64,000 bases of DNA. Origin: Bryum argenteum (taxonomy: Eukaryota; Streptophyta; Bryopsida; Bryales; Bryaceae). The stretch is taken from the NCBI GenBank assembly GCA_037043015.1, contig CM073323.1, positions 23,836,758 through 23,900,757 on the forward strand, read 5' to 3'. Shown piece after piece: positions 1 through 64,000 of the stretch. Under the pieces are notes generated by a model. The model saw only the letters and a program-made list of their open reading frames with translations. It did not search any database and was not told the origin of the DNA. How positions within the stretch are numbered: position 1 is the first letter of the stretch; the number at the start of each line of letters is the position of its first letter. A program made the position numbers and the translations under genes.

Positions 1-560
1 CATGATTTTTTTTAGTCAAAAAAGAAGATTTTTTAAAAAGTTATCTAACTAGAAATGGAAGTGAGTTATTTAAATCTCAAGCACACAATCTTGTAGTATA
101 CTTAGTGTAGGTCATGCAGGTCAAATTTGGAGTCGTGAGGCCTTATAGATTAGAAGATCATAATGTATTTGTACTCAAAAACAATTATGATATTTCAACA
201 TTTTCACTTTAAAATAGAAATACTATAAACAAACTAACTGCAATCAAAATTTCACCAACAACAAAGTTGTTCACTTTCATCTCAAAAATACTCTTATATA
301 TAGAAAAATATATAGAAAATATAGAAAAAACACTAAAAAGAGAAAAAAACTCGGCTCAAATAATAGCCTTACAATGGTGAAAATTGCCTCATATTTTACA
401 AACAAAGAATCAGTCCAAATCAAGATCCATGCCATGTCTTCAAAACATATTGGATGACATTAAGCTTTTTAGATCAAGAAAGAAAAGAACAAAAAATAAA
501 AATACTTTTTTTTTAAAAAAAAACACTGAAATCCAATGGTGGATATAAGACATACAACTC
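1..560. repeat. Family A repeat, partial copy
   Basis: Shares the order of landmarks seen in the complete copy at 48793-49772: a GATCATA segment, TTTTCACTTTAAAATAG in place of the usual palindrome, CAACAAAGTTGTTCAC, and CCAATGGTGGATATAAG. The left end is outside the window and the right part is truncated near 560. Confidence 0.6.
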
Positions 561-859
561 CTATTTTTGAACCTACAGTAGGGACGCTTAGGGAATAATT
601 TATATAATCTTCGACACAAATCATGCACCCTTTTGCAGGGTTTGTTTTGGGTAGGTAGGTACTACGAGCCCTCTGTACCACGCATCTCTATTTAGAAAAA
701 TGTATGGTTCACCGGTTCCACCAAATGCTCGTAATTGGATGTTTTTGGGCATTTGCGCATAGTGCGCTTTAGGTGCTTTAGATACCCTCAAGTGTTGTGA
801 CTCTTCTAAAGCTTCACCCTTTACTTCAATTTTCATGAGCATAGCAAAAAGAAAAAATA

Positions 860-1162
860 CTTTTGGGATCTTGGTGATGACTAAAAATGTGTTGACCCCT
901 AACTTTCCTTAAAACCCGAAACGGGTTTTGGAGGTTCCCGCAGGAGAAAAACTCAACCAACTTTGACCATTATAATCTCACAAATGAGGAAGAATGAACC
1001 GTTCAAATTTGGTATGTGAGAAGAATGTCAAGTGAAATTTGAGATCTTACGGTTGAATCTTTTGAATAATGCTTAGATTGAGAGGTTTTGAGCGTAATCT
1101 AAAGGAAGGTCAATTTTTATGACTTAGACCTTTTTGCAACAAGGAAATTTAGGGGTTAAAAT
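860..1162. repeat. Family C repeat (TTAGGGGTTAA-ended)
   Basis: Diverged copy of a roughly 280-bp repeat also found at about 36945-37195 and, inverted, at about 59460-59715. Landmarks are AACCCGAAACGGGTTTTGG near one end, GACCATTATAATCTCACAAA in the middle and TTTAGGGGTTAA at the other end. Non-coding. Confidence 0.6.
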
Positions 1163-1739
1163 ATAAACATCAGCAAAATTTCATAAAAGTGGGATAAGTC
1201 CATCTGAATAAAGATTGGATATAATCGACATGAACCATGATTGAATGAAAACAATTCCTAATTTCAAATCTATTACATGTCCCTATTTTATATCCATATT
1301 CATGCTCCTAGAGCCTATAAATTTCAACTTGTTTACTAGTGTGCTTCTACAATTGGAATTTGTATTTATGCCAATTATTGAACATGGTATCATGGCTAGT
1401 TTCGTTGAAGATAATTTTGAATATGTTTCACTTGATGTTACATGGTCTCAAGTAAAAGCACCAAAATGACATTTCTCAAATTCTCTACTCCATTTAAAGT
1501 GTAATGTAATGTGGTATAAGAATGACAATGTTTGAAAGAGTGGTAAAAATAATAGTGATTTACAATATTTTTGTTTGAGTGGTATGATACAATGATCATG
1601 TTTGTTTTGTATAGATGTTTTGAATTAAAAATTCAAAAGACTTGTAAATATAAACTTGACAAAAACACTAAGTAACTTCCACTTCCTTCTATATTTTATA
1701 TTTTTTTATATTTTCTTTGATCCTTACATGTGCTTAGCT

Positions 1740-2733
1740 ATTTCTAGCCCAAAAACACATTAATCTTTTGAAAAATGTGTTATAGATGAAAATGAAGGCA
1801 AGTTATTTAAATCTCAATTGTACAAAAGTGTAATAGACTCATTGTAGACCATGTGGACAAAACTTTAGATGATGAGGTTGCATGGATTGCGAGACCGAAA
1901 CAATTTAGTATGTTGAACAGATTATAAAATTCCACTATTTTCACTTCAAAGCGAAAATACTACTAACAAACCAATTGCAATAATATAAAAAATCATCAAT
2001 TAGAAAGTTGATCACATTCATCTCATAAACACCCTTGTACAAAGAAAATTTAGCTATAAAATTTATTTGCTAAAAAAAACAAACCTTGCAGTGGTGAAAA
2101 CTTCTCAATAAGATTACAAAACAGTCTAATACTAGACTTCTTGCACCGAAATCTATACATTTACTTCAGAACACCTTTTATTGGATCAAGGTTTATATTC
2201 ATGGAACTAGACTCTTTTTGGAATCCATCCCAAAAAATAAAGTTGAAACCCAATGGTGGATGAAGGAGATATAGCTCCACAATAAGTATTTGTTATCTCA
2301 CTTTTCTCACTGTAAAAACATCCTTGTAAATCCAATACCAAACTTATTTGGATGAAAAATCTTCAGACTAAGAATTTGTTGAAATCATCCTAAGAACACA
2401 CTTTTGTGAAAAAAATTCATTTAAAAAAAATCTGGATTAAAAAAAAAAAGATCGGAATAGCAAAACATGCTACATAATTTATTTTTATTTATTTCTTTTT
2501 TAAAAAAAAAAAAAAAAACACTAATGAAATCGTCACAAGAGTTCATGTCATAAATTTATAACATCTTGAAGTGAGATAAGGCTCTTACCACAAGAAAGCA
2601 GACTTTATTTGAGATACAACCCCAACAAAAATTTGTCCAAAACGGAGTTTGGATAAAGAAGATAAGGCTCTTCAAAGTATCTACCCTTCATCTAAAATGT
2701 TGTTTTCGACACTAGGGATATTTAGGGGTTAAG
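1740..2733. mobile_element. Family A element, nearly full length
   Basis: About 990 bp, collinear with 48793-49772. Its right end GGGATATTTAGGGGTTAA is intact (TTAA 2730-2733), while the left end has lost the TTAACCCC terminus. No coding potential. Confidence 0.65.
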
Positions 2734-2989
2734 ACACTTCTTAATTTTATTTTTTTACCAATGCTTATCCCCGAATTTTATAATGTTTCTATAACAACCT
2801 CCTATGACCCCATGAGATACTTCTTGACTTTAAGAAAAAATCAATATCTATGTTCTTTCAAACCACAAGATTGGTAGGTTGTCCTAAATCTATCTTTATA
2901 GGCAAATGTGAGAAAACCCAATGGAATTACATTATGGGGAGAAGAAAGTAAGTGATATCAGGTTAAAAAAAAGTCCGATCTTATTTAAA

Positions 2990-3970
2990 TTAACCCTTAA
3001 ACGCCCACGATGTCGAAAAACGACATTTTGGATGTACATCAGAAACTTTGAAGAGCCATATCTTCTCCATCCAAGGTCCGTTTTGGATGAAATCACTTGG
3101 ATTAGGTTCCAAATCAAGTCTAGTTTGTGTTGTTAAATTTTCAAGCCCATACAATAAAGTATGAATTACTGGAATGCACTTTAGTGAATACAACTCTTGT
3201 TTTTGGGTTTCCAAGCATGGGGCATGTATTACCATTGCAAGCCAATTATGTGAAATTAAAAATAGTTTTTCATGATTTTTTTTTTCATGGTCATGATCTT
3301 AAGGTGATTCTTAACAACTTTGTAGTGAGAAGTTTTTTGATCCAAGTGATTTTGCTATTGGATTTGCAATGATGTTTTGTCAACAGAAAAAGTGAGAAAA
3401 TGGATGATATTTGAGGAGCTATATCTCCCTCATCCATCGTTGGATTTCAACTTAAATTTTTGGGATGGCCTCCAATTAGAGTCTACTCTAAGTGGTAGAA
3501 ACCTTAACAAGATCGAAGATGTTTTGAAGATAAGGCATGAAATTGAATGCAAAGGGTCTAGTTTTGGACTATTTTTCCTTTGTAAGATGTTCGGTAGTTT
3601 TTACCATTGCATGGCTTTTATTTGAGCCAAGAATTTTTTTTGATGAATTTTTGTTGGGTAAAGGACTTATTAAGATGAAGGTGAACATCTTTCTAGTTGG
3701 TGATTTTTTCATTGCAATAGGTATATTGGTAGCATTTTCACCTCAAAGTGAAAATGATGAAATTTTGCAGTTTGTTTTTAATATTAATATGTTATGATCT
3801 CCCAATCTATAAGGCCTCATGACTCAAATTTTGGTCCACATGATCTTCGATAAGTCTATTACAAGTTTGTACGGTTGAGATCTTAATAGCTTCTCTTGAT
3901 TTTCATACATGACGATTTCTATGGAAATGTGCTTTTCTGCTAAAAATAGGCTCGGGCGTTTAGGGGTTAA
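2990..3970. mobile_element. Family A element, full length, inverted
   Basis: About 980 bp bounded by TTAACCCTTAAACGCCC and GGGCGTTTAGGGGTTAA, with TTAA at both edges (2990-2993, 3967-3970). It is in the opposite orientation to 48793-49772. Short open frames within it are not protein-like. Confidence 0.75.
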
Positions 3971-5125
3971 GAAAGAAATCACTTACTACAAACAATGCAT
4001 TAAAACTTCAAAACCTTACATAACATGAGATGGGAGAGGACTTATTAATACTTCACACTATTGTACTCGTCATTTGCATCTCTTCATCCTCCTGAATGTC
4101 TCTTGATCATTCGATCTCTTTTGCCTCGATCAAACATAAATTTATTACCTTTAATTGCATTCGATCAAAGTAAAAATTTAAACCTTAAAACACTAACAAT
4201 CTATTCAAAAAACTCATAACATCATATGCAAGTGCAAGTATGATTTCTTGTAAGTAAAATTATCCCAATAGCATTTGTCATTTCGAAGTATCGTATATCC
4301 TGCTATTCTAGAATAACCTTCAAGCATGTCATAAAGAAGAAGAATATAAAATCTCAAAGATATTTCAACTGATGTTACAAAATGAAATCACTTGTGTTTA
4401 CAACACAAAACAAGCTAACCAAAACAAAACAATCAATGCACACTATCATATTAACAAAAGGCTAAAGTGAGAAAGAGCTTGATAATATCAAAATCATTCT
4501 AAATATTGAGAAACATTGAGAAACATTCAACTTCGATGCAAATCATGAGATAAAGATCATTAGAAACCATATTCAATAATTAGGGTAATTTCTAAGTCCC
4601 ATACACTCACTGCAAGCCTCTAATTCCTAATCACAAATCTGCAATGAAGCAATCCTACATACATAAATATCTACATGTTTGAGCCTTATTATTATACTCA
4701 TTCAAATTGTTCTTTATGATTATGTTTATTTATTTTGTCTTGTGAATATGAAGTTGTTGAGAGTTATTGCAAAAGAACACATCCAACAAATTTTTCTTGT
4801 CTGCGGTCAGGTCAGAAATTGTGTGAGCAACTTCGAGGCTACAAATCTTGAGGCTATATATGCTCTTGTACCGATGCATGCATAAAGTGGAAGTGATATG
4901 ATCCGGTAATAAAAGATTGAATCTTACATCGATGCCTGTGATCGAGGATAATCAGTACATGTGAGATTCGTTAAGATTGGATATGTAACCTCAAGTACGT
5001 GGAAAGATGGTGTATTCAAAAAGTAGGAAATGACAATGGGAAAGAAGATGATGGATATTATGGCAAGTTAAAAGCTCACTGCATGTGAAAGAATGGAGAA
5101 TTGAGGTTGTGTGACATTCCAGAGC
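3971..5125. other. Intergenic region upstream of the F-box gene
   Basis: AT-rich sequence without repeats that I recognise. A small open frame at 4679-4885 has no protein-like features. It probably includes the promoter and 5' UTR of the F-box gene, but I see no convincing TATA box. Confidence 0.5.
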
Positions 5126-6262
5126 ATGAGTAATGAAGACAAAGGCAATGCAAGCGAGGAATCTTCATCACCATGGAACAAGCTATCAGGAGAGCTTCAA
5201 GACAGGGTACTAGCATTCCTTCCAGTACTCGCATTCTTGAAGCTCCGAACGGTCTGCAAGAAATGGGCGGCATTACCATCCTCCCAATCCTTCCGGAACT
5301 TGTGCATGATGGTCTCTCCCCACCAAGCCTACCTCCTCGTCTGCCGAAGAGCACACACATTCTGCGTCGCCTACGACGAGTCTCTCAACAAATGGTACGA
5401 CATAAACCTCCGCTTCCTAGACCAGCTGTGTCTCCCCCACTGGAAATCACCCGTCGGCGATGTCTACCACTCCATCGAAGCAGCTTCCGGAGGCCTCTTC
5501 TTCATCTGGTCACACAAAAGCGACGGCGATCCCAGCTTATACAGTGTCTGCAACCCAGTGACGCGAGCATGGCGCAAGCTCCCATCTCTCCCCTACTACA
5601 TCGTCCCTCTCGCAGTCGCGATGATAACAAACCGCAACACTCTGGCGTACAAGATCTTCGTTGCAGCAGACTCCGCACCCGAGAGTTTTCTCAGTCCCAT
5701 GGCCATGCAGGTCTACGACTCCACGACGCAAAACTGGAGACGGTTGGGCCTCATGCAGCCGTTTCTGGATATTGTTTGGAGCTCTGCGATCTGCAATGAA
5801 GTTATGTACGTGCTCAGTTTCGATCCCTGCGATCTCTGGAGCTATGATCTGAACTTGGACGTGTGGAACAAGGTGGAGATTCAAGTGCCGTATTCGCTGT
5901 CCATGACTCTGCTTGTGAACTGCGGTGGAACTTTGTATCTGGTGGGGGAGGTTCGAGGTCGGAATCCGAGATGTATCTCAATATGGCAGTTTAACATGGT
6001 GGCGAGGACTTGTTTGGAAGTCTCCCAGATTCCGCAGCCTCTGTTTGAGGATTTCACGACTGATGAGACTTATGGAATGTGGTCTGCTATCGGACATAAC
6101 TCGGGGATTGCGTTCAAGAATGGTGTTATGAGGACGTTGATGTATAATGTTATCAAGGAAAGTGTGCATTGGCTTCCGGATTGTCAAGGCAATTTTGAGT
6201 ATGATAATGGGTACTCTGTGTATGGCCACTCCACCCCTTTACGATTTGAAGCTGAAGTGTAA
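5126..6262 (+). CDS. F-box/kelch-type protein
   Basis: Single-exon gene encoding 378 residues. Residues about 16-60 form an F-box (SPWNKLSGELQDRVLAFLP, then LRTVCKKWAALPSSQSF), the segment that binds SKP1 in SCF ubiquitin ligases. The rest contains kelch-like blade segments such as SLYSVCNPVTRAWRKLP, MQVYDSTTQNWRRLG and LWSYDLNLDVWNKVE, expected to form a substrate-binding propeller. The open frame begins at a GTG at 5111; I chose the first ATG at 5126. The bases just before it (gtgacattccag) resemble a 3' splice site, so a 5'-UTR intron is possible. The gene is richer in G+C than its surroundings, intact, and ends 155 bp before a CACTA-like element. The substrate cannot be told from sequence. 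The layout resembles plant single-F-box kelch proteins of the At5g15710/UFO type, but I cannot assign an orthologue. Confidence 0.9.
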   Translation: MSNEDKGNASEESSSPWNKLSGELQDRVLAFLPVLAFLKLRTVCKKWAALPSSQSFRNLCMMVSPHQAYLLVCRRAHTFCVAYDESLNKWYDINLRFLDQLCLPHWKSPVGDVYHSIEAASGGLFFIWSHKSDGDPSLYSVCNPVTRAWRKLPSLPYYIVPLAVAMITNRNTLAYKIFVAADSAPESFLSPMAMQVYDSTTQNWRRLGLMQPFLDIVWSSAICNEVMYVLSFDPCDLWSYDLNLDVWNKVEIQVPYSLSMTLLVNCGGTLYLVGEVRGRNPRCISIWQFNMVARTCLEVSQIPQPLFEDFTTDETYGMWSAIGHNSGIAFKNGVMRTLMYNVIKESVHWLPDCQGNFEYDNGYSVYGHSTPLRFEAEV

Positions 6263-6417
6263 CCATTCCACAATCCGACTGTCTTCCGAAGCCGGCCATC
6301 GTTAGCGAAGGTAGACGACGAGCCTTCTCATCGAATGCGCGGTGACCAATCTCGTACGATGAGTTTCTCCATAATCACTTGTTTACTGTAGGTTGTAAGT
6401 ATCTGAAAGTATGTATT

Positions 6418-7172
6418 CACTATTACAAAATGGCACTTAACCCTAATGGTCTGAGCGTGCCGTGGCGACCAGTAGAATACGGTGTATTTTGGTTGTTTTT
6501 GGAGTGAATGCACACCTTTAATGGGTTTGAGTTCAAAGAAGAAGTTGACATTTAAATTAATGCGGTTCTAGTGAGCTATTACGATTCCAGTTTAGAGTTT
6601 CTTGTTGGTAGCAAATCCTAATTATACGACAGCATACATACTATCCCCAAGGGACTTTTAAGGGTTAAAGTGACGTTTATAATGATTTATCCAAAATGAC
6701 ACAAAGTGCCAGTTTAACTATGCTTCTCATAACATCAAAATAAATTATGATATTTGTCAGTTTTTCTTAAATTTTTTTGGGTTGTAATAAGCATACTACA
6801 CTTTAATAGATTAGTAAAAAAGTTAAGGAAAAGTGACAAATATAATAGTTTATTGTGATGTCATTAAAAGCACAATTAAAATATGCAGTATGTGTTATTA
6901 TGATCAAGTCATTACGGCTGTCACTTTTAGTGCCATTTTCTACTAGTAGAATGACACCCAATACATTAGTATATTTTTCTTTTTACCTTTTTTTTTTTTT
7001 TTTTTGTAATCAACATACTATAACTTACTAGATTAAGTAATGAATTTAGAGAAAAAGTGAAAAATATAACAATTTATTTTGATGTCATCAGAAGCACAAT
7101 TTTAAAAGGCACTTTGTGTCGTTACGGACAAGTCATTATGGGCGTCCTTCATACTGCCATTTTCTAGTAGTG
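6418..7172. mobile_element. CACTA-type non-autonomous element
   Basis: The left end reads CACTATTACAAAATGGCA and the right end is the complement of CACTACTAGAAAATGGCA, matching at 15 of 18 positions. CACTA termini define the En/Spm superfamily. A second, internal terminus-like copy (GTGCCATTTTCTACTAGTAG) lies at about 6931-6950 and the 3' half is partly duplicated (CACTTTGTGTC and GTCATTACGG segments recur). The 3-bp flanks (ATT and ACT) do not match exactly. It starts 155 bp after the F-box stop codon and may contribute to that gene's 3' end. Confidence 0.55.
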
Positions 7173-7709
7173 ACTGTATATTTGAACTTCGAATCTTCGT
7201 ATAAAAACAGTTGAAAACATGTCTCACTAAGATAGTCTAGAATATCGTATTTGTTTCATTATAGGTATAAAGAAAAACAAATTTGAAAACATGCAAGTGG
7301 ATGGATTGTTGAACCTTGCACATGAGCAAATGAGAAGGTAGTCACCTATAGAAACTTAAGGTGAATGATATAATTACCACAAGAGAGAAAACAACTTACA
7401 CTTAGGGACGTTGTACATGGAGAGTTAAGGTCATTCAATCGCGAGATTGTTTGTACTCAAATATTGAGCTTAAATGGTTCAATGTGCTGCTTGGAAAATA
7501 CATCAAAAATTGATGTAGGGGCCAATTCCCTCATGTGAAAAGCCCTTGGCGCAGCTTTTTAGAAGGAAAAACAAAGCCATGAAGCCAATTTGTAATTTCA
7601 ACTACATTCATTCTATGACTGTCTATATTAAAATTTCTTGATGCAATTATACATTTGTATAGAAAGCAAGCAACGTCCGGAAGGTAATGAATTGGCTACA
7701 TTTTATACT

Positions 7710-7830
7710 TGTCGCTCTCAATTTTTTTGATGTGAATTATGTCATGTGGATCAAATTTTGAGTCATGAGGCCTCACAGATTGCGAGATCATATTGTATTA
7801 GTACATAAAACAAGCTACAAAACTTTACTA
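7710..7830. repeat. Family A copy, left part, interrupted by the giant transposon
   Basis: Contains GAGTCATGAGGCCTCACAG and ATTGCGAGATCATA, then ACATAAAACAAGCTACAAAA, which in the complete copy at 48793 leads into the TTTTCACTTTGAAGTG palindrome. Here it stops at the left TIR and resumes at 21808. Confidence 0.75.
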
Positions 7831-7866
7831 TATAAACATTGAATTAGGAATTTTTGCACTTGGCCA
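7831..7866 (+). repeat. Left terminal inverted repeat of the giant transposon
   Basis: Matches the reverse complement of 21772-21807 at 35 of 36 positions. It is followed directly by AAGTGC, so that GCACTTGGCCAAGTGC (7856-7871) is a perfect 16-bp palindrome spanning the inner edge of the TIR. Confidence 0.85.
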
Positions 7867-8180
7867 AGTGCATTGTCCGGTAGCCATGTCGGTGCAAAAT
7901 TTGCACCTTTTTGAAATTTTACTCCCCTGAAATTTCATATATTTTCATTTTCAAAATAGCAACAACATATTCATTTATATTATAATTTCCATGTATTAAA
8001 AGAAAATCAAACATAATGTACTATATTTTTTTATTACTATACTATAGAAAATAAAAACAAAACGCTTCATTCCACATATAAATGAAGACACACAATCCAC
8101 GCATTACAAAGTAGATAATATTTGCACTATCCTACTACATCAAAAAAGGTTCTACCTACATTACTTTCCCAATCATACTA

Positions 8181-9070
8181 CTATTCCATCTCTTGGGTCT
8201 CGGAATCACTTGAGAAGACTCGCCTTCTACCTCCTCTCCTCGTTTCGCTCTCTAACCGTTGGTCCCTCATTAGTGCTCTAATCTCGGAAGGGGTTCCGGA
8301 TCGCATACTCAATGCTCTCGTGACCATAGCTTCCGCCACTGGAGATGAAATATCACCCGCATTCAAGTCACCCTCCAAAATTGAGGCGACTTGCTCGTAT
8401 GTGTAGTTTCCATCTTCTCCCACACGACGGTACTTCACTCCCTCAAGATCATGATATAATCCGTCATCTCCAAGTATCATATGATGATTTGCCAAAGCCC
8501 ATGCAAATGACTGCGTCGTAGACTCCGTACCAGTAGTCACTCCATGTGAAGGTAACACCACTGAGCTTGGTGCAGCAATGATATCTGAGAACGAAGTTGC
8601 TGCCTCCATAGATTCCTCGCGTACCTCTGGAACTTCAGAGATACCAGATAAAGTACTCTGGAATGTAGCCTCTATCCCGACAACTCCAGTTGTTGGTTCT
8701 TGTGCCACAATGCGCTCCTCATTCTTGTCAATATGCTCCTCGGTCTCCTCAGCCGAAATGTACACGTCCTTTGAGGCTAATGACTCATCTTCTGCGTCAG
8801 ATGAATTTCTTGGATTATAAGACTCGTCATCCGAAACATCGTCTTCTTCGCCGAGAATCCACGTGGTGCCCCGAGTCTCTCGATGATGTATCTTGGACCG
8901 CAAACTTTCGCCATCCACCTCTTCATCGTCCCCGCTTCCTTCGAACTCCTCTATCGGATCCTCCAAATAGTTATCGGAATCATTCTGGGAATCATCATCA
9001 GACTCATCTTCGGAATCACCATTTGATTCATCCTCCTGTTCTTCGTCATCTGCCTCCTCCTCGTCTCTAG
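8181..9070 (-). pseudogene. Gene 1 segment, acidic Ser/Asp/Glu-rich C-terminal part
   Basis: Open frame of about 295 codons without a credible ATG, so it is the 3' part of gene 1. It starts with a strongly acidic run (RDEEEADDEEQEDESNGD, continuing with many Asp, Glu and Ser) and finishes with a short basic RRGGRRRVFSSDSE end. The arrangement (acidic, probably disordered region then basic tail) suggests a chromatin- or histone-facing segment, but no family is recognised. The stop codon is only about 310 bp from the left TIR. Confidence 0.5.
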
Positions 9071-9129
9071 GTTGTACAAATGAGAGATAGAAGCACGTTC
9101 AACACCGGCCGTAGGAATTACGGTGGATG

Positions 9130-9802
9130 GCCTGCGGTATTTCCGATATCATCACTGCGTATCATCCGCAACTCAATCAAATACCTCTTGTAATGTGTTG
9201 TACACAAAACGTGTGCGAGTAGATGAACTATCCAAGACAATGACTTGATCGCCGACAAATCCATCCCCGCACAATGTCCCGCAATGGTCACGTCGTGATA
9301 CCCAGTGCCACTAGCCCCCACTCCTCAGGTAAATACGCCTTCACGAGCCTACACAACTCCAATGGCGATCTCTCCAATCTGTCTGCAGCTCGTGGCATCC
9401 TCTCTTCGTCCCACCTGTCAAAAAAGGCCAAAGGCAAGCTCTCCGTACTCTGCCGTAGATTTGGTATAGCACTCGAATCCTTCGAAACGCATTAGGATTC
9501 CCACATCTCCGATAGGGTCGCATACGACGCTCCACTTCTCTCCCATGCACTAGATCACGCACATTTGTCGTCACCGTCTCTGATTGAAATATCCATACGC
9601 CTCGTCTTGTAGTGCTATGTGGAGGCACCACCATCAACTCCCGCATCCTCTCGTCAAAGTCTATTCCGACAGGAAACAAAAACACCGCATTCCATCTATG
9701 AACTCCTGCCATCCACTTCTCGCGGTAGCTCAAAGACCTCTTGTAGTCCACATCTCGTCCATGATACATCTTCTCCTCCCATGCCTCCTCGCCCGCAATC
9801 AA
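9130..9802 (-). pseudogene. Gene 1 segment, conserved block before the acidic tail
   Basis: Frame-shifted stretch of gene 1. One frame gives MVVPPHSTTRRGVWIFQSET and RRMRPYRRCGNPNAFRRIR (9802-9341), then LVKAYLPEEWGLVALGITT just downstream. After a one-base shift the frame reads DHCGTLCGDGFVGDQVIV and STRTRFVYNTLQEVFD (9290-9190). The two parts look like one continuous domain interrupted by a single-base indel near 9290. No catalytic motif of a known enzyme family is evident to me. Confidence 0.5.
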
Positions 9803-10387
9803 ATATCCATAGACAAGGTTGTCCTATCTCCACGACCTCATTCCCGAAAAAAAACCTCCCCTACATCGAATAGGAAGTTGACTCGTCTTTGCTTCCTCCT
9901 ACAAAGACGCGCACTTGTACCTGCCAATCCCATGGAGCACTTCTAATGTTTGCAACCCCTCTCCGATATCCTTCATATCCTGTACCTCCGGCAACAATGC
10001 TGGAATAGTGTTGCTTGATCGTTGGAGGTATGAGATGTTCAATTTTCTTCAATGCCTTCACAGTCTTCACGTTGGAGCAAATTTCACGCATTCTTCATGG
10101 ACTTGTCAACATCGGAACCCAAGACTTGGAATTGGCGATGCTCTCTGCCTCCAAACTTATCTACCGAAATGGCAAAGAACTCTGACATTGACTTTGGTCG
10201 CTCCTCCCCAGACTCCACCAACATCCACCGCAATGCATTTCGGACGGCTTCGCCTTTGAATCCGATCCACCACCCAGGCTAAAGTCCGCCGGGCTTTGTA
10301 CTTGAAGCGTTGTTGAAATAATATTTTTGTTTGGTCGCTTTCCATCCACATCGCTTTCGTCTTTTGCCATGCTCGAGCAAGACTCAA

Positions 10388-11173
10388 TCATCTTCTGGGA
10401 ACCCTAGATAAAGGTCTCAACCAAAGCCGTTCCATCCTTTTTCGATCTTTACGCACGTCCACGTTGCGATCCAATGAATGCTTCTTTGCATATTTCTCCC
10501 ACTTCTTCTCATCCTCCTTGCTGTACCAAATCAATCCCTCCTCGTAGTCCTTGCACACTTGGAGGACAGCCTGGTAGCACTCATCATCCTCATGCCAAGC
10601 ATGTCGTGTAATCTCTAGCATCCGCTTTGCCATCTTTCCCAACGGTTCAGACTTTCCCACGAGCGATACAGTCCAATGTAACGCACTTGCTGACATTGCA
10701 ACCGCCCTCGCCCTTTGAGCATCATCCGATCGAATCTCATGATTCGGTCTATCACATGCCTCCCAAATGGCCCGCAGTTTCACCATATCCTCGTACAAAG
10801 TCGTGTAGAAGTGTCGCTCAAATTCCCTCGCGTTTATTCTCACCGATGCCTCAATATACAACTGTGGATTGTTGAATACGATGAACCGTGCCTTCCGCTG
10901 CGCATATGTTTTGTTGAAAGTCCTTGTGGACAAACGTCCCTCCCGCTGTTCCGTTTGTGCTTGTTTACAAGCTGCTACAATGTGTTGGCCATCCACCGGC
11001 TCCCAGATAATGTGGTTCCGCAACCACTCCATCCTACGCATGTTGGGTGCAATTGGATCTGCCATCACATATCTCGAATAAGCGACCTCAAATTCTGCCG
11101 CACACAACATGGTGCTGCTTCGAAATTTCACCTCTCTTTCTTTGCCTTTGACCATCCAAACCAATCGGCTCAT
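10388..11173 (-). pseudogene. Gene 1 segment with ParB/sulfiredoxin-like VDGQH motif
   Basis: This uninterrupted 261-codon stretch is the longest intact part of gene 1. It contains IIWEPVDGQHIVAACKQAQ, which resembles the DG(Q/H)HR..A nucleotide-binding motif of the ParB/sulfiredoxin fold, although the arginine is replaced by isoleucine. It continues with RFIVFNNPQLYIEASVRIN and a charged helical C-terminal half rich in Lys, Glu and Arg. The reading frame breaks at its end (near 10388) and continues in another frame with AWQKTKAMWMESDQTKILF. The ParB assignment rests on this single motif and should be treated as tentative. Confidence 0.5.
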
Positions 11174-12495
11174 CTACTATGTAGGCAATGGGTCGAAGTG
11201 TAAGGCACGTAACAAGAGGCTCATCTGACCCGGCTAGTCGATGATACATAAGCCTCACACGTTCATCCAATAAACAACAATGGTTTGTCTCCACATTTTC
11301 TCTCAACGAATGTGGTCAATCGAACATCAAAATCGCATCCATTCCCCAAATATACCCAAATTGATACTCTTCATCCGAGGAAATGATAGCAATTTTCCTC
11401 TTGATGTTCCACCTCTTGGAATATGAACACCTTCATCACCATGGGGACCACATCAATGTCCTCGACTTCCTCTTCGTTCTCGCCCGACTCCCTCCAACAT
11501 GTTGTCTTCGTGGAGCGTTCGTTTGAGTACTAGCTATTGGAGCAGATCATAGCCCTTCGAACACGAGGTTGAGCTAGAGTCTCCATCCGAGCCGACGTCC
11601 TCGTCCCAAGTCCCTCAAAACCCATTGTTTCGAATACTTGCTCCACCCTCACCGCCGATGACTCCCCTTGGACTACTCACAGGGACCCCACTTCCTTGCT
11701 CTAGGCCTATATAGAAGAAGATGACAACCGCGGTCCTCTCATTGAAGAAATAATCCTTTGTGTGGATACATCTCGTGTTCGTCTTGGTGCTTCCATAGTA
11801 CATTCGGTTGATGCTCTCGGTGGTGCTTCATCGGTCCCTCACCCGAACCTGCGGGATGCACTAGCCGTGGGTGGTGTAGGTTCCACAAAATCTTGAGCGG
11901 GATCGTGTCTTTGGCGCCTTCGAGACTCTTCTCGCTTGTTTGATACCCAATTCACGTTGATACCGATGCAAGAATCCTATAGATCGGATCGATTTCTTAC
12001 GTTCCCGCAACGGAGAAGGATCTTCCGAATCGTGAGGCAACTCCCTTGCCGCTTCCTCGTATCTTTGTGTGCTCTCCCGAATGACCTTTCCGAACTCTTA
12101 CCACATCTTGTGGGGTAAAAGCTTTGAACTTCACGACGACATCTCACGTCTTTGTCTAAGCTCCTCGGGCATAGTAGACCATAGTACCTTTAGAGGCTTC
12201 AAGCCCCTCAATGGTGAATTGATTTGAGCAACGCCTCCGAACAGGGGGCCATCATAAACTTCTTTTGCATCCTGATTTTTGTCATTGGTTCGTTGTCTGC
12301 TTTCACCGAAAATATCATAACATCGTTCGGTGCGGTACCAATAGATAGTATCTCTCCAAACAATGTACCCAACGTTGCCCAACGTCGTCCTTCTCGTACG
12401 GCCTACTCTGTTATCCACAACATGGGTTTGAGTGGATTTTCGGCCTCAATCCACCATCCATGCTCCTTCCACTCGTTTAGAATCTTCGGCGCCAT

Positions 12496-13139
12496 AACTG
12501 TACAAAGAAAAAAAATTAAACACACAATTACTACTTCAAACGTTTAAATTATGTATAACATTGGTCGATATGGGAATGCATTCAAGATTAAAGAATATCA
12601 GTACAGAAAACATCAACACAACAATTATTGATTCAAAAAACAAACGATTACCTTAAAAGATTTATAGAAACCAAAACTATTCTAAGATTTATAAATTAAT
12701 GAAGTAATTTTTTTTAAAGAACTAGTAAATATAATCACAATATACAAAACCTAAAAATTGAGATTACAAACAATATATTTTAATAGCCATCTAGTTTATT
12801 TATATGTATTTCCTACATGCCTTTTTTGTCTCATTATTTTACATTAAAGTAAAAGAAATTTCGTTCTCCAAATTAAAAGATATCAATTTTAAAAAAAAAC
12901 TTATACAATTTAAAATAAAATCTTTTTTTTCTTTTTTTTAAAGCAATTCCTTTTACTCTTTCTTTAAAACCTTCTAATAAAACTACAATTCGATCTACTA
13001 TATTGCTAAATCTAGTAGCGAAAGTCTTAAATTTTGAGAACCGAACATCAAATTTGAGTGTCGCTAACCTCTACTAGCAAAAACAAATTTTTTTTTTCTT
13101 TTCAAATTATAAATAATTACGTCAAATTTCAACATTTAG
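12496..13139. other. Gene-free start of the giant transposon spacer
   Basis: Very AT-rich. The first 30 bases next to gene 1 contain a polypyrimidine tract and ACAG acceptor on the minus strand, so part of this stretch may be an intron of gene 1. Confidence 0.4.
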
Positions 13140-14760
13140 GCAAAATACTTGGTCAATTGAGTAGCTTCTGACATTTTTCTTGAAAGCCAAACATTGAATT
13201 TGGTACCTTCAAAGGTTTAAAAGCCATATAGAAATCTTGGATCTTCAAATCGTTAAAAAAAAAAACATCTTTTATGCAATAGTTGCTAAATTTAGCATGT
13301 TGTGATATTCGGTTTCCAAAACCCAACATCAAATTTAGTGCCCCGACACCCCTGCAAGTCCTACCAAGTTTTTGGATCTTCAAATCCTAGAAGAAAACCT
13401 CAAATTTGATTGTTTATGCAGAAAGCTGCTAAATTTAGCAGGTTGTGAGTTTGATTTCGGAAACCCAACATCAAATTTGTTACCCCGAAACCCCTACAAG
13501 CCCTAATGAGTTTTTTAAACATCAAATCGTGGAAGAAAATATCAAATTTGATCACTCATGCAAAAAGTTGCTAAATTTAGTAGGTTGTGAGTTTCCAAAA
13601 ACCCAACATCAAATTTAACCCTTGCAAGTCCTACAAAGTTTTTAGACCTTCAAATCGTAGAAGAAAACATCAAATTTGATGGTGTATGTAGAAAGTTGCT
13701 AAATTTAGCAGGTTGTGAGTTTGATTTTGGAAACCCAACATCAAATTCGGTACCCCGAAACCCCTACAAGCCCTAATGAGTTTTTCTATCTTCAAATCGT
13801 ACAAGAAAACATCAAATTTGATCGCTCATGCAAAAAGTTGCTAAATTTAGCAGGTTGTGAGTCTCCAAAACCCAACATCAAATTTAACCTTTGCAAGTCC
13901 TACTGAGTTTTTAGATCTTCAAATCGTAGAAGAAATCATCAAATTTAATGGTGTCTGTAGGAAGTTGCTAAATTTAGCAGGTTGGGAGTTTGATTTCGGA
14001 AACCTAACATCAAATTCGGTACCCCGAAACCCCTACAAGCCCTAATGAGTTTTTCTATCTTCAAATCGTACAAGAAAACATCAAATTTGATCGCTCATGC
14101 AAAAAGCTGCTAAATTTAGTCGCTTCTGAATTCGATTTCAAAACCCAACATCATTTGGTACCCTCAAACCCCGCAAACCTTAGCGAGCTTTAATCGTGGA
14201 AGAAAACATCAAATTTGATCAATTATTGAAAAGTTGCTAAATTTAGCAGGTTGTGACTTTGGTTTTGAAAACCCAACATCAAATTTGGTACCCCAAAGCT
14301 ATTCAAGCCATAGCGAATTTTTTATTCTTGAAATCGTGGAAAAATACACCAATTACGCAAAAAGTTGCTATATTTAGAAGCTTTCGACTTTAGTTTTGAA
14401 AACCCAACATCAAATTCGGTACCCCCCCCCAAACGTCTACATGCCCTAGCGAATTTTTTGTTCCTCAATTGTGGAATAATTTTTGAATTATGCAAAAAGT
14501 TGCTAAATTTAGCAAGTTGTGACTTTAGTTTCAAAAACCCACCATCAAATTTGGGTGTCCTAAACCTCTACAAGCTTTAGCGAATTTTTTGTTTCATAAA
14601 TCGTTAAAAATTTGTGAGTTATGCAAAAGTTGCTAAGTTTAGCAGGTTGTGGCTTTATATTTGAAAACCCAATATCAAATTCGGGTGCCTCAAGCCTTAA
14701 GAAATTGTTTGTTCCTCAAATTTGGTTAAATTTGAACATTTGACATGCAAAAAGTTTACA
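13140..14760. repeat. Tandem array, about 11 units of 126-144 bp with CTAAATTTAG core
   Basis: The motif GTTGCTAAATTTAG (or GCTGCTAAATTTAG) recurs near 13281, 13425, 13567, 13694, 13837, 13963, 14106, 14232, 14363, 14499 and 14629. The spacing alternates mainly between about 143 and 126 bp in the better-conserved middle part, which suggests a higher-order dimer. Each unit also carries AACCCAACATCAAATT and an ATCGTAGAAGAAAACATCAA-like segment. The array fills the spacer between the two genes of the giant element. Small open frames inside it are products of the repeat. Confidence 0.85.
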
Positions 14761-15107
14761 AAAATACCGAATTCAAAAGAAATAAAGCTTTACCTGCAGT
14801 TGTAATGACTTCGAATGCTCCTTCCAATGAATCACACCTACAAATATTTGAAAAAATAAATGTTAAAAACATCTCTCCTTTGTATTTTTAAAGAATTGAT
14901 GAAAAGTTCAATCAAAACATGTCATACAAATGGCTATATATGAATCTTTCCAATCAAAATCTTGTGTCATTTGCAAAAATCAAAGTGCTGAGAGCAATAC
15001 CTTTGAGAAGAAATATGTGAAATGTGACTTTTCAAGTGGGAGGGTGGACCTTATATAGTTTGAATTAGTAGTTGTTTTTTTTTTTTAAAAAAAATAAAAA
15101 ATTGCTT

Positions 15108-15135
15108 CCAACCCCGCGGAGCTCCGCGGGGTTGG
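15108..15135. repeat. 28-bp perfect GC-rich palindrome
   Basis: The two 14-base halves 15108-15121 and 15122-15135 are exact reverse complements with no spacer. The core is CCGCGGAGCTCCGCGG. It separates an AT-rich stretch from the GGCTGGCC array. Confidence 0.85.
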
Positions 15136-15335
15136 GAAAGGCAGCCGGCAGCTGGCCCGGCCGTGGCTGGCCTGGCCTTGGCTGGCCCGGCCTTGGCTGG
15201 CCGCCTTGGCTGGCCCGGCCTTGGCTGGCCTGGCCTTGGCTGGCCTGGCCTTGGCTGGCCGCCTTGGCTGGCCCGACCTTGGCTGGCCGCCTTGGCTGGC
15301 CCGGCCTTGGCGGGCTGCCTTGGCTGGCCGGCCAT
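15136..15335. repeat. GC-rich GGCTGGCC/CCTTGGCTGG minisatellite
   Basis: Irregular tandem repeat made of 10- and 15-bp steps such as CTTGGCTGGCC, CCGGCCTTGGCTGG and CGCCTTGGCTGG. Short outliers of the same motif occur at 15449-15460 and 15552-15580, separated by long T-rich low-complexity tracts (15335-15760). The long open frames across it are compositional artefacts. Confidence 0.8.
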
Positions 15336-15459
15336 TTTTTAAATTTTTTTTATTTTTTATTTTTTATTTTTTTATTTTATTTTTATTTTATTTTTTATTT
15401 TTTTAAATTTTTTTTTATTTAATTTTTTTGTTTTGTTTTGTGTGTGTGGCTGGCCGGCC

Positions 15460-15497
<38 letters not shown>

Positions 15498-15764
15498 TTG
15501 TTTTTATTTTTTTTAAATTTTTTTTGTTTTTATTTTTTAATTTTTTTTTTGTGGCTGGCCCGCCTTGGGTGGCCGGCCTAGGCTTGCAGCGGTGGTTTTT
15601 TTTCCTTTTTTATTCTTTTTTTTTCCTTAAATTTTTTTTAAATGTATTTTTTATTTTTAGTTCTCTTTTTTTCTCTCCCGATTTCCAAATCTTATTTTTA
15701 ACTCATCTCTTCTCCCTTCTTCTCTTAATTTTTTTCTTTTTTCTTTTGCTTATTTTATGTTATA

Positions 15765-15999
15765 CTAGTACGGTCCCCGTCGTACCGACGGGGAAGCTCT
15801 TTATTTGGTACTTTTAAAAAATTATTCCAAGTCTCCCATTTCCTCGTTTCTTATTTTTATAAATGCCCATTTTTTTTTTATATATGCTCGTTTCTTATTT
15901 TTATATATAATATTCACTTAAATCCCATAGTAACACTCACTTAACTCCCACTTAACACTTGTTTGCCTCACCAAACGGACAATCAAATTATATTACATG
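15765..15999 (-). mobile_element. Helitron-like remnant inside the giant transposon spacer
   Basis: On the minus strand the element would end with hairpin CCCCGTCGGTACGACGGGG followed by ACCGTACTAG, the Helitron 3' signature (hairpin then CTAG). The opposite end is proposed at GA|T near 15999, next to CCAAACGGACAATC, which resembles the same position of the 58799-59226 element. No rolling-circle replicase is present. Confidence 0.45.
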
Positions 16000-16502
16000 A
16001 TTAGGTTTTTTTTTCTCTTATATATAGTTTGTAATTTTTGAAGAATTTATAGAATTGTTTGTCTAATGTTTCATTCAATCAATACTAAAAGAGATGGGTT
16101 TTGTTAAACCATGTATTGTGGAATTTTTTCAGGTGACATGGGACGAATGAAGTGTGAACTGGCAAATGAAACACATTTCATTATGTGATGTACGGTAAAA
16201 CAATTTCACCTATGTTGTATGTAAATTAGAATAGGTCAAAGTTTGAGAATACTATTTAAATTTCAGTGTGGAATTGCTATTAAATTTGTCACTTCACAAT
16301 TTAAGCAACCCTAAAATCCCTAAATGTCACTACACTTAAAATATTGCAAAGTTAGTCTCATAAGTGTTTTCATCCATGTGAATGCATGAATGGATGATAA
16401 TTATGGTTTTGTGGTGTTTTTATCGGACTTTGTACTTGGTTACGTCCGACTATTATGATACAAAATCCATTGTTAGTGTGTTCACATCATTTCAGGTATG
16501 TT

Positions 16503-17078
16503 TAACCCCTAACTATCCTTTAAAGCCAAAACGGCTTTTTTCTATTTTGGGCAGTCTAGATGAAAAAAATTACTAAGTGTTCTTCAAACTACAAGGTGTA
16601 TGTGCAAAAATTGGCAAAGTTAGATTCTAATTTTTGAGTTTTTGAATGCAAATTTTAGTTTTCAGCCTCTAGCGTGGCAGATAAAACTTTTTAATTTTGA
16701 GGTTTTATTGAATTTTGTTTTTGGTGATATTTTCTTAATCAAATCACTACCTAAGTTCCAAAGTGCCTCTAATAAAAAATATTACCAATTTCACAAGGGC
16801 AGCCTTCAAACTTTATAGAGCAAGCTTCGAAGTTTTTAGAATTTTTAGTAAAAACTTTTGCGCAAACTTTGGATGTTATAATCTCGAAAATGGTAAAGAT
16901 CCAACGGTGAAATTTTAGAGCAATGACTAAGAATAGGCTTAATTATTAGATCATACAATTTGGAATCTAAAGTAAATAAATAAATTTGGTTCACACTCTC
17001 GGAAGTGCATAGAGGTAGAAAATTGTAGTTTTGAGGTTTCAAGCTCCAAAAATACACAAGGAAAATTAGGGGTTAAAT
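16503..17078. mobile_element. TTAACCCC-ended repeat inside the giant transposon spacer
   Basis: Bounded by TTTAACCCCTAACTATCC and AAATTAGGGGTTAAA. The right part (TCGGAAGTGCATAGAGGTAG, TTTTGAGGTTTC) is the inverse of the start of the 37926 repeat. The insertion shows that the giant transposon itself has been a target for this superfamily. Confidence 0.55.
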
Positions 17079-18239
17079 AGTGCTCTATTTTCAAGTGATG
17101 ACTAAATTTTTGCACAATGTCACATACACAGAAGGTGATCTATTGTAATATTGTGCCCATGTACAATAGTATAAAACTTTTGTACGTGAAATGAATGATA
17201 ATACGCATTATTTCAATACAAAATGAATAATCATTATGGAATTCAACCAAAAAATTCACAGTAAACATCAACATAGGGCTCCGTTGCATTGGCTTTGGGA
17301 CTTATAAAACAAAGAGTATGATTTTAGTGCACAAAACGTATCTAGCATCGAAGGTGGTAATACCAGAGTTGTATGTCCACACTTGTGATGACATACGTCA
17401 CTCTATTCCAAAAATAATTTCAGTCCATGAACATGTTTAATATGTTGGCAATTATCCTAAGAGCAACCCCGAAGATCAATGCATGGGTCCTTTAACCTCA
17501 AGATCAGATGTCACTGTATTATTAGCTCATAATTGAATCACCAAATTAAGCTACGGACATAATTGTAATTAAACTTGAATGAATTCTTGCACCGCACGAT
17601 TATGCACTCATAAAATACTTCTCGGTTATATTGAAATGGAAATTAAAGGTTCAAAATTGCTTCAAAATTCCTCATGCTTTAGGAGATATTCACAAATCAA
17701 AGTTTGAGAACACAATTTGAAATCTGCCTAAAAGTGCCGAAATTGCAATATATGCTCATTTATTCTCAAAATTTCCAGTAGATCAATTGAAATGCAAAAT
17801 TTTTGAACATTCACCAAAATTTGAGATTTTACGTTTTATCAAGTTCTAATTTTTGGGCATCTAGAAGAGGTACCAAGACATGATCTCACCGTTTAGATTT
17901 CCAATTCAATAATTTTTAACATGCCTTTTTTTATTGTCAAAGACCGGACTTTCTATTTATTTAATTTTTACCTCCACACCTCCATGTGAAAAAACGGTAT
18001 TTTCTCTATGTTTAATAGGGCCTATGAGGGTAAAAATTATGTAGACATGTACCTAACTCACTTAGGAAGAAGAATTTGAAGATACTCATGTCAATTTTTT
18101 TCTATAAATTGGTATTTTTGGCTCACAAGTAGTATGTTATTTCTATTTTTTGAATGTGAAATTGTTGAATGTTTTTGTAGTAAAATGGATCACTGAAGGT
18201 GAAGTTAGGATAACCATTTTATTTGGAGTGGGAGAAAAA

Positions 18240-18908
18240 ATGGACGGGAGAGCATTTGGAAGTCCTGTGGCTGCGGTGAATGCAATGACACGTCCACCAA
18301 GAAGTGTGGGAGAGAGAATTATCCGAGCTACTCGCATCCGACTATTTCAAGAACCTTCTCCATCGACACAACAAGGCGCGGAAGTCCGAGAACGAGGCAA
18401 TGTGGAGCTTCTAAATGCAAACAACATTGTTGTTGGGACGGGAAAGATAGACAACAGCCTTAAATGTGGAATGGAGTTAAATGCGGTGAAGTTATGTCCT
18501 TTTGAAACTGCTATCCGTGTTGTGGACGTTTATGATGGCTCTGTATGGACAGGGGAACTTGTTGGAGAACGCTTAAGCGAATGTGTGGGTCATACCATAC
18601 GATGGGAGAAGGCACGTATACGTACTATAGAGGGGACGTCTACGAGTATAGGCGAATCAAGTGGAGGACAAAATTTCTCATTTCCTGCAGTTGTAGCATC
18701 GCAATTTGAGTTTGAGGATGAAGTTACGCATTCCAACCACTCAAATAGTGTATCAAACATCCCAGAGGACTTTGATACTATATGGAATAGGTCTCCTATG
18801 ACAGAAGGTTCACGGTGTAGCACCGAAGAAATCCCTCGTGTTGACGGTTTACCAATGGAGACCCAAACGAGGCGTTATCGTATGCAAAACCGTAGAAGGC
18901 GAGTCTGA
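18240..18908 (+). pseudogene. Gene 2 N-terminal segment
   Basis: Intact 222-codon frame that precedes the first frameshift. It starts MDGRAFGSPVAAVNAMTRPP and includes ELVGERLSECVGHTIRWEKA. I see no catalytic motif. It is probably an N-terminal regulatory or DNA-binding region, but this is only inferred from position. The frame is also open back to 18150, without a better start. Confidence 0.5.
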
Positions 18909-18914
18909 CGCCAC

Positions 18915-19691
18915 GTGAGAGGGGAGAACCATTGGGCCAAAAAGTTACATTGGATAGTATTTTGGCAGCAAAAAGAGAAGGGGGGGTGCAAAAAAAACTG
19001 TTTGAGGAATGTGGATGAGAAGTACATATTAGACCAACGGTATATGGCATGGGGTCAAAAGTATGAGCAACGCGCGACATGGATTTTGCAGATGTTGAAT
19101 GCGTTCTACTCGCGAACGGAGGGGATAAGGAGGGACAAGTTCAAGACAAAGTTGGATGGCTTGGACGTGTGCAATGCATGTTATGCAAAAGCCCTTGGAT
19201 ACTCTCAAAGGCGGTTCAAACAATTGAAGGTGTCTCACCAAGTATATGGAAGAGTTACAGCTGTGCACGGAAACACGTGCAAGCTAAGAGAAGGTGCAAA
19301 GATGTCTGCAGCACGTGAGTGTTTCGGGGAGTTTGTGAGAGAAGCTGGTTGTACACAACCGCATCGACAGATACGGCGGAAGTTGGACAATACCATCGTG
19401 CCTCTGATTTTGTTGCCTATGAACACAACAAAGACGGATGTGTTCTACTATGTGAATGAGGAGGTGAAGAAGATGGTTGATGGGGAACCGCTTTCAATTA
19501 CTTCATTTCATAGATTGTGGCGTACTGAATTTCCACATGTTCAAATACCGCCATTTTCTAGATTCTCAAAGTGTTATCATTGTTGGGAATATAAGTGTGG
19601 AATGGAGGCGACTACTAATGCAAATTGCAAGAGTGGAGATCAAGAAGTTGTATATCGTGCACATCAATCATCAAATGGAAGAAAGACGTGA
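18915..19691 (+). pseudogene. Gene 2 segment with cysteine pairs upstream of the catalytic core
   Basis: From about 19000 this frame reads smoothly as protein: LDGLDVCNACYAKALGYSQ, then VAAVHGNTCKL-like TAVHGNTCKLREGAKMSAA, PLILLPMNTTKTDVFYYVNE and FSKCYHCWEYKCGMEATTN. Two Cys pairs (CNAC and CYHC, followed by C) could form a zinc-binding module ahead of the RNase H-like core. The frame is lost near 19640, and the sequence continues in another frame with a glutamine- and arginine-containing helix (MEERRDSWLFKR) and SLIVDGMD. Confidence 0.55.
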
Positions 19692-19729
19692 CTCTTGGTT
19701 GTTCAAGAGGTCGACAATGATAACTCCCG

Positions 19730-20299
19730 ATTTCTACATGAGTTTGATTGTAGATGGCATGGACCGAATACGACAATGGTTCCGAAGATGAGGCGGAGAC
19801 GGTGAAGAAACATAGAGTCAAGATTTGTGAAGACTCATTTGTGTGGGGTACTTGTGCACGGGATTGGTTTGTATGCCGATGTTTGGATAGATGCACACCA
19901 CAAGCACGACAAAGAACCAAGTGATTACGACAGGTGATGCATGTGATTGCCGACGTGAAGAAGAGGAAGGAAAATTGGCGCCGACATTGCGAATTCAAGC
20001 GGATAACACAACCGGTGAGAACAAGAACATTTACATGTTTGCCATGTGCGCATCACTTGTGGGATTGGGGTTCTTTAAGGAGGTGCAACTTTGTTTTCTT
20101 GTTGGTGGGCCACACACACGAAGATATTGACCAACGCTTGAAGATCATATCGAACACGTTGAAGAGAACAAACATTGACTCATTGAAACAACTTCTCGAA
20201 TCGGTGGAGAAAGGCTCATCGTATCTGAGGGCCTTTGTGAGTGCAAGACATTTAGAGAATGTGAGGACTGGAAATCGTTTATTACACCTCATCTTTTAA
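19730..20299 (+). pseudogene. Gene 2 catalytic-core segment (DUF7869 motifs)
   Basis: Reading across three frames gives SLIVDGMD, then THLCGVLVHGIGLYADVWID, then QADNTTGENKNIYMFAMCAS, then FLLVGHTHEDIDQRLKIISN. These acidic and histidine motifs in this order are typical of DUF7869. One in-frame stop follows the MVPKM segment, and single-base shifts occur near 19930 and 20095. The catalytic-looking residues themselves are all still present. Confidence 0.6.
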
Positions 20300-20336
20300 C
20301 AGGCGATGCACTCACCGCATAACCTTCCCACACCAC

Positions 20337-21394
20337 ATGAGATTTTATATGGAGAATGGTGTGCCTCGCGTACAATACAAGCATTTCAGCAAGGACGTAT
20401 GGGAGCCAACAGAGGGGCATTTGTGTTTACGCTCCGTGCCGAGCGTGTTGGAGAAGCCTGATTTGGCGAAGGTGTTTGGTGCGGATGAGAGGGAGTTGAA
20501 AGCCCTAGATGAGTTTATTGGATACAAAGAAAGATGCGTGGAGAGATTACAGAATGTAGAGAGCAACTGGGAGGCCATTGAGGAAGTGCAATGGTTGGCG
20601 TCGTATCTAAAAGAGTTTCCAAATATCAACAGGGATGCTGAGAGGGCAAAACCATTCTGGGTAGAGGAGCCGGGAAGAAATTCAAATGCGATGACTGAAC
20701 CGGATGGAGTAATTGAAGGGGACAATGATACAATGTAGTGAATACGAGGTTGGTTTAATCATGGCAACTATGCCAAATCCGGAAGCTCGACGGTACTTTG
20801 GTCCTCGCAGAGGAGACCTTCATCGATGGCCGTGACAACGACACCGAGGAGAAGAGTCATGGTTGCTATGGATGGAGCAAGAACCACAACATCTACCGTA
20901 GGAGCTGAAGATCCCTTTCCACCGTTCAATCCGGAGAGACATTAGAGTTGGGCATTTTGTGGCTCTCACCGTAGAACCGAAGAGAAGTGCGGTGGTGTGT
21001 ACCTTCTATGTGGGGAAAGTGTTGGAGTTTGGACAAGGCAAATGGGCTACAAAGATGAAGATGGTGTGGTATTGGCCCGTGAGAAGACGGGGAATGCAAG
21101 ACGAGCGGGATTCTAGCGGAGCGAGATATACGAATGCATGGAAGCATTTTGGGAGCCCTCCGGAGAGGGACACGGATGGGTTGTCAAAGATGCGGCTATA
21201 TTTTCATGGGAAAATGCACCAATGACAACAAGGAGTGGGCTTGTACAAGAGAACAATGTGCGAGTGCATGGCGAGCTTACGGAGGCAAGGATCAAAATTC
21301 CAACTGAAGCAAAACCGCATTTGGTGGAATATATTGCACTACAATTGGAAGAGATGGATAATGAACGTTTGCAGAATGACCTTGATGCATATTA
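20337..21394 (+). pseudogene. Gene 2 C-terminal segment
   Basis: After another shift the frame 20337-20738 encodes FYMENGVPRVQYKHFSKDVW and a helical region, followed from about 20940 by VGHFVALTVEPKRSAVVCTF and VLEFGQGKWATKMKMVWYW, and in a further frame by WVVKDAAIFSWENAP and the final KPHLVEYIALQLEEMDN before the stop. The beta-rich segment around 20940-21200 could be a small chromatin- or DNA-reading domain; that is speculation. Confidence 0.5.
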
Positions 21395-21771
21395 ATATGT
21401 TTAGTACGTCGTACGAGAGACATGGTACATGGAGTTGTGTTATGTAGCAACAATAGTTGTATAGTATAGCGCAACGTGCATGAGTGGTTTGAATAACATG
21501 ATGTTTTGGTAGAAAGATATCCTAAACTTTGTATCTATTTTGACTATCATGTTTAATACATTGGTTTGGAATAAATGGAGAATCAATTGCATCAAATTAA
21601 AATGCATGTGTGACCAAATATGCATGATTGAAGTAAGCTGAAACCCCAAAATTCCCATTTTAACACTTCCTAAATTATCGGCCTACAAAACCCACGATTA
21701 CCAAAATTATACCCCCCATCAATTTGAAAAATGTCAGTTTCTATTCGACGGGCGACAAGTGCATTGTCAAA

Positions 21772-21807
21772 TGGCCAAGTGCAAAAATTCCTAATTCAGT
21801 GTTTATA
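21772..21807 (-). repeat. Right terminal inverted repeat of the giant transposon
   Basis: Inverted partner of 7831-7866, with one C/T difference. Inside it, at 21757-21768, lies AAGTGCATTGTC, a 12-mer that also occurs at the left end (7866-7877). Confidence 0.85.
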
Positions 21808-22200
21808 CACTTTAGAGTGAAAATAGTATTAACAAAGCTAGTCCATCGAAAAAATCTCCAATTAGAAAGTTCTTAACCTTCATCTTAATGTTACCTTTGT
21901 ACTACAAAAAATCATAAAAAAAGAATTAAAAATCTGCTTAAAAAATAGCCCCCAATCGTAAAGGCAACCAAAAACTTTACAGGGAGAAAATAGTCCAAAA
22001 CTAGACCCTTTGTACTCAAATTCAAAACATCTCCAACTCAGTTAAGATTACTATCACTATGACTAGACTAGAAATGAAATCCATCTCCAAAAAAAAATTT
22101 GAAATCCATCGATGGATGAAGGAGATATAGCTCTTCAAAAATCATTCATTTAATCACTTTTTTCATTGCTCGAGGGGTGACTCTATAGAAAGTTTGAAAT
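21808..22200. repeat. Family A copy, right part, interrupted by the giant transposon
   Basis: Starts CACTTTAGAGTGAAAATAG, exactly where the left fragment left off, and continues with CAATTAGAAAGTT, TAGTCCAAAACTAGACCC and CATCGATGGATGAAGGAGAT in the family A order. Confidence 0.75.
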
Positions 22201-24717
22201 ATCACATGCGGCAAAGGGGTAATGTTGTAACTAAAGGGGTATTTAGATCACCACTTGAGTTATATTAAATGGTCCCTATCTTTATCTAAATTTTCAATTT
22301 ATGGTATTTTTGCCTCGTACAATTACTTACAATCTTAAAGATAGGGCAATTTTTTAGACCCTTACTTTGTTATAAGAAAAAAATTGGGGGTAGGAAAGGC
22401 CATAATGGTCGACCGTTACATGAAATTTTTTATCCATCTAAGCAAGTCCATAGTGCAATAATTGGCCTTAAAATAATTTAAAGATCATGATCGTGTAAAA
22501 AAACTATTCCTGGTTTCACAGTTGTTAATTGGGTTACGTGGAGATTAGTACAATGGGTAACTTTTGGTAAATAACACTATTTCTGAACTATGTGAAGATT
22601 AGCGTTCACTTCGAGCCGCCATTACAATCAATGTCCATAGTCTTTTCTACAAGCCACCAACTGCACCACTTCCAATTATAAATTCTTCTACTTGCAAGAA
22701 AGTTTGCATGCTCTCACATTTAGCGTTATAGTTTGACAATCATTGTCACTATCATGGATGACGTGTGACATTTAGTGTTACGGTTCCCAAATAACGTCCG
22801 TAACACTAATTAATACCTCTAGTGTAGTACTTAGAGGAGTCTCAAATTGAGTACAAATTCCAATTTTATCGATAAGATTTTATCAATTGAGATTTAATCC
22901 ACGTAGACCTAAGTTTCAAAATCTCCTCTTCATCATATCCAAACATTTGTTGAACTGTACACCCAATTTGTAGAATTTGATAGGTCGAACAAACACTCTG
23001 TTCACGCCAAGCCTTTAAATATGTTGGAGTTTGTCTTCTTCTAGAATTTGACACTTGAATGTGGGTATAGGTGTGCAAGTGAGAGTTCTCTTGAGAGTAT
23101 GGTAGAAGTGCCTAAAACCACCAGCACCCCCAATATCAAACTATAGGTCTCCCCATAACCGCACCTAACCTGAACTAGCATTGTTAGAACACTCGATTCA
23201 AACTGACCAATCAAAACTATAAAAAAGCTGGTGGTTTTGGGTCAAATCATGAATGGAAATTTGTACTAGCTAGGTGTGACAATGGGAAAGTCTACAGATT
23301 AGTTTTGGGTCACCAAGTACTTTTGCCTTTGAAAATTTATATTTATTTATGTAATGGGAGTTAAATTTTGAAAAAAATTGCATCCTATGAGAAAACTTCT
23401 TTCCTACATGGGAAAAATATACCCCAAAAATAACCATTCTAAAAAAACCTCAAAAAGCTTAAGTTGGTGGTTTTAGAGCATTTGACCTTATTTCTATTCA
23501 TGATTCCAGACAACACGTAAACTACGCGTATTAAGATAGAATTTTTTAAGTCACCGACAAGTTTGCACGAACAAAATGATGATGAGGAGGAGGAGCAGAT
23601 CAATCTGAACACTCCTCTTTGCACACCCTTTCAGAATTTGAAGAGTTAAGTTATCTGCCATAAACCATGATCTAAGTTAACAGATAACTTACGTGTACCC
23701 ATGCAAAATTCCTTGTGAATTCATTCAATTTTAAACGAATTTATGATTCATTGACTTCTGTAAACAAGCACATCATTCAGTTTACTAAATTCCAGATTTT
23801 TCTCCCATGCTCAACATCTCAGTCACACGAATTTAATTGGTGGTTGCATCCTTGGAAGCTAGCATTCTTAACTTATTCCTTCTTTGTTCAAAGTTGTCAC
23901 TTTTGCTCTTTAGTTAGAGAATGATGCAAGCAATAAGTACATTAGTAGGAGGTAATGGTTTTGCCTAATAGTCCAAACAACCATTTGGGGATCAATTGGA
24001 AGCTTTGAAAGCCTTACCTTGTCTAGGTGGGTTGGCAATCACATGCAATTCGACCTCCGTAACTCCTTCAGACCTAAAATGGGTTTTTGCAATTTCAGGT
24101 AGCCTAGATGGAGGGCTTAAAAGTAATATTTTTGCCTATGATTTTTTATTGGTGCTCCTTGTACCACAAAATGTATGTTGCAAATTCCCAACGTTTATAA
24201 ACATCTCTTCACATATTGAATTGCTTATGATAAGAAAACTCAATAATGAACACTTTGGTCTAGATGTCATGTTAAGGGCAACACAATATTATGACGATTA
24301 CAATTTCCCAAACATGTCATACTACAAATTCAAAATATACTTCGCGTCAAATCTCTTTCACATACATATGTTTTGAGTGTAGTTTTAAATGCATTTGTGA
24401 AAGATACATAATAAAAGTTACATAAAAATCAATCGCTTGAATATGGATGAAGACATTTTGTGTGAGTTATGCAACCGCAATGGACGAAGATTTTATTGCT
24501 TGTATTTAGATTGTTCGGGACCATGTTGATAGAGATACAGTTATCTAAAAGGTAGTTAGGTGAGATTCTTGTAGACATCAAGGTAAGCAAAAGCTAATAA
24601 GTGCAATGAAGGTTTGTGAGGTGTGTTTACAATAGAAATATCTTAATTTCATGCAAAGATGCATCCTAAGATTTTCACGAAGCAAAGGAAATATAGAATT
24701 GTACACAAACATATTGT
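22200..24717. other. Intergenic, no gene recognised
   Basis: AT-rich, with short open frames only. A short inverted motif (GTTACGG...CCGTAAC, about 22778-22805) is the only structure that I noticed. Confidence 0.4.
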
Positions 24718-24730
24718 AGTTCAACTAAGA

Positions 24731-25084
24731 GGCACCACAAGCCATGGCTTGGTGGTTAGGGCTTAGGCCCCGAATGAGGAGGTTTTGGATTCTATCTCCA
24801 TGCCAGCGTGGTGCTCACCACTATAGTCTACCCAACTATCGTGGGGGTCCTTTGACCTTGTTGTATGGGTACCTCAAAGCCCTTTGGGGGGATACTATGT
24901 CAAGTATCCTCAAGGCACTTGTAATTAGCTAGAAACTAGCATAGTTATAGTGTCCACCCTCGAGAGGGGGAAGTAGTATTGTTCCAATTTCCCCTTGTCC
25001 GGTGGCCATGGGGATGTTAGCATTACGAACGGACACCTCATTCACGCTGGTTTCTTAGAAAGGAATCGGAGTTTCTATCTATCT
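24731..25084 (+). mobile_element. tRNA-derived SINE, complete copy
   Basis: Starts GGCACCACAAGCCATGGCTT, followed by a box A-like TGGCTTGGTGGTTAGGGC and a box B-like GGTTTTGGATTCTATCTCC, then a body ending in TATCTATCT. Direct repeats AGTTCAACT flank it (24718-24726, 25085-25093). About 354 bp. Confidence 0.8.
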
Positions 25085-25607
25085 AGTTCAACTTAACATT
25101 AAGTTTTATTCTACATTTCAATAGAAAATCAAAGGTGGTAGTTCAATAGGTGACAAGATGATGTAGAGCACTACGCTTTGTTGTACACATCGCGCTTTGA
25201 GGATGATCAACGATTTTATGTTATACCAAATCATATTCTCAATAAAAAGAGTAGGCGTGTGAAAGAATACGTGGAGGATCCGCTCGACATGTCCGCGTTA
25301 TGAGCATCATATTTTCTCTGTGGCAAAATTGCAGCAACCGTCCGCGGCAATATAATAATGTTCACGACAATTTCCTTCCGTATTGCTTCATAGTCTTTCC
25401 GTTCACATACATATGTCACTATATTTTTCCGTGTATTTTTGGCTCCCATTTCCTTGATTTTACCCCAATCGCACAACAATAAAATGCATTAGCTGTGTTG
25501 TGTCTTCGTGCTCACTTCCTTTTTCTAAAACTTGATCTATTTCCTTATCAATTTTGTCTCACAGCCTTAAAGGTGGCCTCTGCAACCAGATTTAGCCACC
25601 CGGGACA

Positions 25608-25976
25608 TTAACCCTTAAACGTCTAGCTATACGGATTGGGGCAGCCAAAAATTGGATCACAACATCTTTTGGACTTGGGCATCATGAATAGTGCACTTTT
25701 TGAACTTGGGCATCGCGAATGATCCAATCAATGATGAGCTTGCAACCTCCTATAAGGTTATGTACAACCCCAACCTACCTACCACAATCCTTTTAAAGCA
25801 CAAATCACTCATACAAATTGTGATTTGAATTCTAAAATTTCACATTTTGAATGCATCACAAGAAGGTGACCAGTTTGACATCAAAATATAAGTGATAAGT
25901 TGAGTACATTGAGAGCTACAGAGAAGATTCTCTTGGAATCGGCCCCCTTGGGGCCGCTCAGACGTTTAAGGGTTAA
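25608..25976. mobile_element. Family B element (about 370 bp)
   Basis: Flanked by TTAA (25608-25611, 25973-25976), ends TTAACCCTTAAACGTC / GACGTTTAAGGGTTAA. Interior landmarks are TTGGATCACAACATC, AGTGCACTTTTTGAACTTGG and GAAGGTGACCAGTTTGACAT. It matches 38724-39093 over its whole length. Confidence 0.8.
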
Positions 25977-25980
25977 AGGA

Positions 25981-26548
25981 TTAACCCTAAAGCAAACTCA
26001 TGCCATATTGAGGTTGCATGTGGTTTGGTCAGCCTTTGACTCACTATATTTAGCTTGCATTAACTTGAAACCTTGTGCAGGTTATAGAGTTCTTCCATAC
26101 CTTTTTAAACAGTTATTGCGTGGTTCAAAATTCCTCATACTTTAGAAGATAATCACGGTCAAAGCTTCAAAACATTGTTCAAAATCTGCCCAAAACTGCC
26201 CAAACTGTTGTATATGCTCATTTATTCTCTAAATTTGTCCAAAATCAATTAAATCACAAATACTCCAAATATTTACCAGATATTGAGATTTGACCTTTTC
26301 TCAAGTTTTGTTTTTTTAAGCATGCACAAGAGGTACCAAGGCATGGTCTCACCGTTTGGATTTCTTATCCAATTATTCTTCAAATACCTTTTTTATTGTC
26401 AAACATCACCTTTGTAGTTGAATTTCAGAATACCTCCATATGAATAATCAAGCATTTTTTTTGGGGTTTTATAAGGTCGCATGAGAGTAAAATTTGCACA
26501 AACATGTTCTTTACTCACTTAGAAACAAGAATGTGAAGAGCCACACAT

Positions 26549-26597
<49 letters not shown>

Positions 26598-26878
26598 AAT
26601 AGTGGCATTTGTGGCCCTCAAAAAACTACTTACTCTTTTACAGCAAGAGGAAGGAATAATTTCTCCAACTTTGAACTATATGATCCCACAATTGGTAAGG
26701 AATTTGAATATGAGATTTGATATGTGTTTACACATACAAGTTAAGTACTAGATCCTATGGTTACATACCTAAAATTACGTAAAATTTTGAAAACTTTAAG
26801 CTTGCATCAAAAGGGAGTAATCTTTGCAAGTATAGAGACTTTGTGGCAGTTTTGGGGCTAGTTCACTTTAGGGGTTAA
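25981..26878. mobile_element. Family E element (TTAACCC-ended, about 900 bp)
   Basis: Ends TTAACCCTAAAG / CTTTAGGGGTTAA with TTAA at both edges (25981-25984 and 26875-26878, the latter shared with the next element). Related sequence is seen near 17640-18120, 43850-44220 (inverted) and 55330-55470. It contains the TA microsatellite. Confidence 0.6.
26553..26595. repeat. TA dinucleotide microsatellite
   Basis: About 21 uninterrupted AT units inside the family E element. Confidence 0.95.
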
Positions 26879-27846
26879 CCCGGAAATGTCCCTAGTGTCG
26901 AAATATCAAACAAAATTTTGGATGAAGGGCAAGAACATTGAAGAGCCATGACTCCTTCATTCGGACCCCATTTTGGATGGAATCACTCGGGTTAGGCTGC
27001 AAATCAAGTCTAGTTTTTGTGGTAAAAATTGCAGACTTGTACAATAAAGTATAAATAAATTACTTGCATTTAGTGAAGGCAGGTTTAGTTTTTGGGTTTT
27101 CAAACATTTGGCGTCTTTTACCATTGCAAGCTAATTTTGTGAGATCATAAAAAAAATTCATGAATTTTTTACAAAAGTGTGCTCTGTAGATGCATCTCAA
27201 CAACTTTGTAGTTGGAATAATTTTGATCCAAATAACTTTCATATTAGATTTGCAATCATGTTTCTACAATGAAAGAAGAGAACAAATATATGATTTTTGA
27301 GTAGCTAGATCTCCTTCATCCACCGTTAGATTTTGACTTTATTTTTTGGTATGGATTCGTTTATTTAAAGTCTAGTTCTAGTGGTAGAATGGTTGACCCT
27401 ATCAAAGATGTATTGAGGATAAGGCACAAATTTAAGTGCAAGGTGTATAGTTCTGGACTATTTTTCCTTTGTAAACTGTTCGGCACTTTTCACCATTACA
27501 ATGCTACTATTTGAGAGAAGATATATTTTTAATGTTTTTTTTTTAATACAATTGAGTCTTTTAGAGGTAGCTAAACAACTTTCTAGTTGGTGATTATTTG
27601 AGTGCAAATTTCATGTTGGTAGTATTTTCAAAGTGAAAGTGATGGTTTTTTGTAACCAGTATTGTACATTAAAACATTGTGATCTTGCAATCTGTAAGGT
27701 CCCGTGAGTCAAGATTTGGTTCACATGATTGACAACAAGTCTATTACAAGTTTGTATGATTAAGATCTAAATCGCTTATCCTAAATTACATCCATGCCAT
27801 ATTTTTCAAAAATGAGTTTTTGGCTAAAAATACCCCAAGGTGTATA
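26875..27846. mobile_element. Family A element abutting the EMC3 promoter
   Basis: Inverted-orientation copy starting at TTAA 26875 (TTAACCCGGAAATGTCCC) and fading out near 27846 in TTTTTGGCTAAAAATACCCC, the inner sequence of the other terminus. Its eroded end lies about 155 bp before the EMC3 start codon. Confidence 0.7.
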
Positions 27847-27964
27847 CCTTACCAGTGACGATGAAAAAGACGTAAAGTGGATGAAAAATGTCGAACAGAC
27901 TCGGAACGTTCGTTCACTCGTTCGTATTCCAAAGACCTTCAATGAGCGAGACGAAGCAGAGGAA

Positions 27965-27973
27965 TTAGGGTTT
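27965..27973 (+). promoter_or_regulatory. Telo-box (TTAGGGTTT) upstream of EMC3
   Basis: TTAGGGTTT, the complement of AAACCCTAA, sits 29 bp before the EMC3 start codon, inside the roughly 160 bp of unique sequence between the upstream repeat and the gene. Telo-boxes are common near transcription starts of plant housekeeping genes. Function here is inferred from position only. Confidence 0.45.
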
Positions 27974-28001
27974 AGTGACAGGATCGATCGGAGCTGGAGC
28001 G

Positions 28002-28763
28002 ATGGCGAACGATCTGGTGCTCGACACGCAGATCCGCGACTGGGTACTCGCGCCCCTCTCGGTTTTAATGGTCCTCATCGGCGTACTCCGCCACTTCGTA
28101 TCAAAGATGATGCGGACAACCCCAAACCCCGACCTGAAAGCAGTAAAAGAAGGCCAAGTCGTTCTCCGCGCGCGTTACCTCAAGGCCGGGGCGAATTACA
28201 TCCCCGCTCGCTCCTTCCACGCACGCAAGCTCTACTACAACAACGAGGAGAATGGACTCCTCCACGTACCAAAGGGGCAAGCCAACAACGCCCAAGCGCA
28301 GATGTTCTCGGACCCTAACATGGCCATGGACATGATGAAGAAGAATCTGTCGATGATCGTACCCCAGACCCTCACTTTCGCGTGGGTGAACTTCTTCTTC
28401 TCGGGGTTTGTCGCTGCGAAAATCCCGTTTCCGTTGACGCAACGGTTCCGCTCCATGCTTCAGAACGGGATCGACCTTAGCTCCGTGGATGTTAGCTATG
28501 TTAGCTCCCGGTCGTGGTACTTTTTGAATCTTTTTGGACTCCGGGGATTGTTCAGTCTCATTCTGGGGGAGGAGAATGCGATTGATGATACGCAGCGGAT
28601 GATGCAGACGCAAATGGCGATGCAGATGGGGGGAATGGGGGCTGATCCTTCTAAGACGCTTGGTGCTGAGAAAGATGGCTTGGATTTGGTCCAGCATGAG
28701 TGGGCGCTTCCCAGGAGTGAGCAACGGGCTGAGTCTGTGTTGAGGACTCTTCTTAAAACCTAG
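28002..28763 (+). CDS. EMC3: ER membrane protein complex subunit 3 (EMC3)
   Basis: Single-exon gene for a 253-residue protein, close to the usual plant EMC3 length. EMC3 is the Oxa1/YidC-related core subunit of the ER membrane complex, which inserts tail-anchored and multipass proteins. Three hydrophobic segments are visible: residues about 14-33 (WVLAPLSVLMVLIGVLRHFV), 118-139 and 172-188 (WYFLNLFGLRGLFSLIL). Between the first two lies the conserved basic, amphipathic cytosolic region containing RARYLKAGANYIPARSFHAR, and the C-terminus is soluble and methionine-rich. The open frame extends up to a GTG at 27975, but the ATG at 28002 opens the conserved N-terminus (MANDLVLDTQIRDW). No intron is needed. 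A telo-box lies 29 bp upstream, and a large repeat ends about 160 bp upstream, leaving a very short unique promoter. Confidence 0.97.
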   Translation: MANDLVLDTQIRDWVLAPLSVLMVLIGVLRHFVSKMMRTTPNPDLKAVKEGQVVLRARYLKAGANYIPARSFHARKLYYNNEENGLLHVPKGQANNAQAQMFSDPNMAMDMMKKNLSMIVPQTLTFAWVNFFFSGFVAAKIPFPLTQRFRSMLQNGIDLSSVDVSYVSSRSWYFLNLFGLRGLFSLILGEENAIDDTQRMMQTQMAMQMGGMGADPSKTLGAEKDGLDLVQHEWALPRSEQRAESVLRTLLKT

Positions 28764-30960
28764 ACCTAATTTTCATTTTTTCTGCTCTGGACATTGATAG
28801 TTTAGGGTTTGGGGTTCGATGATCATCTACTTTAGGCATTGTACTACACTTTGTGAATTATCAATAGAAAATTTAGTATCTCTCTTTTCTCTCTACATTT
28901 GTGGTTTGACTCTGTTCTTTGAATAGAAAAGTTTACTGCTTATTTGTCTATCTGCATTTGTGGTTGTAGGTCTGATTGGTGTCTCATCTTTGAATTTGGC
29001 ATTGAACATGTTTGAGCAAGCACATTCTGTATTTCAGTTTCTGTGAACGGGGTTGCTCTGTTCTGAGTTTCTGCAGGCATGTCAATGTTTGACGATTCTG
29101 CTTCGTATCTCACAATGAAGGGTTTATTTTTCGCTTGGGATGCTTTCAGCATTTCTGAAGCTTAGCTTGTCTTCTAGGTGATTGCTTTGTGCGTGGAGGA
29201 TGTTTGATAGACGTCCTTTGCAAAGCTCAAATTATTGCAGCAATTGCATGAGGCACTGTCTCATTCTCTTTATGCAGATTATCATGTGCTCAGTTCAATC
29301 ATGCAGTTATTTAGGGTTTCGCAAACTGGTAAGTATCATCCAGCCATGTCGAAACATCAAAGGTATGATGTGACATAGCTTGTATTTTCATACCCGTCTT
29401 CAATGTCTCCGTCACCTTGACTGATTTCCCTGCTTCGCTTAATCTTGCAGTGAAACTTCCGGACGAAGGATATTACCTAGTCTGCAAATCACTTTAATCA
29501 CAGAGTAAAGGACAATGCATGCTTAAGTGCTTCAACTCTTAAAAGGACAATGCATGCTGAGGACAATGAGTGCCTCAGGAGCATTCTTTTCAGTGTATCT
29601 TGGAAAGCTTACAGCAGGCTTTCTGCTGCTATGGCACAGTGGCTAGAGCTCTTCGTTCATCGTCCCATGCACCTAACAAAACTGTCATTTAGTGGACCAA
29701 TTCTCGAGCTTGTGGACGTTGACCTTGAAGTTTATGAGCTAATATGACATGCCAGTAAGGTTTTCCCCTTCCTGGTTGTACAGATTTGGCAACCCCAAGA
29801 TGTTCCTCACTGTAGATCATTTCCCTCTGATATTCCTGCTACCCTGCTAGGCTCCTGCGTTGATAACTGACAACAAGTCCAGTTACTTCCGTTCCTCTTG
29901 TTAAGAATATGAAATTCCTGGTTCGTGGTCATCAGCAGTTTCGATTGGTCAAAGCCACGAGTAAATTGTTGTGAAACTTCGATTAGCAGGAACATGTAGC
30001 GTGAAGTTCCCTAGTCGCAGATTGGATGGTGCGGCGGCCAACCTGATTCTCGCATTGATGACCTCGTTAGTGATCGGGAAATTCTTCGACTTCTTTACTA
30101 CTTCCTGATATACACTGAGCTCTATAATATGAGTAGACATTGTAGAATATGCCGCACACGAAGCACACATTATCAAACACTGTAGCACACTTGTCACTCA
30201 TTCAAGCAATGCTCACAAGGGAATTTAAGCCACGACCCACGCCCACAGAATAAGAGGTGATCGACAAGAAGCATCGCCCCCACTCTGTCGTGCTATTTTT
30301 GACGAACAAGGAGAACATTCATCCAATGCCAATGGTAGTCGATTGACAGCATCAATCGCAGAATGTCCTCAACCGACAACTGTGCATGGTAGAGTTCTCA
30401 CTCTTTCTCTCTCTCAGACAATTGCTTGTTTCTTTATGAGGCAAGGAAAATGAAGCTGAGTTAACAGCCTTCTTTATGAGGAAAGGAAAAAGAGAGCCTT
30501 CTTTTTGGACCTCGTTTGGCCACTCCGGCCACTGTAGCGAGAGTTAATACGAGTTACCGCACACATGCACTCTGCAGCGACGTCGACAAGATTCCGTGGG
30601 GGGAGGGGCATCGTGTGCGAGTGTGCAGATATTCCTGTGCCAGGCGAGCCGCGAAGCCCAAGGGGGGCGGGCGGAGACTTTTCTCATTGACCCTCAGAGA
30701 CGAAAAACAACAATCTTCCTGTATGCCGGAAGTGGCAGACAAGGATCCAGAACTGGTTCTACTGCCCAGCCATTCTCACCAGCCAGCTCTTTCCCACCAA
30801 CCAACGAGAACCTCAGCAGCGAAGTGGGGAGCCCCCGAACACGTCGTGGACCGCCGCTTGCTGGTAAAAACAAACAAACATTGCAAAAAACTGACATTCA
30901 GGGCATTCAACCGCACGTTGCAAATATCTGAGGCGGTAAGTTATCATGTGGTTATCTTCA
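28764..30960. other. EMC3 downstream region
   Basis: Balanced base composition and low repeat content; the first few hundred bases are probably the EMC3 3' UTR. Open frames such as 30516-30986 lack protein-like features. Sequence around 29180-29480 has splice-site-like motifs (TTGCAG, CTGCAG), so an alternative 3' UTR exon or non-coding transcript is possible. Confidence 0.4.
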
Positions 30961-30962
30961 GT

Positions 30963-31350
30963 CTCCACGTAAAGAACAGTGTATAACACTATCATATGGT
31001 TTCTCTTTTTTTTTTTTTCTATTCTCAAATCCCCACGTAAAAAAACAGTGCAGGTGGTAAGTGAGTTCACTCAGTTTTATCCACCTTGTATTCGAATCCC
31101 ACGTGAAAAAACAATGCACCACGTCTGAGATGGTAAGAACAAGTCGTCTCGTTGATTTTATTCTCTCAACGCCCACGTAAAGAATAGTGCACATCTGAGG
31201 TGGTAATGCACAATGAAACTGAAGTGCTTGTAAGTTCAGTCTTATTCAAATCCCACGTGAAAAAAGAACGGTGGTAACTTCTAACGAAATTCAAGTGCTG
31301 TAAGTTGAGATCAATATCCTTTTCTTGTGTTAAACTCCCACGTGAAAAAC
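30963..31350. repeat. Degenerate tandem repeat carrying six CCACGT (G-box-like) cores
   Basis: CCACGT followed by GAAAAAACA or AAAGAACA recurs at 30964, 31032, 31098, 31172, 31252 and 31337, spaced 66-85 bp apart. A GAGGTGGTAAG-like segment and CAGTGCA usually lie between. Three copies are full CCACGTG G-boxes. The array lies between EMC3 (+) and the 3' end of the ERF gene (-). Confidence 0.75.
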
Positions 31351-32198
31351 CAATGCAGGTGACTGACAAAAATATTTTAGCATTTCAGGGTGGTGAAGTA
31401 CGACGATATTTCGAAAGCAGGGTTAACCTGGAGAGATAATTGTGACTGTGTGCTTGCAAGGACTATGATAATTGATGCATGTTCTTCGGCGGTATGTTGG
31501 ATTGTGAAGAATTTAGTATCTGAGGTGGTGCCTGCATGAGAGGATATAATTACTGTTGGTATGGCACATGCAGCTCACCAAAAATCTAGCAGCATCATTT
31601 GACTGAATTTGCAAATTGGTGTGTCTAGATGGATATTGTCGTGGACTGTGTAATATCGAAAAGCCGATGAATTTGGGAGGGCGTCTTTTCCATGAGTGGA
31701 TTAGTGCATGGTGAACAGGTGGTCGCTTGAATGTGGACGGACTGGATTAGATTAACCCCGGTTGCATTTATGAGGGTGGGCTCATGATTGTGGAATCATG
31801 ATAAGGCGGAAGTTATACACGGCGGACAAAGAAATTTCGCACGCATGGACACGAGCTCGCTCGGAAAGCATTCAATAATACCACACAAACAGAACTAAAT
31901 GGCCGCATTCAATTCGATAAGGACTTTCAACACTCCATGCAATAAGTTGCGTTGAATCCTCTCGTCGAGCAAGCGAGCGAGTTCGTTTCAGTTTTATTCA
32001 ATTCACCGAGGGCTTTAATTGGTCGCCTCTGATCGATACAAACAATGCCTCAAGCAATCAATAATCACGAGATTCATTGGAGTTGACTACTGTGGAGTGG
32101 AATTAAACCCTGACATTGATAATGGTTTTCTGTACATGACTTTATGTACATCTATATTCACATGATTGGGCTCGAATCTACGCCGATGGTGGACTCAT

Positions 32199-34236
32199 TC
32201 AAGCGAAGATTGTCGATGGTCCGAAGAAGCTCTGATTACTGTTGTTGTTGTAAAGCAATGTCGTCGTCGTCGATTGGACTGGCACGAAGGTGTACCCCTC
32301 CGTGATGGCATCGACAATCTCCCAACAACCAGGTTGTTGTTGTTGTTGTTGCCAATCCATAAAGCACCCATCATACCCTTCCGGGTTGCAAAGCTCGTGG
32401 CTATCAGGTACGCCGAAAAGAGGTTTAACATCCTCGCAACAGGAGGAGAAGTCCCAGCAAGCAGGAAGCTCACATAGGTTGCTCCATGTGGCGCCGGGGT
32501 CCGAAGTGGTGGTGGTCGCCGCTTGAATCTGGTGAGCAGCATTGCCAGAATGATCATCACTGAAATCTTCGGGGGTTTCGAACGAGGATCTCATGCTTAT
32601 GGGAAGCATGCACTGGATGTTGTCGGGATTCAATCGAGGGTCTACTGTCGAGGGCTCCCGAAACGATTCCACCTCTGAAGAGAGAGAGAACACTGCTGCT
32701 GTGGAGGGAGACGAAGTGGCGGTGTCGGTGGAGAACGACGATTCCTCCGAGTATGGAACTTGTGTCGACAAGAAACACTGGTTTTTGGATGAGTTTTCCA
32801 CATACGGCGAGACCACTTGTTCGATGGAACCTGCCCCTCCTTGCTCGAAGCGATTGATGCAGCGAGAAGGCGGTGACGGTGTAGTCAGTGAGTCGTCCAC
32901 GTTCTCCGTCAACGATGACTCGCCGGAATTTGACACTTTGCCCTTCCATGGCACCTGCATGCCAAAACCACCAAACCAAGTCAGAAAATCACCATGCATG
33001 AAACTGCGCTCCAAATCTTAAGAGGATACATCTTCCGTGATCAGAACTCAACGTCAATCAACTCGTTCAGAAGCGCAAGACCGTGACAGCAAACCCCACA
33101 AGACTGGGAGAGGACCCATGTATGTATGACACTTTGCGTGAAACTCTACTGCTTCGAGGTGCTATGAAGCTCAAGACGATATTTTCAAGTTGAGTGTAGC
33201 ACAAGGCTTCAGAAATTGCGCTCAGAATTCCAAGAGGAACCAACTTCCACGATTAGAACAAGACTGAACTTTACGTCAACTAACTGGTTCAGAAGCACGA
33301 GACCTTGACGGAGAACCTCACAAGACTGCGAAAGGAGCCATTTGTGTATAACACTTTGCGTGAAACTCTACTGCTTCGAGGTGTCGAAGGACTAATACAA
33401 ACCTAAGCATGATGTTTGCAAGTTGACTGAAGCACAAGGCTTCAGAAATATACCTCACAAGATTCTCGTGAGGCTGAGCAAGGAGGTGGCAGAAGATTTG
33501 ACGGTTTAGTATCGGGTGCGGAATTGGTTGCAAAAGCAGGCTCCTCGACATTGGGTTCACGAGGGCGAGAGGAGGGCCAATGGGTGGTGGTGCCGTTCAT
33601 GGGGTCACATGAGGAGCGGCGCGGGGGATCACTGATAGCACTTGCCAGTCTTTCCACGGACTCTAGCACTTCGGTGTAATCATGAGGAGGCTCGGCGCCA
33701 GCGCCGGAGGATGTTCTGACAGTGCCCACGTCGTTGTAGTCGATGAGAACGCGCTGTGGCTCACTTCGGGACAGTGCTGTAAACCAGTCGAATTTGCGAC
33801 CCGGTGGTTCGCCCGCTGCACCAACCTTGGCAGAGGCGGCTCGGGAGGCTGCCAGTGCCGCCGAGAGAATGCACGTCTGGTGCGCTGGGTAGACAAAATT
33901 GGTGCGCGCCTTCAAACCTCGCATGGACCTCGCCGCTGGCACAGACACAGCAGCAGCCAGGGTTAGCACGCAGCCAGCCTAATACTTACTTACTTACAGT
34001 TCGCTAATTATGTTTAGCATAGTAGTACCAGTGTCATACGCCAAAGCTGCTTGCTCGGCGGTGTCGAACGTCCCCAACCATCGTCGCTCTCGCGTGTTGG
34101 GGTCTCTGATCTCCGCCGCGTAACGCCCCCACGGCCGCTTCCGAACGCCCCGATACCTCCCTTCCTGTGAAGCTTTCTTCACCCGCTTCACCCCCACCTT
34201 GCTACTACTACTTTTCTCCCCTTCTCGAGACCCCAT
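32199..34236 (-). CDS. AP2/ERF transcription factor, ERF group VIII-like (ESR/LEP/PUCHI type)
   Basis: Three exons on the minus strand: 34236-34029, 33935-33454 and 32954-32199, together 482 codons including the stop. Introns are 34028-33936 (GT..AG, phase 1) and 33453-32955 (phase 0). The first intron splits the single AP2 domain: exon 1 ends after [19 protein letters not shown] and exon 2 resumes with [36 protein letters not shown] and the alanine and aspartate of [12 protein letters not shown] are typical of ERF rather than DREB proteins, which predicts GCC-box binding in the nucleus. The KARTNFVYP ending is characteristic of the ESR/DRN and LEP/PUCHI clade, which controls meristem and organ identity in angiosperms. 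The 320-residue C-terminal part is Ser/Thr-rich with a short glutamine run ([10 protein letters not shown]), suggestive of an activation region. I used the first in-frame ATG (34236). The frame stays open upstream without an ATG back to a stop near 34400, so an extra 5' exon is possible. Confidence 0.93.
33005..33450. repeat. Tandem duplication within intron 2 of the ERF gene
   Basis: Two copies with a period of about 212 bp, the first starting near 33005 and the second near 33217. Both contain, in the same order, a TGCGCTC start, AACTCGTTCAGAAGC or AACTGGTTCAGAAGC, the stretch ACTTTGCGTGAAACTCTACT, and GCACAAGGCTTCAGAAAT. They fill almost the whole intron between the donor at 33453 and the acceptor at 32955. 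The copies have diverged by substitutions and small indels. Confidence 0.85.
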
Positions 34237-35199
34237 ACTTCGATCAGCAGTACTCCCACCGCATGTAACCTTTTCGTCGCTACTTCCCAAGCTAGCCGTA
34301 GCAGCAGGGGTTATCGAGCTTCGAAACTGCAAAACCTGCGGTGCTAGAAGTCTGAAACTCGTTGGTGCTGCTGCTGTTTTGATGATGAGGGGAAGTTTTC
34401 AAGGACTGGAGCTTCAGTGCTCGAGCAATCAAATACAGTGAGCGAAGTAGAGCTCTTGTAGCGAACCCAACAATCCAAGACCGTTAAATGCCGAACACTA
34501 CGCCGGTTGCGTACAGAATCCGGTCGGACTGTCAGCGATAAAAAGGTCCTTTTTTCCCCATGGTGAACCGCCTAGTCCCGTTCTACTACTACTACAGTAC
34601 TAGCAAGGCAAGGGCAAGCTAGATAGCGTGCATAGAGGTTTGTGCATAGGGAGATTCTTGACGCAGGAAAATTCACGGTCCTCTTTATGACCCAAATATT
34701 CGATGAAGTTTAATGCTGGCACCAAATACCTGTTTATATTGCACAAATGATTCTCTTACCTCTTAATGACGAAGCGCCTTTACTGGACTACTGGAGTGGT
34801 AGGTCGACCCCAAAAGGTTATTCTGTTACTGTATACTCTCTAGCCTACTGGCGTAGGGTACATCGTATGTATGCATGCTCATACATGGAAGCCAACCCGC
34901 CATTGCATGCACAATCGCCATCATGTCCCAACCCTCGCTCTCATGGCATCCGTAAGTCAGCCCTCGCTCAGGATTCGGATCCTTGCCGTGGTCGTAGTTG
35001 CTTGGTCACTCGCACAGTTTGACCTCGAGTCGTGTACGGATCTGCAGACCCGACAGAACTTGGAAACAGTGAGTAGTGGTCGAGCCAATACGTTTTGTTA
35101 TAAAAAAATTATCATAAAAGGACAACGTACGTCCATTTTCATTATTTTGTCGAGTTTGATGTAGCATTGGACTTCATTTTCAAGTCAAAGATGTGCACC

Positions 35200-35371
35200 C
35201 ATGTTGCTTGTCATCTTGTTGTCCTCCGATCAATGGTAAGATCCAATTTTCCCCGAGATTATCACAATGGAATGTGGTCATGACCATGTTGCTTGTCATT
35301 TTGTTGTCCTCCGACCAATGGTCGAATCCAATTTCCCCGAGATTATCGCGATGGAATGTGGTCATGACCAA
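35200..35371. repeat. 85-bp tandem duplication
   Basis: CATGTTGCTTGTCAT, TTGTTGTCCTCCGA, CCCCGAGATTATC and GGAATGTGGTCATGACC occur twice with a period of about 85 bp (starts 35200 and 35285). Two spurious antiparallel open frames overlap it. Confidence 0.85.
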
Positions 35372-36377
35372 AAGGACATGATGAACGCCGATACTGGTCG
35401 GTGTAAAGAAAGAATAATTTGTTGAAGCTCGATACTGGGATTCATGTTAGATACTCGGATACACATGATCATCGGTACTAAAAACATACCAAGATGGAAA
35501 ACATTCCGCGAAGCCTGATTGGAGTTTAACTGTGCCGATTTGCTGTGGATTTGATTCTAACAATGAACCTTGATCACCAGTGAACAACCAAACAATCCGC
35601 GCACGCTCTCCCGAGGGATTTGATTGCGCCATTTCCATAGATTCATCCTTTTAGTTTTCCTAATTAGCGTTTTTGCCAAGTTGCCGTATTATTATCTACA
35701 ACAACACTTCACTTGATGTGAGAAGTGAGTGGGTGGCAGGAACTCAAATGATTGGAATCTAGATGATGGAGCTCAAGTGAGGTGGTACTATGAAGTCAGT
35801 AGTATTTTTTTTGTTTACCTTTTGCTAAGACCCCACCATGACTCTCTTACTTTCCAGGGTCCTCTTTTCCAGGACATTTTTGTCATTGCAATTCTGCCCA
35901 ATAAGATAAAGTAGGCTTGTCTTACTCTATAGTACATGAAGTCCTTTTTGTTGTTGAATATAGAAACTCACACTAATGAGGTAACTTACTTATTGGTCAC
36001 TCTAACCAAATAACACCACATTCCTCCATACCCGTTGTCCCTTTTCTTGTAGTAAGTGAGCTCTTTACATGATTCAATAGCATTTATTCAATTGGAGTTT
36101 TTATATTATTGGGCTAGAATTGTGGGATTAAAGGATTGGGAAGAATTTTTGTAAAGAAACTTTAATTATGATATGTCAATTATGGCCATCATGTGATATT
36201 CTCTGTTGTGGAATGCGGAGGCATCTGAGTACCTCTTTATGTTGTCATGTTATCTAGTGTTTCGGACTTTTATTTATTTATTTAGAATTTGTTTTTTAAC
36301 CAATCAATGTATTAATAATTGCTGCGTGTTCCGAAATTTTGGGGAGCTAGTTTTACTCGGGAGTGTCTAAATATCCT

Positions 36378-36617
36378 CTACGAGCGTGGCTTGGATGCCA
36401 GGCTCGGGTGGGGGTGGGGAGGGTGGGGTAAAATCTGCCCCTATTTTTTAATTTGTTTAGGCCCCATTTGAACACAAAGGGGGCTTCCAAGGGTAATTTG
36501 GGGCCCCATGCCCCAAATTTTGCAAAAAAAAATTCAAAAAATGGCCCCAAATGGGGGAAACGGGAAGGGCCAGAAAATTGATCCCCACCAAGCCTGGCAT
36601 CCGAGCCACGCTCGTAG
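36378..36617. repeat. 240-bp foldback (hairpin MITE-like) element
   Basis: The first 36 bases (CTACGAGCGTGGCTTGGATG...) and the last 36 are inverted repeats with about two mismatches and one short gap. The loop contains a CCCCAAATTTTGC / CCATTTGAACAC region. No clear target duplication. Confidence 0.65.
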
Positions 36618-36944
36618 GGGAGAAATAAAGAGACCCGTTTTACTCCGCTTTATGGAATATGGACCCATTGTCTTCATGTTTTCCTCTTCTAGTGAAAGAA
36701 AGAGTTTATTCCTAATTGGGCATGTATATTCAAGGATAGGTTAAACAAACACTATATTCACTCTCGCTCAAAAATATATATGAGGCTCATCTTCAAGCAA
36801 GTGCGACTTGATTTGGCCTCAGCCATTTCAAGGTCACTAATCTTCTCCTCAACCAAGATTGAGGTTATTGGTATGGACATGCATTGGAATAAGCAATTCA
36901 CTACCGTGTCTAAGGGAGGTTTTACTCTTATGCAAAAAAAAGGT

Positions 36945-37195
36945 TAACCCTAAAGAACCAATGGCTTTTTGGGAATCCCAAAAGAACAAAATCAGTCAAA
37001 TTTGACCATTATAATTTCAGAGATGGAGTAGAATTGAAGGTTCAAATTTGATTAGTGTTTAAATCAGTAAGTTAAATTTAAGATCCTAAATTTGAATCCT
37101 AGGAATAATGCTTCGATTGAGTTTCTGGGCTTGAAGTAGATAGGGGTCGATTCCTATAATTTTGACAACTTTGCACTAAGGATTGCTAGGGTACA
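36945..37195. repeat. Family C repeat
   Basis: Begins GGTTAACCCTAAAGAACC and has TTTGACCATTATAATTTCAG and ATAATGCTTCGATTGAG in the same order as 860-1162. Confidence 0.55.
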
Positions 37196-37925
37196 CCACT
37201 AAAGCCTATCTTGCAAGAGTTGTAATTTGGTTACGTTAGAGTTGAGATATTTTTTATTTCTGTGAACTTCTTGGTCGATTATCTTAAGGGCTCAAATTTC
37301 CAAGGGATTCACTTAGATATTTTACCAAACAATGTGCAACATAACGTAAGGGTGGGTATTAAATCATGTTGTGTAAGAAAATGTAGGGTATACAAAGTAT
37401 TAGACACTCAATTATAACTAAGATACATATGTAAATAATATGTCATATTTACACTATTTTTACCAATATACCCTAAAAAAAATAACAAGAAAATATTTTA
37501 GGACCAATTATTGCATTGTGGACGTGCTTAGATGTCTAAAGAATTGCATGTCATGGCAACCATTATGGTCTTTTCTACCCCTGATGTGTTTCTCATACCA
37601 AAGTAAGGGTCTAAAAAATTGTCATCCTTTTAAGATTGTAAGTAACTATATGGGGCAAAAATACCATAAATTGGAAAATTAGGCAAGGGCAGGGACCATT
37701 TAATTCATCCTTTAATTCATCAAAATACCCCCTACAATAATACTCCTTTGTTGCACGTGATATGTCAAACCTCCTATGAAGTCCCCCCCCCCCCCAAGCT
37801 CAAATTAACCTTTCATTCTTGTTGAATCAAATTTTTGGAGGACAAGTCGTACCATACCTTGAGATTCAAACATTGATATAATTTTTCAAACTCATAAAAG
37901 CTCATATCATAGTTACTATGGCAAG

Positions 37926-38710
37926 TTTAACCCCTAAAGATACTTGTTTCCTTATGCGATTGAAACCTCAAAATTGCGATTTCTACCTCTATGCACTCCC
38001 AAGGGTGTGAACCAATATTTTTTGTTTTTCATAAACTTCCTACCGTATTGTCTTCAACCTTACTACTTGCACTAATACCAAGTAAATTTTCAACCGTTGG
38101 ATCTTTACCAACTGCAAGATCGTAACGTTCAAAGGTGATTGAAAATGTTTTGTTGGGCTTTGTTTGAAAGACATTGTCTAAATAGTGCCAGTGGAGACTT
38201 GATGATTGTTACTCAAATAGTATGCACATATTTTTTTCCATGTAGGTAATCAAGTTGGATACACTATGCAAAATTGTAGAGACACAATTGGCTTTATTGA
38301 CCTTCATGCAATTTATACTCTAGAAGAAGGTCTAAAAACAACGATATAGTAAAACATGTATTTCATTAAATATGTTTGCTTTTAGATTAGAATGGATAGC
38401 GAGGAGGTGCCTTTATAAGTTTGTGGTTTCTAGGGGAAAAAGTTTAGAGGATTTCCAAAACCTCAAATTTAATAAATTTTGTAAGAAATAACTCAAGAAG
38501 TTCCGAAGATTGTTTTTGAAATTTTTGGAGGTTGCCCTTGTGAAATTGAGAGACTTTTTGACTTAGTTCACTTTAGAACTTGAATAATGATTTGGTAATG
38601 AAAATATTTCTTATAAAAAGTTCAAAATTTAAACAACCATATTTGGACTTGAAACCTAAAATTACTAAATGAAGATTTGGTTATAGACATATTTCCAAAA
38701 CGAAAGTTAG
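37926..38710. repeat. Family D repeat, partial
   Basis: Starts TTTAACCCCTAAAGATAC and follows the order of 52779-53947 with deletions. The right terminus is not recognisable, and a family B element follows at 38724. Confidence 0.6.
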
Positions 38711-38723
38711 ACAACAATCAAAT

Positions 38724-39093
38724 TTAACCCTTAAACGCCCATGGGGTCTGAAATGGGCAGCCCAAAATTGGATCACATCATCTTTTGGACTTGGGCATCA
38801 TGAATAGTGCACTTTTTGAACTTGGGCATCATGAATGAACCAATCGATGATGAGCTTGCAACCTCCTACAAGGTTATGTACCACCCCTACCTACCTACCA
38901 CAATCCTTTCAAATTACAAAATCACTCATCCAAATTGTGATTTGAATTGTATAATTTCACATTTTGAATGCATTACAAGAAGGTGACCAGTTTGACATCA
39001 AAATAAAAGTGAAAAGTTGAGTACAGTGAGAGCTACTGAGGAGATTTTGTTGGAATCAAGCCCCTCGGGCTTGCTTAGGCGTTTAAGGGTTAA
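38724..39093. mobile_element. Family B element (about 370 bp)
   Basis: TTAA at both edges and perfect 16-bp ends TTAACCCTTAAACGCC / GGCGTTTAAGGGTTAA. The right TTAA is shared with the next element (39090-39435). Confidence 0.85.
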
Positions 39094-39435
39094 CCCTTAA
39101 TTGACATCCTTGTTTTCCACAAATTGGAGAGAAATGCAACCTCATTGTCTTCTGGCCTTATTTCTGCACTCAAGGTAAAACAATTTTGAGAATCGGAAAC
39201 GGTGGTTATCAAGGTAACTTGGTGATGTGACCAATGCAAAAAAGATCGATCACATCGGGTAAAATCTCAAAAAATGGCACCGTTGAGAAAAAAATGTTTT
39301 GGTTGCTGATCATGAGTGAGAAATATTGTATTGCTTTTTTGGACGAGATTTGCACCCTACCACTCTGTCGGACCCCAAAAGCAAAAACAATGACCTTGGT
39401 GACCAGTTTGGCCACCGGTGACAATTAAGGGTTAA
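39090..39435. mobile_element. Family F element (about 346 bp)
   Basis: Ends TTAACCCTTAATTG / CAATTAAGGGTTAA, TTAA at both edges. The interior has small open frames on both strands (39209-39428), which I take as chance. Part of a related copy may be present near 52060-52120. Confidence 0.65.
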
Positions 39436-40854
39436 CTACCCCAATTTAGCTCCCAACCCAAGGATTGTCCTAGAACAATCAAAAATTAAAATCTGAATTT
39501 GCAAATTATACCACATACAACTTCTACGTATTGCTACACCCACACCAAAATTCCAAAATCAGACCCTTCATCCACGCTTCCCAAAATAGCAAAAGCCCAA
39601 TTTGGTCCTCTTCCATGTCTATGGGTTAAATTGATGGCAAACAATCACATTTTAAACTAATCATCTAACCCCAAAACAAATTCAAATACTTTTCCATAAG
39701 ATCGAGTTTATATTTTAAAAATTAGATGAAAAGTTTGCAACTATGCCTCATATGTTGGAAAAGTTGACCATGCATTCCCTTTTAAGGATTTCCACTTCCA
39801 TAAGATATTCTCTATGTAAAGTGACCATTTACCAAAAACAAAATAAAACAATTTTTACCAAGTTGTGAATACCACATACATACGCCTCCTATTTATTTTT
39901 CAAAAAAACATGGTTACAACATTACTATTTTCATTGTGATCATCATGAGACAAATGAGGAGATAGCACAATAATTAAAAAATTTAAAAAACAACTTGCAC
40001 AAATAGAAGTATAGCAATGTGGGCATCAAGGGAGCCGAATAAACGCCAATAACAGCATCCCTGAATAGTGGTTTAATTTTGCCATTTCCTTTTTTCACTT
40101 TTTCTTCTGTAATTATTCTAATTACTGTAGCTAATAGTCCCTCAAAGCCGTGCATGCTTGACCTCTGATTCCTCAAATGATACAAAAAAGTGACCTAAAA
40201 ATCCTCATTGTGGCAATTAGTGGCAAAATCCTTAGTAGAAATAACAAAGCTAAAAGTGTTTTTTTTTTCTAATTAGGAATGTTTCAAATTAGCCACTTTG
40301 AGTCACACATTTTATTTTTATTTTTTGCCAAATTAAAATGTGTTCTTGCATGATGGGTCTCATTTTCAGTGGAGAATTGCTATATTTTCAGTTGCCAAAT
40401 CAGCAGTGTTTTTGGGCATGTTTTTCCACGATTTGTAATATTCCCCCACTTCCAATTTTGTCGGTGCTTTGGGGAGGGTGATAAAAATGAGAGTTTTCGT
40501 TCTATTTGAGTGAATTGTGAAGGGGTAACGTATGAGTTCACCCCTAAGATCCTTCATGCAAAATTGCCTAAAATTGTGTATGTATTTCTCTCAATTTATC
40601 AATTAGTTTCTTTTTAAATTTTTTAAATTATGGTCTAAAATTGAATAAAATTCTCAAAAAGACCTTCTTCTACTTGAGAACCAATCAAACTCAATCTCAA
40701 AATTATTTAGAAATTCCAAATTTCTACCGAGTTCATTTGAGTTTTTAACTCTAGTAAAAATTGAAATGTTTAGTTTTTATTTGTGTGACTATAACGGTTA
40801 AAGTTGGCTAAATTTTTATCCTGCCGTGACTCCTAAAATTGGGTTCTAACCCCT

Positions 40855-41340
40855 AATTGGTTTGACTCATTTGTAGCACAATGAACGCATTCTCATAAAA
40901 AGTGTCATACATGGAAGCAAATGGAAGATATTCAGATCTCAGTCGTACAATCTTGTAGTAGAAACATTGTACATCATGTGGATCAAATTTTGAGTCATGA
41001 GGGCACATAGATTGCAAGATCATAACATATTAGTACTCAAATAACATCTCAAAATCTTTGTGTTTTCACTTTGAAGTGAAAATGTTACCAATAGACTTAT
41101 TGCAATAAAAAACCCACCAACAACGAAGATGCTTACCTTTATCTCAATAACACCCTTGGACAAAAACAAATCCATGAAAAATTCCTTTCCGCAAATAATG
41201 GCCTTGCAATGGTGAAACCCGCCAAAAAATATTCAAATGAATAGCAATCCAAAACTCCATCCTTTACATTCAAATCTATGCCTTATCTTCAATACAACTT
41301 TGATTTTGTCAAGGTTTCTACAACCAACTCGAGACTCTGC
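40855..41340. repeat. Family A repeat, partial copy
   Basis: Has CTAACCCCTAATTGG at the left, then TTTTGAGTCATGAGGG, TTTTCACTTTGAAGTGAAAA and ACCAACAACGAAGATG in family order. It is truncated near 41340, about 60 bp before a SINE. Confidence 0.6.
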
Positions 41341-41408
41341 TCGGATGAGGTTCTCATTTACATTAGAACACGATTAGGTAGTAGGATGCACTAAGGTGGC
41401 TCTACCTT

Positions 41409-41997
41409 AGGCACCACAAGTCTTGGCTTAGTAGGTAGGGTTCATGGCCTTCAATGAGGAACTTTTGGGTTCTATTCCTTGTGTCTGCGTGGTGCTCATC
41501 ACCATAGTTCAATCAACTATATATGGTGGGGGGTTCTTGTATACCAGATCTAGTTGTATGGGTACCTCAAAGTCTTTTTGGGGGATACCACGTTGATACA
41601 ATGATCGGGAAAAACCGACGGCTAGTGTATTATCAGCCGATGGATTTAGCTCACTGGCCGGTTCATTTTTGAAACCACCGGCTAAAAACCGATGAAAATT
41701 ACTCATAAATTTCTATTCTCAGTATAAAATAAGAAAAGTGTCGGAAGAAATTTGTGAAAACCCGATTAGGTGTGGGAAATGGAGGTTATTAGCCAATAAA
41801 AGTTTAAAAATTCCCTGAACCCTGCGTGGATATTTCTGAGGCACTAGTGACTATGTAGCAACTAGCATAGTGTTCACTAAGAGAGAAGTTAGTAGTCCCA
41901 TCATTGGTGTTATGACCTCCACGCATGCATCCAAGGATATGTCAAACGGGCACTCTATTCATGCCGGCCTCGAATTGGATTGGAGGTCATCTTCGCC
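41409..41997 (+). mobile_element. tRNA-derived SINE, variant copy with internal insertion
   Basis: Head GGCACCACAAGTCTTGGCTT and GGAACTTTTGGGTTCTATTC, then GTATGGGTACCTCAAAGTC. About 210 bp of unrelated sequence lies between 41590 and 41800 before the body resumes with GGCACTAGTGACTATG. Flanked by CTCTACCTT (41400-41408, 41998-42006). Confidence 0.7.
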
Positions 41998-42006
41998 CTC
42001 TACCTT

Positions 42007-45000
42007 TCTTGTATCAACTATGTTTCATTGTGCCATATCATAGTTTTATACAGTCTTATACTTTCCACCTTGCATTATCCCTTGCTAATATTGTTGCAAT
42101 TAATATCCCTTCGAGAAAGTATAAAAATTGTGGCACCATGAGAGGGGTTAATTTTAGAGGTGTTTTGACTTCCAAGCATCATCCAAGGATAGTAAGGTTA
42201 AAACAAACACATTATTTATACATACGAGCCTCATAAAGTCCTATGAGGAGGGCTTCCATTCATTTGTAGAGAGCTTTATATTCCATAATGCCCTCTAGCA
42301 AGAGCAGTATGGAACATAAAGCACTCTCACCATTTTTTATGTTACTTAAGAGGATCCTCAGTCCTGAGATATTAGCTCCATGTATCGGCAAAAGGCGGGC
42401 GCAGGAGCTTGTGGCGCGGGCCAACGCCCTCTCTATGCCTCCCGTCACTGTGCGGGTCTCGTCAAAAGGCCTCCCGCTCTCTGTAAATTTTCCTCATTTG
42501 CCGTGAGGGAAAGTCCTCCCGCTAGCACTTCTGACTGCTGCCAGTGATGCTAATTACAGCTAGATCCAAAATCTCAAAGCGCACATGTAATGAACGCGAA
42601 CCACTACAGGGAGCCACGTCTGCAAAGGGAATCGACTTTCCCGGGAGCGCACTGGGTGCACAACCCGGCAAGTCCTCCCGATACTCAAGCCACGGCCCGT
42701 CAAGTTCCGTTGGAGGGAGTTGATGGCGGGCTTCGACTGAGGATGCTCTAAGGTCTCTAGCCTTAGGCCTTTTGGTATATAAAGTGTCCTTACCTTCAGG
42801 CAAAGCCTTCACGTTTGGAGCGCTTTATATTCTCGAAGGCTCTCGATTGAGGGCCTTACCCTATACAAAATAAGATTGGAGCTCGTTTCCTTCTAAAACT
42901 TGTTTTCCGGGTAACCAAAGTTGAAACCAAGTTGGATTTGTGTTGATTAAAATGGTTCAAAATGCTTGTGACTGGCAAGGGTTTTGTGATAGAGAGATTG
43001 CTTAATTGATACATGCAGGTGTTGACATAGAGTATTGCATGAATTAATTAACCCTCTAAAGTCGAAAGGTCCCTAAACTGCCAAAACTGCCTCAAAACCA
43101 CCCTCTCTCAATGCAAGGTGAAAATTTTCAACTTTTGACTATCTCAAGTATGTAACTGTAAGGTCTTGTACATAACTTGTCCAAGTACATGTGTACCAAA
43201 TCTTAGCTTCAAGTTCCTCACCAATTGTGAGATTGTAACATTTAAAGTTGAGGAGACAGTTAGTTAAGGCCCCTTCCCACCTGGCCTTTGATAAGAGCAT
43301 ACATTAAAACTTAAGACCTCCACAATTTTGGGGAAATTCCTTATTCTTAGGGAAGGCCTCATCAATGAGGCTTGGAAAAGTGTCTTGAAAAGTAGCCTCA
43401 ATTACATAATGGCTCCTCAAAGGCCCCATTAACTAAGACCACTCTTAAGTCTTCAAAACTTGAGAATATTTCTAATTGTGGTGCTTCCGTAACACTTGCC
43501 TACTAATGCTCAACTATCTTTTGTCCTCCCAAATACTAGCTAATATTTTTTTTGTCCTCCAAGTTTTAGAGTGTGCCATGTGGGCATCCATGTAGGATTG
43601 GTAATTACTAAAGAATGTAGGTGTGGACACACACTCTTTTAAGGAGATAAGACCACCTTCTAACACCACCTCTAAGGCCAAGTGGGAACGTACCTTTAGT
43701 TAGTTAGTTTTTTTTTAAATTTTTAATTTTAATTTTATTTTTTGGGTTGCAAAATGATTTTAAAGTTTTTCCAGAACCCAAAAAACCAATTTCAAGCGTA
43801 TCTGATTTTTAAGGCTCTTCACATTTTTGTTCCTAGGTAAGTTAGGAACATGTTTATGCAATTTCTACCCTCATTCGACCTATAAAACCTAAAGAAATGC
43901 TTGAATTTTCGCACAAAGGTCTGTTGAAATTCAAATACAAAGACCGGTCTTCGACAATAAAAATGGCATGTGAAAAATAAATAGAGTATAGATCCAAACG
44001 GTGATATCATGCCTTAAAACCATATATACATGTACAAAAACACAAAACTTGAAAAAAAGTAAAATCTCAATTCCTAGTGAATGTTTGAAGTTTCTGCGAT
44101 TTGAGTGATGTGAGCAGATTTTGGCAATAAATGAGCATATACAGCAATTTGGGCAGAATTCAAATAGTGTTTTCAAACTTTGACCATAAACATCTCCTAA
44201 AGTATGAGGAATTTCGAAGCACGGAATGACTCTCCGAAAAGGTATGAAAAAAATCTACAACCTGCAAAAGGTCCCAACTTCATACAAGCTAAATATAGTA
44301 AATACGAGGCTGACAAGACCTCGGACATCCCATTTTGGGCTATGGAAGCACATGCTCCGCTCCATGATCAACAGCGAGCCAGCGGCAGATGCAAGAGACA
44401 AGTGGGTACCGTATGACGCTAATCACGATAAGATTAATCACGGTAATTAAGCTCGGTAATTAAGCGCGGATTAAACTTGTCCATGTACGTCCTCCAAAAG
44501 TCAGAGACTCAGACATCAATTAAGTTAAGCCCCACTAACACCATGCAGGAGAAGTGTAAGCAAAACCCATAACCTACAAATTCCAATGACAATAGCCATT
44601 TCCGTAAAGAGTGATGGAGAAAGGGATTAGGGCGAGGACGGGTCTGAGCATCTGGCATGCATGGTTCTAGAAAATGCAGTAGGGCCCATGATTCTGTGCA
44701 TGTTGCCCCCTATCTATGATTGTTTCATCATGCACATATGTGAATTTGAGGGTGGGCTTCAATGGAATATATTCATTGCTATAGACATGGATTCCATGTT
44801 TGTGCAAAAGAATGCGCAAAGATTCTCGTACATAGTGTGCTCCAAAAGCGGTTGTCGGGGAGTCCAAATCGAAAATTATCAAAAACGGTTGTTGGGGGTC
44901 CAAATTGAAAATGATCAAAAACGGTTGTCGGGGGGTCCGAATCGAAAATTCCAGGGATTCTAAAGAAAACATCCCATTGGCTGATGGGGCTCCGAGAAAC

Positions 45001-46439
45001 GCTGGTAGCACTCATTTAAGGGTGCCCTATGATGAGTAGGGCAAACGTGCCGAAAGCGACCTCGGGAGAAAACTCATGTGTAGTAGAGTCCATAAGGAAA
45101 CCGTGAGATTCTTGGGGATCTTTTTGTACCTCTCGATTTGAAAGTGTCAAAGTTTGCAGCAACAATAAGGAGAGGGGATGATGATGATAATAGAAACTTG
45201 GGTCCCATTCTTTTGTAATGCTAATAACCCAATGCACACTGGACAAGGGAAAATTGGGACAATACTACTTCCCCCTTTCGAGGGTGGACACAATAACTAC
45301 GCTAGTTACTAGTGCCTTGAAGATACTTGACATAGAAGGAGAGGGGCCAAGATATGGGAAGCATAGGTGGACGCAGTAGTAGGAATAGTGTCTTGAATGA
45401 CATCGGGTATCTCTAAGGCATTAGTGGTTAGATAGGAACTAGCATAGCGTTCACCCCGAGAGGGAATAGTAGTCTCACCCCTAGTGTGATGACCTCCGAA
45501 CATACGTTCAAGGATAGGTCGAACAAACACTCTATTCACGTCGGCCTCCAAATAGCTTGGAGTTTCCCTCGAAGGACATATTTGTAATGGCATCGAAGTG
45601 CTTATCAAATTTTATAGCTTTATGTTCTTTAGGAGTGGTTTGTTAAAATTGTCAAATTTTCTCAAATTTTCCACATGAATTGGATGTGTACCACAACCTA
45701 CATATGAAAAAGAATCACCTTGTCACTAGTACATTGATCAATTTTCTACATTAGGAAACTAGAAATTGCATTACATTGAAAGGCAATGGTGTCCTATACA
45801 ACTTGTTTGGAGCGAATCTAATGAGTTATTATTAAGTCATTGTAGAAATTTTATCTATAGTAATAAAATAAGTTGAACGGCCGTTCAAAAACATTGTTGT
45901 TTTTGAACCGCAATTGAGAATATTTTGGCCTTTGATGTCAAAAATCAATGTTATTTTTTTCATTTTAACCACCCCACACTGTGCCACTTTACCTCGATAA
46001 TGTCATCTTAACAATATTGAGGTTATAACCTTTAATTATGCCCCCAGTGTTGATGTTGCAAGGTAGGTGGTCCAAAATCCAGACATAATACCGATAGCAA
46101 CTCACTAGCTACATCCACGCCAAGGATGCATTATAGACTCCACCTCTAATGTTCAATGTACTCACAGTGTACAATTTAGACAATAGTAATGAGTAAAACT
46201 AAATATTCTACTTCCATATTTCAATACTAACTCAAGATTTATAATTCTATTCAATGAAAGTTTCTATATACTTTGCACATCTTCCAAAATTGAATTCCTT
46301 GGTCACTCCCCAATGACCTTGAACATCCCTAAAATTTGAGAGTTTTTGAGTCGACCTCCTCTCCAAAGTGTAGTAAGAGGGGTGCACTTCTACGTCCAAA
46401 TAAAAACTTCCATTGATTACAATAGAGTGGTCTAAAATG
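42007..46439. other. Intergenic, repeat remnants, no gene
   Basis: Apart from the SINE fragments and a family E-like inverted stretch (43850-44220), I see no feature. A GC-richer patch (42370-42750) with repeated CGGGAGG motifs encodes no recognisable protein and could be a captured fragment of a gene or of another element. Confidence 0.4.
45195..45570 (-). mobile_element. SINE fragments, minus strand
   Basis: Two overlapping pieces of the same family: 45230-45340 (GACAAGGGAAAATTGGGACA, ATACTACTTCCCCCTTTCGA) and 45400-45570 (GCATTAGTGGTTAGATAGGA, CACTCTATTCACGTCGGCCT). The tRNA-like head is missing. Confidence 0.55.
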
Positions 46440-46451
46440 GAACAGGTCCCA

Positions 46452-46817
46452 GATAGATAGATAGATAGATAGAAACTCCGGTCCCTTTCTAAGGGACCGG
46501 CGTGAATGAAGTGTCCGTTCGTAATGCTAATATCCCGATGGCCACCGGACAAGGGGAAATTGGAACAATACTACTTCCGTCTTTCGAGGGTCGACACTAT
46601 AACTATGCTAGTTTCTAGCTAATTACAAGTGCCTTGAAGATACTTGACATATTATCCCCCAAAGGGCTTTAAGGTACCTATACAACAAGATCCAAAGACC
46701 CCCCACAATAGTTGGGTGTACTAAAGTGGTGAGCACCACGCTGGCATGGGGAATAGAACCCACGACCTCCTCATTGAGGCCTAAGCCCTAACCACCAAGC
46801 GAAGGCTTGTGGTGCCT
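46452..46817 (-). mobile_element. tRNA-derived SINE, complete copy, minus strand
   Basis: Reverse-complement copy about 85-90% identical by eye to 24731-25084, ending in several ATAG/CTAT units. It is flanked by the perfect 12-bp duplication GAACAGGTCCCA (46440-46451, 46818-46829). Confidence 0.85.
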
Positions 46818-46974
46818 GAACAGGTCCCACAACTAAGCTCTAGTAACCTTCACTCAGAGGTACACAATAGCTTTTCCATACAACGGTATCATGTACTCAA
46901 TCATTGCAAACATTGTGGGTTGTCACTTTAGGGCACCTTTTTAGACACACCTTTATATCCAACTTCAAAAACCC

Positions 46975-47344
46975 TTAACCCTTAAACACCCAAGCAAGCC
47001 CGAGGGGCTTGATTCCAACAAAATCTTCCTTGTAGCTCTCGGTGTACTCAACTTTTCACTTATATTTTGATGTCAAATTGGTCACCTTCTTCTGATGCAT
47101 CCAAAAAGTGAAATTTCACAATTCAAATCACAATTTGTATGAATGCTTTTGTGCTTTGAAAGGATTGTGGTAGGTAGGTTGGGGTTCTACATAACCTTAT
47201 AGGAGGTTGCAAGCTCATCATTGATTGGTTTACTCATGATGCCCAAGTTCAAAAAGTGCACTATTCATGATGCCCAAGTCCAAAAGATGTTGTGATCCAA
47301 TTTCGGACTGCCCGTTTCAGACCCCATGGGCGTTTAAGGGTTCA
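46975..47344. mobile_element. Family B element, inverted
   Basis: Reverse-orientation copy. The left end TTAACCCTTAAACACCC is intact, and the right end GGGCGTTTAAGGGTTCA has one change in the TTAA. Confidence 0.8.
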
Positions 47345-47464
47345 CTCACAGTAGGAGAGTCCCAAAATGATGATTCCACTTACTCTAGCTTACTCCTAAA
47401 TTTCCCGGTGCACAAAAATTGCTTATAGTTGTATATAGAATTGAGCCATAATTGAACACCCTTA

Positions 47465-47845
47465 AGGCATCTCCACCGTCAGGGGCAACAGTCCCTCCAA
47501 CGGCCACTACCAAGAAGGAGCGGCCAGCGGGGCGACGCCAACGGCACACATAAGACCGGTCACGCAAAATGGTCCTCCCCGCCCTAAAGCTTGTAGACAC
47601 TCCTTTCTCACGCAAAACCATCGATATTCCAAGAATCTTATCCTTTTGGTCAAACACCGCTGAAGTGTGAGACGAAGTGGTTTAGGTTTAGGCCCAGCAT
47701 TGCGGCGGGGTGGGGTCAGAAAGTATGTAAAGTGGCGCTCGAGGCGAACAAACTAGCAGGTGGGTAGGGGTCATGTCAGGGCCGCCGCGGATACCCAAAT
47801 GAGGCACCGTCGACCACCCCGTTGGCGCCAAGGGTGAAGATGCCC
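47465..47845. mobile_element. Tourist/Harbinger-like non-autonomous element
   Basis: About 381 bp bounded by AGGCATCTCCACC and, inverted, GGGCATCTTCACC, and flanked on both sides by TTA (47462-47464 and 47846-47848), the typical PIF/Harbinger target. The interior is GC-rich (about 47470-47600 and 47690-47830). No convincing protein is encoded. Confidence 0.5.
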
Positions 47846-47945
47846 TTACTATACTTTCCAATGGAAAAGAAAAAAAAGGTACAAAACATAGTCATGTACC
47901 AAACACGGTTCATGTATTCATACATGGAGCAAAAGGTTGAAAGGG

Positions 47946-48790
47946 AGTGGAGGTCAATAATGTAGGAAAGAGAGGGGGGGTGCAAAGAGGGAATAGAAAT
48001 GCTCCACACCCCAAGAAAGGTTCGCCGCCACTTTGCCAAAACTACTACAAACAAACAAGCCACAAACAAACAACATCATCAACAACCACAAGGGTCCTTT
48101 CTTTGCCCTTCTTTCTCCTTTTTGCCCTAATTTTAGCCCCCTGCACTATGCTTCTGGTGGCTGGCCCCTTTGCTTTCACTATTTGCCTTCTCTACAGCCA
48201 TTTGGCGGTATTGGTCCCCCGGCCAATTTTGAGTCTTCCTTGTCACCCTTTGGATATTTCTCTCTATTTTTGGTCACCTTCTTGTGGAAAGCCAATGTGA
48301 CCCTCATTATTTCTTGGGACTAATTGACAAGAAGCATGTTATTTTTAGAGGGAAATTGTTGTGGAAAAGCCAAGGTGGGGTTAGAGTGTCGGGCAAGTTG
48401 AAGTGGAAGGAGTGATATATAGTTTTATTTATTTATTTTGATTTTGGAAAAAATTGATGCACTAATCAATTGAGAGAAATACAATCGTGAACCAAAGTAG
48501 CCAACTACTTGGTGAGTGATATTTTTCGATAGAGAAGGTGATTTATTTTTTGTGATGAGGGATGTATCTTGCATGCCACGTCTCCCAAATATTGGAAGAA
48601 AAAGAACACATATGAGCAAATAAAGATCAATATTGCATGAAACAAAGCATGTTACATTAAGAGCTTCCGTAGCCTAGGATGGGGAAAAGGTCACGAGGAA
48701 AGGTCCCAACAAGGGTGTAGTGGGCTCGGCAATAACGCCTTTGAGTGCAAGAGGTGTAGTTTTGGGGATAAGGTGTTTTGAGAATAAGGC
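47946..48790. other. Intergenic, no gene
   Basis: Contains two overlapping 96-117-codon frames (47947-48323) of low complexity with hydrophobic content. They lack a conserved motif, so I do not call a gene. Confidence 0.35.
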
Positions 48791-48792
48791 GT

Positions 48793-49772
48793 TTAACCCC
48801 TAAACGTCCTTGGGGTATTTTTAGCCAAAAACTCATTTTCAAAAAATGATATAGATGAAAATGAAGATAAGCTATTCAGATCTCAACCGTACAAACTTGT
48901 AATAGACTTGTAGTAGATCATGTGGACCAAAACTTGACTCATGGGACCTCATAGATTGCGAGATCATAACATATTAGTGCGCAAAACAAGCTACAAAATA
49001 CCATCATTTTCACTTTGAAGTGAAAATACTACCAACATGAAATTTGCAATCAAAAAATCAGCAACTAGAAAGTTGTTCATCTTCATCTCAAAGACGCTCT
49101 TGTACCAAAAAAAATTCATCAAAAAAAAATCTTGGCTCAAATAGTAGCCTTGTAGTCGTGAAAACTGCCAAAAATTTTACAAAGGAAAAATAGTCCAAAA
49201 CTAGACCCCTCGCACTCAAATCCATGCCTTTTCTCCAATATATCCTCGATTGGGTCAAGGTTTCTACCACTAAAAATAGACTATAATTGGAATCCATCCC
49301 AAAAAATAAAGTCAAAATCTAACGGTGGATGAAGGAGATCTAGCTCTTCAAAAATCATCCATTTTTTCACTTTTTTCATCGTAGAAACATCATTGCAAAG
49401 CCAATACCAAAGTTATCTAGATCAAAAAACTTTCAACTACAAAGTTGTTGGGATGCATCTAAATATCAAACCTATGAAAAAAAATTCATGAAAAACTATT
49501 TTAGATTTCACATAATTGGCTTGCAATGGTAAAACATGCCAAATGTTTGAAAACCCAAAAACAAAAGCTGCCTTCACTAAAACCCGTGCCATTTATTCAT
49601 ACTTTATTTTAATGAGTCTGCAATTTTTACCACATAAACTAGACTTGATTTGTGACTTAACCCAAGTGATTTCGTCAAAAACGGAGTTTGGGTGAAGAAG
49701 TTATGGCTCTTCAAAGTTTCTGCCCTTCATCCAAAATGTCATTTTTTGACACTAGGGACGTTTAGGGGTTAA
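48793..49772. mobile_element. Family A element, complete reference copy (piggyBac-like ends)
   Basis: About 980 bp with TTAA at both edges (48793-48796 and 49769-49772) and inverted termini CCCCTAAACGTCC / GGACGTTTAGGGG. The interior carries an imperfect palindrome TTTTCACTTTGAAGTGAAAA. TTAA target plus CCC-starting inverted ends fits non-autonomous piggyBac elements. No coding potential. Confidence 0.75.
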
Positions 49773-50146
49773 GTGCAAGAGGTGAAGTTTTGGACTACTT
49801 TTCCTTTGTAATTTTTCGGGCAGTTTTCATCATTAACTCTTTTGGTAGAAATGTATTCTTTTGATAAAGGTAAACAACTTTCTATTTGGTGATTTTTGGA
49901 TTGCAATTTGTTTGTTGGTAGAATTTCCACTCCAAAGTGAAAATGATGAAATTCCTCAGTTTGTTTGTAGTACTGATACGTTACGATCTCCAAACATATG
50001 AGGGTTCCCCACTTAAAACTTGGTCCACATGATCTACAATGAGTAAACTGTAGGTTTGTATGGTTGAGAGGTGAAAAAAGTTACCTGTAACACTTTCTTT
50101 GGAATGAAGTTTTGGCTAAAAATAGGCAAGGATGTTTAGGGGTTAA
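49769..50146. repeat. Family A partial copy, adjacent and inverted
   Basis: Begins at the TTAA shared with the previous element and ends AAGGATGTTTAGGGGTTAA. It contains TTCCACTCCAAAGTGAAAAT and TTTTGGCTAAAAATAGGC of family A but lacks roughly half of the element. Confidence 0.6.
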
Positions 50147-52513
50147 TCAAATTGGAGATGTAATGGCTTTGAACATCTACAGACGCTCGCACACCAATGA
50201 GTAGACTTGGGAGCATTTATACCGAGGCATTTTATCACTCATAAACATCGGATGCTCTAAAGATGATATTTTGTGTTAGACCCTAAAGGTAAAGTTGTTT
50301 TTTGGACCTCCAAAATTAAAAACTGCCAATTTTTACTACCTTGTTGAAATCAAGGTATAGTCAAAAAAATCACTATGTGTTTGGACTTTTGACCGTTGCT
50401 TTAACCTAGCTAAATTGCAGATAATACCAAGTAAAATTTCAACATGACTTGGATGTGTACCATTTGTGAGATCATAACATTTGAAGTTTATGCAAATACT
50501 TTTTTGGAAGACATAGAGCCTCTTTTCATGTGAGACATGTCCTTGCACAATCCATGATTAATTCACATAATCCACAACCCATGATTAATTCTAGGATATG
50601 CAAAAATTTATCAAGAGCTTGCTAAGGGGAGGTAGCAAGCCTTTCAATTTTTTTGGGAACTTGTCCATATTTTTTGAGGAGGAATGTTGCTCTCTTGGGC
50701 TCCTACGTTGGGGAGTACTATTCCTCATTACAATTTGGATATCACAAGAATACATGGAAATTTCTCTACACAATGATTTGTGGATATTGTGGATATTTCT
50801 CTACATCGAAAATAAAGGGGGCGGGTGTGCCCTTAGTCTACTTTGTGCAAACAAGGACTTATTAATCTCTACCCCCCAACATTTTGTTCATATTTTTCTC
50901 CATGTTACACCCACCATGGAAGTAAATTGCCAACATTACATGTACTCATGTGAATACTTTGATACCGCATTGATGCTTTTTCCAACATGATGTACTCACG
51001 CTAACCACAAATCTTCTAATGTTGTGTTTGTCTACCAAAGAAACACTAAAAAAAATAAAAAAATAAAAAAATAGAATCAATCGTCCCCTTGCCAAGTGAG
51101 AAATTGCTCTTATTCTTGACGTATTGCTCTAGTGATTAATACATCGTTTAATTTTCACAAAAATGAAAAAATAAAAAATAAATGAATAAAGATGACCTTT
51201 TGAAGGTCCAAAACTTCTCAACCTCAATTTGTGATTATTTCATGACCTTAGACTCCAAATATATCGTTATATCGTAATGGACTCCCAATTGATCTCGACA
51301 TACATGTTACGTGCACCTAGTACTATAGGAGTGTATGATTATGGCAAAAGGTGCTGCGAGCATGTGATATCGGATTCCAGGCTTTACGATGCCTTTTGTG
51401 ATAAATGGATGACAATTATTCGAGGTTCTTTGGCTCTCCACCAGTGCCATGGACGCCATGCTCCCACAACACTATACATTGTGGTATAACACCATCGCTT
51501 GACTTTCAATGCAAGTACAATCATGTCGCGAACAAGAACAACAGTATGGCACGAGCGTGTGTGCGTGCAATCCAAATCCAAATATTTCTCAACCGTGCAC
51601 CACGGGGAGATTTTCGGGGTCCCACACCAAAAAGTTCACCCGAATTTTTTAGACTTATCACTCCGAGGTCATATTATGATTTTCTAAAGAAGTACGTGGA
51701 GACCCCGACATACATAATAGGAATAAATGCTTCAACCACTATTTGTAAAGATTCAAATGTAGGAGGGTATTGAGATGTTTTCACGAGTGTAAACATGGTC
51801 AAAACTAGAGTTGAAGTGTAATTTAACACCAACAAATAAAAGGTATGGTTCAATTGTGGATGAAGGAGATACAACTTTATTGACACAGGGGACTAAATTG
51901 GTCCTCGAATCTGAAAAAGAACTTACATACTCTCAATGGTGGCAAATTTCAAGATTTTATCCGATGTAGTCGTTTTTTCAAAATTTTATTTACGGAATCA
52001 AGTTCGCTCGACACTCACCATTTCGGATTTTTGAGTTTATTTAATTATCTATACTAAAATATGGTCAAAAGACAGTGAGGTCACATTTTTCTCAAAACAA
52101 TGATGTCAATTAAGGGTTAACAATGAGTTTTTTTGGGCTTTTTCACTATAGAAACATCATAGCAAATTATATACCAAATTATTATTTTTCAAAATAGAAT
52201 CTTCCAAGCAAATAAGTGTTATTCTATTGATCATATCTTTGTATGAACGACACTTAGAAAATCAATTTTGATTCAAGTAGTTGGTGTACAATAGAAAGTC
52301 TTATGTTTCAAAACCTTCTAATAAACACTGCCTTTTACAAATATGCATGCCACAAATTCATTACGCACTAGATGAATATGCAATCTTCATGAGTAAAGGT
52401 GGACTTGATTTGGGATCTAACTCAAATAAGGTTGTCAAGAACAAATTTTAGATGAAGAAGTTATGGCTCTTCAAGGTTTTAGCTTGGCATCTAGAATAAT
52501 CCTAATAAAGGCA
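50147..52513. other. Intergenic, no gene
   Basis: Diverged remnants only; the frames 50598-50990 and 51405-51773 do not look like proteins. Confidence 0.4.
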
Positions 52514-52782
52514 TTAACCCCTAAAGGCCCATGATGTTTTGGGAGCTTGAAATCCCAACACTGACCACTATGTACTAATGCGGGTACGTCCAATATTTTT
52601 GGAAATTTTTGATAACTTCAACCGTAGGATCTTGAAGTAGACTACCATAGGTAGTAGTGTGAAAATTTTCAACCGTTGGATCATCACTGGATGCGAGATC
52701 ATAACATTTGAAGTTGATTGTAAAATTTTTTTGGCCTTGACCGTAAAAGCCGAATCGGCGGCCGTGGGCCTTTAGGGGTTAA
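52514..52782. mobile_element. Family G element (about 270 bp)
   Basis: Perfect 17-bp inverted ends TTAACCCCTAAAGGCCC / GGGCCTTTAGGGGTTAA with TTAA edges. The right TTAA (52779-52782) is shared with the next element. Confidence 0.75.
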
Positions 52783-53947
52783 ACCCCAAAGATACAAGCG
52801 TCTTCAAAGTTCCGAAACCAAAAACTGCGACTTCCTACCACCTTGTTGGAATTGAGGTATGGTCAACTTGGTTCTTTTATAGTTTTAACTCTTGGATCTC
52901 ATATCTACCTACTATCATTACTACCATGTAAAATTTCAATCGTTGGATCTGCATTATTTGTGAGATCATATCATTCAAAGTTGGTGTAAAATTTGGCGTT
53001 ACTTGTAAGACATTGTCACCATGGTGCAAAGGGAAACTTGAAGATTGTTATTCCAAACATTTTGGTCATATATTTTCCATGTAGGTAATTAAGTTGGATA
53101 TGCTCATGTAGAATTTTCACTCTTTGGACCTTCATGCAAAATAATTTCTAAAAGAAGGTCTGAAAACAACACAATATAGGGAAAATGCATCATGTCAAAT
53201 ATAGATGTTACATTTGGCTCAATCTCGGCTCATCTAGGAATATCGGAGTGGAGCAAATTTTGGAATTCTCATTTCTGTGGAATGATCACTACACTAATTA
53301 AAAGATTTACATCGGACGATGTGAGTATTTTTTATTCTCTAGATATCCTTTGATTTACATTTTTGTGTTGAAAATGTATCTTGCTCACATGAGCATGGGA
53401 GGAGCCCGTGGTGTCTTACTTCTAGACTGCTTTCAACCAAGAAGTAGTTAAATGTGTCACATATTTGGTTTAAGTAAAAACTAAACAGTGAGTAGGTGCC
53501 TTCATGGGTTAGCAATATTTGAGAAAGATAATTTTGGAAAGTTCTAAAATCTCAAATTTTGACAAATTTTGAAAAATTCAATTAAGAAATCACCAAAAAC
53601 TATGAAGATTGACTTTGTAAATTTGTGGAGGTTGCACTTGTAAAATTGGTGAACTTTTTGACTTGATTTGCTTTAGAACTTGAGTAGTGATATGGTCATG
53701 GACATATTTCCAAAAAAACTTCAAAAAAGTACATAAATAAATTGCTTATTTGGGACTTGAAACCTAAGACTTCCAAATGAAGGTTTTGAGATTAGACTCT
53801 CGCTTTGCAAATTATACCACATAGACTTTGCAGTATAGGGAGCACACAGTAAACATATTGGGTAGATACATTACTTTTGACCCCTTCATCTACGCTGCCA
53901 AAAATAGCAAGAACTGCTTTTAACTTTCTTGAATTTTTAGGGGTTAA
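52779..53947. mobile_element. Family D element (about 1.17 kb)
   Basis: TTAA at both edges (52779 and 53944), left TTAAACCCCAAAG and right TTTTTAGGGGTTAA. It is collinear with the repeat at about 37926-38710 (ACCTTGTTGG/CTACCGTATTG region, TCCATGTAGGTAAT, GGAGGTTGC.CTTGTGAAATTG). Non-coding. Confidence 0.65.
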
Positions 53948-54026
53948 GCCATGAAAGCCCTTGGCGACTTAGATAGGTAGCCAAAGACCAACAAAAAGGA
54001 ATATGGGAGCATGGACAACAATGTTC

Positions 54027-55121
54027 TTAATCCTTACATGCCCATGGGGTCTAAGAGCATGCCCAGCCCTGTGCGTCAGGCCGGGCCGCTCAACTGCAAG
54101 AAACCTTGTAGGCGCCGCTCGGCTAGGCGTAGCAACCCCGCCCCAGGCTAGGACACAGGCGAGACGAAAAGGCCACTCACCAATCAAATTTGATGACAAG
54201 CACATTATAGTAGAAGTTTTTTTTTTTGCCAAGAAGATCTTTGCCATGTGTCACTCTTCTATTGGTCAATAGGGATGCTAAAATGTGAATGAAGGCATGG
54301 ATAACTTGGAGTTATGATGTTCTAGAATTTAGAAGACCTCAACCCTCTTGACCGGGTTATAGAAGGCCTTCGCACATGAGGCGTTGAGCCGACGCTGACG
54401 CCCGAAACGCCGACGGTGGAGGCTCACCGCAGGCTTCGGGAAAACCTTGCGCCAGCCAGCGCCCGTCAGCGCCTGGTCTCTGAGGCACCCTGCCCAAACG
54501 CTGCAGCACCTGCCCCACCCACAAACAAAAAACAAAAGTGACCCATCTACTTGGGTCACTCCCACTTATCCCCACACCCCATGACCCCAACTAAAAAAAT
54601 GCGAGGCGGGTCAGCCCTGCTGGCTACCCGCGTCTCGCGGCAGCCAGGGGCGCCGCCGTGGCTGGCCGGTCGGCACCTGGCTAAAATAAGCCTACCAGGC
54701 GCTGCCGCCGACGCCAGGCAGGTCGCATGTGCGATGGCTAAGAGATAGTGTGTGGGCTGGGATTCCTTACACACTAAATATGGTTCCGCTCTCTCGCCCA
54801 CAGTGTCGGTTGGGCATGCTCTGAAATGGGTAGCCCAAAATTTGATCACATCTTTGTGAATAACATCATGAATAGTGCACTTTTTGAGTTTGGGCATGAT
54901 GAATGAACCAATCAATGATGAGCTCGCAAGGTTATGTACAAAGCACAAAATCACTTATACAAATTGTGATTTCAATTGTAAAAGTTCACTTTCTAAATGC
55001 ACTTTCTATAAGAAGGTGAATACTTTGACAATATAAGTGACAAGTTGAGTATAGTGAGAGCTACAGAGCAGATTGTGTTGAAAAAAAGCCCCTCGGGCTT
55101 GCTTGGGCGTTCAAGGGTTAA
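54027..55121. mobile_element. Family B element interrupted by another transposon
   Basis: The left 25 bp (to CATGGGGTCT) and the right 300 bp (from GAAATGGGTAGCCC) match family B and would join without a gap once 54054-54822 is removed. Ends carry TTAA at 54027 and 55118. Confidence 0.8.
54054..54822. mobile_element. 769-bp TIR element nested in family B
   Basis: Perfect 12-bp inverted ends AGAGCATGCCCA / TGGGCATGCTCT. The interior has two GC-rich blocks (about 54060-54180 and 54350-54740) separated by AT-rich sequence. Ends of the type GAGCAT.CCC with a 3-bp target (CTA/CTG here) would fit PIF/Harbinger-like elements, but the target duplication is imperfect. No transposase gene. Confidence 0.65.
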
Positions 55122-55989
55122 GGAGGACGGGTTGGGAAGCACCACATGAGCTGCAATCCAACCAGGGGCTTGAAAAGCAGGATTGAAGTTCAAGACCTGA
55201 ATAAAATGGGATTGAAAGAGAACTTGCCAAACCAAACAGGAAACAACAATTGAATGAGATTGGAGGGGCTAGGGCAAGTGTAAGAGAAGCACTGAGCACT
55301 CCAAATCACTTGCTATCCCAATTTTAGTCAAGCTTTTGATATACAACTTAGGTTCTAATTCCTATAGTTACTCACCTAAAAGTACGTAAAATTTTGAAAA
55401 ATTTCACCTTGCATATTGGCAGTTTTGAGGCTTTTTGGCAATTTTGGGGCTAGTCGACTTTAGGGGTTAAGGGTCAACATCAAGAATGTAAAATTTTGAT
55501 ATGCTGCTAGTTGAGAGATTAACTTGTACATATTCTATGTCGATGATTGTAAGTTCTACAATGCATATTCAACAAGCCTTGTCAACACGGTGCTTGATAG
55601 TGGTAAGCCACTTAACCCCTAATGTCAAAATCAACGAGATTGTGATCTATTCTACTTAAAAATGATATGATGTTTTTACAAAAACTTGAACTCTGATTGA
55701 ATATTACTCAAGATCCATACGAAGAGAGTTTGATAATCGTTTTTTGGTAAGCAGACTAATCAGACAGTTATAAACAAGATCCTACACTTGATTTTCCCAA
55801 AATCAAGCTTCATTCACGAATTCCAGATATGGCGGTCTTGGAGGTCACTGTAGAGCCTCTCCTTTAGGGTTAACAATTGTATTATTTGTGGTTGCAATTC
55901 AATCCGCTAAAAAAATCTTCTTTTTAACCACAAACATTACAAAACTCTCCTAAACATCACAAGCAACAACAACCTCTCTATTACTTACG

Positions 55990-56095
55990 TCTTCACCTTA
56001 CATGCAAAAATCTTCACCTTACATGCAAAAATCTTCACCTTACATGCAAAAATCTTCACCTTACATGCAAAAATCTTCACCTTACATGCAAAAAT
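55990..56095. repeat. 21-bp minisatellite, five copies
   Basis: Five consecutive near-identical units TCTTCACCTTACATGCAAAA plus one A. Confidence 0.95.
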
Positions 56096-56689
56096 TCCCG
56101 TTGAAAAAGTCAACCATCATCCACTTAGTTCCCTAATTCGTCGTAAAAAAAACCACATCTCCAACCCCATGTTACCACAAATCAAGGCATGTGCAAACCA
56201 TAATGCAGATCCAACCAACAACATCGAATAAAAAGACGACTACTACAAAAAGCCTAAAGCTCCAGGTATCTTGTGATCACAATGCTCTCACTTTCTGACA
56301 ACCCACCACATAGAGCGCTCGCTATACCCCATTCTATCATCGCGACTCCCAAGACAACAACAACAAGTGAATAAAATCATCTCATGTGTATGGCACCTTC
56401 ATGTTTATCGCAGTCTTAATTTAAACAACAAATTACTATAATAATAATAATAAAATGTTGGGTTCTAGAGCGAGCAGTCAACGTTGGAAGAAGATAACAC
56501 TTACCAAAACAAGGCATGGTCCCAGAATATTAGGGTTCTGACACATTCCATTTTGCAAAATTCGAGAAAAACAACATCTCAAGTGGGTGCGCACAGCGTT
56601 GTTGGTCCCTATGGAGGCTACGCTACGACCGTCTTTCTTTTTTACTAGATTCTTCTTCCAAAGCGTGTGGGGTCCTACGTTTTTGTTGT

Positions 56690-57620
56690 TGAGAACAAGG
56701 AATATTCTATACTTGTGTCCAGAATCTTTTGTACTTTTAACCCCTCGAGATATTGACACAAAAGTGGCATTCTACTTTAGACCTAAACGAAATCGATCTA
56801 TGCGTTGTTTAGAAGTTCCAATCGTAGGATCTGAAAGTTAACTTGATACGTAACTCGCATGCCAAATCTGAACTGTTGATTCTTCTTTGTTTATGAGATT
56901 ATAATGGTCAAAGTTGGGTTGAAGTTTTTTCCTGGGAGAATGCCGTAGAGTCATTTCGGCTTCATTGGATTTTTTAGAATTTTTAGGAATATTCTTTACT
57001 TGTGTTAGGAATCTTTTGTACTTTTAACCCCTCACGATATTGACACAAAAGTGACATTCTACTTCAGGCCTAAACGAATTCGATCTATGCATTATTTATT
57101 TAGAAATTCCATCCGTTGGAGCTAAAGTTAAGTTGACATTGTAACTCACATGGTCGATTCTTCTTTGTTTGTGAGATCATAATGGTCAAAGTTGGGCTGA
57201 AGTTTTTTTCCCGCGGGAATCCCACAAAGTCATTTTGGCTTCCTTGGATTTTTTAGAAACGTTGCGATTATGGATATTTGTAAGTACTATTTTTTTTTGT
57301 CTACCAAGTACATATGGGTTTTGATGTGTAAGTATGCATAAGAAGTTTCTTGTATTTTAAACTCTCAAAATATTAACACAAAAATTGTCAAAAGTGACCT
57401 TTTATCTTAGGCCTTAACAAAATCAATCTATGTACTATTTAGAAAAGCCAACCGTAGGATTTGCGAGTTGATTTGACACGTAACACACATACCAAATCTG
57501 AACCGTTGATTCTTCTTTGTTTCTGAGATTATAATGATCAAAGTTGGGCTAAAGTTTTTTTTCCCGCGGGAATTCCATAAAGTCATTGCGACTTCTTGGA
57601 TTTTTTTTAGAAACATTGTG
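56690..57620. repeat. Three tandem copies of a family C-related unit (about 300 bp)
   Basis: The segment with TTTTAACCCCTCGAGATATT, TGACACAAAAGTGGCATTCT, ATCGATCTATGCG and GATTATAATGGTCAAAGTTG recurs three times, at about 56730-56990, 57020-57260 and 57355-57610, each time finishing with TTGGATTTTTTAGAA. The copies differ by several percent. Confidence 0.75.
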
Positions 57621-58798
57621 ATTATGGACATTTGTAAGTACAAAAAAAAAAATAAAAAATTATCAAGAATTTTTTTTTTCTTAAGGTTTACTTTATTTTT
57701 AAATTTCTATTTTTACTTTATTTTTATTTTACCAAGAATGTATGATTTTGATGTATAAGTATGTACGAGAAGTTTCTTGTATTTTGGTAACCCGTCCTGT
57801 CCATGGTTGGTACGTGATGGTTGCAGGTTGACCAGCCATGGGTTGACTAGGCTCGCAGGGTCTTTGTGTAAACAGTGGCCCATGCCATGCTCGCTTATCA
57901 GCCCTGGTGCATGTCATGTTGTCATCAGTTTTGGTCCCGTCATTTTTTCGGGATTATTTTTTAAATGAACATCATTTTGACGTCTGAACATGAGCTGTGC
58001 TCTGGCGAACCATGCGTTCCAAAAAGTTGTACTAAGCACATGATTTTTGTGCGTACTCGGAGGTTGGTACGTAAGTTGAATAGTATATTCAAGTTTTTAC
58101 TTATAAATCATGGGATTGACGGCAAGAAGTTGTACTAAAACATGAGTTTTTGAGCATAGGGTAATTAGGTTACTTACAAACATGAATTGACGGTTGTGTT
58201 TATGTTTTCCATCTTTTTGTATGGCTCTCATTTCTAACCAAGTTGACTTAAGGTAATTTGCTCAATAACCATAAGGGAGAGTGCTAAAAAATGGGCTCAA
58301 ATATCATTTTAGGATGAAGATAATAATTGAAGTAATTTTCATGCATTGGGAGAGGAATTGGAATGACAGTCGTAGTGGATTCAACATGATTTTGGGACTC
58401 TTCTACAACTTGCTATGAATTTCTGAAGGCGGTCTTGTAGGTGTTTCTAAAATGGTGCCTTAATTGTGCACCTTATAATGTTTGCCGTGAGTGCGTGCTA
58501 GTGTTGAGTGAAGAAATTGTTATGTACCTCTGGGTTAAGAAGCCTAGTGCTCTATTATTGGTAGTGCTCCAATTTTGAGTACTCTCCCTAACAATCTCAT
58601 TGTGGAGTGGTCGGAGATAATCGATTTTGGAATTTTTGCAAAGTTTGTGAGAAATTGAATCTTTTGGAATCATATTTTTTTGGAATTATATAGAATTAGT
58701 TATGAAATTTAGAAGTTAGTGTTGTAGGTGTACTCCAAACCATGCACATTAGATTTTGCCTAAATTCTAACTCCTAGGTACATTGATTATCCATATTA
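57621..58798. other. Intergenic, no gene
   Basis: AT-rich; a short GC-richer stretch (57787-57940) has the inverted motif TGGTTGACCAGCCATG. Nothing else recognised. Confidence 0.4.
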
Positions 58799-59226
58799 CT
58801 AGCGTGGTACCGGTCGTTCCGACGAATGATGACGGTCAATATATATTCATGTATGACGGTACAAAAGCGTAGATTGAAGATACAATATCGCTTCTCAGAT
58901 CAACTCTCTTGAATGTCGTGAATGCGTGCAATTCTTATAGAGGTCAAAGCAATGCTTCCTCATAAGGTCCCCATCGTCCCGACGGGGAGCTCTTTATACG
59001 GTACTTTTAGAAAAGTATCCTGTGTTTACCATTTCCTATTATTTTAATATATACTCGTTTTCTCTTGTTGTATTTCTTTTCTTAATATACATTATCCAAA
59101 AAACACAAAAGAAGGTAGGTAGATTGATAAGTTTGTAGGTTGGTAAATTTGTATGTTAGTAGGTTGGTACATTGGTGGGTAGGAAGGATCTCCAAACGAT
59201 GGACCCATTTCTATTATATATAGAGA
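58799..59226 (-). mobile_element. Non-autonomous Helitron-like element
   Basis: Minus-strand element of about 428 bp. Its 5' end reads TCTCTATATATAATAG (complement of 59211-59226), and its 3' end reads ...ACCACGCTAG (58799-58808), between host A and T bases. An internal hairpin ending GGTCCCCATCGTCCCGACGGGG (58976-58997) matches the 15765 remnant and may be a second, nested terminus. No coding sequence. Confidence 0.45.
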
Positions 59227-59459
59227 TAGTATTCAATGTTTGCCATGTAACCATGTTCATTGGAAAATTTGACTTCCAATTCAAATAATTTGATAAAAAA
59301 TCCAACCTTCTCTATTTTGAAATGTACCGCATAATTATGGATGTTCAACAATGCCATGAAATGTAAGTTTCATATTCTAGTTGATTTCCAATCTCATGAT
59401 GATACGCTTCTACAACTATCTTAGATAGCATAGACTATTCAAGGCAATCCATATTGATC

Positions 59460-59717
59460 CCTAAATCTTCTTGTTGGAAAACAGTCTTAGTCACAAAATT
59501 TGACCTTTCTTTAGAATAAGCTCAAAAAATCTCAATCTAAGCATTATTCAAAAGATTCAACTGTAAGATCTCAAAGTTCATTTGACATTCTTCTCACATA
59601 ATAAATTTGAACCGTTCATTCTTTCTCATTTGTGAGATTATAATGGTCAAAATTGGCTGAGTTTTTCTCCTACGGGAACCTCCAAAACCCGATTTGGGTT
59701 TTAAGGAGAGTTAAGGG
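59460..59717. repeat. Family C repeat, inverted
   Basis: Carries CTAAGCATTATTCAAAAG, TGTGAGATTATAATGGTC and AACCTCCAAAACCCGATTTG, and ends GAGTTAAGGGTTAA. It is the reverse orientation of 860-1162. Confidence 0.6.
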
Positions 59718-59995
59718 TTAACTTTAAGATCCTAGAGTAGGAGTTTCTAAATTGTGCTAAGATTGAGTTTTAATGGTTCTAAATAGTGCTAAGATTGAGA
59801 TTTATTGGTTCTGAAATAAAAGTTCATTCTTGAGAATTTAGGCAATTTTGCATCAAAGATCTTTGGTAAGGGTTAAACTTATGCACTAGACAGTATAAAA
59901 TACTGTTATTTTGCAAGAGCCAGATCTACCAACATAACATACTGCGATCTACATAGTCAATTTGAAACATTGATTAAACAGAGAAGGACACAATC

Positions 59996-60080
59996 TATCT
60001 AATTTCTTAAACTATCTAATTTCTTAGACTATCTAATTTCTTAGACTATCTAATTTCTTAGACTATCTAATTTCTTCAAC
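59996..60080. repeat. 17-bp minisatellite, five copies
   Basis: Five consecutive units of TATCTAATTTCTTAGAC (first and last differ by one or two bases), about 530 bp downstream of the XPB stop codon. Confidence 0.95.
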
Positions 60081-60613
60081 TCTTTTCTGAGATACTAATT
60101 GAACACAGAAGGTATTATTATTACTGCAATGCCATCTACACAACCTGTTCAACTCTTTTGAAGATACTAATTGGAACCCAGAAAGTGATTCCTGCAGTCT
60201 CCAAGTGCTTCTGCATTGACGGATGTCAGACACCAAAGTTCAATAATTGAAACAACAAAATTATGTTGGAGTGACTTAAGTAGCTAAATCTAAGCCTTAA
60301 ATACTTGTTTATGGAATCTGACAGGCAAGTTGAGCCATAATTGAGAGAGAAAAGACAGAATAATTATCAAACACCAATTAGCTCCCCTAATCATTATGTT
60401 CACTGCCAATGTGTCTCTTCGATACTCCAAAAACATTATTGTACAAGATTTTGTTTTCTCACATAAGTAAAAGCGCTTTGGCAGCCCAAATCAACAGGTT
60501 ACCAATACAAAGCTATGTATCATACACTGGCAAATATTATCCAAAAAAACTCTATATCATTAAGTCTTGAAGGTAAAATAACGTAATCAAAGCAAAAATT
60601 GGTAGAAACATTC

Positions 60614-63980
<3,367 letters not shown>

Positions 63981-64000
63981 CTGCAAAATCCAAAACTCTT

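Follow-up and report, generated by a model that had tools for sequence, protein, structure and literature searches.

Sola elements, in the passages of the literature consulted, are described as encoding a DDD transposase, duplicating 4 bp at the target, having variable ends and measuring mostly 2–9 kb, with some above 15 kb, and they are present in the moss Physcomitrella (PMC10741241, PMC9033089); the duplications of Sola2 are AT-rich 4-mers, e.g. ATAT (excerpts of PMC3627910). The part of PMC9587614 consulted describes, for KolobokP and other Kolobok lineages, a DDD/E transposase paired with an accessory protein, while EnSpm/CACTA elements are plant transposons with terminal inverted repeats (TIRs), some of which carry additional coding sequences (excerpts of PMC9033089). 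Here we analyse a window of 64,000 nucleotides from Bryum argenteum (contig CM073323.1, positions 23,836,758 to 23,900,757), and consider it highly probable that the element lying at 7835–21803 of this window is a class II (TIR) transposon that has been mobile recently, measures about 14 kb and carries two genes, DUF7869 being most likely a DDD-type transposase and its partner a conserved second protein.

Borders, empty site and copies

Comparison of copies sets the true ends of the element, and this comparison together with the joined flanks identifies 4-bp target site duplications, both TATA, at 7831–7834 (left) and 21804–21807 (right). The TIRs are 32 bp long and match at 31 of 32 positions, the left one lying at 7835–7866 on the plus strand (AACATTGAATTAGGAATTTTTGCACTTGGCCA) and the right one at 21772–21803 on the minus strand (AACACTGAATTAGGAATTTTTGCACTTGGCCA). 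The original prediction of 36-bp TIRs with 35 matches was right about the inverted ends and their place but not about their length, since TATA is self-complementary and the duplication was read as part of the repeat. When the flanks are joined without the element and with a single TATA, the resulting sequence aligns, through the point of joining, with copies of a repeat elsewhere in the window. An uninterrupted copy of the target repeat at 48918–49309 (plus strand, 72% identity) constitutes a paralogous empty site, and alignment within the window places further uninterrupted copies at 3457–3843 (minus strand), 40974–41181 and 108–285. Inverted repeats at sharp borders, a duplication of fixed length and a recoverable empty site are the marks of a TIR transposon and, with the multiple copies described below, bear out the giant transposon originally proposed.

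In a pattern search allowing at most three mismatches, the TIR of this family was located at 26 places in 258.8 Mb and the reversed TIR, taken as a control, at none. Nine near-full copies, including that of the window, are present in the genome (13.6–14.2 kb; 97.3–98.7% identical), and their tree is star-like. It had been suggested that TIR pairs elsewhere should enclose both genes, and those of the eight further near-full copies do so. Of 10 pairs of this family, 9 are flanked by an exact 4-bp duplication, and the duplicated 4-mers differ between sites (TATA, AAAA, CCTT, ATTC, CTTG and others). Broken frames in all nine copies count against our interpretation, and the window copy looks inactive as assembled because both of its frames are broken. 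One shorter relative (C7:6.22 Mb; 10.96 kb) has lost most of both genes; inspected by eye, its frames resemble a nested Gypsy-type retrotransposon. A 1.7-kb pair of ends on contig C2 was considered as a small derivative and rejected, its flanks being mirror images and not direct repeats. The notion that private indels are concentrated in the genes relative to the interior was likewise dropped, as this held in only five of the nine copies (2.3 versus 1.9 per kb overall).

The DUF7869 gene and its partner

As predicted, two long loci read outwards and stop near the ends, the distances being 346 bp (left) and 408 bp (right), close to the 310 and 380 bp first given. Between them, in the interior (12550–18100), all reading frames of at least 90 aa are of low complexity; the interior includes degenerate repeats (13138–14734) whose units measure about 135/270 bp, and a GC-rich array (approximately 15136–15343).

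The gene for the putative transposase occupies 18240–21395 on the plus strand, 18240 being the first fitting methionine and 21393–21395 the stop codon. It is frame-broken here; in open relatives it is intronless and encodes about 1,100 aa (open frames of 974–1,125 aa). Its assignment to DUF7869 is upheld by Pfam PF25273, which matches one broken frame of the window at 6.6e-12 and the copy at C7:4.65 Mb at 9.7e-51, beyond the curated cut-off, and no other Pfam transposase domain exceeded its cut-off in the proteins scanned. The aspartates of the motifs QxDN and GHTHxDID are kept in all nine aligned DUF7869 sequences and that of DxMD in all five of these nine that reach the motif, among groups that are only 26–28% identical; by alignment, the proposed third catalytic aspartate belongs to the motif GHTHEDID at 20108–20131 (plus strand). 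These motifs fit a DDD transposase, and the conserved aspartates, the position of the gene and its association with the element suggest that DUF7869 is most likely the transposase. Counting against our interpretation, the protein had no match among PDB sequences (one search gave nothing, another a best E of 1.4, unrelated). Protein and alignment searches of viral and prokaryotic collections yielded no relatives; plant relatives could not appear there, because these collections consist of viruses and prokaryotes. A scan of the same kinds of collection with a degenerate DUF7869 motif gave a single hit, judged to be chance since its reading frame is riddled with stop codons.

The partner, gene 1, occupies 8181–12504 on the minus strand, with the N-terminal match starting at 12504 and the stop codon at 8181–8183. 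Its frames are broken into pieces at 8181–9098, 9341–9823, 10388–11173 and 12131–12445 (all minus strand), with shorter pieces in addition; in open relatives the gene is intronless and encodes about 1,400 aa (open frames of 1,402–1,411 aa). It had been called a ParB-motif gene, and a DGQH motif, presumably the one meant, is indeed present at 10982–10993 (minus strand) and invariant in five aligned sequences from three families, but a ParB profile match is absent: Pfam scans of the gene 1 frames with E up to 10 gave no match to ParB_N (PF02195), whose one genome-wide match (E 1.49) lies outside the listed gene 1 loci. Judged by sequence, the resemblance to ParB is one of motif only. A profile search of the PDB with the middle region of the protein returned 41 sequences, nearly all of them ribonuclease A and one a designed protein (best E 0.0015); they were judged spurious because the top entry owes its score to two stretches of 9.8 bits each, the aligned portion stopping short of the DGQH core. 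The corresponding search with the C-terminal region found nothing in the PDB.

Both genes look to be under purifying selection, with dN/dS values of 0.14 and 0.28 in two DUF7869 pairs and of 0.27–0.30 in three gene 1 pairs.

Recurrence of the gene pair and related families

The genome holds 1,811 DUF7869 candidates and 419 gene 1 candidates, of which 150 and 61, respectively, were scored. Leaving the window family aside, a scored DUF7869 lies no more than 20 kb away at 28 of 45 gene 1 loci, and in all 28 the two genes are outward-divergent, so that the anticipated recurrence of this neighbourhood was found; 1,000 random placements, in which contig C11 was taken as a rough 7 Mb, gave a mean of 1.07 and a maximum of 5 pairings versus the 28 observed. 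Against our interpretation stand the 17 of 45 loci where no scored DUF7869 lies within 20 kb, and also the many DUF7869 matches that fall into a divergent group (B), the ends and gene 1 being known from loci outside this group.

Both genes, in outward orientation, are also carried by two other families, which resemble the first in their AACAC... ends and likewise duplicate 4 bp, the DUF7869 protein again having about 1,100 aa and the partner about 1,400 aa. In the second family the duplication is exact in 8 of 10 pairs tested, and a scored DUF7869 lies inside 12 of 24 TIR pairs, 1.30–1.54 kb from the end that it faces, a count that is the same with a hand-picked 16 or with all 150 scored DUF7869 places; the other 12 pairs, in which none is scored, count against our interpretation. 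Gene 1 is present in the one element of this family read on its leftward side (best E 1e-70). The third family, in which both genes are open between matching ends, has an exact duplication in one of two pairs tested and 365 end matches in the genome, with none for the reversed control. From 100 of these 365 ends 12 pairs were formed, of which one holds a scored DUF7869, 11 do not (again counting against our interpretation) and nine are 3.4–6.4 kb long; with so few gene-bearing and so many short pairs, many elements of the third family may therefore lack the genes.

Proposed mechanism, alternatives and known systems

The borders, target duplications, empty site, multiple copies, pairing and orientation of the genes and the constraint on both are observed; we infer from them which protein is the transposase, DDD chemistry and a cut-and-paste mode, as well as any role of the partner. 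The DUF7869 protein would bind the AACAC... ends, excise the element and insert it through a 4-bp staggered cut, mostly into AT-rich targets; the partner, with its roughly 1,400 aa, is most likely needed for transposition or regulates it, e.g. in end recognition or complex assembly. If true, this would assign a function to DUF7869, a domain family of unknown function in Pfam, would provide a testable two-protein transposition system and would mean that annotated DUF7869 genes of such kind are transposon genes, not host genes. Since the elements are large, numerous in this genome and partly open-framed, they lend themselves to tests of how their ends are recognised, what the second protein does and how they relate to Sola.

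As to classification, we see an even chance, comparing at the level of description only, that these elements form a giant two-gene subgroup of the Sola superfamily with DUF7869 as a Sola-type DDD transposase. Residues that would fit DDD, mostly AT-rich 4-bp duplications, presence in a moss and size all match traits of Sola as given in the excerpts, but a conserved, divergently read second protein of about 1,400 aa has no mention in the passages on Sola consulted (PMC10741241, PMC3627910, PMC9033089). Set against Sola by description only, an undescribed superfamily, whose hallmarks would be the pair of DUF7869 and partner together with AACAC ends and duplications of 4 bp, is a tentative but sizeable possibility. 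It accords with the partner's lack of any significant match in Pfam, NCBIfam, phages and plasmids, and with searches of CC0, CC BY and CC BY-SA papers in which no mention was found of DUF7869, PF25273 or four variants of the HTHEDID motif; but the features of the element are also compatible with Sola, and that literature is confined to the licences named, without Repbase. We think it unlikely that DUF7869 marks an undescribed superfamily of giant (13–24 kb) two-gene transposons with an obligate partner of ancient origin, in which a ParB-like DGQH module would lie in the middle and a decayed DNA-methyltransferase-like region on the C-terminal side; if the partner did derive from such a ParB–methyltransferase fusion, transposition would depend on a borrowed DNA-clamp or DNA-reading factor. 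The N6/N4 DNA methyltransferase domain PF01555 has 32 matches genome-wide, none of them at the listed gene 1 loci.

That gene 1 is catalytic and DUF7869 accessory seems very improbable: conservation and constraint extend to both genes, and the gene 1 loci with no scored DUF7869 nearby (17 of 45) would suit such a division of labour, but invariant aspartates in an RNase H/DDD-like order were seen only in DUF7869, and its candidate places outnumber those of gene 1 (1,811 versus 419). Long and near-identical copies might speak for a segmental duplication or a cluster of host genes, a reading that can practically be dismissed given the precise ends, the TIRs, the 4-bp duplications at different sites and the empty site.

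We return to the two-gene TIR transposon and its place among known systems. Kolobok is alike in being a TIR transposon with a second protein but differs in duplicating TTAA only, whereas the 4 bp duplicated by the present element vary between sites, which does not agree with the TTAA of Kolobok and piggyBac. EnSpm/CACTA elements have a 3-bp duplication and CACTA-type ends, in contrast to the 4-bp duplication and AACAC ends found here, and no CACTA transposase domain was detected by Pfam in the proteins scanned. With Sola the element has the 4-bp duplication in common, and the DDD triad of Sola may have its counterpart here in a predicted site formed by aspartates in fitting order. By the features described in the excerpts consulted, the closest known superfamily is Sola.

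Gene pairing across element families

The two genes of the element, a probable DNA transposon of about 14 kb (7835–21803), recur together in the genome of Bryum argenteum, in the same arrangement and in more than one family of elements. A search with 731 residues of the partner protein, gene 1 (8181–12504, minus strand), taken from one window-family copy, gave at least 66 matches (61 of 419 candidates scored), which merged into 54 loci, nine of them within window-family copies. Among the other 45, a DUF7869 match (of the 150 scored) lies within 20 kb of 28, and all 28 pairs are outwardly divergent; when the DUF7869 matches were placed at random in 1,000 trials, such loci numbered 1.07 on average and never more than 5. 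The 17 unpaired loci may have partners among the unscored candidates, or may be fragments. Genome-wide, the DUF7869 profile gave at least 150 matches (150 scored of 1,811 candidates).

Starting from two open DUF7869 genes, we identified family 2, whose end sequence (AACACARTATTGAGGAAAACCGC...) has 81 matches in the genome and none for the reversed control. Adjacent inward-facing ends less than 30 kb apart form 24 pairs. Twelve of these, 7.0–24.5 kb long (11 of them 13.4–24.5 kb), hold a scored DUF7869 match 1.30–1.54 kb from the end that it faces, and the other 12 (0.8–18.7 kb) hold none among the 150 of 1,811 candidates scored. Target duplications were checked in ten of the 24 pairs: eight were exact and two matched at three of four bases. 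In family 2 the left side was read for one element, on contig C9, and gene 1 lies there on the expected strand (about 30% identity, best E 1e-70, frame broken). Family 3 (end sequence AACACGCAATTAAGCAATTAYGCACTTG; 365 matches, control 0) includes elements on contigs C5 (12.95 kb, flanks TAAA/AAAA) and C2 (14.86 kb, TAAT/TAAT), in both of which the two genes are in long open frames. Thus terminal inverted repeats (TIRs) elsewhere do enclose both genes, in family 2 (C9) and family 3 (C5 and C2). Pairing among 100 of the 365 family-3 ends gave 12 pairs, of which nine measure 3.4–6.4 kb and one (C5) holds a scored DUF7869 match. All three families begin with AACA[CT] at their outermost bases and resemble one another in the stretch that follows inwards.

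Element ends, insertion site and copies

Inverted ends were correctly predicted, and their length requires correction: alignment of ten end-paired places in the genome sets the element's actual borders at 7835 and 21803, with TIRs of 32 bp (31 matches), and the 36 bp with 35 matches of the original prediction arose because the flanking TATA is its own reverse complement. A 4-bp target duplication lies just outside the ends, exact at nine of the ten places (TATA, AAAA, CCTT, ATTC, CTTG, TAAG, TCAT, AATG and TTAT) and inexact in the copy at C7:4.72 Mb. When both flanks were joined, omitting the element and one TATA, the query aligned across the junction with seven members of an interspersed repeat family within the window (among them 3457–3843, minus strand; 48918–49309; 40974–41181; and 108–285), with 67–72% identity and E values of 5e-56 to 3e-14. 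These alignments are gapped elsewhere, and the two best have no gap at the junction; hence the repeat was already there when the element inserted into it. This target, a diverged repeat also listed at 27429–27728, is scattered through the window. Near the element lie an F-box/beta-propeller gene (5105–6262, plus strand) and an EMC3/TMCO1-like gene (27969–28763, plus strand; 2.6e-50), which fits a plant host.

Both ends are paired within 11.0–14.2 kb at the ten places, the window included; two further right ends (C7:3.11 Mb and C10:14.01 Mb) had no left partner in the genome end searches. Nine copies are near-complete (13.55–14.23 kb, 97.3–98.7% identity), and in their tree the terminal branches are long (0.5–1.5%) and the internal ones short (0.1–0.5%), which is the pattern that a transposition burst would be expected to leave. 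At the tenth place (C7:6.22 Mb) the ends are 91–92% identical and the duplication is exact, most of both genes is gone and other DNA is present. The interior holds an array of degenerate units of about 135/270 bp (13138–14734), whose number varies between copies, five of the nine having a 268–269-bp deletion there, and a second array, rich in GC and built from GGCTGGCC-type units (15136–15343), adjoining a T-rich stretch.

Reading frames and the two proteins

The two long divergent genes, one of them DUF7869 (18240–21395, plus strand), are present in the window copy as predicted, each split there over several frames. Frame breaks occur in all nine copies, at differing positions, and the longest open frames in the family are 731 aa (gene 1) and 549 aa (DUF7869); the breaks may reflect decay, or else misassembly of repeats so alike. 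Private indels show no clear excess in the genes over the interior, being denser there in five of the nine copies. Long open frames are retained in copies of families 2 and 3, and in relatives with open frames neither gene has introns, the DUF7869 proteins being of 1,099 (two copies), 1,125 and 974 aa (the last without the N-terminal part) and the gene 1 proteins of 1,402, 1,405 and 1,411 aa. Pairwise dN/dS is 0.265–0.299 for gene 1 (three pairs), and for DUF7869 0.276 (family-2 pair) and 0.143 (family-3 pair). We infer that both proteins stayed functional through rounds of copying.

Between family 2 and family 3 the DUF7869 proteins share about 40% identity (1,039 aligned columns); the core of a divergent set, group B, is 26–28% identical to them. 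An alignment of nine sequences, drawn from these families and group B, shows the aspartates of QxDN and of GHTHxDID in all nine, and those of DxMD in all five that reach that region; the glutamate of GHTHEDID is replaced by aspartate in two of the nine. In order and spacing these aspartates would match the beta1, beta4 and post-beta5 positions of an RNase H-like DDD transposase, which DUF7869 may be. Sequence searches of the PDB with the DUF7869 protein gave no match or insignificant ones. Group B is frequent, notably on contig C1 (many weaker profile matches), with open frames to about 1,000 aa; profile examples are C8:7437786-7438214 and C3:10323644-10324072.

Five aligned gene 1 sequences share a core, WEP.DGQH...(A)CK, which resembles a ParB/DGQH motif. 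Nearer the C terminus, gene 1 also has a stretch (DCRxG..., R(S/T)PxEL...) that recalls a decayed methyltransferase. The ParB motif originally proposed thus stands as a DGQH-like core and not as a profile match: in genome-wide scans neither ParB_N nor N6_N4_Mtase matched at the listed gene 1 loci, and Pfam, NCBIfam and PDB scans of gene 1 gave no backing for either identity. Our boldest reading, drawn from these motifs, is that gene 1 may encode a ParB-like and decayed methyltransferase-like protein. Separately, the N6/N4 DNA methyltransferase profile has partial matches at 32 places, most of them confined to one and the same short motif (PREK..LF.QALIE.L.KPGDIVLDW.AGTG is an example) and the best with E 6.6e-4, including C4:20498341-20498493, C9:1179242-1179334 and C6:17233241-17233348, which could be a separate repeated gene family.

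Comparison with known transposons

Neither DUF7869 (PF25273) nor any of four HTHEDID motif variants is mentioned in the openly licensed papers searched. Passages of a 2023 review (PMC10741241) describe Sola as having a DDD triad, a 4-bp duplication and lengths mostly of 2–9 kb, some above 15 kb, and place it in Physcomitrella; excerpts of other papers give the 4-bp duplications of Sola2 elements as AT-rich (PMC3627910) and list Sola1 of Physcomitrella in a table (PMC9033089). Compared with these accounts by description, the element is like Sola in the testable features, and we lean slightly towards a putative Sola subgroup over a new superfamily.
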